Assembly (NCBI GenBank): GCA_022539475.1
Contig: VCMS01000113.1
Coordinates: 67,652 to 131,651, forward strand
DNA length: 64,000 nt
Direction: 5' to 3'
Origin: Gracilaria domingensis
Lineage: Eukaryota > Rhodophyta > Florideophyceae > Gracilariales > Gracilariaceae
The translations under genes and the position numbers were made by a program. Positions 1 through 64,000 of the stretch are shown here, one piece after another. The stretch's first letter is position 1. Each line of letters opens with the position of its first letter. Under the pieces are notes generated by a model. That model was not told the origin of the DNA, did not search any database, and worked only from the letters and a program-made list of their open reading frames with translations.

Positions 1-2411
1 TTGATCTTGTACAGCCTTTAACATTAAGGGCTCCATCCTCTACATGTTCACCTTGTGGTGCCTTTTCTTGTGATCCTGTGTTACTTCCGAAATCGTTCAT
101 GTCCATTTCCTTGAACTCCATATCCCCTTCCTCGCATTCACCAACGAAGCAATCGCTAATAGACCCCAATCTTCGGCTCACACTGTCAATAAAAAATTGT
201 TCTTTCACAGTGAGGTAAAGTCTTCCGTTCGACGGCATTCGATATCCAAATGTAGCCTCTCTCATGTCATTACCAAGAACCTTAGTCCAATCTTCCGTTG
301 TCGTTCCAAAATTATGAAACTGGCTGGAATTGGTCCTCAAGACACGTTGCCTAACATCCCCCAGAACATTCTTTAAACACAGAGGTAGCAGTTCGGCAAA
401 CTTCTTTGTAAACAGTTTCTGTCTCTGGCCCCCCTTGACACATCCGTACTTAGAAAGCTCACAACCGTCAACACCCAAGCGTCCAAACGTGCGAGCAACA
501 GTATTGTGCCATCTAAAAAGGTGCCCGTATCCTTGTCTTCCACATCATACCCAATAAACTCCTTCAGCACTTGTACCCCGACACGGTTTCGGAAGAACAA
601 GTCTTGATCTTCCGTCGGCATATCCTCGACATTGTCCGCATTGGACTACTTTAGACGAACAAATGGGGCTTTTCTCCACCATGAAGTGTTCGGTACACCA
701 TTTTCGTCAAGACGCAGTATGTTCTCCCGCGCTTCCTTCAACTGCATTGTGAGTTCGTCAGCATTCTCTTCTACCAGCTTTGTTCTTCTCCAAATCAGAT
801 CGTACCTCAGGAGCAGAAATAGTTTATCCCTCGTATTTCTCTTACGAACGCCCACGACGTCACTCATGGTCTGCCGCATTCTCTGCCTAAGGCACATATC
901 TGCACAAAGTTCCAGTATACACCTGTCGGTAAGAGATGCTTTTCTAATACCTTCCCAGCTCAACTCCTTCAACTCGCTTTCAACCGTTTTCTTCAGCAAA
1001 CCATCTGGCCCCCGCTCTACCGACGGTGTGAACATGCCAAAACTGCCCAAGAGCTCCACGGGGTTTTTAGGAACCATGTATGAACCACCTTCCTCCCGCT
1101 CAATAAGCCCTTCCCCACTCTCAGTTGCGTCTTCCACCTTCTCGGCACGGTTACCCCAATTTCGGGTGAGCGACTCACCTTTGAGCCATAGCTCACTTGT
1201 TTCTCTCCTTGCCCACGTCAGCATGTTGTGATACACTGCTCGAGCAACCCCTCGAAACTCGTCGCACACCTCAATTTTATGCTTCTTTCGACCTGTCTGC
1301 CCAGGTTCACCAGCACGTGTACTCCTATCTCCCTCCTGTTTCAGTGCCCCTCTTAGCCCTTCAATGACTAGATCCTTCTCTTCAAGCCTCTTTTTCAAAG
1401 CCGTACTCTGCTCTTGGGCGACCTTCACTAGAATTCCCCGAACCATCAAGTCCTCTTGTAGCGTCTTAACCTTTTATTTCAAGCAATTCAGTTCATTTAA
1501 AAGATCACGTCTGTTCATAGAGGTTGATTTCACACCAGTGTGGATATCTTCCGGTATTTCCCTAGCCTCTTCGGCGACAGGCTCCGGTAATGCCGCAGGA
1601 TTCGGTGTTATTTCGTTATCGGAACTATCCTCATGTGCCATAGACTTAGACACGAGAGGCTGCAGGCGTTCTGTGTCCACCCTTGGCACGGCTCCGAGCT
1701 CCAACTCCCGTGTCTGTCCTCCTCCATGGCATGGTATATCAGATGAATTGGGCCTCGTACGAGCTGCAACGGCCCCCGTTCTGGAAAGAGGGGAAGGTCG
1801 AGGAGTAACTCGTCTTTCAGTTATCTCTCGATTTCTTATTGTCTTTCTCCCTTGTCCGGACCCATTGCGAGGCATGATACGATTCATAGCGGCCCCAGTT
1901 CTAGAAGACAGGGATGGACGTGACGATCTTAATATACTAGGGCTCTCACGACTTCTCGTCATTGTCCCTTGTTGTCCAGATCCACTGGGCGGCGTAACCC
2001 GCGCCCCAGTAGCTCCGGTCTTCGATATCGGCCGGGGACATGAAGGTTTTGGTGTCATACGAACCTCCTCGGTTCTAGTTGTCATGCCCTCCTGTTCTGA
2101 CCCGCTGGGCCGAGTTACCTCATCTTGTTGAGGAGCAGATACAGATGCACGATTTGCATTATCGGCAGTTGACGGCACGACATCGTTCGCTGATCCACGA
2201 ATTCTTGACGCAATCCCGGAAGACGCTCCGCTGCGAGATGGGCGAGAGAGTCCTGTAGAAGGACGCCCACTGACTCTCTCCTTCGTCGAGGACGACTTCC
2301 GTTTAGGAAGTGCGGTGCTTGTAGCCTGATTCGTATATCCGATGCTCTTCTCTTCTTCTGTCCACTCTTGTTCCGCTGCGTACTATTTCGCTTTCTCGGC
2401 GTTATACCCAT
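1..2411 (-). pseudogene. Broken gene for disordered, coiled-coil protein of unknown function (runs off window start)
   Basis: I do not recognise the family. The most natural start is ATG at 2411 (MGITPRKRN). The N-terminal ~300 residues are rich in Ser, Arg, Pro and Gly and look disordered. A coiled-coil segment (KKRLEEKDLVIEGLRG) follows, then a helical region. Coding is continuous but broken. There is a frameshift near 2310, an in-frame TAA at 1474-1476, an in-frame TAG at 643-645, a frameshift at the A5 run 514-518 and another near 90. Segments 1474-2178, 646-1449 and 373-621 lie in exactly the same frame, and both stops can be C-to-T changes of Gln codons. It follows the SET and methyltransferase genes on the same strand, so it may belong to the same mobile unit. 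The alternative to a true pseudogene is a mixture of real nonsense mutations and uncorrected homopolymer errors. Confidence 0.55.
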
Positions 2412-2657
2412 GTTGTGGAGATAAACAGGGTAATGAAACGAAATTGTTGGGGAGGGGGGAGGGGGTAGGGGGGGTGCATGGTTCAGATATTCCGGGAGAC
2501 TCCGCAGTTCCTGCTTTTTAGGAATTTGAGGTGCCCAATGGGTCGCAAATATCGCCGTTACAGATGAAGAGCTCCAGTGTACATGTACAACAACGCGTAT
2601 TGCAGGCAGCTGCAACACTCACAAGCATATTTACTTTCTATTCGGTACTGAACTCAT

Positions 2658-3416
2658 CTATTGCTCCAATGTCAGAGCCCAGTCCCAGGCGTACTGCTCT
2701 CCGTAGTCGAAATACAACTCTTCGCCCCTCTCAATATCTCTTATGCTCTACAACGAAGTAGAGCATAGTTAGAAAGGTCTGATTGAACTGTATCACGGAC
2801 TTCGCTTCCACCACCTGCACATTGGCACTTCGAGTCCTGTTTGACCGGGGCTCCGATAAATCGGGATCCCCGGCATGTATCCGGCGTCGTTAATGTAGCC
2901 CCCGATACAAAAAGGCGCCGGGACAATGTAGACTTCGCTCTCCTTTCTATCCTGAGCCTGTCCTGGTCTGTTCCTCAGGTGCAGAAACTCCATACCAGTC
3001 ACAGTGACCATCATAGAAAACAACTTGTACCGCACTGGAGTTGCTCCGAGACAGCCACTTCCATACGATAAGTGTCTTTCCTTCCGGTTCGTCAGATCCG
3101 TGTATACCAAAGTTCCATAGAAATGACAGATAGTTTCCCCAGCCAATATCTTATGTTCCGTGAACACCCCCATACCAGCACGGGGATGTCGAATCTTAGA
3201 AGATGCTATATGTAAGCGATAGCGATTGGCTTCAACAGTCAACAGCATATGCATATCCATTAGATTCAGAGCTCCTCGGTACTTCTCCTCCCAAAGATCT
3301 ACAGTACGCTGTCCACACTTCTCGACAAAGTCCCAGTCCTTCCAGTATCTTCCTAGGAACTGAGTAATATGTCCAGGCATCACTTGGTACTGGGGTAACC
3401 AAATGGAGCCTTCCAT
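2658..3416 (-). pseudogene. SET-domain protein (histone-methyltransferase-like), frameshifted
   Basis: SET domains transfer methyl groups from S-adenosylmethionine to lysines, usually on histones. From ATG 3416 the order is: an N-terminal stretch, the GxG-type motif (AGMGVFTEHKILAGETICHF), a divergent YINDAGY in place of the usual NHS motif, a later ANVQVVEAKS strand, and the closing motif GEELYFDYGEQY before a TAG at 2658-2660. The last parts lie in other frames: one shift at the GGGG run near 2868, one near 2780 and one near 2735. The domain appears complete at about 250 residues if these shifts are errors. It starts 69 nt after the methyltransferase stop on the same strand. Pairing with a DNA methyltransferase suggests a chromatin-modifying module, which is inference. 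Confidence 0.7.
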
Positions 3417-3484
3417 TCAACCGACCTCGGTCCCGATGTGGAACCCGTTCATAAGTCGTTGAAGCCGCATCCACCACCTCCTGT

Positions 3485-5744
3485 TCAACCAGGATTCATT
3501 CTTCCCCCCCGAATAACTTCGGCCATAAGAGTCGTTAGATGGTGCTTCGCATGGCTGAAACATGGCCTATTCTTCTCGCACCCCAAGAACTTCCTATGCT
3601 TTGTCAGCGATAGGCACGCCATACCCGTAGAAAAAGTTCCCGCGAACATGTCCATGACAAGATCACCCGGTCTTGTGAAGCGACATATCAACTCCTTCAT
3701 CAACTCCCTCGACTTCTGCTCCGGTCTTATGTACTGCCCACCTGGTACTGAACTACCTGGCTCATGTACCTTCCATGTCAACCACTCCCCCGCTCTCGGT
3801 TTTGGCACCCGGTCAATTACATTCCTGTTAGCCGGGAAAGTAGAAGGAATGAAATTGTTCTCCTCAAATGGAGTAAGACTGGCTTCCTCCGATGGTCGCA
3901 ATCCACGCTTCACCCCATGAACGGCGTACTCCGTTACGGGCTGTATCCCAAACTTCCGTGGATTCCCTCCAACATTACTGCGATCCCGGATGAACACCAG
4001 TGGATTCGCATCCACTTTAAACGAAGGCATGAGTTCTGGTTTACCTTCGCTTCCAGCTTCATCTTTCGTACTCGCCGTTTCCGAAAGTATCCTGTGCCAA
4101 ACATGAAACTGTGCCATGGCACAGAATATAATGAAGTGCCCACCTGACCGAAGCGCGGAACTTATTAAGTCAGCCGTACGGATCATGTCTTCCTCACTGA
4201 AGACATCGTGACCACTATTCCGTTTGTTCCTCTTCCTTCGAGTGTTAAAGGGAGGGTCTGTTAGGACAAGCTGTGCCTCACCCCATAAAATCTCACTCTG
4301 ATTCACAAACGTTTCGTGTGTGTGCCTCAGGTCCTTCATGTCACAGTTGTACGCTACAAAGTGTGACTTTCTCATCCCCTTCCACACCTTGTCCATATTC
4401 ATTCGAAGGAGACTGGATATCCCCTTCATGGGCGGCTCAATACCAGTCTTTTGGATGTTGTAACCGGCAACCCGAGATTCATGCTCCGCAAGATTCACCG
4501 GCTTCTCGAACTCGTCGCTATCGGAGCTCACGAGGTTCATATACTCTCGACGAGGTGGGGGTGGGGCAGACTTGGTCGAAGAAGGTTCGGCATTACCGGA
4601 AGTTTTAGGGGTTTTCGTCAGTTCAATATCAGGTTTCGCGTGAATGCCGACATGGAACCCTGCCGCATGACGCATATCCTGTATCGGTTTCCATAGCAAC
4701 TCCGAAAACTTCTGAAATCGAGCAGGCAACTCACCGGAGTCAGAACCAGATACGGTATCCATCCGTATCTCCGAAAACTCTATCCAGTTCCTCATCTGAT
4801 CAGCCCGTAAGCTATAGAGGCTATCGTGGGTGCATATGGTTTCGAGGTCTGTCAAAAATTCCTTAGCCAGTATTCGCAGGTTTGTATCGCATTCATCACT
4901 CAAGGTCTCCACCGATCCACTAGTACTGCTCTGTGGCACATCCTTTGTGTTGAATCGAGTACTCTGGCTCGGCGGGGCATAACCAGACTCCCGTGTCTCT
5001 AGCGCTGTATACTTCAACGTCTGCATATTCATGTAAATGTATGGTTTCACCATGTGCTGAACGTTCGTGTATCCAAGATGAGCCGCAAAACAACTCCATG
5101 CCCATACGACCTCACTGATAGCGAATCCCAGTCGATCACAGTTGTCTTTGGAGAACGACGTAAAAGTGGGTATGTACACAGATGGTGCATGGTTCACTTT
5201 TCGTTTCTTTTTCGGTTGTTTCTTCTTCATCATTCGGATGTTGTCGTTCTCTCCCATTATGTGGCCGAGGTATGATAAGTATATAACGACCTCAAATGGG
5301 TTCACAGCTGTTGGTGGGATGAACACTGTCGTCTTCAGAACCTGCTTTCTCCTGGTCATGAAATAACCAACCAGGCATCGCACCGGTAGGTATATACCCA
5401 TATCCATAGAGAGAAGGAAAAAATCGCGCAGTCTCTGGTCCTCATCCCCGTCCTTCTTGTCAAGAAGCTTCGTTACAAGATATCGTGTTCCACAGGTTTG
5501 TTATTCACAACACTCTTTCGCAGCTGTTGCAGTGTCAAGTTCTGCAGGTTCTTGGAGTTAGTGGCCTCCTCAAACATCTTCCTTGCCTCCGGAATATCCT
5601 TATAGTTCTCGGCGCAGAACTCTATTAACCCTCTAAACCCCACGTCCCGTGGCCGATCAGGCCTCCATCGCTGTTTGCCAAAGCATCGCGAAGAACCAAG
5701 AAAAGTCTGACATATGCATGGAACGCCGGAGGCGGAGCACTCAT
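3485..5744 (-). CDS. Beta-class DNA N4/N6 methyltransferase (adenine- or cytosine-N4-specific)
   Basis: The 640-residue ORF ending at 3485 carries amino-methyltransferase motif IV, TDPPFNTRR (about residues 383-391), and the SAM-binding motif I near the C-terminus, GDLVMDMFAGTFSTG (about 581-595), preceded by EQKSRELMKELI. The order IV, target-recognition region, I is that of the beta class. A basic, NLS-like KKKQPKKKRK lies at about 61-70. Coding similarity extends upstream of the first ATG of that ORF. An ATG at 5744 (MSAPPPAFHAYVRL) opens a reading that joins after shifts near 5652 and 5495, so the true gene probably starts there. ATTTAAAGG about 75 nt upstream, at 5814-5823, could be a TATA element. 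The family is bacterial in origin and scattered in eukaryotes and their mobile elements. Whether this copy is host or transposon cargo is unclear; the TIR-like palindrome upstream favours cargo. Confidence 0.75.
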
Positions 5745-6092
5745 GTCGATAGGATGTATCTCCTCTCCAACATCGGTGGAATCCATCGCTTCAGCGCAAA
5801 CAACGGATGCGAGCCTTTAAATGGCGACTTACGCTGGGCACCCCCGCTTTCGGCAGCTCCTCCCAGCGCACTGCCAGTCTCGTCCGTGTCCGTGTCCGCT
5901 CGGAGCGATAGCGTCGCGTGTCGGCCACGTCGCGATTCGGAGCTATTGCAACGGTCCCGTATTGTGCTAAAAGTCGCGGATCAAGTGGGTATGACGCGCT
6001 AGTTTTCTCTAGTTTGATATATGTGCACGGCGTGTGCAGCGAAATCACTGCCGGAAGTGCAGGGAGGAGTGTTTTGGGAGGTCTCCGGAGGG
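5745..6092. other. Promoter-side spacer of the methyltransferase gene
   Basis: No credible coding sequence. It holds the ATTTAAAGG candidate TATA element (minus strand, 5814-5823) and leads directly into the palindrome. Confidence 0.5.
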
Positions 6093-6294
6093 TATCAAAA
6101 ATCGTCCAAAACGTGCCCGCGGTCGGGGGGGGGTCGGTCGTGTTAGGGTAGCTACCCTACCCTAACACGACCGACACCCCCCCCGCCCGCGGGCACGTTT
6201 TGGGCGATTTTTTGAAAAATGTGCGATTTTATGCCCGCAGGCGCGGGGGTCCGGTCGTGTTAGGGTAGCTACCCTAACACGGCCGACCCCCCCC
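6093..6294. repeat. Nested palindrome / MITE-like unit with TACCCTAACACGACCG termini
   Basis: A perfect 16 bp inverted repeat, TACCCTAACACGACCG at 6158-6173 and its complement at 6252-6267, bounds a 110 bp unit. The sequence left of it (6093-6150) is an inverted copy of the unit's left part, including the subterminal AACGTGCCCGC block. A further inverted copy starts at 6270 and runs into the N gap. Successive copies meet at GC inside TAGGGTAGCTACCCTA. The hexamer TTAGGG occurs only once per arm, so this is not a telomere tract. The arms look like terminal inverted repeats of a DNA transposon family, with the methyltransferase/SET cluster possibly inside one copy. Confidence 0.65.
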
Positions 6295-6979
6295 GNNNNN
6301 NNNNNNNNNNNNNNNNNNNNNNNNNNNNNNNNNNNNNNNNNNNNNNNNNNNNNNNNNNNNNNNNNNNNNNNNNNNNNNNNNNNNNNNNNNNNNNNNNNNN
6401 NNNNNNNNNNNNNNNNNNNNNNNNNNNNNNNNNNNNNNNNNNNNNNNNNNNNNNNNNNNNNNNNNNNNNNNNNNNNNNNNNNNNNNNNNNNNNNNNNNNN
6501 NNNNNNNNNNNNNNNNNNNNNNNNNNNNNNNNNNNNNNNNNNNNNNNNNNNNNNNNNNNNNNNNNNNNNNNNNNNNNNNNNNNNNNNNNNNNNNNNNNNN
6601 NNNNNNNNNNNNNNNNNNNNNNNNNNNNNNNNNNNNNNNNNNNNNNNNNNNNNNNNNNNNNNNNNNNNNNNNNNNNNNNNNNNNNNNNNNNNNNNNNNNN
6701 NNNNNNNNNNNNNNNNNNNNNNNNNNNNNNNNNNNNNNNNNNNNNNNNNNNNNNNNNNNNNNNNNNNNNNNNNNNNNNNNNNNNNNNNNNNNNNNNNNNN
6801 NNNNNNNNNNNNNNNNNNNNNNNNNNNNNNNNNNNNNNNNNNNNNNNNNNNNNNNNNNNNNNNNNNNNNNNNNNNNNNNNNNNNNNNNNNNNNNNNNNNN
6901 NNNNNNNNNNNNNNNNNNNNNNNNNNNNNNNNNNNNNNNNNNNNNNNNNNNNNNNNNNNNNNNNNNNNNNNNNNNNNNN
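6295..6979. other. Assembly gap (N run)
   Basis: About 685 unknown bases. It begins inside a strong palindrome, a likely cause of assembly failure, and may hide the 3' LTR of element 1. The long N-filled ORFs crossing it are meaningless. Confidence 0.99.
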
Positions 6980-7304
6980 GGAGGGGTAACTTTTCCGCAC
7001 AAGCGGCTGTAGCGATAAAACTTCTTAATCTTCCTTCCAGTGTCCTGGCTTCTTCTCCTTCTTCTTAGGCTTCTTTCTTCTTTATCTTCTTCTCCACTGT
7101 AAGTGGCTTCCGCATTTCGCGGCATGTTTGTTCAGCAAAAAGTTGTCCGCTTAGAGCGGCCTGGTCCGCCTGAGGCGGCTGAGTGATATGAAGTTAACTT
7201 AGTTACACCCGCTTGACGCGGCATATTCTTGCGTAATGCAATACTGTCCGCATGAGGCGGCATATTCCGTCCGAGACGGCTGCGCTCAATAGGAACGTGG
7301 GTGG
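6980..7304 (-). repeat. 3' region of element 1: purine tract and array of TCCGC-N4-GCGG mini-palindromes
   Basis: Read on the element's strand, this lies after the chromodomain stop. It holds a purine-rich run (GAAGAAGGAGAAGAAG type, about 7035-7095) that could serve as polypurine tract. It also holds seven short palindromes of the form TCCGY-N4-RCGGC at about 6993, 7108, 7148, 7169, 7208, 7248 and 7267. No LTR end (TGTAGAGC) is visible before the gap. Confidence 0.5.
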
Positions 7305-8928
7305 TCAACCCACTTGGGCCTTGTCCAGCGTAGCCGGTATCGGTGTCCGTGTGCGACGGTGGTACTGCAAGACCTTCGAGCGAGGCAAGTGCTCAATGGG
7401 CTCGTGCGTATCCTTTGAGGAGGCGTAGCCGTACCAACGGACTCGATACAGTAGTTCCCCGTCAGGGGCGTAGCCGTGACTTACCAGACGGTCAATGACA
7501 TATTCCTCATCGAGAACACTCCGCTCTGTATGCGGCTTGCTTGAAGAATCCTCTTTCGAGGCGTAGTCGTCGCTTCTCCCGTCGTGGGCATCGTCGTTCG
7601 TGATCGGCTTCCGTCCTGACGGCAGTACATCCTGTACGCCAGGCGTTGGTCTCCGTGACCATGGTACTTTCCTGACCACCATGCTTCCAGATTCCTGGTT
7701 CTTCTCCCCATGCTGCTGGGCTGTGACCGTGCTTCGGTCTTCTCGAATAGCGAGCTTCCGGCGTTCCGGCACAATCTCCCGTTGCGACGGTGAACGGTCC
7801 ACAGAGCGGTGAGCCAGCGAGTGGTGTTCTGGCACGTGCCGTGGCGGCGGTTCGCCGCTCGCTGCGGTTTGCGACACCTGCGCCTTTGCATGGCTGTCAA
7901 GGGCCGATTCAAATTCGGAATTTTTTGAACCGTTTTTAGGCGGCGCCAGGTCTGTGGCTGGCACGTGCCCGGCTTGCGCACTGTAATCCTCGGTTGGAGG
8001 CGGATCTCCCACGGAGCTCGACACTTGGCGCGACGTGCACGCGTCGTCAGTGCTTGAGTGCTGCCCACTTGCTGTGGCTTGACTGTTCGCCACTCTGGTG
8101 GTTGGTTCCGTCTTTTTGACGGCTTTGGCACTCGGTGCTGCACTAAAATCTCCCGAAGTCGGGTCTGCCGTAACAGCACGGTTTTTTCGAACTAACTCTT
8201 CTTTCTCCGGACTTCCGGCTTTGCGATTCACCATAGTGGTGCCTTCCACCTCAGCCTTCCGTGTAACGGCGCGTCCTCCTCTTCCGGTCTTCCGGCTGCA
8301 ATCGTCACCGAGGTGGCGTCCTTCTCAGAAGGCCTCCGCGAAACTGTGCGATCCCTCCGGCTTTCCGGCTGCAAATCACGTATCACATCGGTACTGTGTT
8401 CCCGTTCTTGGGCCTGCAAACGTAACTCCGTTCGCGACGGTGGTGGTGAGCGAGAGTGATCTTCCTCTTCTTGAGGCTTCCGCGGTAGCTGCGCGTCGTT
8501 CTCTTCTTTCCGGCTCTCCGGCTGTGTGTCGCGCGTTGACGTGCATTCATCACGACTTGCGTGCGATACAGAGGCCTGCGAAGGCGACTCCGTCGACGAC
8601 GGCGACAACGAAAAAGAACGACCTGCCTCCTCCCCTCCTCAGTGGGAGTGTCGGGGGTGGCGGCGAGTATCCCCATAGGGGCCCTTATCCGCGTGTGCAC
8701 ATGTGCGGCATTGGAGACCGACCGGTCAGATTCCGGCTTAGCAGGCAAATGAGCAAGTCCGCGATCCGGATGCGGCAACACAGACGGTTGAGTACGAGTA
8801 CCCGCCGCGGCGTCTGTTTCCGTTTCGACGGCTGTTTCCACAGTGGGTGCGGTAGGGGCCGACGATGACGGTAGCGAATCCTGCGAAACAGGCTTTGGCG
8901 CAGGCGTTATGCGATCTAGCGACAAACG
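7305..8928 (-). pseudogene. Element 1 integrase C-terminal tail and chromodomain
   Basis: The final 314-residue ORF (7305-8249) ends in a chromodomain at about residues 248-300 (YVIDRLVSHG...LLYRVRWYGYASS...). This domain is thought to target integration to methylated-histone chromatin. The long Ser/Thr/Pro-rich linker lies in two other frames (8228-8608, 8383-8925), so at least two frameshifts occur. The join to the integrase is interrupted by an in-frame TAG at 8929-8931: both flanking ORFs are in one frame and align with the element 2 protein (SVDRVTRAP versus SLDRITPAP). Confidence 0.8.
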
Positions 8929-9150
8929 CTAGTGCTCTCCCTTGATATCAAGGACAACCGTTGTGTCGGTGACAGCAATAACCCGGAACGGGCCGTCCAC
9001 GATAGGAGAAAGCTTGTGGCGCTTCTCCTTTTCAGGGTTGTAGTACTCCTTCCGTACGAAGGCAAAGCTACCTTCCCTGATCTGAGGGGCATTCTTACGC
9101 ACTCTAGCGTCGAAATTCCGCTTGTATGCGGCCTGGGCCTTAGCGATATG

Positions 9151-9972
9151 CTGCCAACTGTAGGGATAAGTTCTTAGCCAGTCCTTCCAGGCGTCCCTGT
9201 GTAGACGGGCGACGGAACTTATCCAAAGTTGGCTGTGGCTCGATAGCCACCGAAGGTGGACGCGTGATAGCACAAGCTCGACGGCGGATTCGGTCGTGCG
9301 ATGACCTGCGTATGTAGCAATAAGTTCACCGCTCGGTGTACTGTCCATTCGCGACGGGATGCTCGGCAAAAAAAAAAAACAAAATAGAAAACCAATATCA
9401 AATAAAAAATAAAAACCAACAAAACAAAATACCAAAAAAACCCCAACAAAATTACAACCAACGAATACCCAAAAAAACAAACAAGAAAAAAAAAAAGAAA
9501 ACACCAACACAAAAACAAAAACCAAAACATACAAAACACCACCAACAACAAACAACAAAACCGAAACACAACAACAAAACAAAAAGAAAAAAAAACCAAA
9601 AAAAAAAAACAAAAAAATATAAAAACACAAGAAACCCACAAACACAAAGAAAAAAAAAAAAAAACACAAACCACACCAAGAAAAAAAAGAAAAGAAAAAA
9701 AGAAAAACCCACGAATACCAGGAAAAACCGCAACAACACTTAGCGATATGCTGCCCAAACTGTAGGATTAAAGTTCTTAAGCCGTTGCCTTCCAGGCGTC
9801 CCTGTGCTAGACGGGGCGACGGAACTATCAAAGTTGGTGGCTCGATACCACGAAGTGGACGCGTATAGCACAAGCTCGAACGGCGAGATTCGAGTCGTGC
9901 GATGAACCTGCGTATTGTAGGCATAAGTCACCGCATCGGTTACTGATCCATTCGACGGATGCTCGGCAACAA
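9151..9972. other. Likely assembly artefact: duplicated integrase segment around an A/C-only tract
   Basis: 9370-9736 is made almost only of A and C on the plus strand, in irregular A runs unlike any natural satellite. The segments on either side (about 9151-9369 and 9738-9972) are the same integrase region twice, differing mainly by single-base insertions and deletions. This is the signature of a gap filled with a low-quality long read. ORFs crossing it (8929-9924, 9219-9758, 9336-9743) are spurious in that part. Confidence 0.8.
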
Positions 9973-12900
9973 ACGTCCGCAATGCGTTGAGCATCGTGCG
10001 GTTAAAACGCTCAACCTGCCCATTACTCTGGGGATGATATGTTGTCGTAAACCAGTTTTGGATCCGCAAGATGCGGCATACGTCCTGAAAGAACTTAGCC
10101 GTGAACTGCGGTCCATTATCCGATAGTAAGTCAATCGGCGGTCCGTAGACAAAAACCCAGTGAGTAACGAAAGCTTGGGCGACCGCACTAGCAGTAACCT
10201 TCTTTAAAGGCACAGTCCGTACCAGCTTAGAAAAGCGGTCGGTGATAACAAGCAAAAACCGGTTTCCCCGGCGGGTGCGAATAAACTCGCCGAGTAGATC
10301 GATCGCCACAAACTCCAGTGGAGCCCTAGCAGGGAATAGTGCCAACTTCTTGGAATACTTATGGAGCTTGACGCGGTTCTTCGCGCAGTCAGAACATCAA
10401 CGAACAGTGGCATACGCGTCGAAAGCCATTGCTGGCCAGTAAAAGTCCTTCCGTAAGGTGTAGTACAACTTCCTGCCACCAGGGGGGGCTGACAACTTCG
10501 CATAGTGCGACAAATGCAGTACTCGTGACTGAAGTGAGTGCGGAACCACAATCTGTGGCCTGTTTCCGACAGTTCGGATTAGAAATCCTTGGTCGTTCTC
10601 GACGAAAGGCAACTGTGCTCCACCGTTTAGACGACTACGAATCTCCGTACAAAAACGGTCGGTGTGCTGCTCCCGGATGAGTTCCTCCGGCTTGATCGGT
10701 ACGAAAGAGCCCGGTTCGGGTTGCGTGTCTGACACGGCTAAAACAGCATCGTAGATGTCCCATCCTTCCGATTCTTCATCGGCATCGCTCGAGCCGTCTT
10801 CCACGAGGAAGCACGGTATCTCCAGATCATCGACTGGCGCAGCTTCAGCCGCTGTTTCCAAGCGGGACAGTGCATCAGCCTGAGTGTTCAGGAGTCCTTT
10901 CTTGTAACGGATTTCGAAATCGAATTCCGACAAGCGAAGTCTCCACCGCATCAAGCGGCCAGATGGCTCTGCTATAGAGAGTAGCCAGCGTAATGCCGAA
11001 TGATCGGTATGAACAATGAAGCGGGTCCCCATAAGATAGGGCCGCAGTTTCTGTAACGCCCAGACAACTGCCAAGCACTCCTTCTCGGATACCGAGTAAT
11101 TCCTCTCGTGAACGTTGAGGCTTCTTGACCAATACCCAATTGGCAATCGCTCGCCATCATTGGTGGTCTGGAATAGGGCACAGCCGACTTGGTAGTCGCT
11201 CGCATCCGTATCTACTGCATATGGCAAACCAGCCCTAGGCAGGGATAAAACAGGTGGCGATGTCACCGCGTCCACGAGCGACGAGAAAGCCGCGACCTTG
11301 CGGTCGTCGAATTCTTCCAGATCGACTGGCTGTCCTTTGCGAAGAAGCTCGTTCAGAGGTGCAGCGATATCCGCGAAGTTCGGAATGAAGCGGCGATACA
11401 CATTGCACAAGCCGAGAAAAGATCGGAGTTCCGTCTGCGTCCTCGGATGCTTAGCCTCTTTGAGGGATTTCACGCGTACTTCGTCAATCGAAAGCCGTCC
11501 CGGACGGATAACATGGCCGAGATACCTGACGGTTTCGGTAAAGAACTCACACTTCTTGAGCTTGAGCGTAATGCCTGCATCGCGTAGGACTCGCATCACA
11601 TCCCGTACGTGGGTCAAGTGCTCATCCAGGTTGCTGGAGTAGACAATGATGTCATCCAGGTATACCAGGCAAGTCTTCCACTTAAAGCGGGCTAGCAAAA
11701 TATCCACAGCTCGTTGAAAGGTGGCTGGCGCGTTCGTTAACCCAAAGGGCATCCGATTGAATCGGTACAATCCTTCATGACAAACGAAGGCTGTCTTGTC
11801 ACGATCCTCAGCCCTCACGGGAACTTGCCAATAGCCCCAATTCGCGTCTAGGGTTGTGAACACTTTCGCGTCGCCCAACGAATCGATGCATTCATCCATT
11901 CGTGGGATAGGATACACATCCTTGACCGTAGCCGCGTTTAGCTTGCGGTAATCGATGCAAAATCGCCAAGACCCATCAGCTTTGGGCGCGAGCACTACCG
12001 GCGATGCCCAAGGTGACTGAGCCGGGTCGATAACTCCAGCGCGGAGCATCTTCTCAACTTGAGCTTTCTCCTCCTGCCGAGCTGTCGGTCCTGCCCTGTA
12101 AGGGTGCTGTGAAATGGGCCGAGTATTCGGTAGCAAATCAATCCGATGTTCGGTAATACCAATCTTACCCAGAGTGCCATCCCACATGGGCGTGAACTCC
12201 TCAAGCATGTGCCGCAATTTATCGCGGTGAGTCTCTGGGACATGTTCAAGATCCAGAGACTCCAGTTCCTGTACTGCCTTATCCTTCGTGTCAGCAGCAC
12301 TCAGGTCTGTATCATTACTGCCCGACGAGGTCGGCAACGCTTCCTTCGACAGGCTGCGGTTATTCGCATCCGACGAAGTCGGCGTAGCATCTTCCGACGA
12401 ACTGTTCGGTCCAGTCGTTTCGGAATTGTTCCGTTCCGCCTCCCCCTCCTCAGCTTCGAGGATTCCGAGAACCTCGGCAATAGAAACCTGAGTAGGCACT
12501 ATAGCCGCAGGGTGCGGAAGCAACGAACCAATAACTTGGCTCCTAACCAACCGTTGAGAAAAACGGCTGAAGTTCGCAACCAGCACCTGAAAAGGCTTCT
12601 CGGGTTCGACGAAAACAATCCCATTAGCGAGGGCAAGCTGATGCTTCTCCTGTAACGCAGGCAACGGTTGTACCGTTTGTAAGCCACATTGTGGGGAGGT
12701 CACAGTAACCCAGACCTGTGATTCAGGCGGGATGGAAATGGGCCGAGCTACTCGGAGCTTTGTAGACTTCCGTTCATCGGCTGTAGGCTTCTGTGCCGCA
12801 GGCAAAGGGACTTGCTTCTTCAGAGCCCGGCGTAGGGGACGCCGAACGATCGGTACAGTAGTCCCATCTTCCATTTCGATGGTTCGCTTCCGCGGTCGAA

Positions 12901-13306
12901 TTGCATCGACGAAGCGGTCACAGAAGTCGCAGCCGAGGATAACCGGCGCAGCGAGTTGCTTGCAAACCAAGAAATTGAGCTTCGCCACGTAGTGGCCAAG
13001 CCTGACGAGCAGGTCTATTACTCCCACAGTCGAAAGTGGCCGATTGTTCGCATCCGCTATGTCAATCTGCGTCGCCGCACGAATGCGAGATCGCAAGTGC
13101 GGCGGAATCATCGATTCAACCAAGAAATTTGGCCTAGCTCCTGTATCGAGCACGGACAACTGCCGAACCATGTACTGGTCGGAAACACCCAGGTCGGCGT
13201 AAACTTTGTAGTTACGTTTCGCCATGACCAGGACTCTATCCGGGAACCGGCTGTTCTTAGACCGTATCCACGGGCGACGCAAGACACCAAGGTGCTCAGA
13301 GTCCAC
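9740..13306 (-). pseudogene. pol: Element 1 Pol polyprotein (protease, RT, RNase H, integrase), one in-frame stop
   Basis: The order is: retropepsin motif VLDTGARPN, RT with the catalytic YLDDIIVYS, RNase H (YAVDTDASDYQVGCAL), the integrase HHCC finger and integrase core (VAIDLLGEF, LLSDNGPQF, NGQVERFNR supply the D, D and E). The 969-residue ORF 10397-13306 stops at a TGA (10397-10399) inside the HHCC finger. The next ORF (9740-10345) continues in the same frame with CSDCAKN, so a single C-to-T change of CGA explains the break. The last ~200 bases are corrupted by indels (see the A/C tract). Pol follows gag with a short spacer and is presumably made as a fusion or separate protein; no clear slippery site was seen. 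Confidence 0.88.
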
Positions 13307-13422
13307 GTCTGCAGTGGCCAGTGTCCTCGAAAGGATTGTGACCGGGGAGCGAGGCTTCTCAGCCTCAGGCGCACTAAACCCCGTCGCTGGGGGCGCCTCT
13401 CTATTGCTGGAGGCTCCCTTGC

Positions 13423-15432
13423 TCAGTTTTTCTGAGCGTCGCCGCCAATCTGCAGAGGTTGCGATTCCGCAGGGGCGGCTACAGTTCCACCATTCGGTGG
13501 CACCGTTTCCTGGTTCCCAGGCAGAGTCTCCGCCTTCGCACGAAGGTACGATTTGTCGGGAACACGTTCCCGCTCGGCGGGCGTCAACGACTCATACTGA
13601 GGCACGATCTTCGCCATATCCCGTATGGGCATTAAGCAATTCGGAGCGATGTGCCCTGGCCTGTAACAGGTATGACAAATAAGGTGACGAAGAAGATCCG
13701 CGTTGGGCGGCCGGCGCTCCTGTCGAGGAGGGTACGGGTCCCTCCATCCAGGGCGTTGGCTTCGATATCCGCCAGAGTGCGGCACGGGCAATGCCGGGAC
13801 TTGACGTCCGGCGTACAGAGCGGGGTCTCCGTCTACTGTAGACTGCTCCGTCGTCGACGGCAATTCCGAACTCGGCATTGAAACATCGTCCTGTAACAGG
13901 TGCAGGTTATCATAACCCCCTTGAACAGAACCTCGCGAATGAGGCAGTGAGGAGTCTCGGCCTTCTACATGAAGGAGTCGGCGCGTGCGCGTCTTGATAC
14001 CAGTGCGTGCTCGAGCTGCATCTCCCTCCGCTTGGGCAAATTGAACGAGTTCCAGATAGGTAATCCGGCGTTTGTTCTCCCGATAATGGGCTACCAACGT
14101 CCGAATTGATCGGTCCAGTCCATCAACAAACATCGTACACCGCTCGGCTGCGGAGAACACGTTGCCACATCTGTGGAAAGCCTTATTGAGGCGGGTCGAA
14201 TAAACGGTTTCCGACTCTTCGGCTCCTTGCTTCGTGTCTCGTAGCGCGAGTATGGCACCTTGTATCGCATTGCCTGTCGCGTAAGAGCGCAGGAGATATT
14301 GTACCGCTTCCGGCCAGCACGTAACTCCTCCTTCGGAGGCGCGAGACGACCCACGAACCGAATTGAATTGATCTTCGGCTACACCCGTCAAAAAGTACGG
14401 CAGCGCGATGTAGGCCTGTGCCTCACTCATCCGAAGTACATCGGCTTCCGCTACGAAGCGGCTAAGAAAATCCAAGACAAGAATTGGATCTTCCCCAGAG
14501 AACTTGTGGGGCTTTAGCGTGAGCTCCATTTGTCGGAGATGATTTCGCACTTTGCCAGTCCCACGTGGGGTCCTCTGTGGCGTCGTGTCATCAAGCCGAT
14601 AATATCGGTAAGATAGTAGCTTCCGATACAGTAAGTTTGTCGGCTTCAACTCCTTCAACCCGAGGTGTCTCCGTCCTTTCGTACGGCCTCGTGCAACACC
14701 AGAGGTGGCTTCAGTAGCCCGCGAACGGGATGCACGATAGCGAGAGCGCTCTTCCGCGCTGTCCGAAGAGTCGGTAGACGACCCCTTTTTGGGGCCCTCC
14801 TCATCAGAAGAGGATGAAGAAGACGAGTCAGACTCAACCTTGACCTTCTTCTTTGCCGGACGATCCCGGGAACGGCGCGAGTGCTGAGAACCCTCAGAGA
14901 CCGGGGCTCCCGGCGCAACAGCATCAGATACGATGATTTGCTCGACCGTCTCCAGACGGGTAGCCAGGCGGTCCAGGCGTGCGGCAGCCTGCTCGTGCAG
15001 ACCAGCCGACACCTGTCGGTGTTCCATAATCTGGTTGACATCAGACCGTAAAACACGGACGTCGCTCGAAACATCCCGGACACCGGCTTCATCGAGCCGT
15101 TGCCGGAGTTTCGTAATATCCCGGATGAGGCCCACTTGGGAGTTCTGCAGGATGCGAACCTGAGCCTCTAATTCACGGAGGGTATACTCGTCGGACCGCG
15201 ACGACATAACGTCAACCGCTGCGGCGGCATCAGCCGCAGGTGCGGTCTCGGTTGGCCCACGAGTGGGTGGGGTCCCGTTATCAGAACGGCGGCCCCGGGA
15301 AGCCGGTTTCGGGTCGCCATTGCCTGGGACCTCCAGTGCGTCTTTCGGCAACGGAGGCAAACTTGCCGGCAAACCGGACGAACCGGGCACAGAAGCGGCA
15401 CGTGGCGCGCTACTCCTGCGACGGGACGACAT
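13423..15432 (-). CDS. gag: Element 1 Gag
   Basis: A 669-residue ORF, intact. Gag packages the RNA genome into virus-like particles. Order: a Pro/Ala/Ser-rich N-terminus; a coiled coil at about 80-170 (LRELEAQVRIL...LDRLATRLETVEQ); an acidic Ser tract followed by an Arg-rich segment (~190-240); a retrotransposon gag-like capsid domain at about 290-480 (FSGEDPILVLDFLSRF, YSTRLNKAFHRCGNVFS); and a CCHC zinc knuckle, CHTCYRPGHIAPNC, at about 586-599. It lies 165 bp downstream of the 5' LTR and directly before pol. The same architecture is seen in elements 2 and 3. Confidence 0.9.
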   Translation of the reverse strand: MSSRRRSSAPRAASVPGSSGLPASLPPLPKDALEVPGNGDPKPASRGRRSDNGTPPTRGPTETAPAADAAAAVDVMSSRSDEYTLRELEAQVRILQNSQVGLIRDITKLRQRLDEAGVRDVSSDVRVLRSDVNQIMEHRQVSAGLHEQAAARLDRLATRLETVEQIIVSDAVAPGAPVSEGSQHSRRSRDRPAKKKVKVESDSSSSSSSDEEGPKKGSSTDSSDSAEERSRYRASRSRATEATSGVARGRTKGRRHLGLKELKPTNLLYRKLLSYRYYRLDDTTPQRTPRGTGKVRNHLRQMELTLKPHKFSGEDPILVLDFLSRFVAEADVLRMSEAQAYIALPYFLTGVAEDQFNSVRGSSRASEGGVTCWPEAVQYLLRSYATGNAIQGAILALRDTKQGAEESETVYSTRLNKAFHRCGNVFSAAERCTMFVDGLDRSIRTLVAHYRENKRRITYLELVQFAQAEGDAARARTGIKTRTRRLLHVEGRDSSLPHSRGSVQGGYDNLHLLQDDVSMPSSELPSTTEQSTVDGDPALYAGRQVPALPVPHSGGYRSQRPGWRDPYPPRQERRPPNADLLRHLICHTCYRPGHIAPNCLMPIRDMAKIVPQYESLTPAERERVPDKSYLRAKAETLPGNQETVPPNGGTVAAPAESQPLQIGGDAQKN

Positions 15433-15579
15433 CGTTCACCGACACAGTCGGCCAATGGGCAACCAAAACAACTTCCGAAAACGGACAATGAGAGAACCGT
15501 AAGAACGGATATTCCCAACTATCTGGGCTCCAAACAAACGAACCAGCTCCAACGATTGTTGGCCAATAAAGCCGATTCT

Positions 15580-15596
15580 AGGTCGAGAGACCAGTT
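15580..15596 (-). promoter_or_regulatory. Element 1 primer-binding site
   Basis: Three bases inside the LTR end, the element strand reads TGGTCTCTCGACCTAGA. It is nearly identical to the sites of elements 2 and 3. The complementary tRNA would end in ...CGAGAGACCA; its identity is not resolved. Confidence 0.7.
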
Positions 15597-16445
15597 TGTG
15601 GTGCAAAACCCTCGACGGGAAAACAACAAACCGCGTCGCGGACGAGCACCTCAGGGTGTTCAGGCCCTGCTCCCTGTGAAGGGCAGTCGAGCGGCAGAAC
15701 CCTCCGATAGGGCCAACACGAGCCGGGTGTAAATCCGGGTGGCCCCGATCTGGGCGTGCAGTCGGAGGTAGAAGGGGTAGAATCGGCGTAGGTATCCGGA
15801 TGGTTCCGGCGAGCCACAGCGAGTGGGGGTATCCAGCCCAACGGTATGGGACGACAAAAGATCAACAAACGAGCCGCATTGCGGAGCACTGACTCGCGAT
15901 AAGCGGGAAAACTCCCGAGACGAATAGAACAAACCTACAATGTAGGGCAGAGTAGCGAAAGCCGTAAGACGGAAATGAAAACAATAAAATAGATAAGAAA
16001 AGTGCCGTGACGACGGATTAGTACTCCTCAGGGACGGAGGTTGGTTGATCAGCCCGGAATTGCGGCGGTACTCCCCAGGATGGGGCTGGTGACCGTGCGC
16101 AAGCAGCAAGAAGATCAGAGCCAAAGGCCTCGTTGAGGTTTACTTCCCGTACAGTGGCGGCAAGTGCCGCCACTTATATACGGCACTTGAAAATATCAAT
16201 TAAACTATCCGGCGCTGCCGGCCAACACACTACAGGTGTGCCCCCGTGGCCTGCTTGCAACGGGGCCCGCGCGATCGGGCCAACTTGGCACACGTGTGCA
16301 GAAATACTACCCTTCCTAGGCATACCCCAAAATAGGGGCACTACCCCAGTAGCCTCTCATAACCTGAGGTGTCGAAGCCGGTAACGGATCAACAAACTAT
16401 GAAAAGCACCTCGGTGCATCCCCACAAAGGGCGTTTTGCTCTACA
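15597..16445 (-). repeat. Element 1 5' LTR (849 bp)
   Basis: On the element strand it starts TGTAGAGCAAAACGCC and ends TTGCACCACA, with standard TG...CA ends. Limits are set by alignment to the solo LTR at 41445-42300, with which it shares blocks such as GCCGGCAGCGCCGGATAG, CCGCCACTGTACGGGAAGTA and GGATACCCCCACTCGCT. Confidence 0.82.
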
Positions 16446-16882
16446 GTGTCGTCGAGAGAGAAAGTGGTCTGCCCGAGTTAGGTTGGCTGCGAAGCCTCGA
16501 ACTCGGGGGGGTTTATATCTACAATTCTTGTGGTTCGTATACCCTAAGTTGTAACTTGCTCACCGTCTAGTCCTAAATACCCTAGTGCTGCTCACCATCC
16601 ATAACATGTAATGATGTCAGCGCACGGCTCTTCGTTATGTAGGTCGGTGGTCGGTGGCTCGCCAATCCTCACTTGGCGGCTTATGTCTTCTGTTGGAATG
16701 TTCAGGTCTTATCCATGTCCCACGGAGCGCCACGATTTTCGCTTCTGTCGATACATTTTGTCAATTTGCGGCTGGTTGGTGCTTTGCTGGCATAGTGACC
16801 TGTCACGCTCCATTTGCTTATTTAGATAGCGGTGTCGTCATCCTCATCTATCCCAGTAGTCAATCGCACCACCCGTCTCAAC
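16446..16882. other. Spacer between element 1 and a small host gene
   Basis: No coding sequence recognised. A TATTTAG at 16819-16825 is a candidate TATA element for the gene starting at 16883. Confidence 0.4.
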
Positions 16883-17290
16883 ATGTCCGCTAGAGAAACT
16901 CTGGCCGCAATGACCGACGACGACACCGACCATTCCGATGTTCCGCGTGCCAAATCAACCGTCCTGATCGAGAGCGAAGCAAAAGAAGTTACTTCGGACA
17001 CCATTCAGCTCGAGGAGGACGCCGCATTTGCGAAAGAAGACGACGTTGCCACCGAAGAACGTACCGAAGCGCAACTTTTCGCCTGCGAGGAGGCTCTATA
17101 TGACTTCCTCTTCAAGCGTGGAATATCGATGAATGAGCTCAAAGACAATCTTAACGAGCTCTCAGTACTGTTCGTGCGCGGGATTGGTGTTGGGTTGGCG
17201 CTTTCCATGATGGCGCTACGCTCTCCCTCCCGCGCACGCGCGCTTCATCTCGTTCATGACGCTGTGAAAGCTTTGTTGTCCTCTGATTGA
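16883..17290 (+). CDS. Small acidic protein of unknown function
   Basis: 135 residues from the first ATG (MSARETLAAMTDDD); the open frame extends slightly upstream without an ATG. The N-terminal half is acidic and Ser/Thr-rich. The C-terminal half is helical and hydrophobic (YDFLFKRGISMNELKDNL, FVRGIGVGLALSMMAL). A candidate TATA lies about 60 nt upstream and palindromic sequence follows the stop. I do not recognise a family. Codon texture and start context look like a real host gene, but no homology was tested. Confidence 0.5.
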   Translation: MSARETLAAMTDDDTDHSDVPRAKSTVLIESEAKEVTSDTIQLEEDAAFAKEDDVATEERTEAQLFACEEALYDFLFKRGISMNELKDNLNELSVLFVRGIGVGLALSMMALRSPSRARALHLVHDAVKALLSSD

Positions 17291-18507
17291 TATCCCTTTC
17301 TCGTATCTTCGATTGCCTCTTTGTCACAGAACTCCTGCTTCTCGATTAAATTGATTTGTATCCCCTGCTCGTATGTGTTGCGACGCGCGCGAAAGAGCGC
17401 GCCACAACTTTCTGAGCTCCCCGAAGAGAGCGCTCCACTCACTGTCCTCCAGCGTCAGGTGCTGCGCGCAAGTTCCTTTTCAGACCCTGCAGCTGGCGCG
17501 CCGCAACGTGCGGCGCGCGAGCTTTTAAAGCCTGCTTAGCGGCGGGCGCGCCGCAGCGAGCGGCGCGCGACTTCTTCATCTCCGTCGGGGGCGCGCCGCG
17601 GCGCGCGGCGCGAAACCTTATCATCCTTGCCGCCGCGTCGCAGTGCACGGCGCGTAGCGGTGGGCGCAGACGGCGGGAGTGACGGCGCAGTCCAGGGGTG
17701 GAAGGTGTCGGAGATATAGAAAAATATTGTTCGGGAGTGTCCCTGGGGTGGCGGGACACTCCCCTGCATCCGCTTCCACACTATCTTTGTGATGAAGCAA
17801 TGCTCGTAGAATATTATTCGCATACATTGCAAAATATTTTAATAAAGTCCGTGAGAAAGTAAAATTCAAAATGTCACCATAATGTTTGTGCTAAAACTTA
17901 AGAAAGTAGTATAAATTAACATCTAAGTGTGTTAACACGTACAAAAAGGGAAAATACAGTGCGTCACGTTTTTTAGGTACTTGCGGCAAATGCGACGAGA
18001 AGGTAACTGAAAATTTTATTTAGATTATTTAAAACCATCTGTTTTGCTTCAAAGTTTATTCGAGATGAGAATGAGAAACAAACCACCTTAAAAAGAAAGC
18101 AGTGTCACATTGCAGTTTTTGTAGTACGCGATGTAAGTCATGTACAGTTTGAAGACAATATCGTACGAATTGTAAGCTCTTAAGGTTTGTAAGAAAACAA
18201 AAGGTTTTCTGTTTGGGTTAAACTACAAGAACGTGTAAGATGCTGCGTAGTTGTACGTACGCACGACTTGTATTCTACATTTCACATCTCGCCATTAAAT
18301 GAAAAAGAGAGATTGAAGTGTTTTGGTGTAAAGGAATAGAGCATCTATGTTTTAAAAAACTATCAGCTGTACAGCTTTTTAAATGAATATTTTAGACCTA
18401 AAAGACGAACCGTTCGGCCGCGGCGCAAAGCGCCGCCTGCGGCCAATGGCCGCCTATTTCTTGTATCTACCAAAGATCACCTTGTGTTTATAAAGATGGT
18501 GGTTGTA
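17291..18507. other. Non-coding spacer with GC palindromes, then AT-rich DNA
   Basis: Three GGCGCGCCGC-type hairpins at 17495-17613 (entered separately). Beyond 17850 the DNA is AT-rich with no supported gene. A small GC island at about 18410-18452 contains the hairpin GCGGCGCAAAGCGCCGC. Confidence 0.5.
17495..17613. repeat. Three consecutive GGCGCGCCGC...GCGGCGCGC palindromes
   Basis: Self-complementary GC blocks at 17495-17520, 17544-17570 and 17589-17613, spaced about 45-50 bp, each followed by an AT-richer linker. They lie about 200 bp after the stop of the small acidic gene, so could be terminator- or boundary-like; function unknown. Confidence 0.6.
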
Positions 18508-18934
18508 ATTGGGCTTGGATGAACTCTACTGGTAGACCAGAGCAAGTTTATACTACTAATAAAAAGGCGGAGAAGACCGCATAATAATTTGGTAGCCACG
18601 TAATTGGCCATGTAATAGTCTAAGCATAATAATTAAATATATATAGAGAGAGGTTGGTGGCTCTGATAGTCATAATAATATTTCATAGTGTTGGGACGGT
18701 AAAGAGTCCATTAGAGTTGGAGATTTTTGCGAGAAGGAAGTAGTTTTCGTTTTGACAGATTCTTGGTATGGGAGTAATCTACTTTCGATTTATATTTAGT
18801 GATTATGACTAGACTATTACATGGCCTGTTACGTGGCTACCAAATTATTATGCAGTTTTCTCCCCCTTATTTACTTAGTTTAAAATGGATAGAACTTGGT
18901 CTGGGTGTACCAACCAAGTTCATCTAATCCCAAT
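18508..18934. mobile_element. Foldback/MITE-like element with ~135-145 bp inverted arms
   Basis: The left arm 18508-18642 matches the complement of the right arm 18791-18934 with scattered mismatches. The best block is CATAATAATTTGGTAGCCAC with ACATGGCCTGTTACGTGGCT on the other side. The 150 bp centre has no ORF. Structure fits a non-autonomous DNA element. Confidence 0.7.
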
Positions 18935-20950
18935 GGCAATCGCCTTCTTAATAAGAATGCGCTTAATTTTAGCCAGTTAGCTTCTACTGACGTTTTGAAT
19001 TAAAAACTTAAGCCTTTGTGGGTTTATTTTACGACACTGTTTTAAGCCGTATGGTAGTTTTCTTAGCTTTATAGAACCGACGCAGCCGCAACTGTTGTCA
19101 GCTAAGTCAACAAGGAACTTTGCTCTTGTGGCAGTCACAAAGTGACAGAGAGAGGTTGCAATCAACCATTCTGCAACCAAATAGTCTTCATATAAGGCCA
19201 CAGTGATAAAAGAGGCTTTGTTGGGATTGTACGAATGTAACTAGGGAGATAATACGATTTTACATAAGCAGTACGACACGTATGATTTGCCACGATTTGT
19301 CCTCATTCTATTAATAATTTAAAAGGTAATAAGAAAATATAAACAAAGCTTTGCAGGTTGTAGAAATGTTTAACTTAATTGCAAAGTTGCATGCGTCAAA
19401 AGAATTGCTCCGTATTTGAAAATAAAGAAACAATCCAGAATTGAAGGAATAGCGGTAAGAAACGTTTTTGTAAGTTAACGAATCTAATGGTTGGTTTTAA
19501 ATTTTACGCATCTGAATAAGAACTTCATCTGAATCTGAATAAGAACTTTGCTTGTATGAGAACCACTCACTTTTGCTTTTTTTGCGCACGTGTACCGCTC
19601 ATTTTTCATGTCCATTTCAATAAATCAAAGATCTATTTGGACTAAAAGGATTACGAGAATAATGCAAAGAGAGGTTTTGTGGAAACCTTTTTGAATATAT
19701 TAGAACTATCTTTGATTGTTTTTTGTTTTGAGTCTGAATCTGGCTTGGATTTGTGTATGTTTTACAAGAGATTTAAAATTTTCATTTGAGAAGGTTAATT
19801 TCTAATAAAATCGATTTTTAGTTTCATACATGAAGACTTCCGGTTTTCTGTTTAGATGTAGTGGCTAAGGCGTATTTGAGCAGAAATGGAAATGAACGAA
19901 ATTGCATTATTGCCAACTCATCTTCATTAGCAGTATGCTTTATCCTCATCGGTCCAAAAGTGAAGTAGGCTTTTTTTGTTGTTGAAAGCTTTCTATTATC
20001 GTAACTGCGGGCAGGACAGACACCCTTTTAAATATTTTGTATGATTATTTTTACGACCAAATTGTTTTTCAGATGCATAGAAGGAAAATGACATTTTACC
20101 AGGGCCTGCATTTTACATTGTATAGAAGCTGTTCGAAATATTTTAAAAACTTTCCTGTCTATTTTCTTAAAAAGTGAAATGAAGTATTTGATATTTGAAA
20201 CTAATTTTGTGCTGAATCAATTCCGAACCTACACGTACTTGTTTCACTGTAAGATACCCCATCTGCTCGGATTTGTGATTCTTGATCGTAACTCGTTTTG
20301 CTTTGAGGAGAACGAAGTCAAATTCACACTCGAGAAATGCATCTAATCTTGGTACTGTACTCTTCAGATGACGGCTATGATCGTGCCGACATACATGGCT
20401 GGTGGATTACGAAGGAGTTGTGAGGGCTCTGTATCGGATGCATAAATTGGAGCGATACAGTATTATGTGATAACGATATTAAATGCAATTGCGAACTGAG
20501 TAACAAGTGTACTTTTTGGGCTATGTGGGATGGTGTGTATATACTGCCGCAAAACTGTAGCAAAACATCACCAAAACAGTGTACCATCGTACTTGTTCTG
20601 TTTCGCATGGGGGGGTGGGGAAACAGGGATTCTCTCCGCATGTTACGGTTCATCAGAGCATCACTGATCGTTTGTATCTTACCTTACAAATGCAGAAAGG
20701 TTAAGCAGCGACCTAGGTGGTGCAGGTGTCGGTGGTGAGGTTGATGCATATGTGTTGGCGGGTTGTGGATAGATATGAAGGGGAAACATTGAAAGTCACA
20801 TCCACATGTGAATCGGGGCGAGTGGATTGGGGGAGCTGTGTTGAGACAGACGTGGCTGCATGTAGTGGCGAAGAGTGACGTGTGAAACAGGGAGAGCCAA
20901 GAGTGTGTGCATCAAAGAGAGAGCAGTGTATGGGCATTTGGTGCGCGACA
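18935..20950. other. AT-rich intergenic DNA
   Basis: No ORF with coding character, no tRNA and no repeat recognised. Short ORFs here read as chance. Confidence 0.5.
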
Positions 20951-22421
20951 GTGTGATCAATGATTCATGAGTCGGTTGTGCCGTTTAAAGATATGGCAGA
21001 GGGAGCGCAACGAGAGCGACGTGTGTCGGTGGTGTGAAGGAGATATGTGCGAATCTGGAGCGCTGAGGTGGGGCACGGGTGTGTGGCGCGTGGCTAGGAC
21101 GCTGACGAGGAAGAAAAAGGTAAGGGCCGTCAAAAAAAGAAAAGGCGGGTGGAAGCACAGATGTATGGGGGCTGTTTGACACGGACACGCGCGCCACGAA
21201 CGGCTGGGCGCTGCGAGCGCCGCTGAGGTGCACCAGAAGGGGACAAGACGTCGCGACAGCGCAGCGCGCTGTGGACCGGCGGGCAGCGGTGCGCGCGATG
21301 GTAAGCGGCTGGAGGGAGCGACAGCGGCGCGCGTGCCGCGGCGCTGTGGAAACGGACAGGGGGTGTGTGGACCGCACGTGAGCGCGCGCAACTAGGGATA
21401 CGGGCGGTGACGTTGCGCACACCGTGGTGCGCCTGGGCGCGGCGTTGCTGTTGTTTGGTTGCGTGCTGTTGCAGGAGCGACGCGCCGTAGCCGGCGGCGG
21501 CGCTGGCGGGCGACGGCCGCGCGCGCTGGCGGTGGCGGCGGCGGTGGCGGCGCCGCGCGACGCGCTGTCGCGCTGTCGCGCTGTATGCGCGTGCGCACAC
21601 GGGCGGCCACTGTGGTGGAGGCGGCGGGTGCGGCGGCGGCGGCGGAGGCGCGGCGCGCCGTGGCATGCGCGCTAGCGCGCGCGCGCGCGCGCGCGCGGCG
21701 CGAGAGCGATGATGTGGGAAAGCGTGGCGCCGGCGCGCGGCGCGTCACCCGTTGACGCCGGCGGCGGCCGTCGCGTCTCAGACGGGCGACGCGGCTGCTG
21801 TAAGGCGCTCCGTAACTCGAAAAAAAGTTGTTGTGGCGCGCGCGCGCGGCGCGATTGGCTGCGCGCGCGCGGCGCGTGTACAGAGCGCCAATCAGCCGGC
21901 GTGGCGCTTACCGACGCGCGCAGCACGCGCCTGGCGCCACGCCGCGCCGAAACGCGGCCCGTTGCGGCGGCGGCGGCCGCCGCGCGCGCGCGCTTACACG
22001 CGAGCTGCACGCGCGCGCGCGTGCCCGCCAGGCAGCCACACACGCGCCGCCAGCAGCGACGCACGCGCGCGCAATGCGTCTGGAAAAATGGAAAAAGGCA
22101 CACGGCGCGCACAGCTGTGCGCGCTGGCACAATCGCCCGCCCCGCCGCCGTCTCATTTGCGCCAAACGGACGCCTCTGTCGCGCCTTTTGTGTGCAGCGC
22201 GTTTTGCGCGCTCTTTTTCCAACACTCGCGTCTTTCCCTCTCCCCCCCCTCCCGCCGCCTATTTATCGCCCATCCGCCCCGGTCGCCGCCCCTCACGCGT
22301 TCTCTGCCATACTCGCCTCTCTCCTTTTGACGCCCCTCCCTCCTCCCCCTCCCTACCCACAGCGTTTGGCCTTGCCCATCTCGCGTCTAGCTTTTTCTCT
22401 TCCACCTCCCTCGTAGATAGA
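20951..22421. other. Extremely GC-rich island upstream of the HAD gene, with CG dinucleotide runs
   Basis: Very high GC with GCGC runs (for example an alternating GC tract at about 21670-21700) and many overlapping chance ORFs in all frames, none with domain character. It ends at TATATATA (22422-22429), so it is best read as a promoter-proximal CpG-rich island. Confidence 0.55.
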
Positions 22422-22429
22422 TATATATA
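22422..22429 (+). promoter_or_regulatory. Candidate TATA element of the HAD-hydrolase gene
   Basis: TATATATA standing alone at the edge of the GC island, followed by a pyrimidine-rich leader of about 400 bp up to the first ATG. Confidence 0.4.
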
Positions 22430-22830
22430 CCCTCCCCTCTTCCACCCGCCCGAAGCTTCGTCGCGTCCTTCGTGTTTCCCGCTCCCGTAACTCTGTATCC
22501 CTCTGCCAACTCCTCGTGTTTCTTCATATCCGCTCTAGTCTAGAAGCCCTAGTGGCCCGCGCTGGTTCGAGCCGTTGTTTGCGTTACTGCCGCCGCGTGT
22601 CTGGTTTCCCTTCGTCGTCCTCGCCGCCGCCGCCGCCGTTGCCTCTGCCGTCCTTGCGCGCCGCTCGGTCTTGGTCTTCGTCTCCGTCTACATCGTCGCC
22701 CTCACGTACCCCGGCCTCGCGTGCGTCTGAGGTCCCCTCGTTTGAACGTGGTCCCGCCGCCCCATCCCGCCGCCTCGCTACCCCCTTTCGAGAGCGCCCG
22801 TCGCCTGCACCGCCCTCATTCACTTCGACC

Positions 22831-23583
22831 ATGTGCCCTGGCCAAGCCGTGCGAACACCACCCCCGTCAGACTTTCACAATTCGGTACGGAGAAAGGAAG
22901 CTGTTCATCAACCAACCGCCGCAGCACCGTCAAAACATGTTGAAGCTCCATTGCCAACGCCAAGGCGCTCTTGCTCGAAGACTACGGCTATCATAGATTG
23001 GGATGACACAATATGTCCAAGCACATACCTCGCCTCGCTCGGTCTACGTGTAGACGACCGTGGTTCGCTTTCACCTCTCCTTCAAGCGCAACTGGAACAG
23101 CTCGAAGATGCGGTGATCGATATTGTCAAGGAAGCGCTTCGGTTTGGGAAAGTTGTCATCATTACTAACGCCGAGGCTGGATGGGTTGAGTTGTCGGGCC
23201 GTCGCTTTCTTCCTCGAGTTGTCTGCTTCCTCATGGAGAATGACATCAAAATAGTTTCCGCACGCACTTCATTCGAGTCGGACTACCCTGACGCACCATC
23301 CTCATGGAAAGTGGCTGCTTTCTCTCAGGAGGTTGCCGTCATGTTCCCGAACGAAGACGAGCTCAATGTTCTCGTGTTAGGGGACTCTATGTCCGAACGT
23401 GATGCTGCTCATGCATTGTCCACCCGACTTCCCAACTCACGAGTGAAGACTGTCAAGTTTGTAGAGCGTCCTTCAATTGATCAGCTCATGCGTCAGGTGC
23501 AGCTCGTGGCCCAGTCTTTATCGGACTTGGCTACGTATGCTTCAAGTTTTGACGTCGACCTCGTTGTCTCAGCTAGCGCATAA
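22831..23583 (+). CDS. HAD-superfamily hydrolase
   Basis: 250 residues from the only in-frame ATG; the open frame upstream lacks ATG codons and is Pro/Ser-rich. Haloacid dehalogenase enzymes are Mg-dependent phosphatases using a phospho-aspartate. Seen: motif I IIDWDDTICPS (nucleophile Asp at about residue 56, acid/base Asp two residues on), motif II VVIITNAEAGW (about 108-118) and the acidic motif VLGDSMSERDAA (about 182-193). Spacing suits a compact capped HAD protein. Similar DWDDT proteins are common in protists and algae; the substrate cannot be read from sequence. The N-terminal ~50 residues are low-complexity and may be a targeting leader. Confidence 0.75.
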   Translation: MCPGQAVRTPPPSDFHNSVRRKEAVHQPTAAAPSKHVEAPLPTPRRSCSKTTAIIDWDDTICPSTYLASLGLRVDDRGSLSPLLQAQLEQLEDAVIDIVKEALRFGKVVIITNAEAGWVELSGRRFLPRVVCFLMENDIKIVSARTSFESDYPDAPSSWKVAAFSQEVAVMFPNEDELNVLVLGDSMSERDAAHALSTRLPNSRVKTVKFVERPSIDQLMRQVQLVAQSLSDLATYASSFDVDLVVSASA

Positions 23584-25429
23584 CATCCTCAAGGCCGCAG
23601 TCGTGCAGGTGCGCTGCGTATGTTCTTGTGAACAACCGAGGTTGGGGCTCGAACGGTTTGTCGTCGAAAGAACCGTCTGGAGTCACATCGCGTGCAGCCT
23701 CTGATATTCTCTCTTCAAGTTGGCATTGCATTTTGTTTTTGTGAGTGATCGTCCTCAGATATGCGTCGTACCACGTCTTCGTAGCTAGCGTGCTGTGTTA
23801 GTCCCGGAAGCGTGATGGTACATTGCTCTTCGCTCATGGCTCAATCATTTTGTGCAAAAGTGTGCGCCATAGAGCGTGGCTCTTGGGTGTCGTCGCCAAT
23901 TTCGTTGTGCGGCTGACGGGAACATGTCGTCTAGGGCAGTTCTTTACTTTGGTTTCATGAGGAAGAAGACTGGGTGCCAGCTCGTGGGTTTCATTGTCGA
24001 TGTGGACCTGTCTTTTCTTTTGGCTTCTAACTATTCTAACTAACTTCGTTCGTGCACTGAGCGATACTTGCAGCCTTGTCGTAGTTGATGCGTGAGTGCT
24101 CCGTTCCTCTTAGTCGTCCTGTGTAGCGGGTGCTAGCAGGTGTGTATTTTCTCAGAAACTCCTGTGCATAATCGAAGCATAAAATCCATCTTAACATATA
24201 TTATAACGCTTTCGTGGTTCCATTGTTTCCCTGTACCTTTGCTAGTTGTGTACTCGAACAGAGTCATGTTCTTCTATTTCCGTAGTGCTGTTCCGAAGAA
24301 GGAAGTCTGAACTGATGTGTGCCAACGGTGTGTACAAGGGTAGTCTTCTACCATCGGTACATCTGCACAGTAGGAGTACATTGCTTCCATTGCTGCCGCA
24401 TTCGCATCTATCGCAGCCCATGGACGTGAAGTAGATCATCGATGACATTGGGCTTGTTTCTCTGAAAGGATTGTTTTTCACTGGGTATAGAATCTTACCA
24501 CTTCGTGCTGTTATCCTTCCCTCAATTTGCGTGTATTCCGTAGATCAGTTAGGCGCAAAAGTAAACATTCGTCTTTCTATATATACCCTCTCTGCACGGC
24601 ATTTTTTCGATAATCCATGAGAGAACCTAGTTTTACTCGTATCTGTGGAGGATGAAAACATACACGCCGAGATCGATTGTCCTCACTGATATCTAACGCT
24701 TTCTGTACCCAAAAATGGTGGGCCACTACTTGAGAAGATACCACGTCCTGTTCATCTGACTACAATTCCTTTGTGGTAAGAAAAGTACAGATACCTTTTG
24801 TACAGGCCCGTTAACATCTCGATACACTATTCCATATCGATAAGTAAAAAATTTAAGAGCTTTCGTCATTGAAGAACGAGAAGATAGACACCATTTAGTA
24901 GCACTCAACAGGGACCACGGAGATGGATACTTCCCAATAATCGAGATTTCTACAAACTCTGAAGTTCAGAGTCTGAACCGATTTAGATAGCTCACCTCTC
25001 TGTGGGTCCAGTTTACTTCAACGTATGGCTGCAACAGCTTCTCGGGGAAACTGCTTTCGATACAACTGGTTTCTCCAGAATTTATGCAGCAGATCCTGAA
25101 GCCTATGAAACAACAGATGCAGGTATACTTCTTCGAAACATGACATCGCCGAGAACCACTTCCCCCATTAGCTGAGCGTTAAAATCTTATTCTTCCTGAC
25201 TTGATTAGACAACATCTGCATAGATTGTTGGCATTTCTGACGAGAGAACTTCTGTAATGTTAGTTTTACTACATCCTAAGAAATAAAGGATGTTGTCCGC
25301 ATTAAAGAAGAAGAAAAATGGCATGATCTGAAATGCGTCGTTGGGCGTCTTTCATCCCCCGTGATTCGAATTCTTGTATTGCACCGCAGAGCAGAGCAGT
25401 GATCGATCACAAGACAAACTTTCTCTCTC
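23584..25429. other. Intergenic DNA after the HAD gene
   Basis: No supported gene or RNA recognised. Composition is near neutral; short ORFs are unconvincing. Confidence 0.45.
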
Positions 25430-25860
25430 TCTCTGTTTATGGGTGTAACAGCCTAATTCCGGCGTGCTACAGAATGTTTCTGTTGAAAGAAACGTTCTCT
25501 CACTAGGAAGGTCTCACTAGGAAGCCCAAAACCTTTTCAGGCCATTTTCTAATTATCGTCTTAACAGCTAGATCCTGCCGATCACTTAGCTGGAGAGGAA
25601 GAATCCCTATTTTGCTTGACTCACAGAAGACAAACTTTATCTCATCCCAAGACCAGACGAAGGATAACTTAAAAGGTTAGAACTGCCTATCTTCAACGGA
25701 AAGGGTTTTGACTGCACTTGCCGACCACTGAGTACTGTGGAATTCTACATCTCAAGGTATCAGAAAAGAACCTTGTCAAGATGTTTATTCGTATCTTCCA
25801 CATCCCGACTGATGTATCTGTAGCACGCCGGAATTAGGCTGTTACACCCATAAACAGAGA
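25430..25860. mobile_element. MITE-like element with 43 bp perfect terminal inverted repeats
   Basis: TCTCTGTTTATGGGTGTAAC at 25430 onwards is repeated as its exact complement ending at 25860. The arms 25430-25472 and 25818-25860 match over all 43 bases. The 345 bp interior encodes nothing. Perfect arms suggest recent activity or gene conversion. No obvious target duplication was seen, though a TTTAT inside the ends blurs the exact limits. Confidence 0.82.
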
Positions 25861-26822
25861 AGATGTTTATGTTTGCTTCACGATTGTCAAAGTCCAGCAG
25901 CTAATCAGATTCTCAAGATGTAATCTCAAAACGTACTGGCCTATCTATTAGATAGTATCTAGTGATGATTGTGATAATGATGATGGCTTTCTTCTTCTTC
26001 TTCTTTAGTTTGAGACACGATGATGGCTTTGTTTAAGGTGGACGACGTGGGCATCTCGTAAGAGAGCGCTTCTTTAAACAGAAGCGCTCTAAAATATATC
26101 GTAATTAGGATAGGATACACATACTCTGAATATAGAGAGAGCGAACGGATCGCGTTCGGGTCTCCAAAAGGAGGCCTGTGCCCAGGGGGGTAGAATTTAT
26201 AAATGAATGAAGAACGAGAAGAACAAGGTACAATTTCGGAAGATAGCCGTCAGCATGCACTTCGAATGATTCGTCAGATTGTTTACTAAAAGGAGACATC
26301 CGTAAGCCGACTCGTGCGGAAAGGAAACGAAAGAAAGCACACACGTATGATCACTTCAAAACTCCGAAGCGGCAGAAGATAGACCTATCTTAAGCTAGCG
26401 AATCCAAAGCTTGAGCACTTCAGTCACAAGTTGTCACATCTGTGTACAATACTGTACACAACTCTACCCTTGGTACAAAAACTAGACAGCCATTGTTGTT
26501 GATCAGAGACCCAGATAGATTGACCATGGTCTGTGATGTAGGTCCATCATCGACGGTTCTTAGGATTCGATTCTAGACTCTTCGTAGGCAGAACGACCGT
26601 AGTCCAGTGTGTTGTTGAGGCATGCGTGTCGCATCATCTTTGGATGACGATCAAAGCAACCAAGTTTTTCGATTCTCTACTTCCCGCAGCATATAGCACT
26701 GGGCTCTTCGAGAATAAATTGCGAGTCAACAGCGAAGAGAACATTATAAGAACCCTTAACTCTCCTTGCGAAGAATTCGTATATTCGGTTGACACAAATC
26801 CGGTCGTCGCCCTCACTCAAAC
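25861..26822. other. Intergenic DNA and promoter region of threonine dehydratase
   Basis: Contains a CTT-rich microsatellite near 25990 and a hairpin at 26063-26090 (arms AGAGCGCTTCT, loop TTAAAC). TATAAG at 26745-26750, about 75 nt before the start codon, is a candidate TATA element. Confidence 0.45.
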
Positions 26823-28592
26823 ATGGACTCTACAGCCTTTATCTGTCATGGATTACAAATCAATCGACGTCCTGGTTTCCCATATCACGAAAATGTTGCA
26901 TATCGCCCGAAATGGCGAATGAAAGCATCACAACCGACTCCTCGTTCAACTCCGACGGTTGCAGAACCACGCACAGACACATCCACAGGACTTCGACAAA
27001 CCGCGAAGGATTCAGATCAGTGCCCTGTATACTGTTATGTCGCTTGTTCCCCGACCCGGTCAGATTACTTAGAGCGGGTTCTGAACTCGCGTGTTTATGA
27101 GATTCTTACGGAAACACCGATGCATATAGCGCCGCTTTTGTCTTCACGATTACAGAATACAATCCTGCTTAAACGAGAAGATACAACTCCAGTGAAGTCG
27201 TTTAAGCTCCGTGGGGCTTACAACATGATGGCCAACGCTGGCAAAGAATCGATTGCTAACGGCGTTATAGCTGCGTCCGCAGGAAATCATGCGCAAGGTG
27301 TGGCAATGGCCGCTGAGAAGCTCTCAGTTCCCGCTACAATCATTATGCCAGCGGTGACACCCCAAATCAAAGTGGACGCTGTTCGCAGAAGAGGAGCAGT
27401 CGCGATACTTCACGGAAACACCTTTGATGAAGCGCAACAGCTTGCGTTGCAGCTAGCTGAGAATGAAAAGAAGCTGTTCATTCCTCCTTTTGATCACCCA
27501 GATATCATCGCCGGTCAAGCGACTATTGGGTTGGAAATCATCCGGCAAGCGGATCATCTGGATGCCGTCTTTGTACCAGTCGGCGGTGGTGGTCTTATTG
27601 CAGGAATTGCCTGTGTATTGAAGCGCTTGCGTCCAGAAATATCTATTATCGGTGTAGAACCATATGATGCATCTGCAATGCACGATAGCATTCTGGCTGA
27701 AAAGCGGATCCGGCTCAAGCGTATAGGAACTTTTGCAGATGGAGTTGCTGTGGCTGAAGTGGGAAGAGAAACTTTTCGACTCTGTGCTGAGCTCGTTGAT
27801 GAGGTAGTTCTGGTTTCAACGGATGAGATTTGTGCTGCCATAAAGGATGTTTTTGAAGACACCCGCTCGATATTGGAGCCGGCTGGGGCTCTGGCAGTAG
27901 CCGGTGCTAAAGCCTACGTACAGAGAGAAGGAGTCCAGAACAAAAAGTTCGCCGTCATCGCTTCAGGTGCAAATACAAACTTCGATAACCTGAGGTATGT
28001 CAGTGAACGCGCAGAGATTGGCGAAGGGCGAGAAGGAATTTTCGCAGTTACAATCCCTGAGCGACCTGGTTCTTTCCGAGAATTGATAAATGTGCTTGGT
28101 GACAATCTAAGCATCACCGAGTTCAACTATCGTTTCAGTGGTGACCAAGACGCCCATGTTTTTGTCGGTACCAAAATTTCTTCAAAGGATGACGTTGGCC
28201 CCATAATGGAAAAGTTGAAGACAGCCGGATATGTTGCATTTGATCTCACAGATAATGAAATGGCGAAACTTCACACCAGACATTTAGTCGGGGGTAATGC
28301 TGCTTCAAGAATATTCGAAGAAAAGGTATATAGATTCGAATTCCCAGAACGTCCTGGTGCACTAATGAAGTTTTTGGCTGAGCTACCCGCCGGTTTCAAT
28401 ATAACCATGTTTCACTATAGGAATCATGGAGCTGACGTGGGAAGGGTGCTTGTGGCCCTCAGCAACAACAGCAACGTTGATGAAAACATGGCAGCGAAAG
28501 AACTCGGAGCATTTGTTTCCCGTCTGGGTTACGTATACACTAGAGAAGATGACAATATAGCTTACAAATTCTTTCTAGGGAAGAGGTGGTGA
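26823..28592 (+). CDS. ilvA: Threonine dehydratase (threonine deaminase), biosynthetic, plastid-targeted
   Basis: 589 residues. A PLP enzyme converting threonine to 2-oxobutanoate and ammonia, the first committed step of isoleucine synthesis. After a ~75-residue leader rich in Ser, Thr, Arg and Pro (likely transit peptide), the catalytic domain shows the PLP lysine in PVKSFKLRGAYN (Lys about 128), SAGNHAQG (152-159) and the phosphate loop GGGGL (254-258). The C-terminal third carries two ACT-like regulatory repeats (starting near GIFAVTIPERPGSFRELI and YRFEFPERPGALMKFL), as in the isoleucine-inhibited biosynthetic form rather than the short catabolic one. The ATG at 26823 is preceded by a TATAAG. 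A single uninterrupted ORF means no intron. Confidence 0.95.
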   Translation: MDSTAFICHGLQINRRPGFPYHENVAYRPKWRMKASQPTPRSTPTVAEPRTDTSTGLRQTAKDSDQCPVYCYVACSPTRSDYLERVLNSRVYEILTETPMHIAPLLSSRLQNTILLKREDTTPVKSFKLRGAYNMMANAGKESIANGVIAASAGNHAQGVAMAAEKLSVPATIIMPAVTPQIKVDAVRRRGAVAILHGNTFDEAQQLALQLAENEKKLFIPPFDHPDIIAGQATIGLEIIRQADHLDAVFVPVGGGGLIAGIACVLKRLRPEISIIGVEPYDASAMHDSILAEKRIRLKRIGTFADGVAVAEVGRETFRLCAELVDEVVLVSTDEICAAIKDVFEDTRSILEPAGALAVAGAKAYVQREGVQNKKFAVIASGANTNFDNLRYVSERAEIGEGREGIFAVTIPERPGSFRELINVLGDNLSITEFNYRFSGDQDAHVFVGTKISSKDDVGPIMEKLKTAGYVAFDLTDNEMAKLHTRHLVGGNAASRIFEEKVYRFEFPERPGALMKFLAELPAGFNITMFHYRNHGADVGRVLVALSNNSNVDENMAAKELGAFVSRLGYVYTREDDNIAYKFFLGKRW

Positions 28593-29088
28593 CCCACAGC
28601 ATCTGCCAATTGGTCCCAAATAGACATAATACTCGAGCAGTGCTACGGGAAACCCAAAAACTGGAGACCGCGATACGGAATACATCGAACCAACATCTTG
28701 TTACTTCGCCTGATGTTCCGTTCCATTGTTCTCCATGACGATGAGAAAGTTGTTGTTCGATAGCCATCCCTCCCTCCGTCGGATCGCTGACCTGCTTACA
28801 TTGCGTCCCCGAACCTGACCTTTCGGGTGCTTACACGTACATGCTGACCAGATACCAAACGTGAACCTTACATCTCTCACTTTGAAAGGATTTGTGCTCG
28901 CAAGTTCAAGATTTCGTTTCTGAACGGGAGCGGACTGTTACCCGTATCGCAACCCTATTTCAATACGCCGATACAAACCATCCAATTGCGTTAAGGTTCG
29001 CAAGCGGCAACATATCGTATATCCTTGGTAGGGGGCAAACAGAAGCCATTATCCTTACCCTGTGCGTGTATAACGTTTTGGAGTTTTC
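28593..29088. other. Spacer between ilvA and the FGGY kinase gene
   Basis: About 500 bp, same-strand neighbours; no further gene or repeat seen. Confidence 0.5.
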
Positions 29089-30801
29089 ATGAGCGAATTG
29101 TCGCCGAAGCGCGTGTACCTCAGCATTGATGTTGGAACTGGAAGCGTTCGTGCTGGGATTTTCGATTGCCAGGGCAAGAAGCTTGCCTATCACTCTCATA
29201 CCATCAAAACGCGAAACCAAACTGAGAATCATTACGAACAGAGTTCTGATGATATTTGGAGAGCGACGAAACATTGCATTCGAACCGTCACCAATACTGC
29301 GAAGCAAGACACTACGAGAGAGATATACGTTGCCTCAATAGGAGTTGATGCCACATGCTCACTAGTGGCATGCAAGGATGATGATCAATGCGCTCCATTG
29401 TCTGTCGTTGCCGATGATAGCGAAACAGGCGATAGTGATACATACAATATCATCTTATGGCTGGACCACCGTGCAATGAACGAAGCGGATGAAATCAACC
29501 GATGTCTGGACAAGAATGTCAAGGAAGTCCGTTCTCATTTTGGAAATGTCCTGAGTCCGGAAAACGAGCCGCCCAAGCTTGTGTGGCTTCAAAAACATAA
29601 GCCTGAGATTATTCAGAGTGGAGTCTTTTTTGATCTTGCTGACTGGATGGTGTTTCAATTATGCCGAAACAGAAATGTACGTTCTTCGTGTACAGTGGCT
29701 TGCAAATGGGGTTGGGGCAGTAATGGGGGCAACGTGGGAAGATGGAATCCTGATTTCTGGAGGAAAATTGGACTAGAAACCTTAAGTAAGAACGGTTTTG
29801 AGAAGATCGGTTCGCGTATCATTAAGCCCGGGGCATCAGTAGGAACTGTTGCTGCAGATATCGCAGATGAGCTGGGACTCTCAACTGAATGTGCAGTGGC
29901 ATCGCCTATGATTGATGCTCATGCAGGCTCATTGTGGACATTGGGAATCCATACCTCTCTAGCACAGGAACTGACGTCCTCGATTGAAGATAGATTGAGC
30001 GTCATTGCCGGGACGTCAACCTGCTTCATACAAATATCAAAGAGCCCCATATTTGTTAGCGGCGTGTGGGGGCCTTTTCGGGATGCGATCCTCCCAGGCT
30101 TCCATGTTACCGAAGGGGGACAGAGCGTGACTGGGAAGTTGCTAGAGGACACAGTTAAGAGACACCCATGCTTTGCATCTTTGTGTGAGCGCGTAGGCTC
30201 AGAGAATGTTTACCCCGTCTTGGAAGATATGACAGAATCCGTTGTTCGCAGAGGCGAAGAGGACCCTGCGACACACGTTCATTGCTTGGACTATCATGCA
30301 GGCAACCGCAGCCCACGTGCAGACCCATATTTGAGAGGAATGATGACAGGCTTGTCGTTATCCGACGGTGAATACGACCTGGCAGTGAAGTTCAGAGCAA
30401 CTATGCAAGCCCTGTGCTATGGAGCCCGACACATTGTTCAAGAAATAAAGAACGCCGGCCACAAGATTAAGCTCGTCGCCGTCTGCGGAGGTCTGTGCAA
30501 GAGCAGGATGTTTTTAACGGAATTGGCTGACTGCCTTTCGATTCCAGTCGTTTTGTCCTCGGAGGAGGACACTGTCTTGCTGGGAGGGGCTATCTTGGCT
30601 AGAGTGGCAGATACAGAAACGGAAAACGTAGCACAAGTCGTTAATCTTGTTCATGCGGCAGAGAAGATGGCAAATGTTCAACAAGTTATATTGCCAAATC
30701 GTAGACGAAAGCCTTATCATGATCGAAAGTACCTGGTTTACCAGAAAATGTATTCAGATTTTGTTGCATACAAAGACCTTATGAACTTCCAGACTACATA
30801 G
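29089..30801 (+). CDS. FGGY-family carbohydrate kinase (D-ribulokinase/ribitol kinase type)
   Basis: 570 residues, close to the 540-580 usual for the subfamily. These enzymes use ATP to phosphorylate sugars or polyols; the eukaryotic FGGY/YDR109c group acts on D-ribulose. The N-terminal ATP-binding half starts with the phosphate loop YLSIDVGTGSVRAGIFD (residues 10-26) and has WLDHRA (~124-129) and SPENEPPKLVWL. The C-terminal half has IAGTSTCF (~305-312), GGQSVTGKL (~343-351) and VCGGLCKSRMF (~464-474), the FGGY signature-like region. No transit peptide is evident, so cytosolic. The ATG at 29089 starts exactly at the conserved N-terminus. Substrate assignment is by subfamily resemblance only. 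Confidence 0.88.
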   Translation: MSELSPKRVYLSIDVGTGSVRAGIFDCQGKKLAYHSHTIKTRNQTENHYEQSSDDIWRATKHCIRTVTNTAKQDTTREIYVASIGVDATCSLVACKDDDQCAPLSVVADDSETGDSDTYNIILWLDHRAMNEADEINRCLDKNVKEVRSHFGNVLSPENEPPKLVWLQKHKPEIIQSGVFFDLADWMVFQLCRNRNVRSSCTVACKWGWGSNGGNVGRWNPDFWRKIGLETLSKNGFEKIGSRIIKPGASVGTVAADIADELGLSTECAVASPMIDAHAGSLWTLGIHTSLAQELTSSIEDRLSVIAGTSTCFIQISKSPIFVSGVWGPFRDAILPGFHVTEGGQSVTGKLLEDTVKRHPCFASLCERVGSENVYPVLEDMTESVVRRGEEDPATHVHCLDYHAGNRSPRADPYLRGMMTGLSLSDGEYDLAVKFRATMQALCYGARHIVQEIKNAGHKIKLVAVCGGLCKSRMFLTELADCLSIPVVLSSEEDTVLLGGAILARVADTETENVAQVVNLVHAAEKMANVQQVILPNRRRKPYHDRKYLVYQKMYSDFVAYKDLMNFQTT

Positions 30802-31626
30802 GCCGTAAGAGGCAGTAAATAGGGACCATGCTGAGGCAGAAGTTTGCCATTCTCGCCAATAGCTGTACCTATAGCTTCCATACATTAGGCAAACCAGACA
30901 CGGCGTGTATCCGTGCTGCGAGCGGTGCCCCAGCTGTTCGCAAAGAATGCAGGGTGCTGCAATCACAATAGCTTCGATATGTGTTCACCTCGGCAATACA
31001 TATACAAAGACTATATAACACAGATGTGTATGCGAGTTTGTCTTCAAGCCCCTGAGGAGAAAATGCTCGCATTTCCTGCACGACATAAACTGGATACAAT
31101 GCCTCACTTTCCTTTTCGAAATCACTAGAGTTAAGTGCATTGCGTCACTTTTCCTCCTCGAAAATATACACGCGTAGAGCAGGCAATATGGCATCTTCCA
31201 TTATACCACAGGGTATGATTGATTGGTTGAATCTTTAGTTCATACCATACGCTCGCTAGTCCGTTTCCTAGAGTGAAGCCGTTCCCCGGGAACTTCGCCT
31301 TTATCGTCATTATCGGCTTTTGGCAAGTGCCCCTTGTGTATCCCAATAAGATCAAAGTAATTACCATGTGATCCTCAGAGAGTGTGATTTGCAAAATTTG
31401 TTCAGCAGCACAATGACTTCGTTCAACTTCGTGAAAAGCACAATGCATTGAACAAAACGAAGGCAAAGCTTAGATCTTTTAACACATTGGCTTTTGTTCA
31501 TTTGATACGTTCTCGGCTGAGTCCCCTGGTTCGCAACTTACAAAAAACCGCAGAAGCCTGGCTCAGAATACTCAGAAATGCCAGTTGAACATTGTTCCGA
31601 GAGAAGAATCTAGTCTTCAAGTCTTC
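30802..31626. other. Intergenic DNA
   Basis: No supported gene; likely 3' flank of the kinase gene. Confidence 0.45.
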
Positions 31627-31926
31627 CTAGTCATGCTCCTTAAGAGTTATTGTGTCAACATCCAGACCTAGCCGTAGTACTTCTTGCCTCAGGTGGGCCA
31701 GTGCTCTCAGCAAACGGGCTCGGTCGTTTGTTGAAGGAGTAGCCACTGACGAAACCAGCTTAAGCTTCGAAATGCCATCGCGAATGGTACTATCAGAGAG
31801 TTGACGGACACTAGAAGGAGAATACCGATGTGCCAGAGAATCTCGTCCTGTGCCTACGCGCTTTGGGCGAACTTGGCGTCGAGAACACGAGCGCCTGCGG
31901 TACGTACACTGGGTGAAACGACTCAT
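31627..31926 (-). CDS. Possible small gene, unknown
   Basis: A 99-residue ORF from ATG 31926. The N-terminus is Arg-rich; the C-terminal half (LKLVSSVATPSTNDRARLLR, LRQEVLRLGLDVDTITLKE) looks like amphipathic helix and is better than chance. An overlapping ORF in another frame (31811-32029) could be a first exon or noise. No family recognised. Confidence 0.3.
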   Translation of the reverse strand: MSRFTQCTYRRRSCSRRQVRPKRVGTGRDSLAHRYSPSSVRQLSDSTIRDGISKLKLVSSVATPSTNDRARLLRALAHLRQEVLRLGLDVDTITLKEHD

Positions 31927-32029
31927 GACGAATGAGTTGAAAGTCAGCAGATGGAAGTCCGAGGCAGGCAGAGATAGGGCGAATGTCGAAGATGTGCTGT
32001 TGAGGCTGCGAGTAGACTGCGCTGATCAC

Positions 32030-32646
32030 AATAGGATTTGAGCTCTCTGCCTTTTATGCTTCCCAGACCTTTCGCCAGTGCCACCCAAATCATGGTGAGC
32101 AGGGACACACACAACTCCAGAGGCTGAGAAGAAATTGTGGGCCCACGGTTATCGATGTTGGCCGTGCCCAAATGCATGGCTCATGGCGTCCCATTCATTG
32201 GAAGGGTATGTAAGTCGGCCCGAAAAGAAGCACAACTTCCAAGACATAAACAACAGATCTGCATGTTGATGCTATGCAGACCAAGGTAAGGGTTACAACC
32301 CTCTAGATCATCGCTGGCCTAGAACATCGCGGCTTCGCGTCTATTTCCCAGGCCATGTCAAAGACATTGGAAGCTTGGCCTCCGTCGCCGTGTGGAAGAC
32401 GATAAAGGTCTGCTGGTACTTCTGACGGACCTACGACGTGCGCATAAAATAAAAACTGTACGTGTACCTTTGTACCCCCATAGTATGGTATCATATACAC
32501 GGTATGGGGCCCATACCCAGTATATGATACAGCAGGGCAGGAAAGTTGGCCGGTGAAACAGTCTTTGTGATCTCGCAGATCCGCAATATCCCTGCGACCT
32601 TCCCTGCCAGAGCAAGCGACCAGAAGCCCCTCACTCGCAAGCGAGA
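32030..32646. other. Intergenic DNA with a 43 bp near-perfect palindrome
   Basis: The palindrome at 32488-32530 is listed separately; nothing else supported. Confidence 0.45.
32488..32530. repeat. Near-perfect palindrome upstream of the 32647 gene
   Basis: Outer arms GTATCATATAC and GTATATGATAC enclose the palindromic core GGTATGGGGCCCATACC. It lies about 120-160 bp before the start codon, so it could be a dimeric regulator site or cruciform. Confidence 0.6.
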
Positions 32647-33999
32647 ATGGACAATCTGAGTACTTCTGCGTATGTAGGCGGTACAGCTCTGAGGACTCCC
32701 TCACCATGCACTTTTCTCCCGACGAAGTGTCCCCTCAGAGCACGCCTATCAGCTGGAAAACGACTACAGACTACACGACAAGCACCATGCACTCTCAACA
32801 CACTATCTTCAGCCTCTGCGAATCGACGTGATGAAGCTGTCAACGAGGAAGACGATGCGGTAATGGGTGGTCAAGAACATACATTCGGAATGGCTATGCC
32901 AAACTTAACAAATGCTGACAAAGATTATCTTGAGGCAGCTACTTCGAATGGTGATTATATGCGTCGCATGACTGATATTATACGGAAAAAAGATCAAGAA
33001 CGCAAAGCAGCCATGGGTAAAGAGAACGCTCAAGGACCAGATGACTATCTGGAAAGCCTTGCTCGCCCAACAACTCCTCTTGCTGATGCCGCTCCTCCTC
33101 GAGTAAATGCTGGCGACGCATATATGGAAGATCTAGCGCGGAAATCACGCGCTGAGCGTGGAATTGAGGACCCACCAGTGGAAAAGCATAGAAGTTCAAC
33201 AGCACCAGCTGGTCCTGTGATAGAAACAGACAAGGAAGAAGAAGCTGATGAGTTAGAAAGTTTGGAAGAGAGAATCAACAGACTGCAAGAGAGCTTGGCT
33301 AGAGTGAAGAGTGATATAGACCCAAACTCAACAATAGAAGATGCGATTGCTGTGCAGCAAGAAATTCGAAGAGATATTGGGTTAGATCCTCCGTCAGCAC
33401 CAGTGCCGAAGCAAATGCCAGAACCAACACCAAAACCAACACATAAACCTGCAACTGAATCAACAAAACCGCAAGCAATCGACAAGCAGATCGACTTCTT
33501 AGAGAATTATTTGGATAAATTAAGGCAGGAGGAAGCGGAGGAGAACGCCCTGGAGGATGACAGGGATGCTGAACTTCCAAACGAAGTGGAGATGAAGAAA
33601 GCGCTGGAGTCAAATATAAGTCAGCTTGCGGACAAGTTCACTCCACAGATTGAGGGCCTTGGAGATACAGCGGGGGGAATGAGTGCGGCAGAGAAAATAG
33701 CTGCGTTTCAACAAATTAGAGAGAAATCTATGAATGCTTCCAACCAAGACAAAAGGTTCGAAGATCCGTTTAATACGATTCTTCCTTCTAAAAAGATGTC
33801 TGAGGATGATGGAGAAGAACCTTCACCCAGCTCAGAAGCTGAGTATGACGAAATTGGGTCTCACCTGCATAGTAAGGAGTTGCTTGTGGAGGAAATTGAA
33901 GTAGAAGTAGCACGATATCTTACCAACGCAAAGGATATTTTGGAGAAGCATGACGCACGAATGCAGGTTCTCCTCGCCCGACTGAAGGCACTTCAATAA
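32647..33999 (+). CDS. Probable plastid-targeted coiled-coil protein with repeated DYLxxL motifs
   Basis: 450 residues, function unknown. Residues 1-60 are basic and Ser/Thr/Ala-rich with almost no acidic residues, like a transit peptide. Then come short repeated motifs: DKDYLEAA (91-98), GDYMRRM (102-108), PDDYLESLAR (131-140), GDAYMEDLARKS (156-167). A charged coiled coil (DELESLEERINRLQESLARV, 201-220), a Pro/Thr-rich linker (~245-275), a second coiled coil (~280-305) and a helical C-terminus complete it. Such spaced aromatic-Leu motifs in a disordered protein suggest a multivalent linker or scaffold; this is inference. Intronless, on the same strand as the following plastid-type gene. Confidence 0.7.
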   Translation: MDNLSTSAYVGGTALRTPSPCTFLPTKCPLRARLSAGKRLQTTRQAPCTLNTLSSASANRRDEAVNEEDDAVMGGQEHTFGMAMPNLTNADKDYLEAATSNGDYMRRMTDIIRKKDQERKAAMGKENAQGPDDYLESLARPTTPLADAAPPRVNAGDAYMEDLARKSRAERGIEDPPVEKHRSSTAPAGPVIETDKEEEADELESLEERINRLQESLARVKSDIDPNSTIEDAIAVQQEIRRDIGLDPPSAPVPKQMPEPTPKPTHKPATESTKPQAIDKQIDFLENYLDKLRQEEAEENALEDDRDAELPNEVEMKKALESNISQLADKFTPQIEGLGDTAGGMSAAEKIAAFQQIREKSMNASNQDKRFEDPFNTILPSKKMSEDDGEEPSPSSEAEYDEIGSHLHSKELLVEEIEVEVARYLTNAKDILEKHDARMQVLLARLKALQ

Positions 34000-34442
34000 A
34001 TGTGCTCTTTTCTAGCAAAGACGTCTTGCACGCTCTGTCGCCTCCGCTTTGCTCAAGAATTGCGGTTGCACAACCCGTGAGAGCGATTTGATGCCCTGAT
34101 CGTCTACAGGTCTGAGCCAACTCTCAGTTGCACCATTGTAGCTTGCAAGTTGTACGCCGACGGGTAACCTTCTACCCTTGGTATGAGCGTCCATTCTGTC
34201 TGTGGTCGAGGAGTTTCAACTAGATTTTCAAAAACTATCATCGTGCCACGCGCATGAAATGATCTCACGCCATCTCGGGCATGATACGAGTGTTTCGGCA
34301 GATTTGGATATCTACGACAGGTTTCCAAGTCTGAACGAGTAAATTTTCCGGTCTTCATGTCCTGAGGCTGTTGAGCTTTGGAGAGTTCTCATGGACAATT
34401 AATCCAGCTGGGCTGTCAAAAGGGAGAACGTCTGCACAAGTG
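34000..34442. other. Spacer between two plastid-type genes
   Basis: About 440 bp. Open frame without ATG precedes 34443 in the downstream gene's frame. No other feature seen. Confidence 0.45.
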
Positions 34443-35399
34443 ATGAATCGTTTGAGCATCAGTCCACGTCGTCCAGTTTGGTCACGCCCACACCACCAAG
34501 CGGCCCTCGTGATATGTGCTACTACTCCAACACCTGAGACACTAACTCTCAAACAGCAATTGGAAGCAATTCTTGACGCGTTACCAACTTTCCTAGATAC
34601 CGCCACAGGTCGAGTGGAGAAAGCGGTTGCCTCGATTCCTGATCAAGTCAAATATCTGTTCTCGGACGAAGGTCCACTTGGAGTGCTGAACTTTTGGAGA
34701 GAGAACAAGGAAAATATCTCAACGACAGGACAACAGCTCCTAGAGTCTGGTGAACTTCTCGTGAAGGGAGACACGGATGCTTTCCGAGAAAAAGCGTCCG
34801 GAATTAACTTATCTTGGTTGAGACCCCTTCGTCAGAGGTCGCGTCCTTCAGAGACTGCTGACGATAACATTACGATCACTCATCAAGTGCGAAACACGCT
34901 TCTATTCCTCATCGATTCGCTTACGCCATGGGATTTTGATCGCCATGACTTTGGTCTGACCTTTGTAACTATCTGGAATGATGCCAATGCGTTGAAAGAA
35001 GGCGACGTCAACCGGGCCGTCCTGAAAATGACTTCGACGATAAAACCCATTGAACAGGAATGGAAGTTAAGTGCTCGGACGAAGCTGTTTGATCTTGGGG
35101 AAAACGCGGTGGTGTTCGGTAAGGCGGGCTTGTATTTGGCCGGCAATAGACCAGCGTATATCGGTGCAGAGGCAGACCGTGTGTGGCCTATCCCAAAGCT
35201 ACCTGGAACGAAGTTGTTTGCAAATGTGAACTATCGCAGCTCCAGAAAACCACAGGACGACCCTGTGAAGTTGACATGCGGTATTGAACAAGAGTTTGCT
35301 GTTGCCAAGGGAATCGACCTCACGCTTCGGCTTGCTTTTAATCTTATGGAAAATATGGACATGCGTATCTATCCCGTTCCAAGCGGCAGTTATTTCTGA
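34443..35399 (+). CDS. Conserved-looking protein of unknown function, probably plastid-targeted
   Basis: 318 residues from the first in-frame ATG (MNRLSISPRRPVWSRPHHQA). The leader lacks acidic residues and is Ser/Arg-rich, as in plastid transit peptides. The mature part has an N-terminal helical segment (TLKQQLEAILDALPTFLD) and a beta-rich C-terminal half with alternating hydrophobic strands (FGLTFVTIWND, VVFGKAGLYLAGN, KLFANVNYRSS, GIDLTLRLAFNLME). That half could be a membrane-associated or lipid-binding beta domain. I do not recognise the family. Translation is open upstream to 34371 but only from a TTG codon, so that start is rejected. Confidence 0.7.
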   Translation: MNRLSISPRRPVWSRPHHQAALVICATTPTPETLTLKQQLEAILDALPTFLDTATGRVEKAVASIPDQVKYLFSDEGPLGVLNFWRENKENISTTGQQLLESGELLVKGDTDAFREKASGINLSWLRPLRQRSRPSETADDNITITHQVRNTLLFLIDSLTPWDFDRHDFGLTFVTIWNDANALKEGDVNRAVLKMTSTIKPIEQEWKLSARTKLFDLGENAVVFGKAGLYLAGNRPAYIGAEADRVWPIPKLPGTKLFANVNYRSSRKPQDDPVKLTCGIEQEFAVAKGIDLTLRLAFNLMENMDMRIYPVPSGSYF

Positions 35400-37046
35400 T
35401 GTAACTCTGCTCCAGGTTCAAGTAAATCTGCGCTTCCTGACTATGAAACAGTAGGAGAGCTAGAGATATACAAATCACTCTCACTCTTCTTATTGGGAGA
35501 ATGAGGTGGGTAAAGATTGCAGGGGATAGAGGTGATAACCGAAGATCCTTGGACGCATGAATGGTCTACCGCACATTTATCATCTGATGCTTATGACTAA
35601 GAGGCTGTACTCATCCTGGCTTGGACGCACAGGTATTATTCATAACCATGGACCTCGTTGTCTCTGTGGCGCATCGAATCTTCTTGCCACCAAGCCTTGT
35701 TGGAATCGATGCCTGATATTGTCAAGCGGACGCGCAAGGTTACCAAGGGTCCTCTCTGATGAAGCGTAAAGCTTCCTTTACACCAAGAGCCCATTGGTCT
35801 GGCCTGGTGTTGACTCCACCCTTTTCTCTCTCCGAGAATTGTTTCGCCCTTCTGGTCCATACGCCAAGAAATGGAAAAGCATCCGTTAAGACTCCATCTT
35901 AGACTTCGTAAGACATTGCTCCATACCCAATCCAAAAACGAACTCAAAGGTGCTCACTCTTCTTTACCTTCAATGCGGACGTCTGAAAATGTGTTCTCAT
36001 TCCCAAGGATCTGTTGTTTTATTATAGTGAATCAATAAGTTCCTTCTGACCCTCTCTCTCTCGCCGCCGCCGGCTCGCCACGGGAGTCGCGAGAGATGTG
36101 GGCAAGTCGATACGCTTGGTTGTTCCATAGAAGACGCTCAGCATAGGCAGATGCAGAGGTGTCTGTGTGGTACAGTCTGACGATCAAAATATATATCCAC
36201 TCCAAACCTGATTGCTTCTGTGAGGAGGATGTTACGAATAAATGGTCAGAGAGAGCAGCAGAGGGAGCGTCTAGAATGATATGATGTGGGAGAGGGTGTA
36301 GCCCTGATTAGCCCCTCTTATTCCCTCTTATGACCATCCATCGGGCTTGCGGATTTCCTAGCGCACCTCACCGATGTTTAACGACGTATCATAAAACACT
36401 GTACCTTCCAACTCTTATGGGGCAAAAATTGCAGACCTGCCGTTGGCTGTTCCCTAAGGGGTTGCCCACGTCCCAATCGATTTCGACTCGGATCGAAAGG
36501 ATGTTTCACAGAGACATTGGCAGACAGTCCAGCGTGAGCTTCTTTGCTGACACTTTCTCGTCATCTACGTCGTATCCTATCGAGAGGATGGTCGTATTGT
36601 CGAGGTTTATCCTCATACCCTCTTACCCATGACTGACATCTCTTTACGCAACCATTTGCTCACCTAACGAAAGTGTATATCCTACCTAAGACTAATCCTC
36701 TTACCCCTACTGTTCTTTGTTTACCGGGAAGTTCTTGAGTTCGGTCGCACGCTTCAGAAGGGTTTGTCTTCTTTACAGCAAACTCATAAGATTAGGTACG
36801 TCGCATGCTTCTCAATTCAGCGGATACGTTGCGTGCAGGACCTACCTTCCGCAGCATCACCAAAGATGAAGAATCAGAATCCATCAACCACTGCTCCATA
36901 ATCTACGCCAGCACGTGAAAAGCTTTCACAGCTAACAGTTAGTCTTTCAAAGCGATAGTTTACAAGCAGGAAGCACTGGAACCTCCTCATGTGCCTCGCT
37001 TCCGCCAGATCTGTACCCAAGCAGACTCAGCATTGTTTCTTTGTCA
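35400..37046. other. Intergenic DNA (convergent gene ends)
   Basis: 1.6 kb between the ends of two convergent genes. No gene supported. A CT/CGCCG-rich patch lies near 36050. Confidence 0.45.
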
Positions 37047-38738
37047 TTACTTTGGTTGCAGATTAGGTGCTGCATGATACCAGACAGCGTTCTGGGCAAT
37101 GTATGGAGCGCCGCTTGAAGTTGAAGGCACAAATCGCAATGGAGCAAGCGTTGGGGTCGAAGACGCTTGTGCCTGTTGAAACGGTGCAGGCTGATGCTGC
37201 ACCATAAGCCCGCCATCTACTACGCTGTTGGGATAAACGTATGTCGGATAAATCCCAGTGCCAACGTTGGGCACAACGTTATTCTGAGCCGAAGCAGCTT
37301 CTCTGGGGGCATTTGTCCTTAGGGAAGCGTCCATGCACTGCTTATCATCCAGAGTACCAAATTCTTTGTGGGCGTCCACTTCTCGTGTACTTTGTGGTTT
37401 CATATCCTCAGTGACCATCTTGGAACTCTTTTCGGACATGCTAATGTCATTATCAATCTTACGCAGATCATGCAGCGTAGACGGGGAATGACTGTCAATC
37501 AAAGACGGCTTGGGAGTTGTTGACTGGCGAATAGTATGCTCAGCCACCTGCATAATTGGAGATTGCATAAGTGCATTTTGCTGTGAATCTTGCGAAGCAG
37601 CGGCTGTGGTGGGATCTGACATGCGGACACTATCCTGAGATCTAAACCAGTCGCGAATGGCATCATGCGGCTTGTTGAGAAGTTGGGCCAGCTTTGCAAT
37701 TGCATCCGGGGGTGGGATGGAGTTGAGAACGGTTTGAACCGCCTGCAAAGCCAAAAGCTCTGCCTTCGAAAATGGAGATTGTGATACAAGGAATTGATGC
37801 TGTTTGTACCGATAGTACTGATGCGCATCAAATGAATATGGCACATTGCTGGCAGACGGCGTTTGCATAAGAGTGGGATGTGGTAGCTGCTGACATTGCT
37901 GCACGTTAGGAACAAGATTGGTGGGAAGGGTAGTGCGCCAGTCGGGTCTGGTCGGATCGTGCGAAGAGGGGGATAGATCGACTGGACGCATGGATCGAAG
38001 ACCGGGCTGCATAGAATGTGAGGGTAGTGACGGTGAGGATCGCAGCGAGATTGGCGAGGAGTTGGAACGCCTTCTTTTCTGATCCTGCTTTCTACGGTGC
38101 TTAAACCACAATTTGATCTGCTTTGGGGTGACTCCTTGAAGCTGGTTTGCCAATTGCTGCAATCGCTCCGCAGTGGGGTAACGATCGGCGTCAAAAGCGG
38201 CTTGAAGAACATCCAGTTCCTCGGGAGTACGACGAGTGCGATTGTACTGGGCTTTAAACTGACCTAGGCGAGTTAGATGCTCGCGACGATGTTGAAACCA
38301 CTTTGATATTTGAGCTGTGGTGACGCCCAATTGATGGGCCAGAGTATTCTTCTTGTGGAGCTCTGGGTACGGCTCCTCATCAAAGGCTTTGAGCAGAACT
38401 TCCTTCTGAGCGGGTGTGACTCGCCATTTCGAATGCGTAGGCTGCGGAAGCGGTTGTGCGGACAGAGTAACAGGGGCAGCAGCAGGAACCGGAGCGAAGG
38501 TGACAACGGGGGGAGCCGGAGACGTGGAAAGCGCAGGTGTTGTGGGACTAGCCGTGACTAAGAGAGCGGTGGCTCCGAGTGTGGGAGTAGAAGCAGAAGC
38601 AAGGGGGGCAGAGAGATCGGGGGTGGTGGGAGGTAGCAAAGGGGGCGGCTGGGAAGGTGGGGGTAACAGTGGCTGGGCGACGTGGGAGAGTTTGGGTGGG
38701 GGCGGCTGGTGATGAGCCATGCGAAGGGGGACGGTCAT
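37047..38738 (-). CDS. Homeobox transcription factor with three homeodomains
   Basis: 563 residues from ATG 38738. The N-terminus is Pro/Ala/Thr-rich (1-100). Homeodomain 1 (about 103-160) has PYP between helices and recognition helix ISKWFQHRR. Homeodomain 2 (about 166-224) has IKLWFKHRRKQDQKRR with a basic tail. A third, divergent domain (about 323-372) has IRDWFRSQDSVR, keeping WFxxQ but lacking the basic end. None shows the three-residue TALE insertion. The rest is Gln/Ser/Pro-rich, as in activation regions. It is a nuclear DNA-binding regulator; targets unknown. The GC-rich region upstream is probably its promoter. Confidence 0.9.
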   Translation of the reverse strand: MTVPLRMAHHQPPPPKLSHVAQPLLPPPSQPPPLLPPTTPDLSAPLASASTPTLGATALLVTASPTTPALSTSPAPPVVTFAPVPAAAPVTLSAQPLPQPTHSKWRVTPAQKEVLLKAFDEEPYPELHKKNTLAHQLGVTTAQISKWFQHRREHLTRLGQFKAQYNRTRRTPEELDVLQAAFDADRYPTAERLQQLANQLQGVTPKQIKLWFKHRRKQDQKRRRSNSSPISLRSSPSLPSHSMQPGLRSMRPVDLSPSSHDPTRPDWRTTLPTNLVPNVQQCQQLPHPTLMQTPSASNVPYSFDAHQYYRYKQHQFLVSQSPFSKAELLALQAVQTVLNSIPPPDAIAKLAQLLNKPHDAIRDWFRSQDSVRMSDPTTAAASQDSQQNALMQSPIMQVAEHTIRQSTTPKPSLIDSHSPSTLHDLRKIDNDISMSEKSSKMVTEDMKPQSTREVDAHKEFGTLDDKQCMDASLRTNAPREAASAQNNVVPNVGTGIYPTYVYPNSVVDGGLMVQHQPAPFQQAQASSTPTLAPLRFVPSTSSGAPYIAQNAVWYHAAPNLQPK

Positions 38739-39360
38739 TGACGGGGTGGGGTGTGAATGGTAACGGGGATAACACGGCGTCTGTTAGGGAGAAGAAAAGG
38801 TGCGTGGACAGGCTTGGGGCAAGGGAGGTGGTGGGGGGGGTAGGGGTACGTGGGTGAGGAAGAGGTGTGCGGCTGGAAGTACCGTCGGTACCTTCGTAGA
38901 TAGATGGCTGGGGGGCAAAGACGCGGTTGAAGCGGCGGGGGCGTATGCCCTGCGGCGCGCGCGGGAGAGAGGATGCAAAAGTGTGCGCGACGCATGCGGG
39001 GGCGTGTAAGTGGCGCGGGCGCATTTGGCGGTTGACGGAGGCACGGCGCGATCTGCGCGCGGCAGATTGCGTTTTTCTTTGGCGGTTGGTGGCTGGTGCG
39101 TGCGTATCTGCTGACCGCATGGGCCGCGCCGCCATTGGGCCGCGCAGCCCAAATATCGGCGCGCGCGGCGCCAAGGTCGTATCTCGCGTGTCTTTTTCCA
39201 CGTCGCCAGTGGAGCCAAACGCCGTCGCGGATGTTTTTCCCAGCGCGCTAATTGGCCTGCGCCGCGCGCGTGCACGGCGTGTGCCATCTGCGGCTGAGCT
39301 CGTGCTGCTGAACACCCGTCGACACGGTTTCCCCGACCGCACCAGCTAACATTCATGAGC
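38739..39360. other. GC-rich upstream region of the homeobox gene
   Basis: G/C-rich, with long chance ORFs on both strands lacking domain character. Best read as a promoter-proximal CpG-rich region. Confidence 0.5.
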
Positions 39361-41444
39361 CTCTGCTCGATTCCCGAGCTTTTTCTACCGAGTCCCTCGA
39401 CGACGTCCGCACTAGACTAGTCCGCACTTTGCAACTCCCTACGCAGATAACCTTATCATTAGACCTCGTAACTCTTCGACGACATTTTCTTTGTCCCTCC
39501 CTGATGAAGCCGCACGGATGCAGTATCGGTCGCCAACGAAAACTCACCGTCCACTTTCTGTTTGTAGCCCTTGATAACTTGTATGGCGGAGAACACACCT
39601 TGGTACCCTTTATACAAATTCAGCGCTTCTACTGCAGATGCAACTGCATTCACAAAAAGTAAGGTCGTTCCGCTCGTCGTCAGACCGCAAAAAGCTTCGG
39701 AGGAAAACCTGAATCCAGCAGTTGCTTGTAATATCCCTAGATGTGCAGTATTCCCTCCTTTACAACTTTAGCACCAAATTTGAGATGGTCTCTGTACAGA
39801 AGCCCCTTCTCTGACAACCATCCCAAAACTCATAGCACTATGTATCATAATCATACCGACTGTATCTACTGTCAAATGTACACTCGAACTTGCTGCCAAT
39901 GGAAAGGGACATCGAATTCTAAACAAAACAAAACGCTATTAAGTAGCGTGGTATAACCCTTGCTGCTGCATCATTTACGCTCAAATGAAAAGAATCCCGT
40001 ACAAGAATCAAAAATAATGCTCCTTAGCAACTGGATACCAAAGCTGAAGTCTGTGTGTGAAGAGTTCAGGTAACCTCCTACCGTTCGTAATTATCCTTCA
40101 AAGCTTACCAAAGTTAAAATGTTAGGTAACCTATCTTCCTTTGTAGAATGCAGTTCTGTCATCGAGCGGGCATCCACTACAACACCGGCAACAATCATCA
40201 AGAACAAGATCGTTGTCGGTAAGGGTTCCACGTGTCATCGTCACTGGAACTTGTGGGAATAGACGAAAATATTGTTAAATTAATGTTTAGCTAAATGGAA
40301 ATCTTGTACCGCCGTGAGCTTCATAACTTTAGTAAAAAACTAAATTACAATTTCAAGTTTAGAACTGTTTCAACAAAGAAGAAGGAAATGAACATCATAA
40401 AACGAAGGAGTCTGAACCCATGTTCAATTGAAAGCAATATCACTTACGTTGCAGAGGAGATGGATTTTGTTAACGGCTCAAAATAAAAGCTAGTTCTAAA
40501 AAGATGAAATAAGTGATGTCTTTTCCTATTTACATATATAGTACTACGCAGAAACCTCACAAAAAGCTGTTCTTATGAACAAAAATCTGGCACAGTTATT
40601 TTTTTGTATTCTACAGTCCGGATATCGAACAATGTGATATATCTTTTTGTGTGCAAAATATGTTGAAGTATAAGTGTAAAGAAGATTTTGTATACAAAAT
40701 GCAAAACATACAATGAATTTAAGATCAAAAATAAGATGACGACTAAAGTAGTCAGCCAATCTCTATTATTTCGCAAAATAGTCAGTCCCAAATACAACAC
40801 TCGCAGTTTGACTACTATAAGCATAACATTCGTTAAAACCATGAAGACGAACATAATATATAATTTTGCCTCTACCAAAACCAATGTTGTCCTTATTTTG
40901 TGATTTCATAGCATACTTACGAACAAACAAATTTTGTGTCTGACAACACTCAATTGTTACTGTGCTTCATTCGCTTCTTCAAAGTGAATTTAAAACCCAA
41001 AAATACTGGAAAGTGAGCATTATATTTTTCTTAGCTTTGATTCAACCATTTTGTTTGCATGGAGTTGCTTCAATTGAATCATTTGTCAGAGCAAAATTAT
41101 CTACATATGTAAACATCTCCTATTATCTACGCATCGAGCATAAACATCTTTCTTTTGCAGACAATAAGGCATAAAAACAACTAAACTAAAACGTTAGGGT
41201 ATTTGGTCGTCCATTCTGGTTCTCTAAGCTCCGAATAAGATAAAAACGACGCTGTTTCAACTGTCTAAAAAGCTAAGACTACTTTTTATCGTTATCGGCC
41301 CATTGTTTTCGACAATATGCATTTTTGATTTCATTTCATATATTCTAATCAATCAGGTCCGTAGTTTTGACTGACTGCTGACTTGATTATTTTAAATCTG
41401 AGTATTTTCTCACTGGCTGGCATCTACGCCGACGTTGTAGTCAT
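39361..41444. other. AT-rich intergenic DNA
   Basis: No gene or RNA supported. Short ORFs (for example 40544-40884) are low-complexity and probably chance. Confidence 0.5.
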
Positions 41445-42300
41445 TGTAGAGCACAACGTCCTAACAAAAGATCCAAAAAGGTGCGTTTCATAGTTTTTAG
41501 ATCCGTTACCGGCTTTGAGGCTTCATTTTATGAAACACGACTGTAGTGATCGATAACTTTTAGAGTATGCCTAAAAAGGATAGGTTTCTGTGCATATATG
41601 TGCCGAGTTGGCCCAATACTGGGTGCGCCGTGGCACACCTGAAACTGTTGCACACGTGTAGAGTGTTCGCCGGCAGCGCCGGATAGTGAGATATTTTTAG
41701 TTCATATTTTCAAATGCTCTTTATAGGTGGAGGCACGTGCCGCCACTGTACGGGAAGTACATCTCAAGAAGGTCTTTGGCTCTAGCGTTTTGCCGCGTGC
41801 GAACGGTTTTTCGTCCCTTACCGGGCTAAACCGTCGCATGCTTGAAGTATTTATCCACTTCTGTCTCGAACGACTCTTACACAGTCGTGACGGCATCCTT
41901 CTGTTGTTTACCTCTTATTATTTCCGTCATACTGCTCTTGTCTCTCTGCCCTGTTATATAGGATTTGCCCACTAGTCTCGGGACTTACTCCCATTCATCA
42001 ATAATCAGTTCTGCGCAGTGCGGCTTGTTTTCTTATCACTCGTTGCCCCAAACCGTCGGGCGGGATACCCCCACTCGCTATGGCACATCAGAAATCCCGA
42101 TACTTACGCCGATTCTTCCCCCTTGACCTCTGACTGCACGCACAGATCGAGGCCACCCGGACTTACACCCGGCATCGCGTTGGCTCTACAGGAGGGTTCT
42201 ACTGCTGCATCTACCTCTTTAGAGAGCAAGTTTTGAACACCCTGTTGGTGCGCTTTCCGCGACGCGGCTCTTGTTTGCCCACTCGTGGGATTGCACCACA
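41445..42300 (+). repeat. Solo LTR of the element 1 family (856 bp)
   Basis: Starts TGTAGAGCACAACGTCC and ends TTGCACCACA; aligns over its length with the element 1 LTR (opposite strand). Flanked by GTCAT (41440-41444) and GTCAC (42301-42305), a likely 5 bp target duplication with one change. No internal domain follows, so it arose by LTR-LTR recombination. Confidence 0.8.
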
Positions 42301-42380
42301 GTCACATCTAGTCAATATTCTACATTGAACGGAATATGCCACAAAAACTACAGTACGACTGATAGTAGTTTATCGATAGG

Positions 42381-42938
42381 TGTAGTATAGTGGATCCGAT
42401 ATGTATGGCAGGTAAGAAGGGGTATACTAGAGACTGGCAGGAAGCGCAAGGTGTCCCACGTGTGCGGAGATGGCACGCCGTGCGGACTTGTATGATACTA
42501 ACTGCACGTAGCATAGTTGTAGATAGATGGCACCCGCTCCACGTCTGGATATTTTTGCCACGTGGGCAGGGTGCCGATTCGGACTGTACGCGGTGAGTTG
42601 CAGCGTCGAGGTGCTACTTATGCACCTCCGCTCCTCCCGTACACCCAACTAGTAAAGGGTAAGCACCACCGTCCTGAACTATCTCTTCGCTAAGTCAGAC
42701 CTGCGACTAGAACCGTGACGGACGACTACTAGGTTTCCAGGCCGTTCGGACTCAACGCGCGTTTCTCGACCGCGCCTGACGCTCCCAACCGCCCAGTCTC
42801 CCTACGACCGCCCGGTGCTGGCGTTCGTTTCCACGCGTTACACTTATACCCGACCGGATCACGGGACTACACGCCCCGCTTACGAACTTACTCGGATCGC
42901 GCCTCTAGGACTCTTTCGCCTGACGGCGCTATCTCACA
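42381..42938 (+). repeat. Element 2 5' LTR (558 bp)
   Basis: TGTAGTATAGTGGATCC...TATCTCACA; direct repeat of 53066-53623 with the same length. Confidence 0.95.
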
Positions 42939-42939
42939 T

Positions 42940-42958
42940 TGGTCTCCCGACCTAGAAG
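42940..42958 (+). promoter_or_regulatory. Element 2 primer-binding site
   Basis: TGGTCTCCCGACCTAGAAG one base after the LTR; same motif as in elements 1 and 3. Confidence 0.75.
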
Positions 42959-43010
42959 TGGGATTCGTGTTTTCCGTACGGAGCAACAACAGATCTGAAG
43001 AAGATATCTC

Positions 43011-45256
43011 GTGATGGATGCACGTGACGCATCTGTGGAACCGACCGTAAGGGTCGATGTCGAAAAAGAACCGGCTCAGTCCGTCGAGCCTACTCCGCAG
43101 ACCGCTTCGGACACCGCTTCGGTTGGCCGCCGAAGTGCCAGTGGCACTACACCTGCCCCCGACTTCCACCTGGAGAACCCCGAGGTACTGTTGCGCAAGT
43201 CCTCAAGGCGCTCCGGGGCCGCCCCTGCTTCTTCCGACCGGAACAAAGAAGCTCCAGTGAGTCTGGATGGAGCCGAGTCGCTTTCGCAGCTCTCAGTTCC
43301 GACCGGACAGATCGCTTCGGATCGCACGCCGAAGACTCTACCAGAACTGTGGAAGCAGCTTGAGCCGTACTGGCATTACAAGCTGAAGAACGAGATTGAA
43401 GCTCGTGTTCCCGTCCGGGTTGAGCGTTATCTTCATGAACGCCTTCCGGAGTTATTGACCGAAGTCATCACCCCGACGGTCCGCGAGACCGCCGAGGCGG
43501 TTATACAACAGATGATACTGATCGGATTCGGCGAAGGTGAACAGGAAGACCGTCAGGCAGTTTACACGGCAACGGCAACGTTGCCACCCCTTTCCAAGTC
43601 TTTACTTGGCCGACCGGACTTAGCCACTGGCTACGTACCCGCCGAGCGGAACAATGAGCCACACCCAGAAGGGGGCCAGCAGAGTGCCCCCATGGCTCCT
43701 GTCCTCCCGGTGGTTCCTCATCGAGATGACCCGAACGGAGATTCAGACGACTCTTCTGAAGACGAGAGAAGAGGCCGCCGCAAGAAGGGCGGTAGAGCTG
43801 ATGATTCCTCCGGTTCGGATCGCCCCCGCGCCCGGAAGAACCGACGTCGTCGTAGACAGAAACGACGCTCTTCCGATTCGGATACTGATTCTGACCGCTC
43901 GGATAGTTCTGATGCCGTTTCCAGAACTGACAGTGACGAGGACTCAGACCGTTCTGATCGCAAACGCCGCTCCGATCGGCATCGTTCCCGCTCGAAGAAG
44001 GCTGCGCCCAGGCGCATCAGACCGCTGAACGAACTGTTCACCAAGGTGGTGGACTACCGTACGTATCGGTTGGACAACCGCAGTCACCGGTACAATGCGA
44101 GGGTAGCGCGCAAGATTGGGCGCTACCAGAAGAAGTTGAATGTCCAAATGAAGGGACATTCCTTCTCCGGGGCAGATTCTATATCAGTCCTGAACTTTCT
44201 GCAACGGTTCAAGACCGCTTGCAACCACAACGGACTGTCCGAGATAGCAGCACTTTGGTGCTTCCAATTCTACCTGACCGGACCGGCTCATGCTTTGATC
44301 CAGTCTAGGCTCCTGGGAGAAACGGGCGCCGTTGATGTACGTCGGGGTGAGATGCTCCGTACGTACTCGGAGGTTGTCAACTTCTTGTTGACTACGTACG
44401 CTACAGATGAAGTCATTGCTGACGCCTATGCGGATGTCACTCTGTACCGCCAGTCTTCTGGGATGTCCGAAACGGAATACTCTCAGAAACTGTGGACGAA
44501 GGCTCTCCGCTGCGGCAATGTCTTCTCCGATCGGAGATTGAAATCCCTCTTTGTGGAGGGGTTACTGCCTTCCATACGGGCGAAGGTGCGTAACCATCTC
44601 ACGACGCATCCGTCTATTGGCTATGATGCGCTCGCGAGGTACGCCGAGTCATACGGCGATACGCACCGTTCGGCGAAACGTCAATCCGTTCGGGTTGACA
44701 CGCCAACGTTGCGTCCGTCTGGAACTAAGGCAGCAGCAAACCGCTCCACGGGACGGAAGATCCTGAGCTTGCAGAACACCGAAACGGAATCTTTCGCCAC
44801 CGACTCGGACGATGGTGAAACAGTCCTTGCTTTCGGGCAAGGAAGTTCCGCCCCGTCGGTGCCGACGACACCTACGTCGGCGTCGGCTTATTCCCGTTCG
44901 GATTCTTACCGCACGGCAGCGGCCATGACACCCCAGGCGGGGGCGCAGCCCGCGCAACCCCAGAGGAAGCTCATGGATCGCCCGTGTCGGATTTGTCTAT
45001 CTAGGAACCGGATCATTGGCAGATGATCCCGCCCGGTGTTCGCGAAGCTTTACTTGCCGCACGGGAGAAGAACTACCACCTCCGCCGTGAGGAGGGTTAC
45101 TACAACCGTGACGGTGCCGCTCGGATTTCTAGTGGTGTACGTTCACCTACCCCCGTCCGGGCTACCCCTGCTGGGCGCGCTATAGATCCCCGACCGGTCA
45201 TGGTGGTCGAGGAGGACGTAGCGGCGCAGCCGGAAAACGGGACGCAGGATGCGTAG
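43011..45256 (+). CDS. gag: Element 2 Gag, one frameshift near its zinc knuckle
   Basis: The main ORF (43011-45026, 671 residues) has a Ser/Asp/Arg-rich low-complexity segment (~270-340), then the capsid-like domain (HSFSGADSISVLNFLQRF, YSQKLWTKALRCGNVFS) homologous to element 1 Gag, and the beginning of the zinc knuckle (CRICLSRN). A shift near 45000 moves the tail into the 45023-45256 frame (MIPPGVREALLAAREKNY), which corresponds to the Gag tail of element 1. The frameshift may be mutational or a sequencing error. The N-terminal coiled coil of element 1 Gag is shorter here. Confidence 0.85.
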
Positions 45257-45348
45257 AGGCGCACCGCCCTCCGGGGTCGAAGCGCCTCACCCAAGCGGAC
45301 TGTACGGATCCTGCCTCCGATTCGGACGAACAGTCGCTTTTATACGCT

Positions 45349-48300
45349 TTGGATGAGTATGAATCGACCTCGCCAGTACTGCTGCTGAGCAGCGTCAATT
45401 ATAAAGTGAATTTCTCCGTCGGCTTTCTCCGATCGGTAATGTATCCACTTAGAGGCGTGCTCGACACTGGCGCAGGTCCGAATCTCATCCACGAGCGGCA
45501 TCTCCCTCCGCACTGGAAGAATCATTTGCAACCCCGTTCGTTCAATAACATTACGGACGCTTCCCGTAATCGGATGGACATTCTGGGTGTTGTACCGCTT
45601 CTGGTACGAATTGGAGCTCTGCACGTACGGGTACCGTTTCTGGTAACGAGCAACCTTGCGGTCAGTTGCATTCTCGGTACCTCGTTTATTGACAGGTACG
45701 TTTTGGCGATACTACCTCCGAAACGGACTGTCTTGTTACGCCACTCTCACCCCGTGGCGATCCAATCCGCGTCTGGGCCGAGTACACCTCCGCCCGGACA
45801 ACCTGAGAACCCTACTCCTAACACCGAACGGATGACGCCATCGAACAAGATTCGCGTTGCCCGCCCGGTTACGATACCACCGATGTCGGAATCCCATGTC
45901 AAGGTGACCACAAAGGCCGCTGGCCTGATGTTCATTCAGGGACACCACCGTACGGCACATAAAGAAGAGCTCACTCTTCTTGCCAACGGCGTTATGGAAC
46001 ACCGACCGGATATCCCATTCTTTGTGCAGGTGGCTAACTTTTCCGACCGTCCGGTTCGCGTACATAAAGGCACAATTGTGGGCCTGGCCCTTCCGTCTCC
46101 TATCGCTCTGATAACTCCGACATTTCCGTCTCGGAGCGACGAAACTAAGGAGGGGGGCCCCAATTCCGAGTCTCTTTCCGATACGGACACGGATAAACCG
46201 ACCGGACAGCAGCCATCAACCGACACAGAGGACGACTGGATCCCGAAGGTACAGTTGTCTTCTGAGTTTGAATCCGAACGGGATAAGGTTATCGAGCTGC
46301 TAAGACCGTTTCGGGATATGTGGGACGGCCATCTTTGCCGTATCGCAGCTGCGAAGCACCGGATCCAATTGGAACCTAGTACGAAACCTATCTACCAGAT
46401 GCCATACCGAGCGGGTCCAGTGCGTCGCGAACTCGAACGCAAGGACGTCACCAAGCAGCTGGAGATGGGTGTGATTGAGCCATCCGCGGCCGAATGGGCG
46501 AGTCCGGTCGTGTTTGCTCAAAAGAAGGACGGCAGCCTACGCTTTTGCGTGGACTACCGCCGTCTAAATGCAGTTACCGTTCGGGATACTTACCCATTAC
46601 CGAGAATGGATGAGTGTATCGATTCACTCGGGGAGGCGAAGATATTCTCCACCCTGGATGCCAACAGCGGATATTGGCAGACCGAAGTGGATGAAGCCGA
46701 CCGGGATAAGACTACGTTTACTTCCCACATGGGACTGTATCGATATATTCGAATGCCGTTCGGGTTAAAGAATGCGCCAGCGACTTTCCAGAGAGCGCTG
46801 GATATCATACTGTCTCGTGTGAATTGGCAGTACGCGTTGGTCTATCTCGATGACGTAATCATCTACTCCCGCACGGTTGCTGAACATTATGACCATGTTC
46901 GGACCATTCTATCACTCCTCCGATCGGCTGGAATCACCCTACGTCTAGATAAGTGCTACTTCTTCAGTGGTACTGTCGACTACCTGGGTCATGTTATCCG
47001 TCCGGGCAAGCTACAGGTCTCTACAAAGACCCAAGATGCTATCCGAGCGGCTAAACCACCCACGAACCAGACGGAACTCCGGTCGTTCTTGGGGCTTTGC
47101 AACGTCTTCCGACGTTTCGTGCAGAGCTTTGCCCGAATTGCGGCTCCTCTTAACCGCAAGCTCGAAAAAGGCCAACCGATCAACTTCGAGACTTTGACCG
47201 ATACGGAATACGAAGCATTTGATGAGCTCCGTCAACGGTTAATACGGCCTCCCATCCTGGCCATTCCTAGGCAGGATATGCCGTACGTTCTGGACACCGA
47301 GGCTTGCGATAAACAAGTTGGATGTGTCTTGTTACAGAAACAACCGGACGGGGACCTTCTCCCAATTGGATACTGGATCCGTTCGTTAACGAAAGCCGAA
47401 CGGGCTTACTCCACAACCGAACGGGAATGCTTGGCCGTAGTGTGGGCAATACTGCACCTCCGACCGTATCTCGAGATGGGAAGATTCACACTCCGTACGG
47501 ATCACCACGCGCTGAGGTGGATACTCAACCTGGCGGATGCCTCCGGACGTCTCGCTCGTTGGCGACTCCGTCTCATGGAGTACGAGTTTGATATCGTACA
47601 CCGACCGGGTATTAAACACCGTGCCCCGGACGTGCTATCACGTATCCAAACGGACGGTGAAGACCCAACCCCTCTTGATGAAGAGGTTCCTTCTCTCCTG
47701 ATATCAGACCGAACGGAAGACGACGATGACCTCGTGGCAGACGTTGTCGTCGACGGCGATGTCATATCAGACATCGCCATCGACTGGTGCGATGAAAACG
47801 TACCGACCGGATGCCCCGAAGTCATGGCCATCGTGGAGGAGGAAACAGAAGTCCGACCGGTTACTATGGAAGAGCTCATTCGGGCTCAGGCCGAGGATGA
47901 GTACTGCAAGTCTGTACGGAAAGACGTGGGTAACGGCATTACCCTCTTCGACGTTAACCGCCACGGAGTACTTATTCGCCGCTCCCCCCTAGACGGAGCA
48001 CTACAGAAGGTAGTGCCTCGCTCCCTTGTTCCGCGCGTGCTCTATCTATCGCACTATCCGCGTTTGGAAGGACACCCGGGCGGAACTCGTATGTACACCA
48101 CTCTCCGCAGGAACTTCTACTGGCCACAGATGGCCAATGATGTATACCAAACCGTTCGGGATTTCCGCTCGTGCGCTGCTATCCGCGGCACACGACACCG
48201 TTTTCAGAAAAGACTGAAGCTCTTTCCCGCAACGGGCCCACTCGAGTTCGTGGCTATGGACATTGTCGGTCCTTTTCCGAAGTCCGTGAATGGGGCTGAA

Positions 48301-48723
48301 TACATCTTGGTGATCACCGACCGGTTCACGAAGCTCTGCAGAGCTATCCCGTTACGGTCTACCACTGCTCCAGTTGTGGCCAAAACATTTCTGGAGAACT
48401 GGGTCTATCCGTACGGGATCCCTAACTACTTACTCACCGATAACGGCCCTCAATTCGTCGCGAAGTTCTTCGAGGAAGTATGTCGCTCGCTGGGTACGAA
48501 ACACGTCACCACAACGGCATACCATCCGCAGACGAATGGCCAGGCCGAGCGGTTCAATCGTACGCTGCTACAGCGCTTGCGACACTACGTTGCGGATCAC
48601 CAGTCAAACTGGCACGCATACGTACTGCCGCTTACGTACGGATACAATCTGCAGGTTCACCGAAGCACGGGCACCACGCCATTTGACTTGGCGTTAACCC
48701 GTGTACCGAGAATTTCGTTCTAA
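45349..48723 (+). CDS. pol: Element 2 Pol polyprotein (protease, RT, RNase H, integrase)
   Basis: 1124 residues, uninterrupted. Protease motif VLDTGAGPN (~37-45). RT with RFCVDYRRLNAVT and catalytic YLDD (~499-502). RNase H (YVLDTEACDKQVGCVL). Integrase with HHCC finger and D, D35E core: MDIVGPF (~969), LLTDNGPQF (~1029) and AERFNR (~1066). The first finger Cys is replaced (VRDFRSC where element 1 has C-S-D-C), which may weaken the zinc site. The reading is cut at a TAA (48721-48723) that is caused by a one-base shift; the C-terminus continues from 48774 in another frame. Confidence 0.92.
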   Translation: MDEYESTSPVLLLSSVNYKVNFSVGFLRSVMYPLRGVLDTGAGPNLIHERHLPPHWKNHLQPRSFNNITDASRNRMDILGVVPLLVRIGALHVRVPFLVTSNLAVSCILGTSFIDRYVLAILPPKRTVLLRHSHPVAIQSASGPSTPPPGQPENPTPNTERMTPSNKIRVARPVTIPPMSESHVKVTTKAAGLMFIQGHHRTAHKEELTLLANGVMEHRPDIPFFVQVANFSDRPVRVHKGTIVGLALPSPIALITPTFPSRSDETKEGGPNSESLSDTDTDKPTGQQPSTDTEDDWIPKVQLSSEFESERDKVIELLRPFRDMWDGHLCRIAAAKHRIQLEPSTKPIYQMPYRAGPVRRELERKDVTKQLEMGVIEPSAAEWASPVVFAQKKDGSLRFCVDYRRLNAVTVRDTYPLPRMDECIDSLGEAKIFSTLDANSGYWQTEVDEADRDKTTFTSHMGLYRYIRMPFGLKNAPATFQRALDIILSRVNWQYALVYLDDVIIYSRTVAEHYDHVRTILSLLRSAGITLRLDKCYFFSGTVDYLGHVIRPGKLQVSTKTQDAIRAAKPPTNQTELRSFLGLCNVFRRFVQSFARIAAPLNRKLEKGQPINFETLTDTEYEAFDELRQRLIRPPILAIPRQDMPYVLDTEACDKQVGCVLLQKQPDGDLLPIGYWIRSLTKAERAYSTTERECLAVVWAILHLRPYLEMGRFTLRTDHHALRWILNLADASGRLARWRLRLMEYEFDIVHRPGIKHRAPDVLSRIQTDGEDPTPLDEEVPSLLISDRTEDDDDLVADVVVDGDVISDIAIDWCDENVPTGCPEVMAIVEEETEVRPVTMEELIRAQAEDEYCKSVRKDVGNGITLFDVNRHGVLIRRSPLDGALQKVVPRSLVPRVLYLSHYPRLEGHPGGTRMYTTLRRNFYWPQMANDVYQTVRDFRSCAAIRGTRHRFQKRLKLFPATGPLEFVAMDIVGPFPKSVNGAEYILVITDRFTKLCRAIPLRSTTAPVVAKTFLENWVYPYGIPNYLLTDNGPQFVAKFFEEVCRSLGTKHVTTTAYHPQTNGQAERFNRTLLQRLRHYVADHQSNWHAYVLPLTYGYNLQVHRSTGTTPFDLALTRVPRISF

Positions 48724-49436
48724 ATGAACCTAGTTCCGCTACGGATCCAACTACGCCGACACAACCTACGCCGGTGCAGATGAAGCGTTACACATTACGC
48801 CTACTGAAGGCGACGCTTCAATCCGCTCGGAACCGACTCACGAACGCGCAACGGCGTTATAAGGAGGACTTCGATAAATCCGTACGGGTGACGCCAACGT
48901 TTACGGCCGGTGAGGAAGTATTCCTCGACCGCCCGAAAACTACTCCGACCGGTGGTGTTCTGGACGAACACGAAAGGACCTCACGGAAACTGTTACCGAA
49001 GACAACAGGACCGTACGAGGTCGTTTCCGCCACGGACACTACGGTCACTATCGACGTTGACGGCATCAATGATACCGTCAGCGTCGACCGCGTCACACGC
49101 GCCCCCGCTCGGAAAACATCACATCCAGTGACTTCCGAACGGCAACGTGACATATCTGCCGACCCGGACGGCCCCTTCGCCGATGAACCCGTTTCGGAAC
49201 CCGCTAACACCTCAACTGGACCATCTGATGCTGCAGAACACCGCTCGGATACCACCGGAGTCGTGGAGAAGATCCTGACTCACGGAGTCTCCGACGACCC
49301 TCCTCATGGAATGGTTTACCGTGTACGGTGGTATGGATATGGTGCTGCGGGTGACTCCTGGGAACCCCCGGAGAACATCCCGCAGCACTTCCTCGCGCGC
49401 TACTGGAAGCGCATAAGCCGAACGGAGTCGTCTTAA
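48724..49436 (+). CDS. Element 2 integrase C-terminal region with chromodomain
   Basis: Continues integrase after the one-base shift near 48720. From ATG 48774 it has a helical KATLQSARNRLTNAQRRYKE segment, the GPY/F-type fold (TTGPYEVVSATDTTVTIDV), a Pro/Ser-rich linker and a C-terminal chromodomain at about residues 160-218 of this ORF (VVEKILTHG...MVYRVRWYGYGAAGDSWEP) with the aromatic cage residues present. It is homologous to the element 1 tail. Chromodomains in this retrotransposon lineage bias integration into heterochromatin. It ends one base before the first TCTAGGAGGGGGG tract. Confidence 0.88.
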
Positions 49437-49520
49437 TCTAGGAGGGGGGGATCACTCCCCTTTTCGACCACTCCCCTTTTCGATCACTTCCCTTTTCTCA
49501 CTCCCCTTTTCTCCCTTTTA
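49437..49520 (+). repeat. Upstream copy of the polypurine tract and CACTCCCCTTTT repeats
   Basis: TCTAGGAGGGGGG (49437-49449) directly after the chromodomain stop is identical to the tract before the 3' LTR (53051-53063). It is followed by about four direct repeats of CACTCCCCTTTTCG (49453-49520). Confidence 0.7.
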
Positions 49521-50821
49521 TCGCCCCGAACGGCCTTCGAATGGTGCTCTGAAAGAAACGGAGTTTCTACTAACTCTTAACATTCTTACAGTTATTACGC
49601 ACTAACTACTGGCCTCAAAGCTTAACGCATACGGGATATGGTAGTACCGGACGGGCTGAGTCGAGTACAGCAAACGGAATTCAGTTCTGACGCGTTTCAC
49701 CCTTATCATCTCGCGTTACAAGGTTGGAGTACGTTTCCTGTCGATTGTCAGAATCTGTCATAATTACTTGTACTTTAGCCTGGATCATACGTCATGACCT
49801 AGTGTGAGAAATGCTCTGTCCATTACTGAAGACAGATTTGGGATCCATCAAGTTTTACCCTTGCCTTCCATCGATGCGCGAAAACGGTTACCATCGAGCT
49901 CTCCCTCCTTTTCTCGATGTTCTCGCACCACAAGCGGAGAACCGTACGGGTTATTTCATAACTGGTAATCATCTGGTTTCAGTCTTACTTGACTTTCTGT
50001 TCTGTGAATAGAAACGTCCGCCAGGCACTCGTCCTAAAATCATACAGCTCTGGAACCCTTTGACTCCGTGAATTTGAATAACGAACTACCCGGTACCTGC
50101 TCTAACTCGCGAAATCAGGAGGCGCATGTCACTGTGGAAACGTTCTCTACATTACCGCCTACCGAACGGAGAAAGTTCTGAGACAAACCACCACATCCCG
50201 CGTGCAGCACAATGGTAATCTCAGAGTCATCTCCTCTTCCCAACGTACTTTGCTGCCCTCAGGCACGGGCTCACATCGGCTTCAAATGCTTATGAGTACG
50301 CTGTTCCAGAATGGCAACGATTTAAGTGCCCGCAGCTCACTCTGCGCTGCCAGCAATGACGAGCAGTGTGCCAAGTGCTTGAGGAGCGCGCATTGCATAC
50401 CGCTTTTGAAGCGCATGCTTCCAAATCGGCCGCGTGGGCGCGCGGCTACTTGCAAGGATAATCAAAAAATTTGCAGGCGGAAATTACCCCTCGAAACCGT
50501 GCTGAAAACGGCGATTCTTTGTTTTGGCGATATCTCGGGAACGGGGGAGTTTCAGCGCCTCGCAATAGCCGATTTGGACTCCTGGCACCATTCAAATACT
50601 TTGCGATTTTTTGGAATGTGCCGCACTCGCGCTACATGCAATACTATATACTTAATCGGCTACCCAGTCCTGCAACGCGCGCGGTACCTCAATGCAAGAA
50701 TATTTACGATTTTTTGAGCGCGAATTCTGCGCTGCGGCTGGCGCCGCACCCAAAGACATCTATGCTTAACCACTACATCGACCGGGCTATCCAGATGCTA
50801 GTGGTAGTAGACAATGGTTGA
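49521..50821. other. Element 2 non-coding spacer between pol and the antisense gene
   Basis: 1.3 kb with several CCGNNCGG octamers (for example near 49527, 49649, 49943, 50164). The short ORFs do not look coding. May hold the 3' end of the antisense transcript. Confidence 0.5.
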
Positions 50822-52942
50822 TCAAGGCGTCGCTGGCCTGTTCAACGTCTCTGCAGGTCTCACGCTACCGTTTTCAGGCGACGAAGCTCCGCCTACGGGC
50901 TGCACTTCGGGTGCACATGGGTCAAGTTGCTGTATGGTACCGTCCGGTTGAAGTACTGGAACTGTTCCGCTCCTCACGGCTCCCATCACACTGTCTGCCA
51001 TGTCCACGAGCCGCTCTGTATCAGAGGCACTGCGTCGAAGACGCGTTCTCAACACCGGCGCTATGGACCCAACTATTGCGCTCGTGGTTGGGGGAACCCC
51101 GCGAGAGCGAATTGCAGACCGAACGGCGCCAAACCATGCTGGAGCTCGGTTCCGAGCAGTAATGAGGCTTCTACTCGCACTCCCTGCGCGATTCAATACC
51201 GTTGTCGGTGGTTCTGCCTGCTGATCGATCACTGCTTCGCCGAAAGTATCGATATGTTGCTCTGCAATGTCGCTGGCGAGATCGCTCATGAACAGAAGGA
51301 GGTCTATGACACCCAGCGTATCACCGCGCACCACTCGTTCCGCCCGGTGAAGCTGCTCAACCCACGTTCGGGAGCGTAACAATGCGTCTAGAACAGAAGC
51401 TGGTGGCGTCTCACCGGCCAAGCCGCAAGCCTGCTGAAGAGAACGGAGCGCTGCTCGCTCTCGGCCTTCGTCTCTCCCACCGGCTTCGGACATCTGATGT
51501 GCTTGTTCTCTGAATGATTCGGGCTGGCACTCCGGCGGCTGTTGAGGATTATCAATTTCCATGCAGTCGACGCGGGCGTGTGTTGGGCTCCGCTCCTGGT
51601 TTGCATTCATGTAGCCGAGCGGATAGAAGTCAGGCACGTCAGGAAAGGACCATGATGGGCGTGCGTGAGCAAGAAGGTAGCGATGCGTTAGAAGATATGG
51701 GTCACTCGGCATCTTTGGCATATCTGGAAACTCCTCCGTGCGGGGATCGAACCACAAGTACCCGGGTGTAACGGTCCAATCCGTCATGACAGAGAGGTGC
51801 AACCATCGCTCAACTTTCATGGCCCTAAACTTGGTACCTCGCAGGACGTTTTGGAGCCCCATCTTCATGACTAGCGACACCAAAGCGTACGGAAGTGGAA
51901 AGAGGCGTCCAAGCCCTGCTGGTTCCCTCGACTCTGGCTTTCCAGGAAAACCAGAGAACGGGTTAAGCCTAGGATCCTCTGAACGAGTGAATACCTTCAC
52001 TCCTTCCGTCGCCGCTTGTAGAAAGGACATCAATGCGCAAATTGCCCACTCCGCATAAGCCGTACTCATGATCCGATCGGCTATGGGGCTTTCCCAAAGA
52101 ATGTCGTGAGAATAGTACGCCAATACTGGAGTCGTCGTTACGGCAAGGTCGCGAGAAACGTCTAGCTAGTCCCATTTTGGTGGACGTTTGACATAGAATG
52201 ACTTCCGTTCGGACGAGTGAATGTCGAAGAACTCAATATTATGCCAGCCGATCATGTATCCATCTTGCTTCCCCCGTATTCGTGCCTCCGTGGCTACATT
52301 ATCGCCCCAACGTTGACGATTTAGCCAGTACAGCGTGTCGTAGGGTGGCGAAAACATCACGAGCTGCAGTGGGTTACTTTCCGAACGGGGAAATTCCGGT
52401 TCCTCTAGCATACGACGGACCATATCTCGCATTCTACCTTGGTAGTCGAATTCCTCAACGCATCGGAGAAAAGGCATATCGCAACGTCCGACAGTCTCAT
52501 CGTTCGCATCGCCTTTTACACCTGACAAATGCCTCCAGCGCTGTTCCCACGCCTCTTTTCGACTGCGTTTCGTGTTCCGTCCGGTTCTCTGACGCACCGT
52601 CCGCCTCTCGGGGATAGCGGCAAACCGTTGCGAGTCTAGGTATTCAACCAGAAACTCGTCTGTGACAAATTCCTCAACTGAGAATGGCGGCCCATTCTGT
52701 GGTTCTCGAAAACGACTCTCAGTGTCTGGTGGCGGGCAACCGCGACGATTGCGGTGATCAAATCTCTGACCCGGTAATGGTGTTTCGAACGTACGGGGTA
52801 TTCTGACGCCGCTGGGATTATCCCCGGCCATTTCGCCGTTCGGAACTCCTCGCGAGCCAAAAAGAGGTCGACGCCGTGGGACGGGGATGTCGTCGAGATC
52901 TGTCGGCATGACCGGGCGTGTAGGTTGTGATGGCACTGACAT
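50822..52942 (-). CDS. Antisense accessory gene of element 2, conserved in element 3, unknown function (one in-frame TAG)
   Basis: About 706 residues if read from ATG 52942 (MSVPSQPTRPVMPTDLDD) to 50822. The open frame extends further up into the 3' LTR but has no better start. An in-frame TAG at 52166-52168 splits it into 353- and 433-residue ORFs that lie in exactly the same frame, explicable by one C-to-T change of CAG. The N-terminal ~200 residues are basic and Arg/Pro-rich. The middle has LQLVMFSPPYDTLYWLN and, after the stop, an aromatic-rich domain (STAYAEWAICALMSFLQAA, FTRSEDPRL, LFPLPYALVSLVMKMGLQN, TDWTVTPGYLWFD). The C-terminal third is helical and Arg/Ser-rich. The aromatic domain is clearly homologous to 63483-64000. 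No family is recognised. SPPY recalls methyltransferase motif IV, but no SAM-binding motif was found. Confidence 0.75.
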
Positions 52943-53050
52943 CTGCGCTTGATGGGATGAAATATGCACCGTCACGGACGGAGCCACGGAGCGAAAGTGC
53001 AGCGTGTCGCGTGAAGGCTGGACTGGTGGCGCGTCGTGGGCGTCGCGCAC

Positions 53051-53065
53051 TCTAGGAGGGGGGTC
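53051..53065 (+). promoter_or_regulatory. Element 2 polypurine tract
   Basis: TCTAGGAGGGGGGTC immediately before the 3' LTR, the usual plus-strand primer site. Confidence 0.85.
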
Positions 53066-53623
53066 TGTAGTATAGTGGATCCGATATGTATGGCAGGTAA
53101 GAAGGGGTATACTAGAGACTGGCAGGAAGCGCAAGGTGTCCCACGTGTGCGGAGATGGCACGCCGTGCGGACTTGTATGATAGTAACTACACGTAGCATA
53201 GTTGTAGATAGATGGCACCCGCTCCATGTCTGGATATTTTCGCCACGTGGGCAGGGTGCCGATTCGGACTGTACGCGGTGAGTTGCAGCGTCGAGGTGCT
53301 ACTTATGCACCTCCGCTCCTCTCGTACACCCAACTAGTAAAGGGTAGGCACCACCGTCCTGAACTATCTCTTCGCTAAGTCAGACCTGCGACTAGAACCG
53401 TGACGGACGACTACTAGGTTTCCAGGCCGTTCGGACTCAACGCGCGTTTCTCGACCGCGCCTGACGCTCCCAACCGCCCAGTCTCCCTACGACCGCCCGG
53501 TGCTGGCGTTCGTTTCCACGCGTTACACTTATACCCGACCGGATCACGGGACTACACGCCCCGCTTACGAACTTACTCGGATCGCGCCTCTAGGACTCTT
53601 TCGCCTGACGGCGTTATCCCACA
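53066..53623 (+). repeat. Element 2 3' LTR (558 bp)
   Basis: TGTAGTATAGTGGATCC...TATCCCACA; about eight differences from the 5' copy. Confidence 0.95.
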
Positions 53624-53904
53624 ATAGATGTCCGTATTGCTGTCAGCTCTGCTGACAATGAAGCAATGTATCACCTTGAATTGTTTTAATTGTATTGTAT
53701 TGTATTTGTATTTGTCTGCATTTGAATTGAAAAACATGCATTTATCTAGTTGTACGTCACACAGTTGCATTTTCATGCTATCCTTCCCGCAGGCGTAATT
53801 GTGTACACATAGTGCCACTCAGAAAGAACTCAAACACAGACACAAAAACAACGCCTTTACTGTGATGTTCCGGGCTGGAAAGAACCGAATTGACAGTGCA
53901 AGGC

Positions 53905-55445
53905 TTAATTCTGTACACCGACCAGTTCATTCTCTTTCGATCTACCACCGCTGGAAAGCCCCAAGAGGGCTTCGGCGGCATGGCGGTTGCTGTCGACTGC
54001 CCTGAAAGCCTTTCGACGCCTAGCACCAGTAGTATTCCGGCGAGGCCAGCGAGCAATAGGAACGTTCTCCAGCTCCTCGAGGTTCATCTCCTTACTTGCA
54101 GTTTGGCCTGATCCAGGGCCAGCTGGTGCCATGCTCTCCTTCTCTGACATCACAGCAGCTTTGCCGGACGTCTGTGACTGCAACTTGGACCTCGGTTTCC
54201 GCTGCTTGCTCTTAGAAAGAGAAAGACGCTTCCTCATACTTCCAACAGTGAGAAGTTCTGCCTCATTCCCTGTGCTTATAACAACATTCTTGGCTGCACA
54301 TTTTGCGGCCTTTGTAACAGGATGGACATTCTTTCGAAGGATCTGGTTGACAATATAGCTGTTTTCCATTAAAATTGCAATCTCTGAGAGCCCTCGTGAG
54401 GCTCTGCATCCTGGTGGAGATATCTCGTGAATCTTTTCCACCAACGGACGGGAAACGCGTTAATAGCGACAATGTTGCAGAGAGTTAATGTCAAATGTGT
54501 CATGCTCGACATTGCAACCACTGCGTAGTACTGCGCAGGATGATTGTGCAGCTTGGCCATGTTCAAACGGCGTCAAAAAGCGGAAGTCCATTGGCCATAC
54601 ACGAGCTTCTTCAAACGCTTTCTGCGCAATCGCGGGAGTCAAGGCTGAAAATCCCGCTACTGTCATCTTTTTTTTGAGGGCCACGTTCGCATGGGTTATG
54701 TGTCATTGCTTCATCAAATTGTCCCGTGTCAATCTTATGGTGGTTTGGAACTTCTTGTTGACAGCTCTGTCGCACGGCTGCAGAAAATGGGTGGTGTTTG
54801 CTGGCAGCCTTATGACAAGAATTTTGAAAGCGTCACAGCTCTCGAGCCAAGTAAAACTAAAGCGAGAACTGTGACCATCGATAAGAAGAATCACTGGTAG
54901 AGGGATAATATCCAAAGATTGAATGTGTTCATGAATATGTTCCACAGCGAGGTGTATGTTTTCCATATCCACACAACCATTGGGGCTCATTATTATTCTT
55001 GTTTTAGGAGGGCACCAACTGTCTTGTGTGACCCAGTGAGGTCGCCCTTCCGCATCAGTAAAATCGGTTCTGTTTAACGGTTCTAGCCAATGAGACATCT
55101 TGCGTTTCCCTGCTGCAATAAGTAGAAGCAGCGCGATGTCACCGGCGGCAGAAACGGCAATGCCAGCGGTAACATGTTTGCCATTTTCTTTGATTCCCAG
55201 GCGCGTCCCTCCCTTGTTGCTGTTTGACGGACAAAAACATTTGACTTTCTTGCCGTACTCTGGGAGAACGCTTGTTTCGTCGTAATTCCAGATTCTTTTT
55301 GGGTTTTGCAGAAGACCAGGATGTTAGCGGCCAATTTAGCTGAAACATCTCGGCCTACATGCAGATCTACTTGCTCTGAATGATAGCAACGGAGGTGAAC
55401 ACTTTTTGCGTGGTCGCATAACCCAAAAACGGAATACAATCGCAC
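53905..55445 (-). pseudogene. Pogo/Tigger-like (DDE_1) transposase remnant
   Basis: DDE_1 transposases cut and paste Tc1/mariner-superfamily elements. Reading right to left, the first catalytic Asp lies in RIWNYDETSVLPEYG (about 55280), the second in PVILLIDGHSSRF and the third in TTHFLQPCDRAVNKKF (both in ORF 54703-55098). A C-terminal piece (VAGFSALTPAIAQKAFEEAR, 54460-54684) follows in another frame, then a basic tail (53905-54444). The segment from about 55300 to 54703 is open without a stop, although its first ATG is at 55098. Several frameshifts and a stop (TAA near 55326) show it is dead. The N-terminal DNA-binding HTH part was not found. Confidence 0.8.
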
Positions 55446-55589
55446 GCTAAAATCGTCGCCACAGCATTAGTCGCTTTTTCTCTGGGTCTGTAGTGACAAC
55501 AAGCCCAACTTCGCCTGTTGTTTCAAGATTGTTGCAGGCCTTGTTTGTCATTTTATATGCTTAAATACCCAGATTTCTATTGTCGCAAG

Positions 55590-57670
55590 TAACGTATTCT
55601 ATTTTACAAAAATTCGTTGACACTGCTGGCCGCCGCATTCAGTTTTCAAGCAAAGATATTACTGAGAGAGCACTGTATAATATCTATGATGCTGTCTGTA
55701 GGCTTTTGAAAGCATCTGTGACCAACGCAAAGACAGAAAGTTTTTAAGATGGTTGGTTGGAGCGCAGCACTAGGCGCGCCTATACTTGGCGTGATATGGC
55801 ACTACATCGATTCGAACTGAAATTTACGTTGTGCTTGAATTCTCATTTTGAACATGGGAACTGCTTCAAAGAATGCAAAGCAACTTAGGTGTATATTTCA
55901 AGAAGTTTTGGAGCAGAATTCAATTGTTGATTTCGAAAAGTACACTTTTACAATGTAACAAGTGAGAGCAAAGCTGCTACGGCTTTGGCCGTCGATCTCC
56001 TCACCAGCTACGTAGATTCAGTTCGTTGCGTTGCTCATGCATTAGCTCTGGCTGTCTATGACGTCTTCGAGAGTAGAACAGTGTGGGAAAAATACCTCAA
56101 CCACGTCATCAAAACCACGTTCTACTTAAACCATCATCAAAACGCAGCTTAGTTTTCGGTGCGGAAGCAAATGGAAGAGAGAATTACGAAGTACCACTTG
56201 AAGACGTTAAAACTCGACATACCCACCCGTTGACATTCTCGATTGTGAGCAATGTCAATGTATCTCTCTCGAATTCAGAATATATCTCAAGTTGCGCAGG
56301 AACTCAATATAGGCCCAGAGAAGCTTTCTACTCTCTCTGAAGATCAGCAGAATGTGCTTTCTGAGTTTAAAACAGTGTTGGCTGCCGATCGGAGGCCCTA
56401 TGAAATAAAGTGATGCGCAATGGATGTCCATCGGATGAAAAATTGGGGCATCTATGGGACATCATTTGGATATTTTCTGCGCATCCAGGACATCCAAATG
56501 ATATGCCGTGGTACCCCGTTGGATGCGCCAAATTGATGCCCTTCACATGTCTTTTGGATGTACAGAAACTATTCCGAAGATCTTCATATGATGGACGAAG
56601 ATATGTCCCATGGATGTCCGGAAATCTGCTGTGCATCATTTGGACATCACAAAATCCAATGGATATCTCTTCGTACATCATATGCGTATCAGGCGGTTAT
56701 GATTTGGATATACTTCATGCATCATTCGAGCATCATTTACGTATATCATATGGACATCTTAAGGAGATCCAATGGACATCTTCAGGTTTCGTAATTCGAA
56801 TATGGGTTATCTGAGGGATATCATCCGGACATCAATTCACCTCTCTGGGAGGGTCGTACGTCAACTTGAGGCTGAAGCAATCGTCACGATGTCAAGAACC
56901 GCGCGTTTGCTACGAGAACAGTTTAAAACTCTACTTATTATGGCCGGTAATATGCTTCCTTTCGTAAGTACTGAGAAAGGGGAGCACTATTGGGATACTC
57001 TGAAGGAAGGATTAAGTGGTCTTGGAGAATTTTATGCCTTATGAACGCGCTCTAGTGTATCCTTGGCCGACAAGGGCCGGAATAAAGCGCGTGCTACTCG
57101 TCTGCGAAATAATCATGCGAGAGCCCTTTCAAGAAGGCTGGCTGACAGAATTTATGATACAATCGGATCGCTTCGGCAACCCTTCGACGCTGACGCTATC
57201 AACTGGAGACCTGGAACTGGTGGAAACTCAACCCCTGTGCCAGAAATGCATGAACCTAGCCGGCTTCTTCTGTTTCACATTGCGGCAGTTATGGATGTCA
57301 ATGAATGCACACTGGACTTTTTGCCCGGTTCGGCCAATGAAAGAGAGGATTATATGATAACTCTTTATGATACTATAATGAGAGAAGCATTTGAACTTCA
57401 ACCGGTTTTGGGAGCAGAGGGTGAAGAATTGTCGGTAGTTTTTGGTTTGTTTCATAACAAAATGAAGGAGAAACTTAACAACAACGGAAGAAAGGAACCA
57501 ATAAACGCTCTGAATAACTGAAAACTGGCTAACGAACGTCAAATTATGATAAGTCCAAAGCCGGTTAATACTATTACCAAGGCCGTTTTGTTCTCTCAGG
57601 CTTCGTCAGCCTCTGCGGAAAGGCTTTTTAGCGATCTTGGAAAAAAGAAAGAAAACAATGTGAGCCGATG
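55590..57670 (+). pseudogene. hAT-family transposase remnant, interrupted by a repeat
   Basis: Seen in order: an N-terminal transposase block near 55590-55830 (DITERALYNIYDAVCRLLKA); VDSVRCVAHALALAVYDVFE (about 56010), the typical hAT RC-H-L motif; QNVLSEFKTVLAADRRPYE (about 56350); and, after the inserted repeat, LEAEAIVTMSRTARLLREQF. A further ORF lies at 57063-57521. Near 57600 is the C-terminal dimerisation signature ASSASAERLFSDLGK. Stops and frame changes lie throughout, so it is inactive. Confidence 0.78.
56410..56835. repeat. Degenerate GGAYATC-rich repeat/MITE inserted in the hAT remnant
   Basis: Dense in variants of GGATGTCC, GGACATC and GGATATC in both orientations (for example CATTTGGACATCA, CAATGGATATC, CAATGGACATC). 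The two ends resemble each other in inverse (AATGGATGTCC...GGATGA versus ATCATCCGGACATCAATT). It separates two hAT coding blocks. Confidence 0.6.
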
Positions 57671-57873
57671 CTGACGAGTACGTTAGAAATGACCGAACTG
57701 CTTCGCATATACGTTCAAAACGAGCTAAGAACTACTGGAAAGGTACAATAGGGACTGATGCATCCTCAAGGGGAAGAATTTTGTCATATAGTACGTGAAA
57801 TTGCGGCTAAGGTATCCAAAATAGAAGCCATTCAAAAGAGTGACTAAAAAGTGACATACTTTCAAATAAACGG

Positions 57874-59124
57874 ATGACTATGACTTTTGGAACTGCTCAA
57901 AAATGTAGTCACAAATACGGGCCTGTAGTCAACATTAATCGGTTTAGTTTCTGGCCTTCCATCCATGCTAGTGAACTGTACAATGTGTACGGAAGCCTTT
58001 CTGGTGTAAAACCGTGCAGAAAGAAAAGAAACAAAATGGGTTCGAATCCATTCCTCGATGAGGTAGGCGCAGCGAGTAGATCATTCTCAAAACGTTTGCA
58101 ACAAGTCAGGCTTAAACAGACGCAGCTTGATCACGAGAGGGGCGAGAAATACGAAGAGGTGACCCCGGTTTGTGCTCGCGACGAAGTTCTTTAGGAAGAA
58201 AATTACTGTTTGGAAAATATGAAGCTCAAGGAGTGAAAGACGGTTCAAAGCAGATGAGAGACACGGAGATGGTTGAGAGAAGCCGTTCCGTGGCTAAACT
58301 ACTAGTGAATTCAAATCAGGAAAGAGAATCAGTGTTGGAAACCATTCCTTCCAGTGAGAACAAACGAAATTCCGACTCTCATTGTTGCGGCGAAGATGAA
58401 GCGGAGACTCTGCTTTACGACCTTGATGCTCTCACTGATTACTTCAAACTTGATTTGAAGAACTACATCACAAGTTTACTGCCCCAAAGAGTTTGTATAG
58501 CAGGTGGCCGAACTCAATAAGCGTTTCCAAGGCGGCGATATCTTCCAAAAAGAGTACAGTAGAGATGTTGCTGCAGATGGATTTTCGGAGTAGGCGCGAT
58601 CTGTTTGGGAAACCATTTATGAAAATTAGGAGCTTGATATTCCATTACAGAACGAAATGCTGGCTCATGTTTGATGTAAAAATATTGCAAAGGATGTGCT
58701 TTTCATCTTTGAAGATTCAATCGTTCCCCTCAAAGAGGACCTGAAACCCGCGAATCGCTCAATGCCCTTGATTGCTCCTGAATTGTTCAGCTCTTTGCTA
58801 GAGACTTTTGATAGAACTTGGAACAAGTACAATGAAGGGGCTTCACATTGCACGAAAACGGTCGCTGACATGAAGGCAGAGGACGTCCGTGCCAACCTAT
58901 CATCCGAGTGCAAGATGTCGCTTGATGGTCAAATTACTGCTGCCACAGATGCGGCCGTGAAACAGTTTCAAGAGATCGTGAACAGTAGAGAGAACGGCAC
59001 TGTATCCAAATTGTGGCTGAACTGGAATCAGAACTCCAAGAGTGCTTTGGAAAGCGCTATGAAAGTCTTTGATGATGCCCAACAACGCAACTTCACGGAA
59101 GTGTTTCAGATTCGTCCGAAATGA
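57874..59124 (+). pseudogene. Unrecognised gene, broken by frameshifts and three in-frame stops
   Basis: Coding pieces: 58036-58194 (MGSNPFLDEVGAASRSFSKR), 58170-58520 (helical, charged), then one frame from about 58500 to 59124 interrupted by TAG (~58590), TAG (~58630) and TGA (~58675). The last block (LIAPELFSSLLETFDRTWNK, ITAATDAAVKQFQEIVNSRE) is helix-rich and ends cleanly at 59124. I do not recognise the family. Its neat continuity across the stops shows a formerly functional gene of about 360 residues, host-derived or transposon-borne. Confidence 0.5.
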
Positions 59125-59548
59125 AGTTGCATTCTCTTGGATTCGATATCAATTCGTGGTTAAGGTTTGGTTTCCGCCTCTGTATTGGGTTTATTTCGGC
59201 ATTGGTCGCCGTTGTCGCTCCGCTCTTGGCCCTGTTGCCGCCGGTTGGCACGGGCTTTGGCTCTGCTTCTGGGCTGGTTTCCTTAGAGGTATTCTTCGTA
59301 TTCCCCATATTTACGGTCCCCTTTTTCTTCCGTTCCCCGTTTTTCTGGGTTTCCTTACTTTGTATTGATCACCATTCTTTCTCGGTTTCTCATCTCTGTA
59401 GGTATATCCAGTCACCGTCCCCGGTCTTACACACCGGCCAGCTGCTCGGCGTGAGTGCGAACAGAGGGCTCTTTTGCTGAGTCTGTCCTTACCGGGAGCA
59501 GGACTCGGACATTCTGTCGATCATCCCCCTTTAGTTGTTGCTCTTCAT

Positions 59549-59567
59549 CTGGTCTCCCGATCTAGAA
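59549..59567 (+). promoter_or_regulatory. Element 3 primer-binding site
   Basis: CTGGTCTCCCGATCTAGAA, matching the sites of elements 1 and 2. Confidence 0.65.
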
Positions 59568-59745
59568 GGGATTGTGATCAAGTGGTACTCTTAAGAGTGT
59601 GAAATCTTTGAGATTGGGTTCCTCTTTTGGGATATTGGTTTCGATTGATATCGTGTTTTGGTTTAGTTGGATCATTTTCTCGTTGTTCTCCGCTTTTCGG
59701 AAGTTGTGGTGAGCGTTTTCGTTCGCACTGAATCTTCGGTTCATC

Positions 59746-61153
59746 ATGATGATATTCATGTTGTCATCAAATGACGTCTGTGACGGTTCGACCCATTCGG
59801 GAGATGTTGACGATTCTCCACGTATGGATTTTCAAGCTGTTCCCCAAGGGATTAATGTAGACAAAATTTCATCCGACTCTCGGAAAGTATTGTCTGTTAT
59901 GTCTGTTTCCGAAGCCGGGTGGTCTTTTGATCCCACAACTGTGTTTCACGGAATATCTGACTGCCGGAATAGGGACGCTTTGTTGTTTTCCAGGATGAAG
60001 TCTACCACCAAAGTTTTGGTCCTTGGTCAGCGAGTCCAGTTGGAAATTCTCTCGAATCTCAGACGAGATATTTCTGATATCAAACTGCGAGAATTGCCGG
60101 GCGATATTCGCGAATTGCGACTCGAAGTTTCCTCGATTATCGAGACGATTGGTTTTTCTGAAGCCTTATTTGAGGAGTTTACTGTTAAGTTGAACGAAAT
60201 TGGTGAACGTTTGGATGCTCTTTGATGGCCAAGAAGGATCTCTCCGATGCTACGCTTGTTGATGGTTTCCGTTCTCGGAAAGGGAGCCATAAATCCGGTT
60301 TACGCCGCCGCTCTCGAAGGAGATTGTCCTCTTCAGAGAGTTCATCAACTGACACTGACTCATCCACAATGGATTCGAGTTCATTCTACGATACATCGGA
60401 TACTCAACTCTTCCTCGGAACGGTCACAAACGTTCCCGTTCACAAGGTCGAAGTTCTCGAAAGAGATTGAAAGGAAAGCGTACCAAGTCATCTGGTTTTC
60501 GTCATGGATACCACAAGACGGTTCACACTCATATGAGCACGTATGACACAGAGACATCTACGTCAGATGTGTCGTCATCCTCTTTGGATTGAAATTGGTT
60601 TGCAAACTCGCAGCGCGAGATATATGATTGGTATTCTCACCAAGATTCTGGGTTTTCTCCGAAGCCGGAACTTCCGCAGAGGTCAGCGTTGACGATGCAA
60701 AATGCTCCCGCTTTGCACGGTGAAGGTATCCATGCTGGGTTTAGACAGGTTGATCTTGGAGCGAACTCAGTTGAGTGCCGAAAACCTGAGGTAAGGTACT
60801 CCTTGCCGCAACTTGCTTTGCACGTTCGTCATCTTGGCGAACCGGCCCCGGTGCTTTGTTATCGATGTTAACAGTTTGGGCATCCGGCACCGCAGTGCAT
60901 GTTCCTACTTCGGGATTGGTCGAACATTATCAGGAATTATGAATCACTCCCACCTGATGGCATTGCTCGCGTATCGAGAGCATTCTATGAAGTCACAGTG
61001 ATGAATCGAAACGATTTTGGAAATAATGGAAACACCGATACGGGTCAGAACCAAATAATGATGGAGGATTTCATTCCCAAGACCGGGAACCTTTCAGCTC
61101 CCAAAAACGGGTCAAAACCCAGTCTTTTGGTGACGACAGTTCCGAAAAACTGA
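59746..61153 (+). pseudogene. gag: Element 3 Gag fragments
   Basis: 59746-60225 encodes the N-terminal coiled coil (LRRDISDIKLRELPGDIREL), comparable with element 1 Gag. 60222-60470 encodes the Arg/Ser/Asp low-complexity part. The zinc knuckle CYRC-x-QFGHPAPQC near 60860-60905 contains an in-frame TAA in its middle. It is followed by FLLRDWSNIIRNYESLP, which matches the segment after the element 1 knuckle. Most of the capsid domain is missing. Confidence 0.7.
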
Positions 61154-61154
61154 T

Positions 61155-62622
61155 TTGGGAGCCTCTCATTTGGGAGAAGTGACCTGTGAACAGGGGTCAT
61201 CCCCACCTGAGGCTTCACCGCCTCGCTCCCCGATGAAGATCCTTTCTAGGAAGATATCTTTATCCCTTGCGGATTCGCACGATGAGATGGGCCAACTAGT
61301 TCGGCCGTGCAGGCAGAAGATCAATCCGAAGCGTCCAGAACGTGTGAAGAATTTCTGGAAAAGAAATTACAAGGTTCACGCCGATTTCGGCTTCTCTGAC
61401 CATCTCATGGTTCACCATGTCGCTCTACTGGATACCGGAGCTGGTCCTAACTGTATGCTGGAATCGTTCTTTCCGAAGGAGTGTCCAGAATATACGGCCC
61501 CCTGAGGGAAATCGCTGATGCGAATGATCGCCCAATTGTTACAATGGGAATGATACAAATTATGGCTCGTTTACAAATGACCGCTGTTTCGGTTAACCCT
61601 GTTATGTGCAAGACGCTTGCGGCCCCGATTGTGCACGGTTGTGTTTTTTGCGACCTCCATGTAGAGTCTATCCTACCCAGACTTTCGAGAGTGGAGCTGG
61701 TAGATGGCTCGTCTCTTCCATTTGCCGGAAAACCGTGGGATCTGGCAAAGAAGCGCTCGGCACGTAACCCGGCTCCGCTGCCGCTAGCTCAGCAGTATGA
61801 ATCTCAAGGTCTTGAGTCCTCGAAGGTACGCGTTTCCAAAACTTTCCGGATTCCTCCGATGTCCCAAGCTTGGGTTACTGTCTCAACCGAGAGAAATGGA
61901 CTTGAAATTTTGTACTACTTACCGTCTCTTTCGGAGAAGTATGATCTCGCTGTTGACCCAGGCATCACCCTTTGTAAAGGTGCGAAACCTTTTAAGGTTC
62001 TTTTTGCTAACTTCTTGCGTTCCGCGCACACGCTATAACACCAGCAAGTGGTTGGTCAAATTAATGCGCACCCCCTGGGTACGTTTGCCACTTGTCTGGA
62101 CGTTTCTGAGGCCTGTCTGATAAGCCCGAGGCTGAGAGGTTGAACACCCTTTGGAATTGGAAACCTTCGCGTCCTAATTCGGTTGTTCCACGTATGGAGA
62201 AGTCTGTTCCTAAACAGGATATGAACTTGAATACCCGCCGTGAGTTTGAAAGTTCTGATGTTATGAAATCTTCTTCCCTACTTGGGGTTCTAACCATACT
62301 GTGGTCTACTGTGGTTGATGCCCTGAAGGAAAGGAAGCGCTTCACTTTCGTCCCGTTCGTACGGTCTCTCTTTCACTTGACTCGTACTGGACGTTCAGTG
62401 GCACCAGTTTGGGTGGTTCCTAAAAAGGATAGGTCTCTCCAGTTCTGTCTGGACTACCGCCACGTCGGCCCGAATGTCTTTGGAATGTATGGCATGAAAC
62501 CGATGAAAAACGGGTGTACCCCGAAGCTGGCTTCGTTCATGTTGTCGTTGATAACCAGGTGTTTGTGGAAGATTCTTTGGCACCGGAAACTCGGGAGACA
62601 TTTTCGGTCCCATCGTATTTGA
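61155..62622 (+). pseudogene. pol: Element 3 protease and partial RT
   Basis: 61155-61505 has KRNYKVHADFGFSDHLMVHH and LLDTGAGPN (retropepsin); 61481-62038 continues it (EIADANDRPIVTMGMIQIMA) in another frame. 62140-62622 has VWVVPKKDRSLQFCLDYR, the first RT block. No YLDD motif, RNase H or integrase core follows, so a large internal deletion is present. Confidence 0.78.
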
Positions 62623-62909
62623 ATCCGATTGATTCGGTTTGTAATCGAGAAGGATGTGATGGCACCGTAGAAGTGGCTGCGTCCAATAGAAATGTGGTTG
62701 CCACTACTGTGGAGTCTAATGCAGGAAGAGATGCGCCACCAGGGATGGTCAAGTTTAAACCTTTGCCAGTCAAGGTGCGTAGTGAAGCCCGCACAGGAAG
62801 TGAACTGAGGTCAGTTTTTGAAGTTAATGTGGATTGCCACCCTGTGCAGGGTTCTGCTTCATCTGAATCCTGGAAGGACACGGATCTTCGCGACACCTAT
62901 ATGGGTTGA
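62514..62909 (+). other. Open frame after the RT break, probably linker remnant
   Basis: 131 residues, Ser/Thr/Val-rich with no motif. Position suggests the linker after integrase, brought next to RT by deletion. Could be chance. Confidence 0.3.
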
Positions 62910-63200
62910 TGTCTGGTTCTTATCGTGAGGCTTATGTTGGTTGTCCGTTGTATCGTTATTCCTGAATGAGTCACTCCTTGCTCAGCGTGGAACGGTCATT
63001 TCTTCATGGAGGTACTGTGCCCAGTCGAGAGAGAAGTGGTTCTGCTCACATGTTTGTGCTTTTTCGTTTTACACTCTACTAGTAGTATTGAGTTCTGTAA
63101 ATATCTTTTGTGGTGGTTACCATGGTGGTTTTTTCACCTGACTACCGGGATACGTTTCCCCGTAAGTACGGTTTTTCCCATCTTGAGAGACTGTTTCGTC
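62910..63200. other. Element 3 spacer before the antisense gene
   Basis: Nothing recognised; equivalent in position to 49521-50821 of element 2. Confidence 0.4.
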
Positions 63201-64000
63201 TCATTTGAGAAGTCTCCAAACAATGGAATATTGTTTTATGCTACCTTTGTTCAGTTCGTTGTTAAATCCTTTCTGGGAATTATTTTCGTAGATGGCCCGC
63301 AAGGCGTTGACGAACGTTCGTAGGAGATCACGAGAGACCTTGATTCCCATGGCGTCCAATTGCCGACCCCACAACCCGACTTGGACTTCTCTATCCGTAC
63401 GTACTGGCACCTCCACGACTTCTGGATCCGGCTCGGGCTGGGCAGCAGAAGAAAGCTGCGGCAAGCCCGCTTTGATTCCGCTCTAACGCCTCGGCACAAG
63501 AGAAGCAGCCTCGAAGTCCTTCTCCATGAACCCGTGCGGGAAGTAGTTCGGCTTGTCCGTGAACGGCCATGGTTGGAGTTGAGACGTAGGCCGCTTGATG
63601 CGACCAATGGACAAAGCGCCCGTACCGGACGCAGGCATCTCCGGAAACGAATCCTCGAAATAATCGTACCAGAAATACCCCGGCGTCTGCGACCAGTCGG
63701 TTTCCAGCGCGTACTGCACGAGCTTCTCGCCGACCGCCGAGGGATATGAGGTTCCACACAGTATGTTCTGCAGTCCCATTTCGGCCAGGATGCATACCAG
63801 CTTGTACGGCAGAGGAAACAACCATCCGTACTGAAGAGAGTCGTCGGTGTTGTAGAGACGCTGATCGCCCACACGGGTGAAGACCTCCACGTCGTCGCTG
63901 GCCGCCTGGAAGAACGCCATAAAGGCGAAGACCGCCCACTCCGCGTAAAGGATCTGGAAGACCGCACGGCTCAGCTCTCCGTAACCCATTAGCTCACAGG
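63201..64000 (-). CDS. Antisense accessory gene of element 3 (partial, frameshifted)
   Basis: Reading from the window end leftward, the frame is open at 64000 and runs to 63483. Aligned blocks with the element 2 gene: LYAEWAVFAFMAFFQAA, VFTRVGDQRL, LFPLPYKLVCILAEMGLQN, TDWSQTPGYFWYDYFEDSFP and PHGFMEKDFE, spaced similarly. The C-terminal part (PELDPEVV-like, GIKVSRDLLRTFVNALRAIY) lies in a second frame, 63201-63464. It diverges strongly from element 2 in DNA yet keeps aromatic residues, so the protein was under selection. Function unknown. Confidence 0.7.

Follow-up and report, generated by a model that had tools for sequence, protein, structure and literature searches.

The octamers CCGNNCGG that crowd one LTR retrotransposon of the red alga Gracilaria domingensis belong to a wider pattern, in which arrays of short inverted CC(G)...(C)GG units run through whole elements and differ in form from family to family. 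Two such retrotransposons, element 1 and element 2, were analysed in the window, the whole 64,000-nucleotide stretch of contig VCMS01000113.1, numbered from its first letter. Element 2 showed Ty3/gypsy chromovirus-like features: LTRs (98.6% identical to each other), gag, a pol in the order PR-RT-RH-IN and a chromodomain. The model of its Gag had a confident helical core (residues ~360-560) that matched Arc and retroviral capsids weakly. The features are given below, where N2 is CCGNNCGG (CCG-N2-CGG), N3 is CCGNNNCGG (CCG-N3-CGG), and bracketed numbers are from codon-preserving shuffles.

42381..53623, plus strand: element 2, a Ty3/gypsy LTR retrotransposon with a chromodomain, flanked by ATAGG and ATAGA (possible target-site duplication, 4/5)
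42381..42938, plus strand: 5' LTR, 4 N2 and 2 N3 sites
43011..45026, plus strand: gag, 13 N2 and 11 N3 sites (2.3 and 2.6)
45349..48723, plus strand: pol (protease, RT, RNase H, integrase), 30 N2 sites (4.7)
48774..49436, plus strand: chromodomain ORF, 8 N2 sites (1.4)
50822..52123, minus strand: antisense ORF AS1, second half of the antisense gene, 6 N2 sites (0.9)
52166..53227, minus strand: antisense ORF AS2, first half of the antisense gene, with its first ATG inside the 3' LTR; 4 N2 sites outside the LTR (0.5)
53066..53623, plus strand: 3' LTR, sites identical to those of the 5' LTR

Element 2 contained 79 CCGNNCGG and 30 CCGNNNCGG. The preliminary description of this DNA had estimated about 60 octamers by eye, and its 15 example positions all lay within 11 nt of a real site, 5 of them exactly. 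The remaining 52.8 kb of the window held 13 CCGNNCGG, and the flanks of element 2 were almost bare. Dinucleotide shuffling of element 2 gave 6.0 ± 2.3 CCGNNCGG in 500 shuffles (maximum 12) and 6.0 ± 2.4 in a second 500 (maximum 15); CCGNNNCGG reached 5.9 (maximum 13, 500 shuffles). Other CCG/CGG spacings in element 2 were not comparably raised (N0 2, N1 4, N4-N15 1-11 each). The ORFs of gag, pol and the chromodomain together had 51 N2 sites compared with 8.4 in codon-preserving shuffles, and the observed N2 count was reached by none of the 1000 shuffles per ORF. Thus neither kind of shuffle proposed in the preliminary description gave similar numbers (79 vs. 6.0; 51 vs. 8.4). Sites occurred in every reading frame of gag and pol, with flanks and spacers varying from site to site, and the view that protein sequence does not explain the octamers held in both the codon shuffles and the frames.

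Composition, dinucleotide and codon effects were rejected as the cause, since the shuffles fell far below the observed counts. CpG decay was also rejected: the CpG observed/expected ratio was 1.20 in element 2 and 0.88 in a host stretch, and decay predicts no spacing. The direct repeat CCGNCCG (31 in element 2) was rejected as a separate motif, because C is the second spacer base in 26 of the 79 octamers. N2 density was uneven along element 2, with 61 sites in the first 7.1 kb, 14 in the following 3.6 kb and 4 in the 3' LTR. For N2 and N3 combined, spacing in gag-pol was more regular than expected by chance (CV 0.68, a value this low arising in 0.7% of 2000 simulations); this was not seen for N2 alone or for the hairpins of element 1, and gaps were not clustered. 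In the genome (77.9 Mb), CCGNNCGG occurred 19,100 times and the reversed control word 16,877 times, so the saturation is not genome-wide; octamer pairs no more than 30 bases apart showed no excess over the reversed control (423 vs. 487).

The features of element 1 were as follows.

6980..17480, minus strand (sense = minus): element 1 as scanned, left end cut by a run of N, 3' LTR not seen
10397..13306, minus strand: pol (RT, RNase H, start of integrase), 38 mini-hairpins (6.0 in codon shuffles)
13423..15432, minus strand: gag with a CX2CX4HX4C knuckle, 37 mini-hairpins (6.0 in codon shuffles)
15597..16411, minus strand: probable 5' LTR, 72.6% identical to an LTR-like stretch at 41479-42300

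Element 1 carried 145 mini-hairpins of the form CCNN-(3-6 nt)-N'N'GG, compared with 12.7 in 500 shuffles (maximum 24). It had no excess of octamers (5 vs. 4.6 in shuffles), and element 2 had no excess of mini-hairpins (14 vs. 14.1). This double dissociation within one window (145 hairpins and 5 octamers in element 1; 14 and 79 in element 2) indicates that the geometry of the inverted CC(G)...(C)GG unit is particular to each family. The preliminary description was therefore right that octamers are few in element 1, but element 1 is itself saturated with a different inverted CC...GG unit. The same CC...GG theme recurs in several families of this one host.

The inner pairs of the element 1 mini-hairpins covary freely. 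Both inner pairs were complementary in 42/96 CC-N8-GG and 53/110 CC-N9-GG words (6-7 expected), and the third stem pair was GC in 74, CG in 25, TA in 24 and AT in 22. Two partly read relatives of element 1 (65-76% identity in aligned blocks) had complementary inner pairs in 15/38 and 13/42 CC-N8-GG words. Element 2 uses CCG-N2(or 3)-CGG without a longer arm; longer hairpins were rejected there, as no clear complementarity beyond chance was found inside or outside the arms. Its main unit cannot form a normal hairpin, which would need a two-nucleotide loop.

RNA hairpins normally tolerate wobble pairs. No G.U excess was found in element 1 (GU/UG 10 vs. AC/CA 6 at pair 3; 5 vs. 20 at pair 4) or in its two relatives (GU/UG 3, 5, 2 and 1 vs. 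AC/CA 6 each). In these relatives, CC..GT was raised (10 vs. 2.9; 12 vs. 2.7) together with its mirror AC..GG (8 vs. 4.7; 11 vs. 4.5), an excess that pairing of the outermost bases does not predict. Local folding of the 74 CCG-type stems of element 1 gave a mean pairing probability of 0.33 in sense and 0.28 in antisense, compared with 0.28 for 62 control pairs and 0.10 for 28 N3 units of element 2. Measured against dispersed packaging signals, element 1 thus combines strong pairing at the sequence level with weak predicted folding, and element 2 lacks a stem-loop.

The related copies, whose comparison the preliminary description had also proposed, contained octamers, often at conserved positions. 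From 41 non-self match rows to element 2, 15 places were read as larger stretches, 10 of the 85-99% identity class and 5 of the 73% class; octamer retention was measured at 8 places of the first class, and 4 of these also received spacing controls. In copy C123+, 38/41 octamers were also present in element 2, compared with 40/62 of the same triplets at N4-19 (p 0.0009). Copies C42+, C103- and C36+ had 37/42, 33/39 and 27/31 octamers in common with element 2, compared with 27/52, 27/50 and 26/40 at control spacings. L029-L033 are one family, so its statistics rest on L030; in the L030 pol (69.5% identical to element 2), 11/16 octamers were shared, compared with 2/22 at N5-19 (p 0.0003). In the weakly alignable 3' region, three copies still had 31-32 octamers per 4.3-4.4 kb. 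The octamers are kept better than control words in a replicating lineage.

Among the 40 match rows of element 1, 14 were fetched, including the window's own copy, and all entered the count of stem variation. These young copies showed no stem constraint, stem bases varying slightly more than the rest (variable positions: G/C stem 48/346 vs. 167/1754; A/T stem 15/104 vs. 137/1617). Clear compensatory changes between element 1 and its relatives were few. L048 was rejected as a relative of element 1, being mostly sequence between two LTR copies; it had 0 octamers in 9 kb and was used as background.

Flanking bases gave the units a direction. In the last 3.4 kb of element 1, G preceded 33/50 units and A followed 32/50, while the mirror bases were rare (C after 8/50, T before 6/50). 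Counted along all of element 1 (74 CCG-type units), a preceding G was seen 37 times vs. 19 for a following C, and a following A 37 times vs. 13 for a preceding T; pol showed little direction (G before 12/38, A after 14/38, mirror C after 17). In the L030 family, for N2 and N3 together, G stood at -2 in 22/42 gag-pol sites compared with 16/67 controls (p 0.004), and in 12/22 sites compared with 12/49 controls (p 0.017) in the part with coding sequence on the opposite strand; the mirror base, C at +2, occurred in 11/42 and 7/22. L029 and L033 agreed with L030 on G at -2, the 3' part of L033 less clearly (5/13). The signal in element 2 was weak: N3 units had A after in 20 and T before in 10 (p 0.10), the N2 spacer had G 12 and C 37 compared with 249 and 354 in controls (p 0.02), and N2 flanks were nearly symmetric. 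The directional flanks in element 1 and in the 73%-identical L030 family point to genomic RNA, or to one cDNA strand, as the form in which the units are read.

The antisense product was considered as a reader of the octamers. Its gene was not matched outside the LTR in three octamer-dense copies with both LTRs (C42+, C42- and C103-), and no homologue was found in element 1; the gene thus seems not to be needed for the motif, and the antisense protein is disfavoured as its reader, contrary to the suggestion in the preliminary description. The AlphaFold model of this protein was unusable (pLDDT 33), and no Pfam family and only three insignificant PDB matches were obtained. Two homologues were found, both with RG-rich C-terminal tails, a possible RNA-binding feature. 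Gag was found in both motif classes, and the antisense gene was not. The type of Gag zinc knuckle, CX2CX6HC in the element 2 family and CX2CX4HX4C in element 1, agreed with the motif class in the 9 sequences where a knuckle was matched, a comparison that spans two classes only.

These observations suggest, at slightly under even confidence, that the units, scattered along the element, are recognised by its own Gag and form a packaging code. The unit would be read on one strand of the element's nucleic acid, most likely genomic RNA, and the putative reader would be the nucleocapsid end of Gag. With recognition sites about every 70-140 nt, Gag could compact the RNA of its own element while passing over host mRNA and rival families. 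Under this model geometry would co-evolve with Gag, the two-nucleotide spacer with CX2CX6HC and the hairpin with CX2CX4HX4C. The absence of a G.U excess, the weak predicted folding and the lack of a normal hairpin in the element 2 unit argue against such a code, as do the raised CC..GT and AC..GG words of the element 1 relatives, the uneven direction within element 1, the weak direction signal of element 2, the lack of stem constraint in young copies and the scarcity of compensatory changes. A broader claim is more tentative: red algal LTR retrotransposons may carry a distributed self-identity code of about 100 inverted units along the genomic RNA, in a geometry set by the family and read by its own Gag. 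Families would then package themselves and not each other, the code turning over by point mutation within coding sequence and its geometry switching as Gag changes.

Another reading, which we consider rather unlikely, is that CCGNNCGG in element 2 is the target of a dimeric sequence-specific dsDNA-binding protein, encoded by the element or by the host, which would act like VANC, for example in anti-silencing or chromatin targeting. Several features fit such a protein: half-sites that are strictly palindromic, one spacing that dominates (N2 79, N3 30), the lack of a longer stem, the near symmetry of the N2 flanks and the missing G.U excess in element 1. However, it leaves unexplained the covariation of inner pairs in element 1 and the directional flanks in element 1 and L030. 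The scanned ORFs contained no DNA-binding domain beyond integrase parts, the chromodomain and a sub-threshold zinc knuckle in element 1 gag, and the three motif-keeping copies had no detected antisense gene. The dimeric DNA-binding protein proposed in the preliminary description thus remains a candidate for element 2 alone.

It is improbable that the units work at the cDNA stage, as hairpins of single-stranded DNA in strand transfer, protection or the integration complex, rather than in RNA. Watson-Crick pairing without a wobble excess agrees with this, the strand direction is equally compatible with RNA and with one cDNA strand, and DNA hairpins tolerate very short loops; but 3-bp arms are marginal in DNA too, and we know of no LTR-element protein that needs dozens of cDNA hairpins. 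More doubtful again is a host RNA-binding factor recruited for export, stability, translation or escape from small-RNA defence: a CC...GG theme common to several families of one host would suit it, but a single factor would not predict mutually exclusive geometries, and across the genome the octamer exceeds its control word only slightly. That the units have no function and simply arose from composition, codon use, the duplication of some small mobile repeat or templated mutation is very improbable: the elements are G+C-richer than the folded host stretch (0.54-0.55 vs. 0.46) and site density differs along element 2, but the shuffles are far too low, the excess is confined to certain spacings, flanks and spacers vary between sites, and sites outlast control words.

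Whichever reader is correct, selection seems to have superimposed another layer of information on gag, pol and the antisense gene; with a DNA-binding protein, it would be a VANC-like system in LTR elements. In a search of titles and abstract openings, no report of such a system and no description of such arrays in LTR elements were found, and among the matches listed CCGNNCGG appeared in 2 papers, both on Streptomyces. Fungal Zn2Cys6 factors bind everted CCG/CGG sites, dimers reading CGG half-sites with a spacing code. Pfam scans of the main ORFs of the elements found no Zn2Cys6 domain, and element 1 would stay unexplained by such a factor.

VANDALs are DNA transposons. According to excerpts of PMC5735166, they carry dense element-specific short motifs, whose versions differ by family and whose density seems to matter; these motifs are mainly non-coding, lie in same-orientation arrays spread by tandem repeats and are bound on dsDNA. 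The likeness drawn in the preliminary description holds in part: the present motif is dense, element-wide, not driven by coding, kept in its lineage and replaced by another version in the other family. It does not extend to non-coding, same-orientation tandem arrays, of which codon shuffles, frames, flanks and gaps gave no indication. The units here are inverted, lie in LTR retrotransposons in coding and non-coding parts alike without a sign of tandem origin, and in one family (element 1) show pairing-like covariation.

Dispersed packaging signals of RNA viruses, as described in excerpts of PMC6281560, are many genome-wide stem-loops with a common recognition part, and the sequence pattern of element 1 fits them. 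In the present units the constant part is CC/GG at the foot of the stem, frequently preceded by G and followed by A, the loops are free, and the element 2 unit is not a normal stem-loop. The Ty1 Gag, according to excerpts of PMC8396678, is likewise an LTR retrotransposon Gag that selects its own RNA, with a structure-dependent preference, and palindromes in the 5' region of Ty1 serve RNA dimerization. The cis-acting sequences described for Ty1 lie within the first 580 nucleotides, whereas here the units span the whole element. The mechanism of self-RNA selection by Ty1 Gag is called unclear in the same excerpts. A countable motif that runs the length of the element, in two mutually exclusive geometries in sister elements, makes it directly testable how a retrotransposon Gag discriminates between its own RNA and that of the host or of rivals.

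Element 2 held 79 copies of CCGNNCGG (CCG and CGG triplets with a 2-nt spacer, N2) and 30 of CCGNNNCGG (N3), and triplet pairs at N0, N1 and N4-N15 showed no comparable rise. Dinucleotide shuffles of the element gave 6.0 and 5.9, respectively. The octamers fell in all frames, and none of the 1000 codon-preserving shuffles made for each ORF (gag, pol, chromodomain, both antisense) reached its observed N2 count. The octamer saturation is therefore real and exceeds the approximately 60 sites of the preliminary description, whose statement that protein sequence does not explain them was borne out. Because spacers and flanks varied between sites, the octamers do not appear to be duplicates of some longer repeated sequence.

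The surrounding genome is eukaryotic and 77.9 Mb in size, and the following features were located in the window:

3485-5407, minus strand: 640-aa ORF with an N6/N4 DNA methylase domain, in a eukaryotic genome
6980-17480, minus strand: element 1, an LTR retrotransposon related to element 2
26823-28592: host gene for a threonine dehydratase, a protein with 83% identity to an Agarophyton chilense and 78% to a Gracilariopsis chorda counterpart, which marks the host as a Gracilaria-like red alga
37047-38738, minus strand: 563-aa ORF with homeodomains, between elements 1 and 2
41479-42300: LTR-like sequence belonging to a family related to element 1, abutting element 2 on the left; copies common in the genome, with 76-82% identity across most of the sequence
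42381-53623, plus strand: element 2, with LTRs of 558 bp (98.6% identical), a pol with protease, RT, RNase H and integrase domains, and a chromodomain
59700-64000: decayed element; 60500-63500 has genome copies about 87% and 65-77% identical

The LTRs, gag, pol domain set and chromodomain identified element 2 as a Ty3/gypsy chromodomain element. Close to its 3' LTR lie a pair of antisense ORFs that match two portions of what in relatives is a single protein; in genome copy C123+, one open frame covers the first portion and runs into the beginning of the second. By eye, CTAGGAGGGGGG was seen at 49438-49449, directly 3' of the chromodomain ORF, and again at 53052-53063, directly 5' of the 3' LTR. 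The internal copy is polypurine-tract-like, suggesting either an older end to which the antisense-gene region was joined on the 3' side, or a second plus-strand primer.

Ten copies related to element 2, with 85-99% identity across the pol probe, were examined. Eight carried 53-80 octamers each in 14-15 kb including flanks, C26- carried 60, and C36+, a shorter match, carried 32; the flanking sequence on the 5' side, 410 or 1380 bases long, held none in nine copies and one in the tenth. Although the copies matched element 2 DNA only in patches 3' of the chromodomain, this region still had 14-32 octamers within 2.3-4.4 kb in the six copies for which its boundaries were defined. Octamers shared with element 2 numbered 38/41 in C123+, 37/42 in C42+, 33/39 in C103- and 27/31 in C36+, against 40/62, 27/52, 27/50 and 26/40 for the same triplets at N4-19. 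In the reverse comparison, C123+, C42+ and C103- retained 38, 37 and 33 of 61 element-2 octamers (controls 40/74, 27/74 and 27/74). Losses were scattered, and 56 of the 61 occurred in one or more of seven copies. Thus, most octamers in this block are old and were retained in the lineage leading to element 2. The 73%-identical family L029-L033 had 30-40 octamers per 6.6-10 kb; in pol, 11/16 octamers of its representative, L030, lay at exactly matching positions in element 2, compared with 2/22 control words. The conservation among related copies that had been proposed as a check was therefore found. In the L030 family, CC-N4/5/6-GG was raised as a whole (105, 129 and 88 vs 43-76 at other spacings), with a third pair often non-complementary, G at -2 and A-rich spacers; it is a looser version of the unit.

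Element 1 had been described as showing few sites, which held for the octamer (5 vs 4.6 in shuffles) but not for inverted units in general. Its CCG...CGG pairs peaked at spacings 6-7, and the base directly inside the arms was complementary in 24/28 cases at N6 and 32/36 at N7. It contained 145 mini-hairpin units, CCNN-(3-6)-N'N'GG, whereas identical words with loops of 12-41 predicted 15.5 and shuffles gave 12.7; gag held 37 and pol 38, with 6.0 in each after codon shuffling. The third pair was GC in 74, CG in 25, TA in 24 and AT in 22. Other outer dinucleotides rose more weakly (CG 45 vs 19.7, CT 32 vs 9.3, CA 21 vs 8.4). The same pattern appeared in two relatives that were read in part and were 65-76% identical across the aligned blocks; one of them, C39f, also preferred arms of 3 bp around 4-nt loops, with a complementary third pair in 28/46. 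Element 2 had no mini-hairpin excess (14 vs 14.1 in shuffles). The decayed element showed a mild one (12 vs 4.0 in shuffles, the highest of 500 reaching 14). The pattern is thus not a peculiarity of element 2, as had been supposed; the octamers are one geometry of an inverted CC(G)...(C)GG code that spans whole elements and has at least two such geometries.

The antisense product, earlier named as a candidate for binding tests, is an unlikely reader and the octamers are probably not its target, because its gene was not found in three octamer-keeping copies with both LTRs, no homologue was found in element 1, and the decayed element encodes a homologue (63504-63998, minus strand) yet has only 2 octamers over 4.3 kb, where shuffles gave 1.0. 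This protein family (L016:1116-2675, P0006, P0007) had no Pfam match; two relatives, one of 824 aa from Gracilariopsis chorda and one of 769 aa, have RG/RGG-rich C-terminal tails.

The main rival for element 2, a DNA-binding dimer reading the octamers, is possible but rather unlikely. The direction of element 2's own flanks is only weak, which agrees with it; the freely covarying inner bases of element 1 are not predicted by half-site reading on double-stranded DNA and fit pairing. Flank direction was clear in the last 3.4 kb of element 1 (G before 33/50, A after 32/50; mirror bases 8 and 6), similar but weaker in gag (17/37, 15/37; mirrors 10 and 5), slight in pol (12/38, 14/38; mirrors 17 and 8) and mixed in the leader part (10/20, 6/20; mirrors 7 and 6). 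N2 and N3 sites of the L030 family had G at -2 in 34/64 and C at +2 in 18/64, and the G bias persisted where coding lies on the other strand. Against an RNA hairpin count the lack of G.U excess in element 1 and its two relatives, predicted pairing probabilities hardly above controls, raised CC..GT and mirror AC..GG in the relatives, and the two-nucleotide loop that the element-2 unit would require. Three stem differences were each shared by 8 or more of the 14 young copies of element 1: A-T to G.U, C-G to U.G, and one breaking the unit; the two forming G.U weakly favour RNA.

Gag occurs in both motif classes. At the Gag C terminus, element 1 and C39f have a CX2CX4HX4C knuckle, the element-2 family (C12-, C36+, C103-) has CX2CX6HC and the L030 family has CX2CX6CC; element 2's own gag frame stops within the knuckle, and C123+ and C42+ gave no knuckle match. 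In the element-2 and L030 families, an altered zinc knuckle, CRICLSREPDHC / CRICLSREPNCC, replaces CX2CX4HX4C. Knuckle type thus appears to track motif class, with few lineages behind the agreement. The leading mechanism, which we put forward tentatively at somewhat under an even chance, is that Gag would recognise its own genomic RNA through the dispersed inverted units. That these units form a family-specific packaging code is a more speculative possibility. The gag ORF of element 2 has a confidently predicted helical core, with weak matches to Arc and retroviral capsids.
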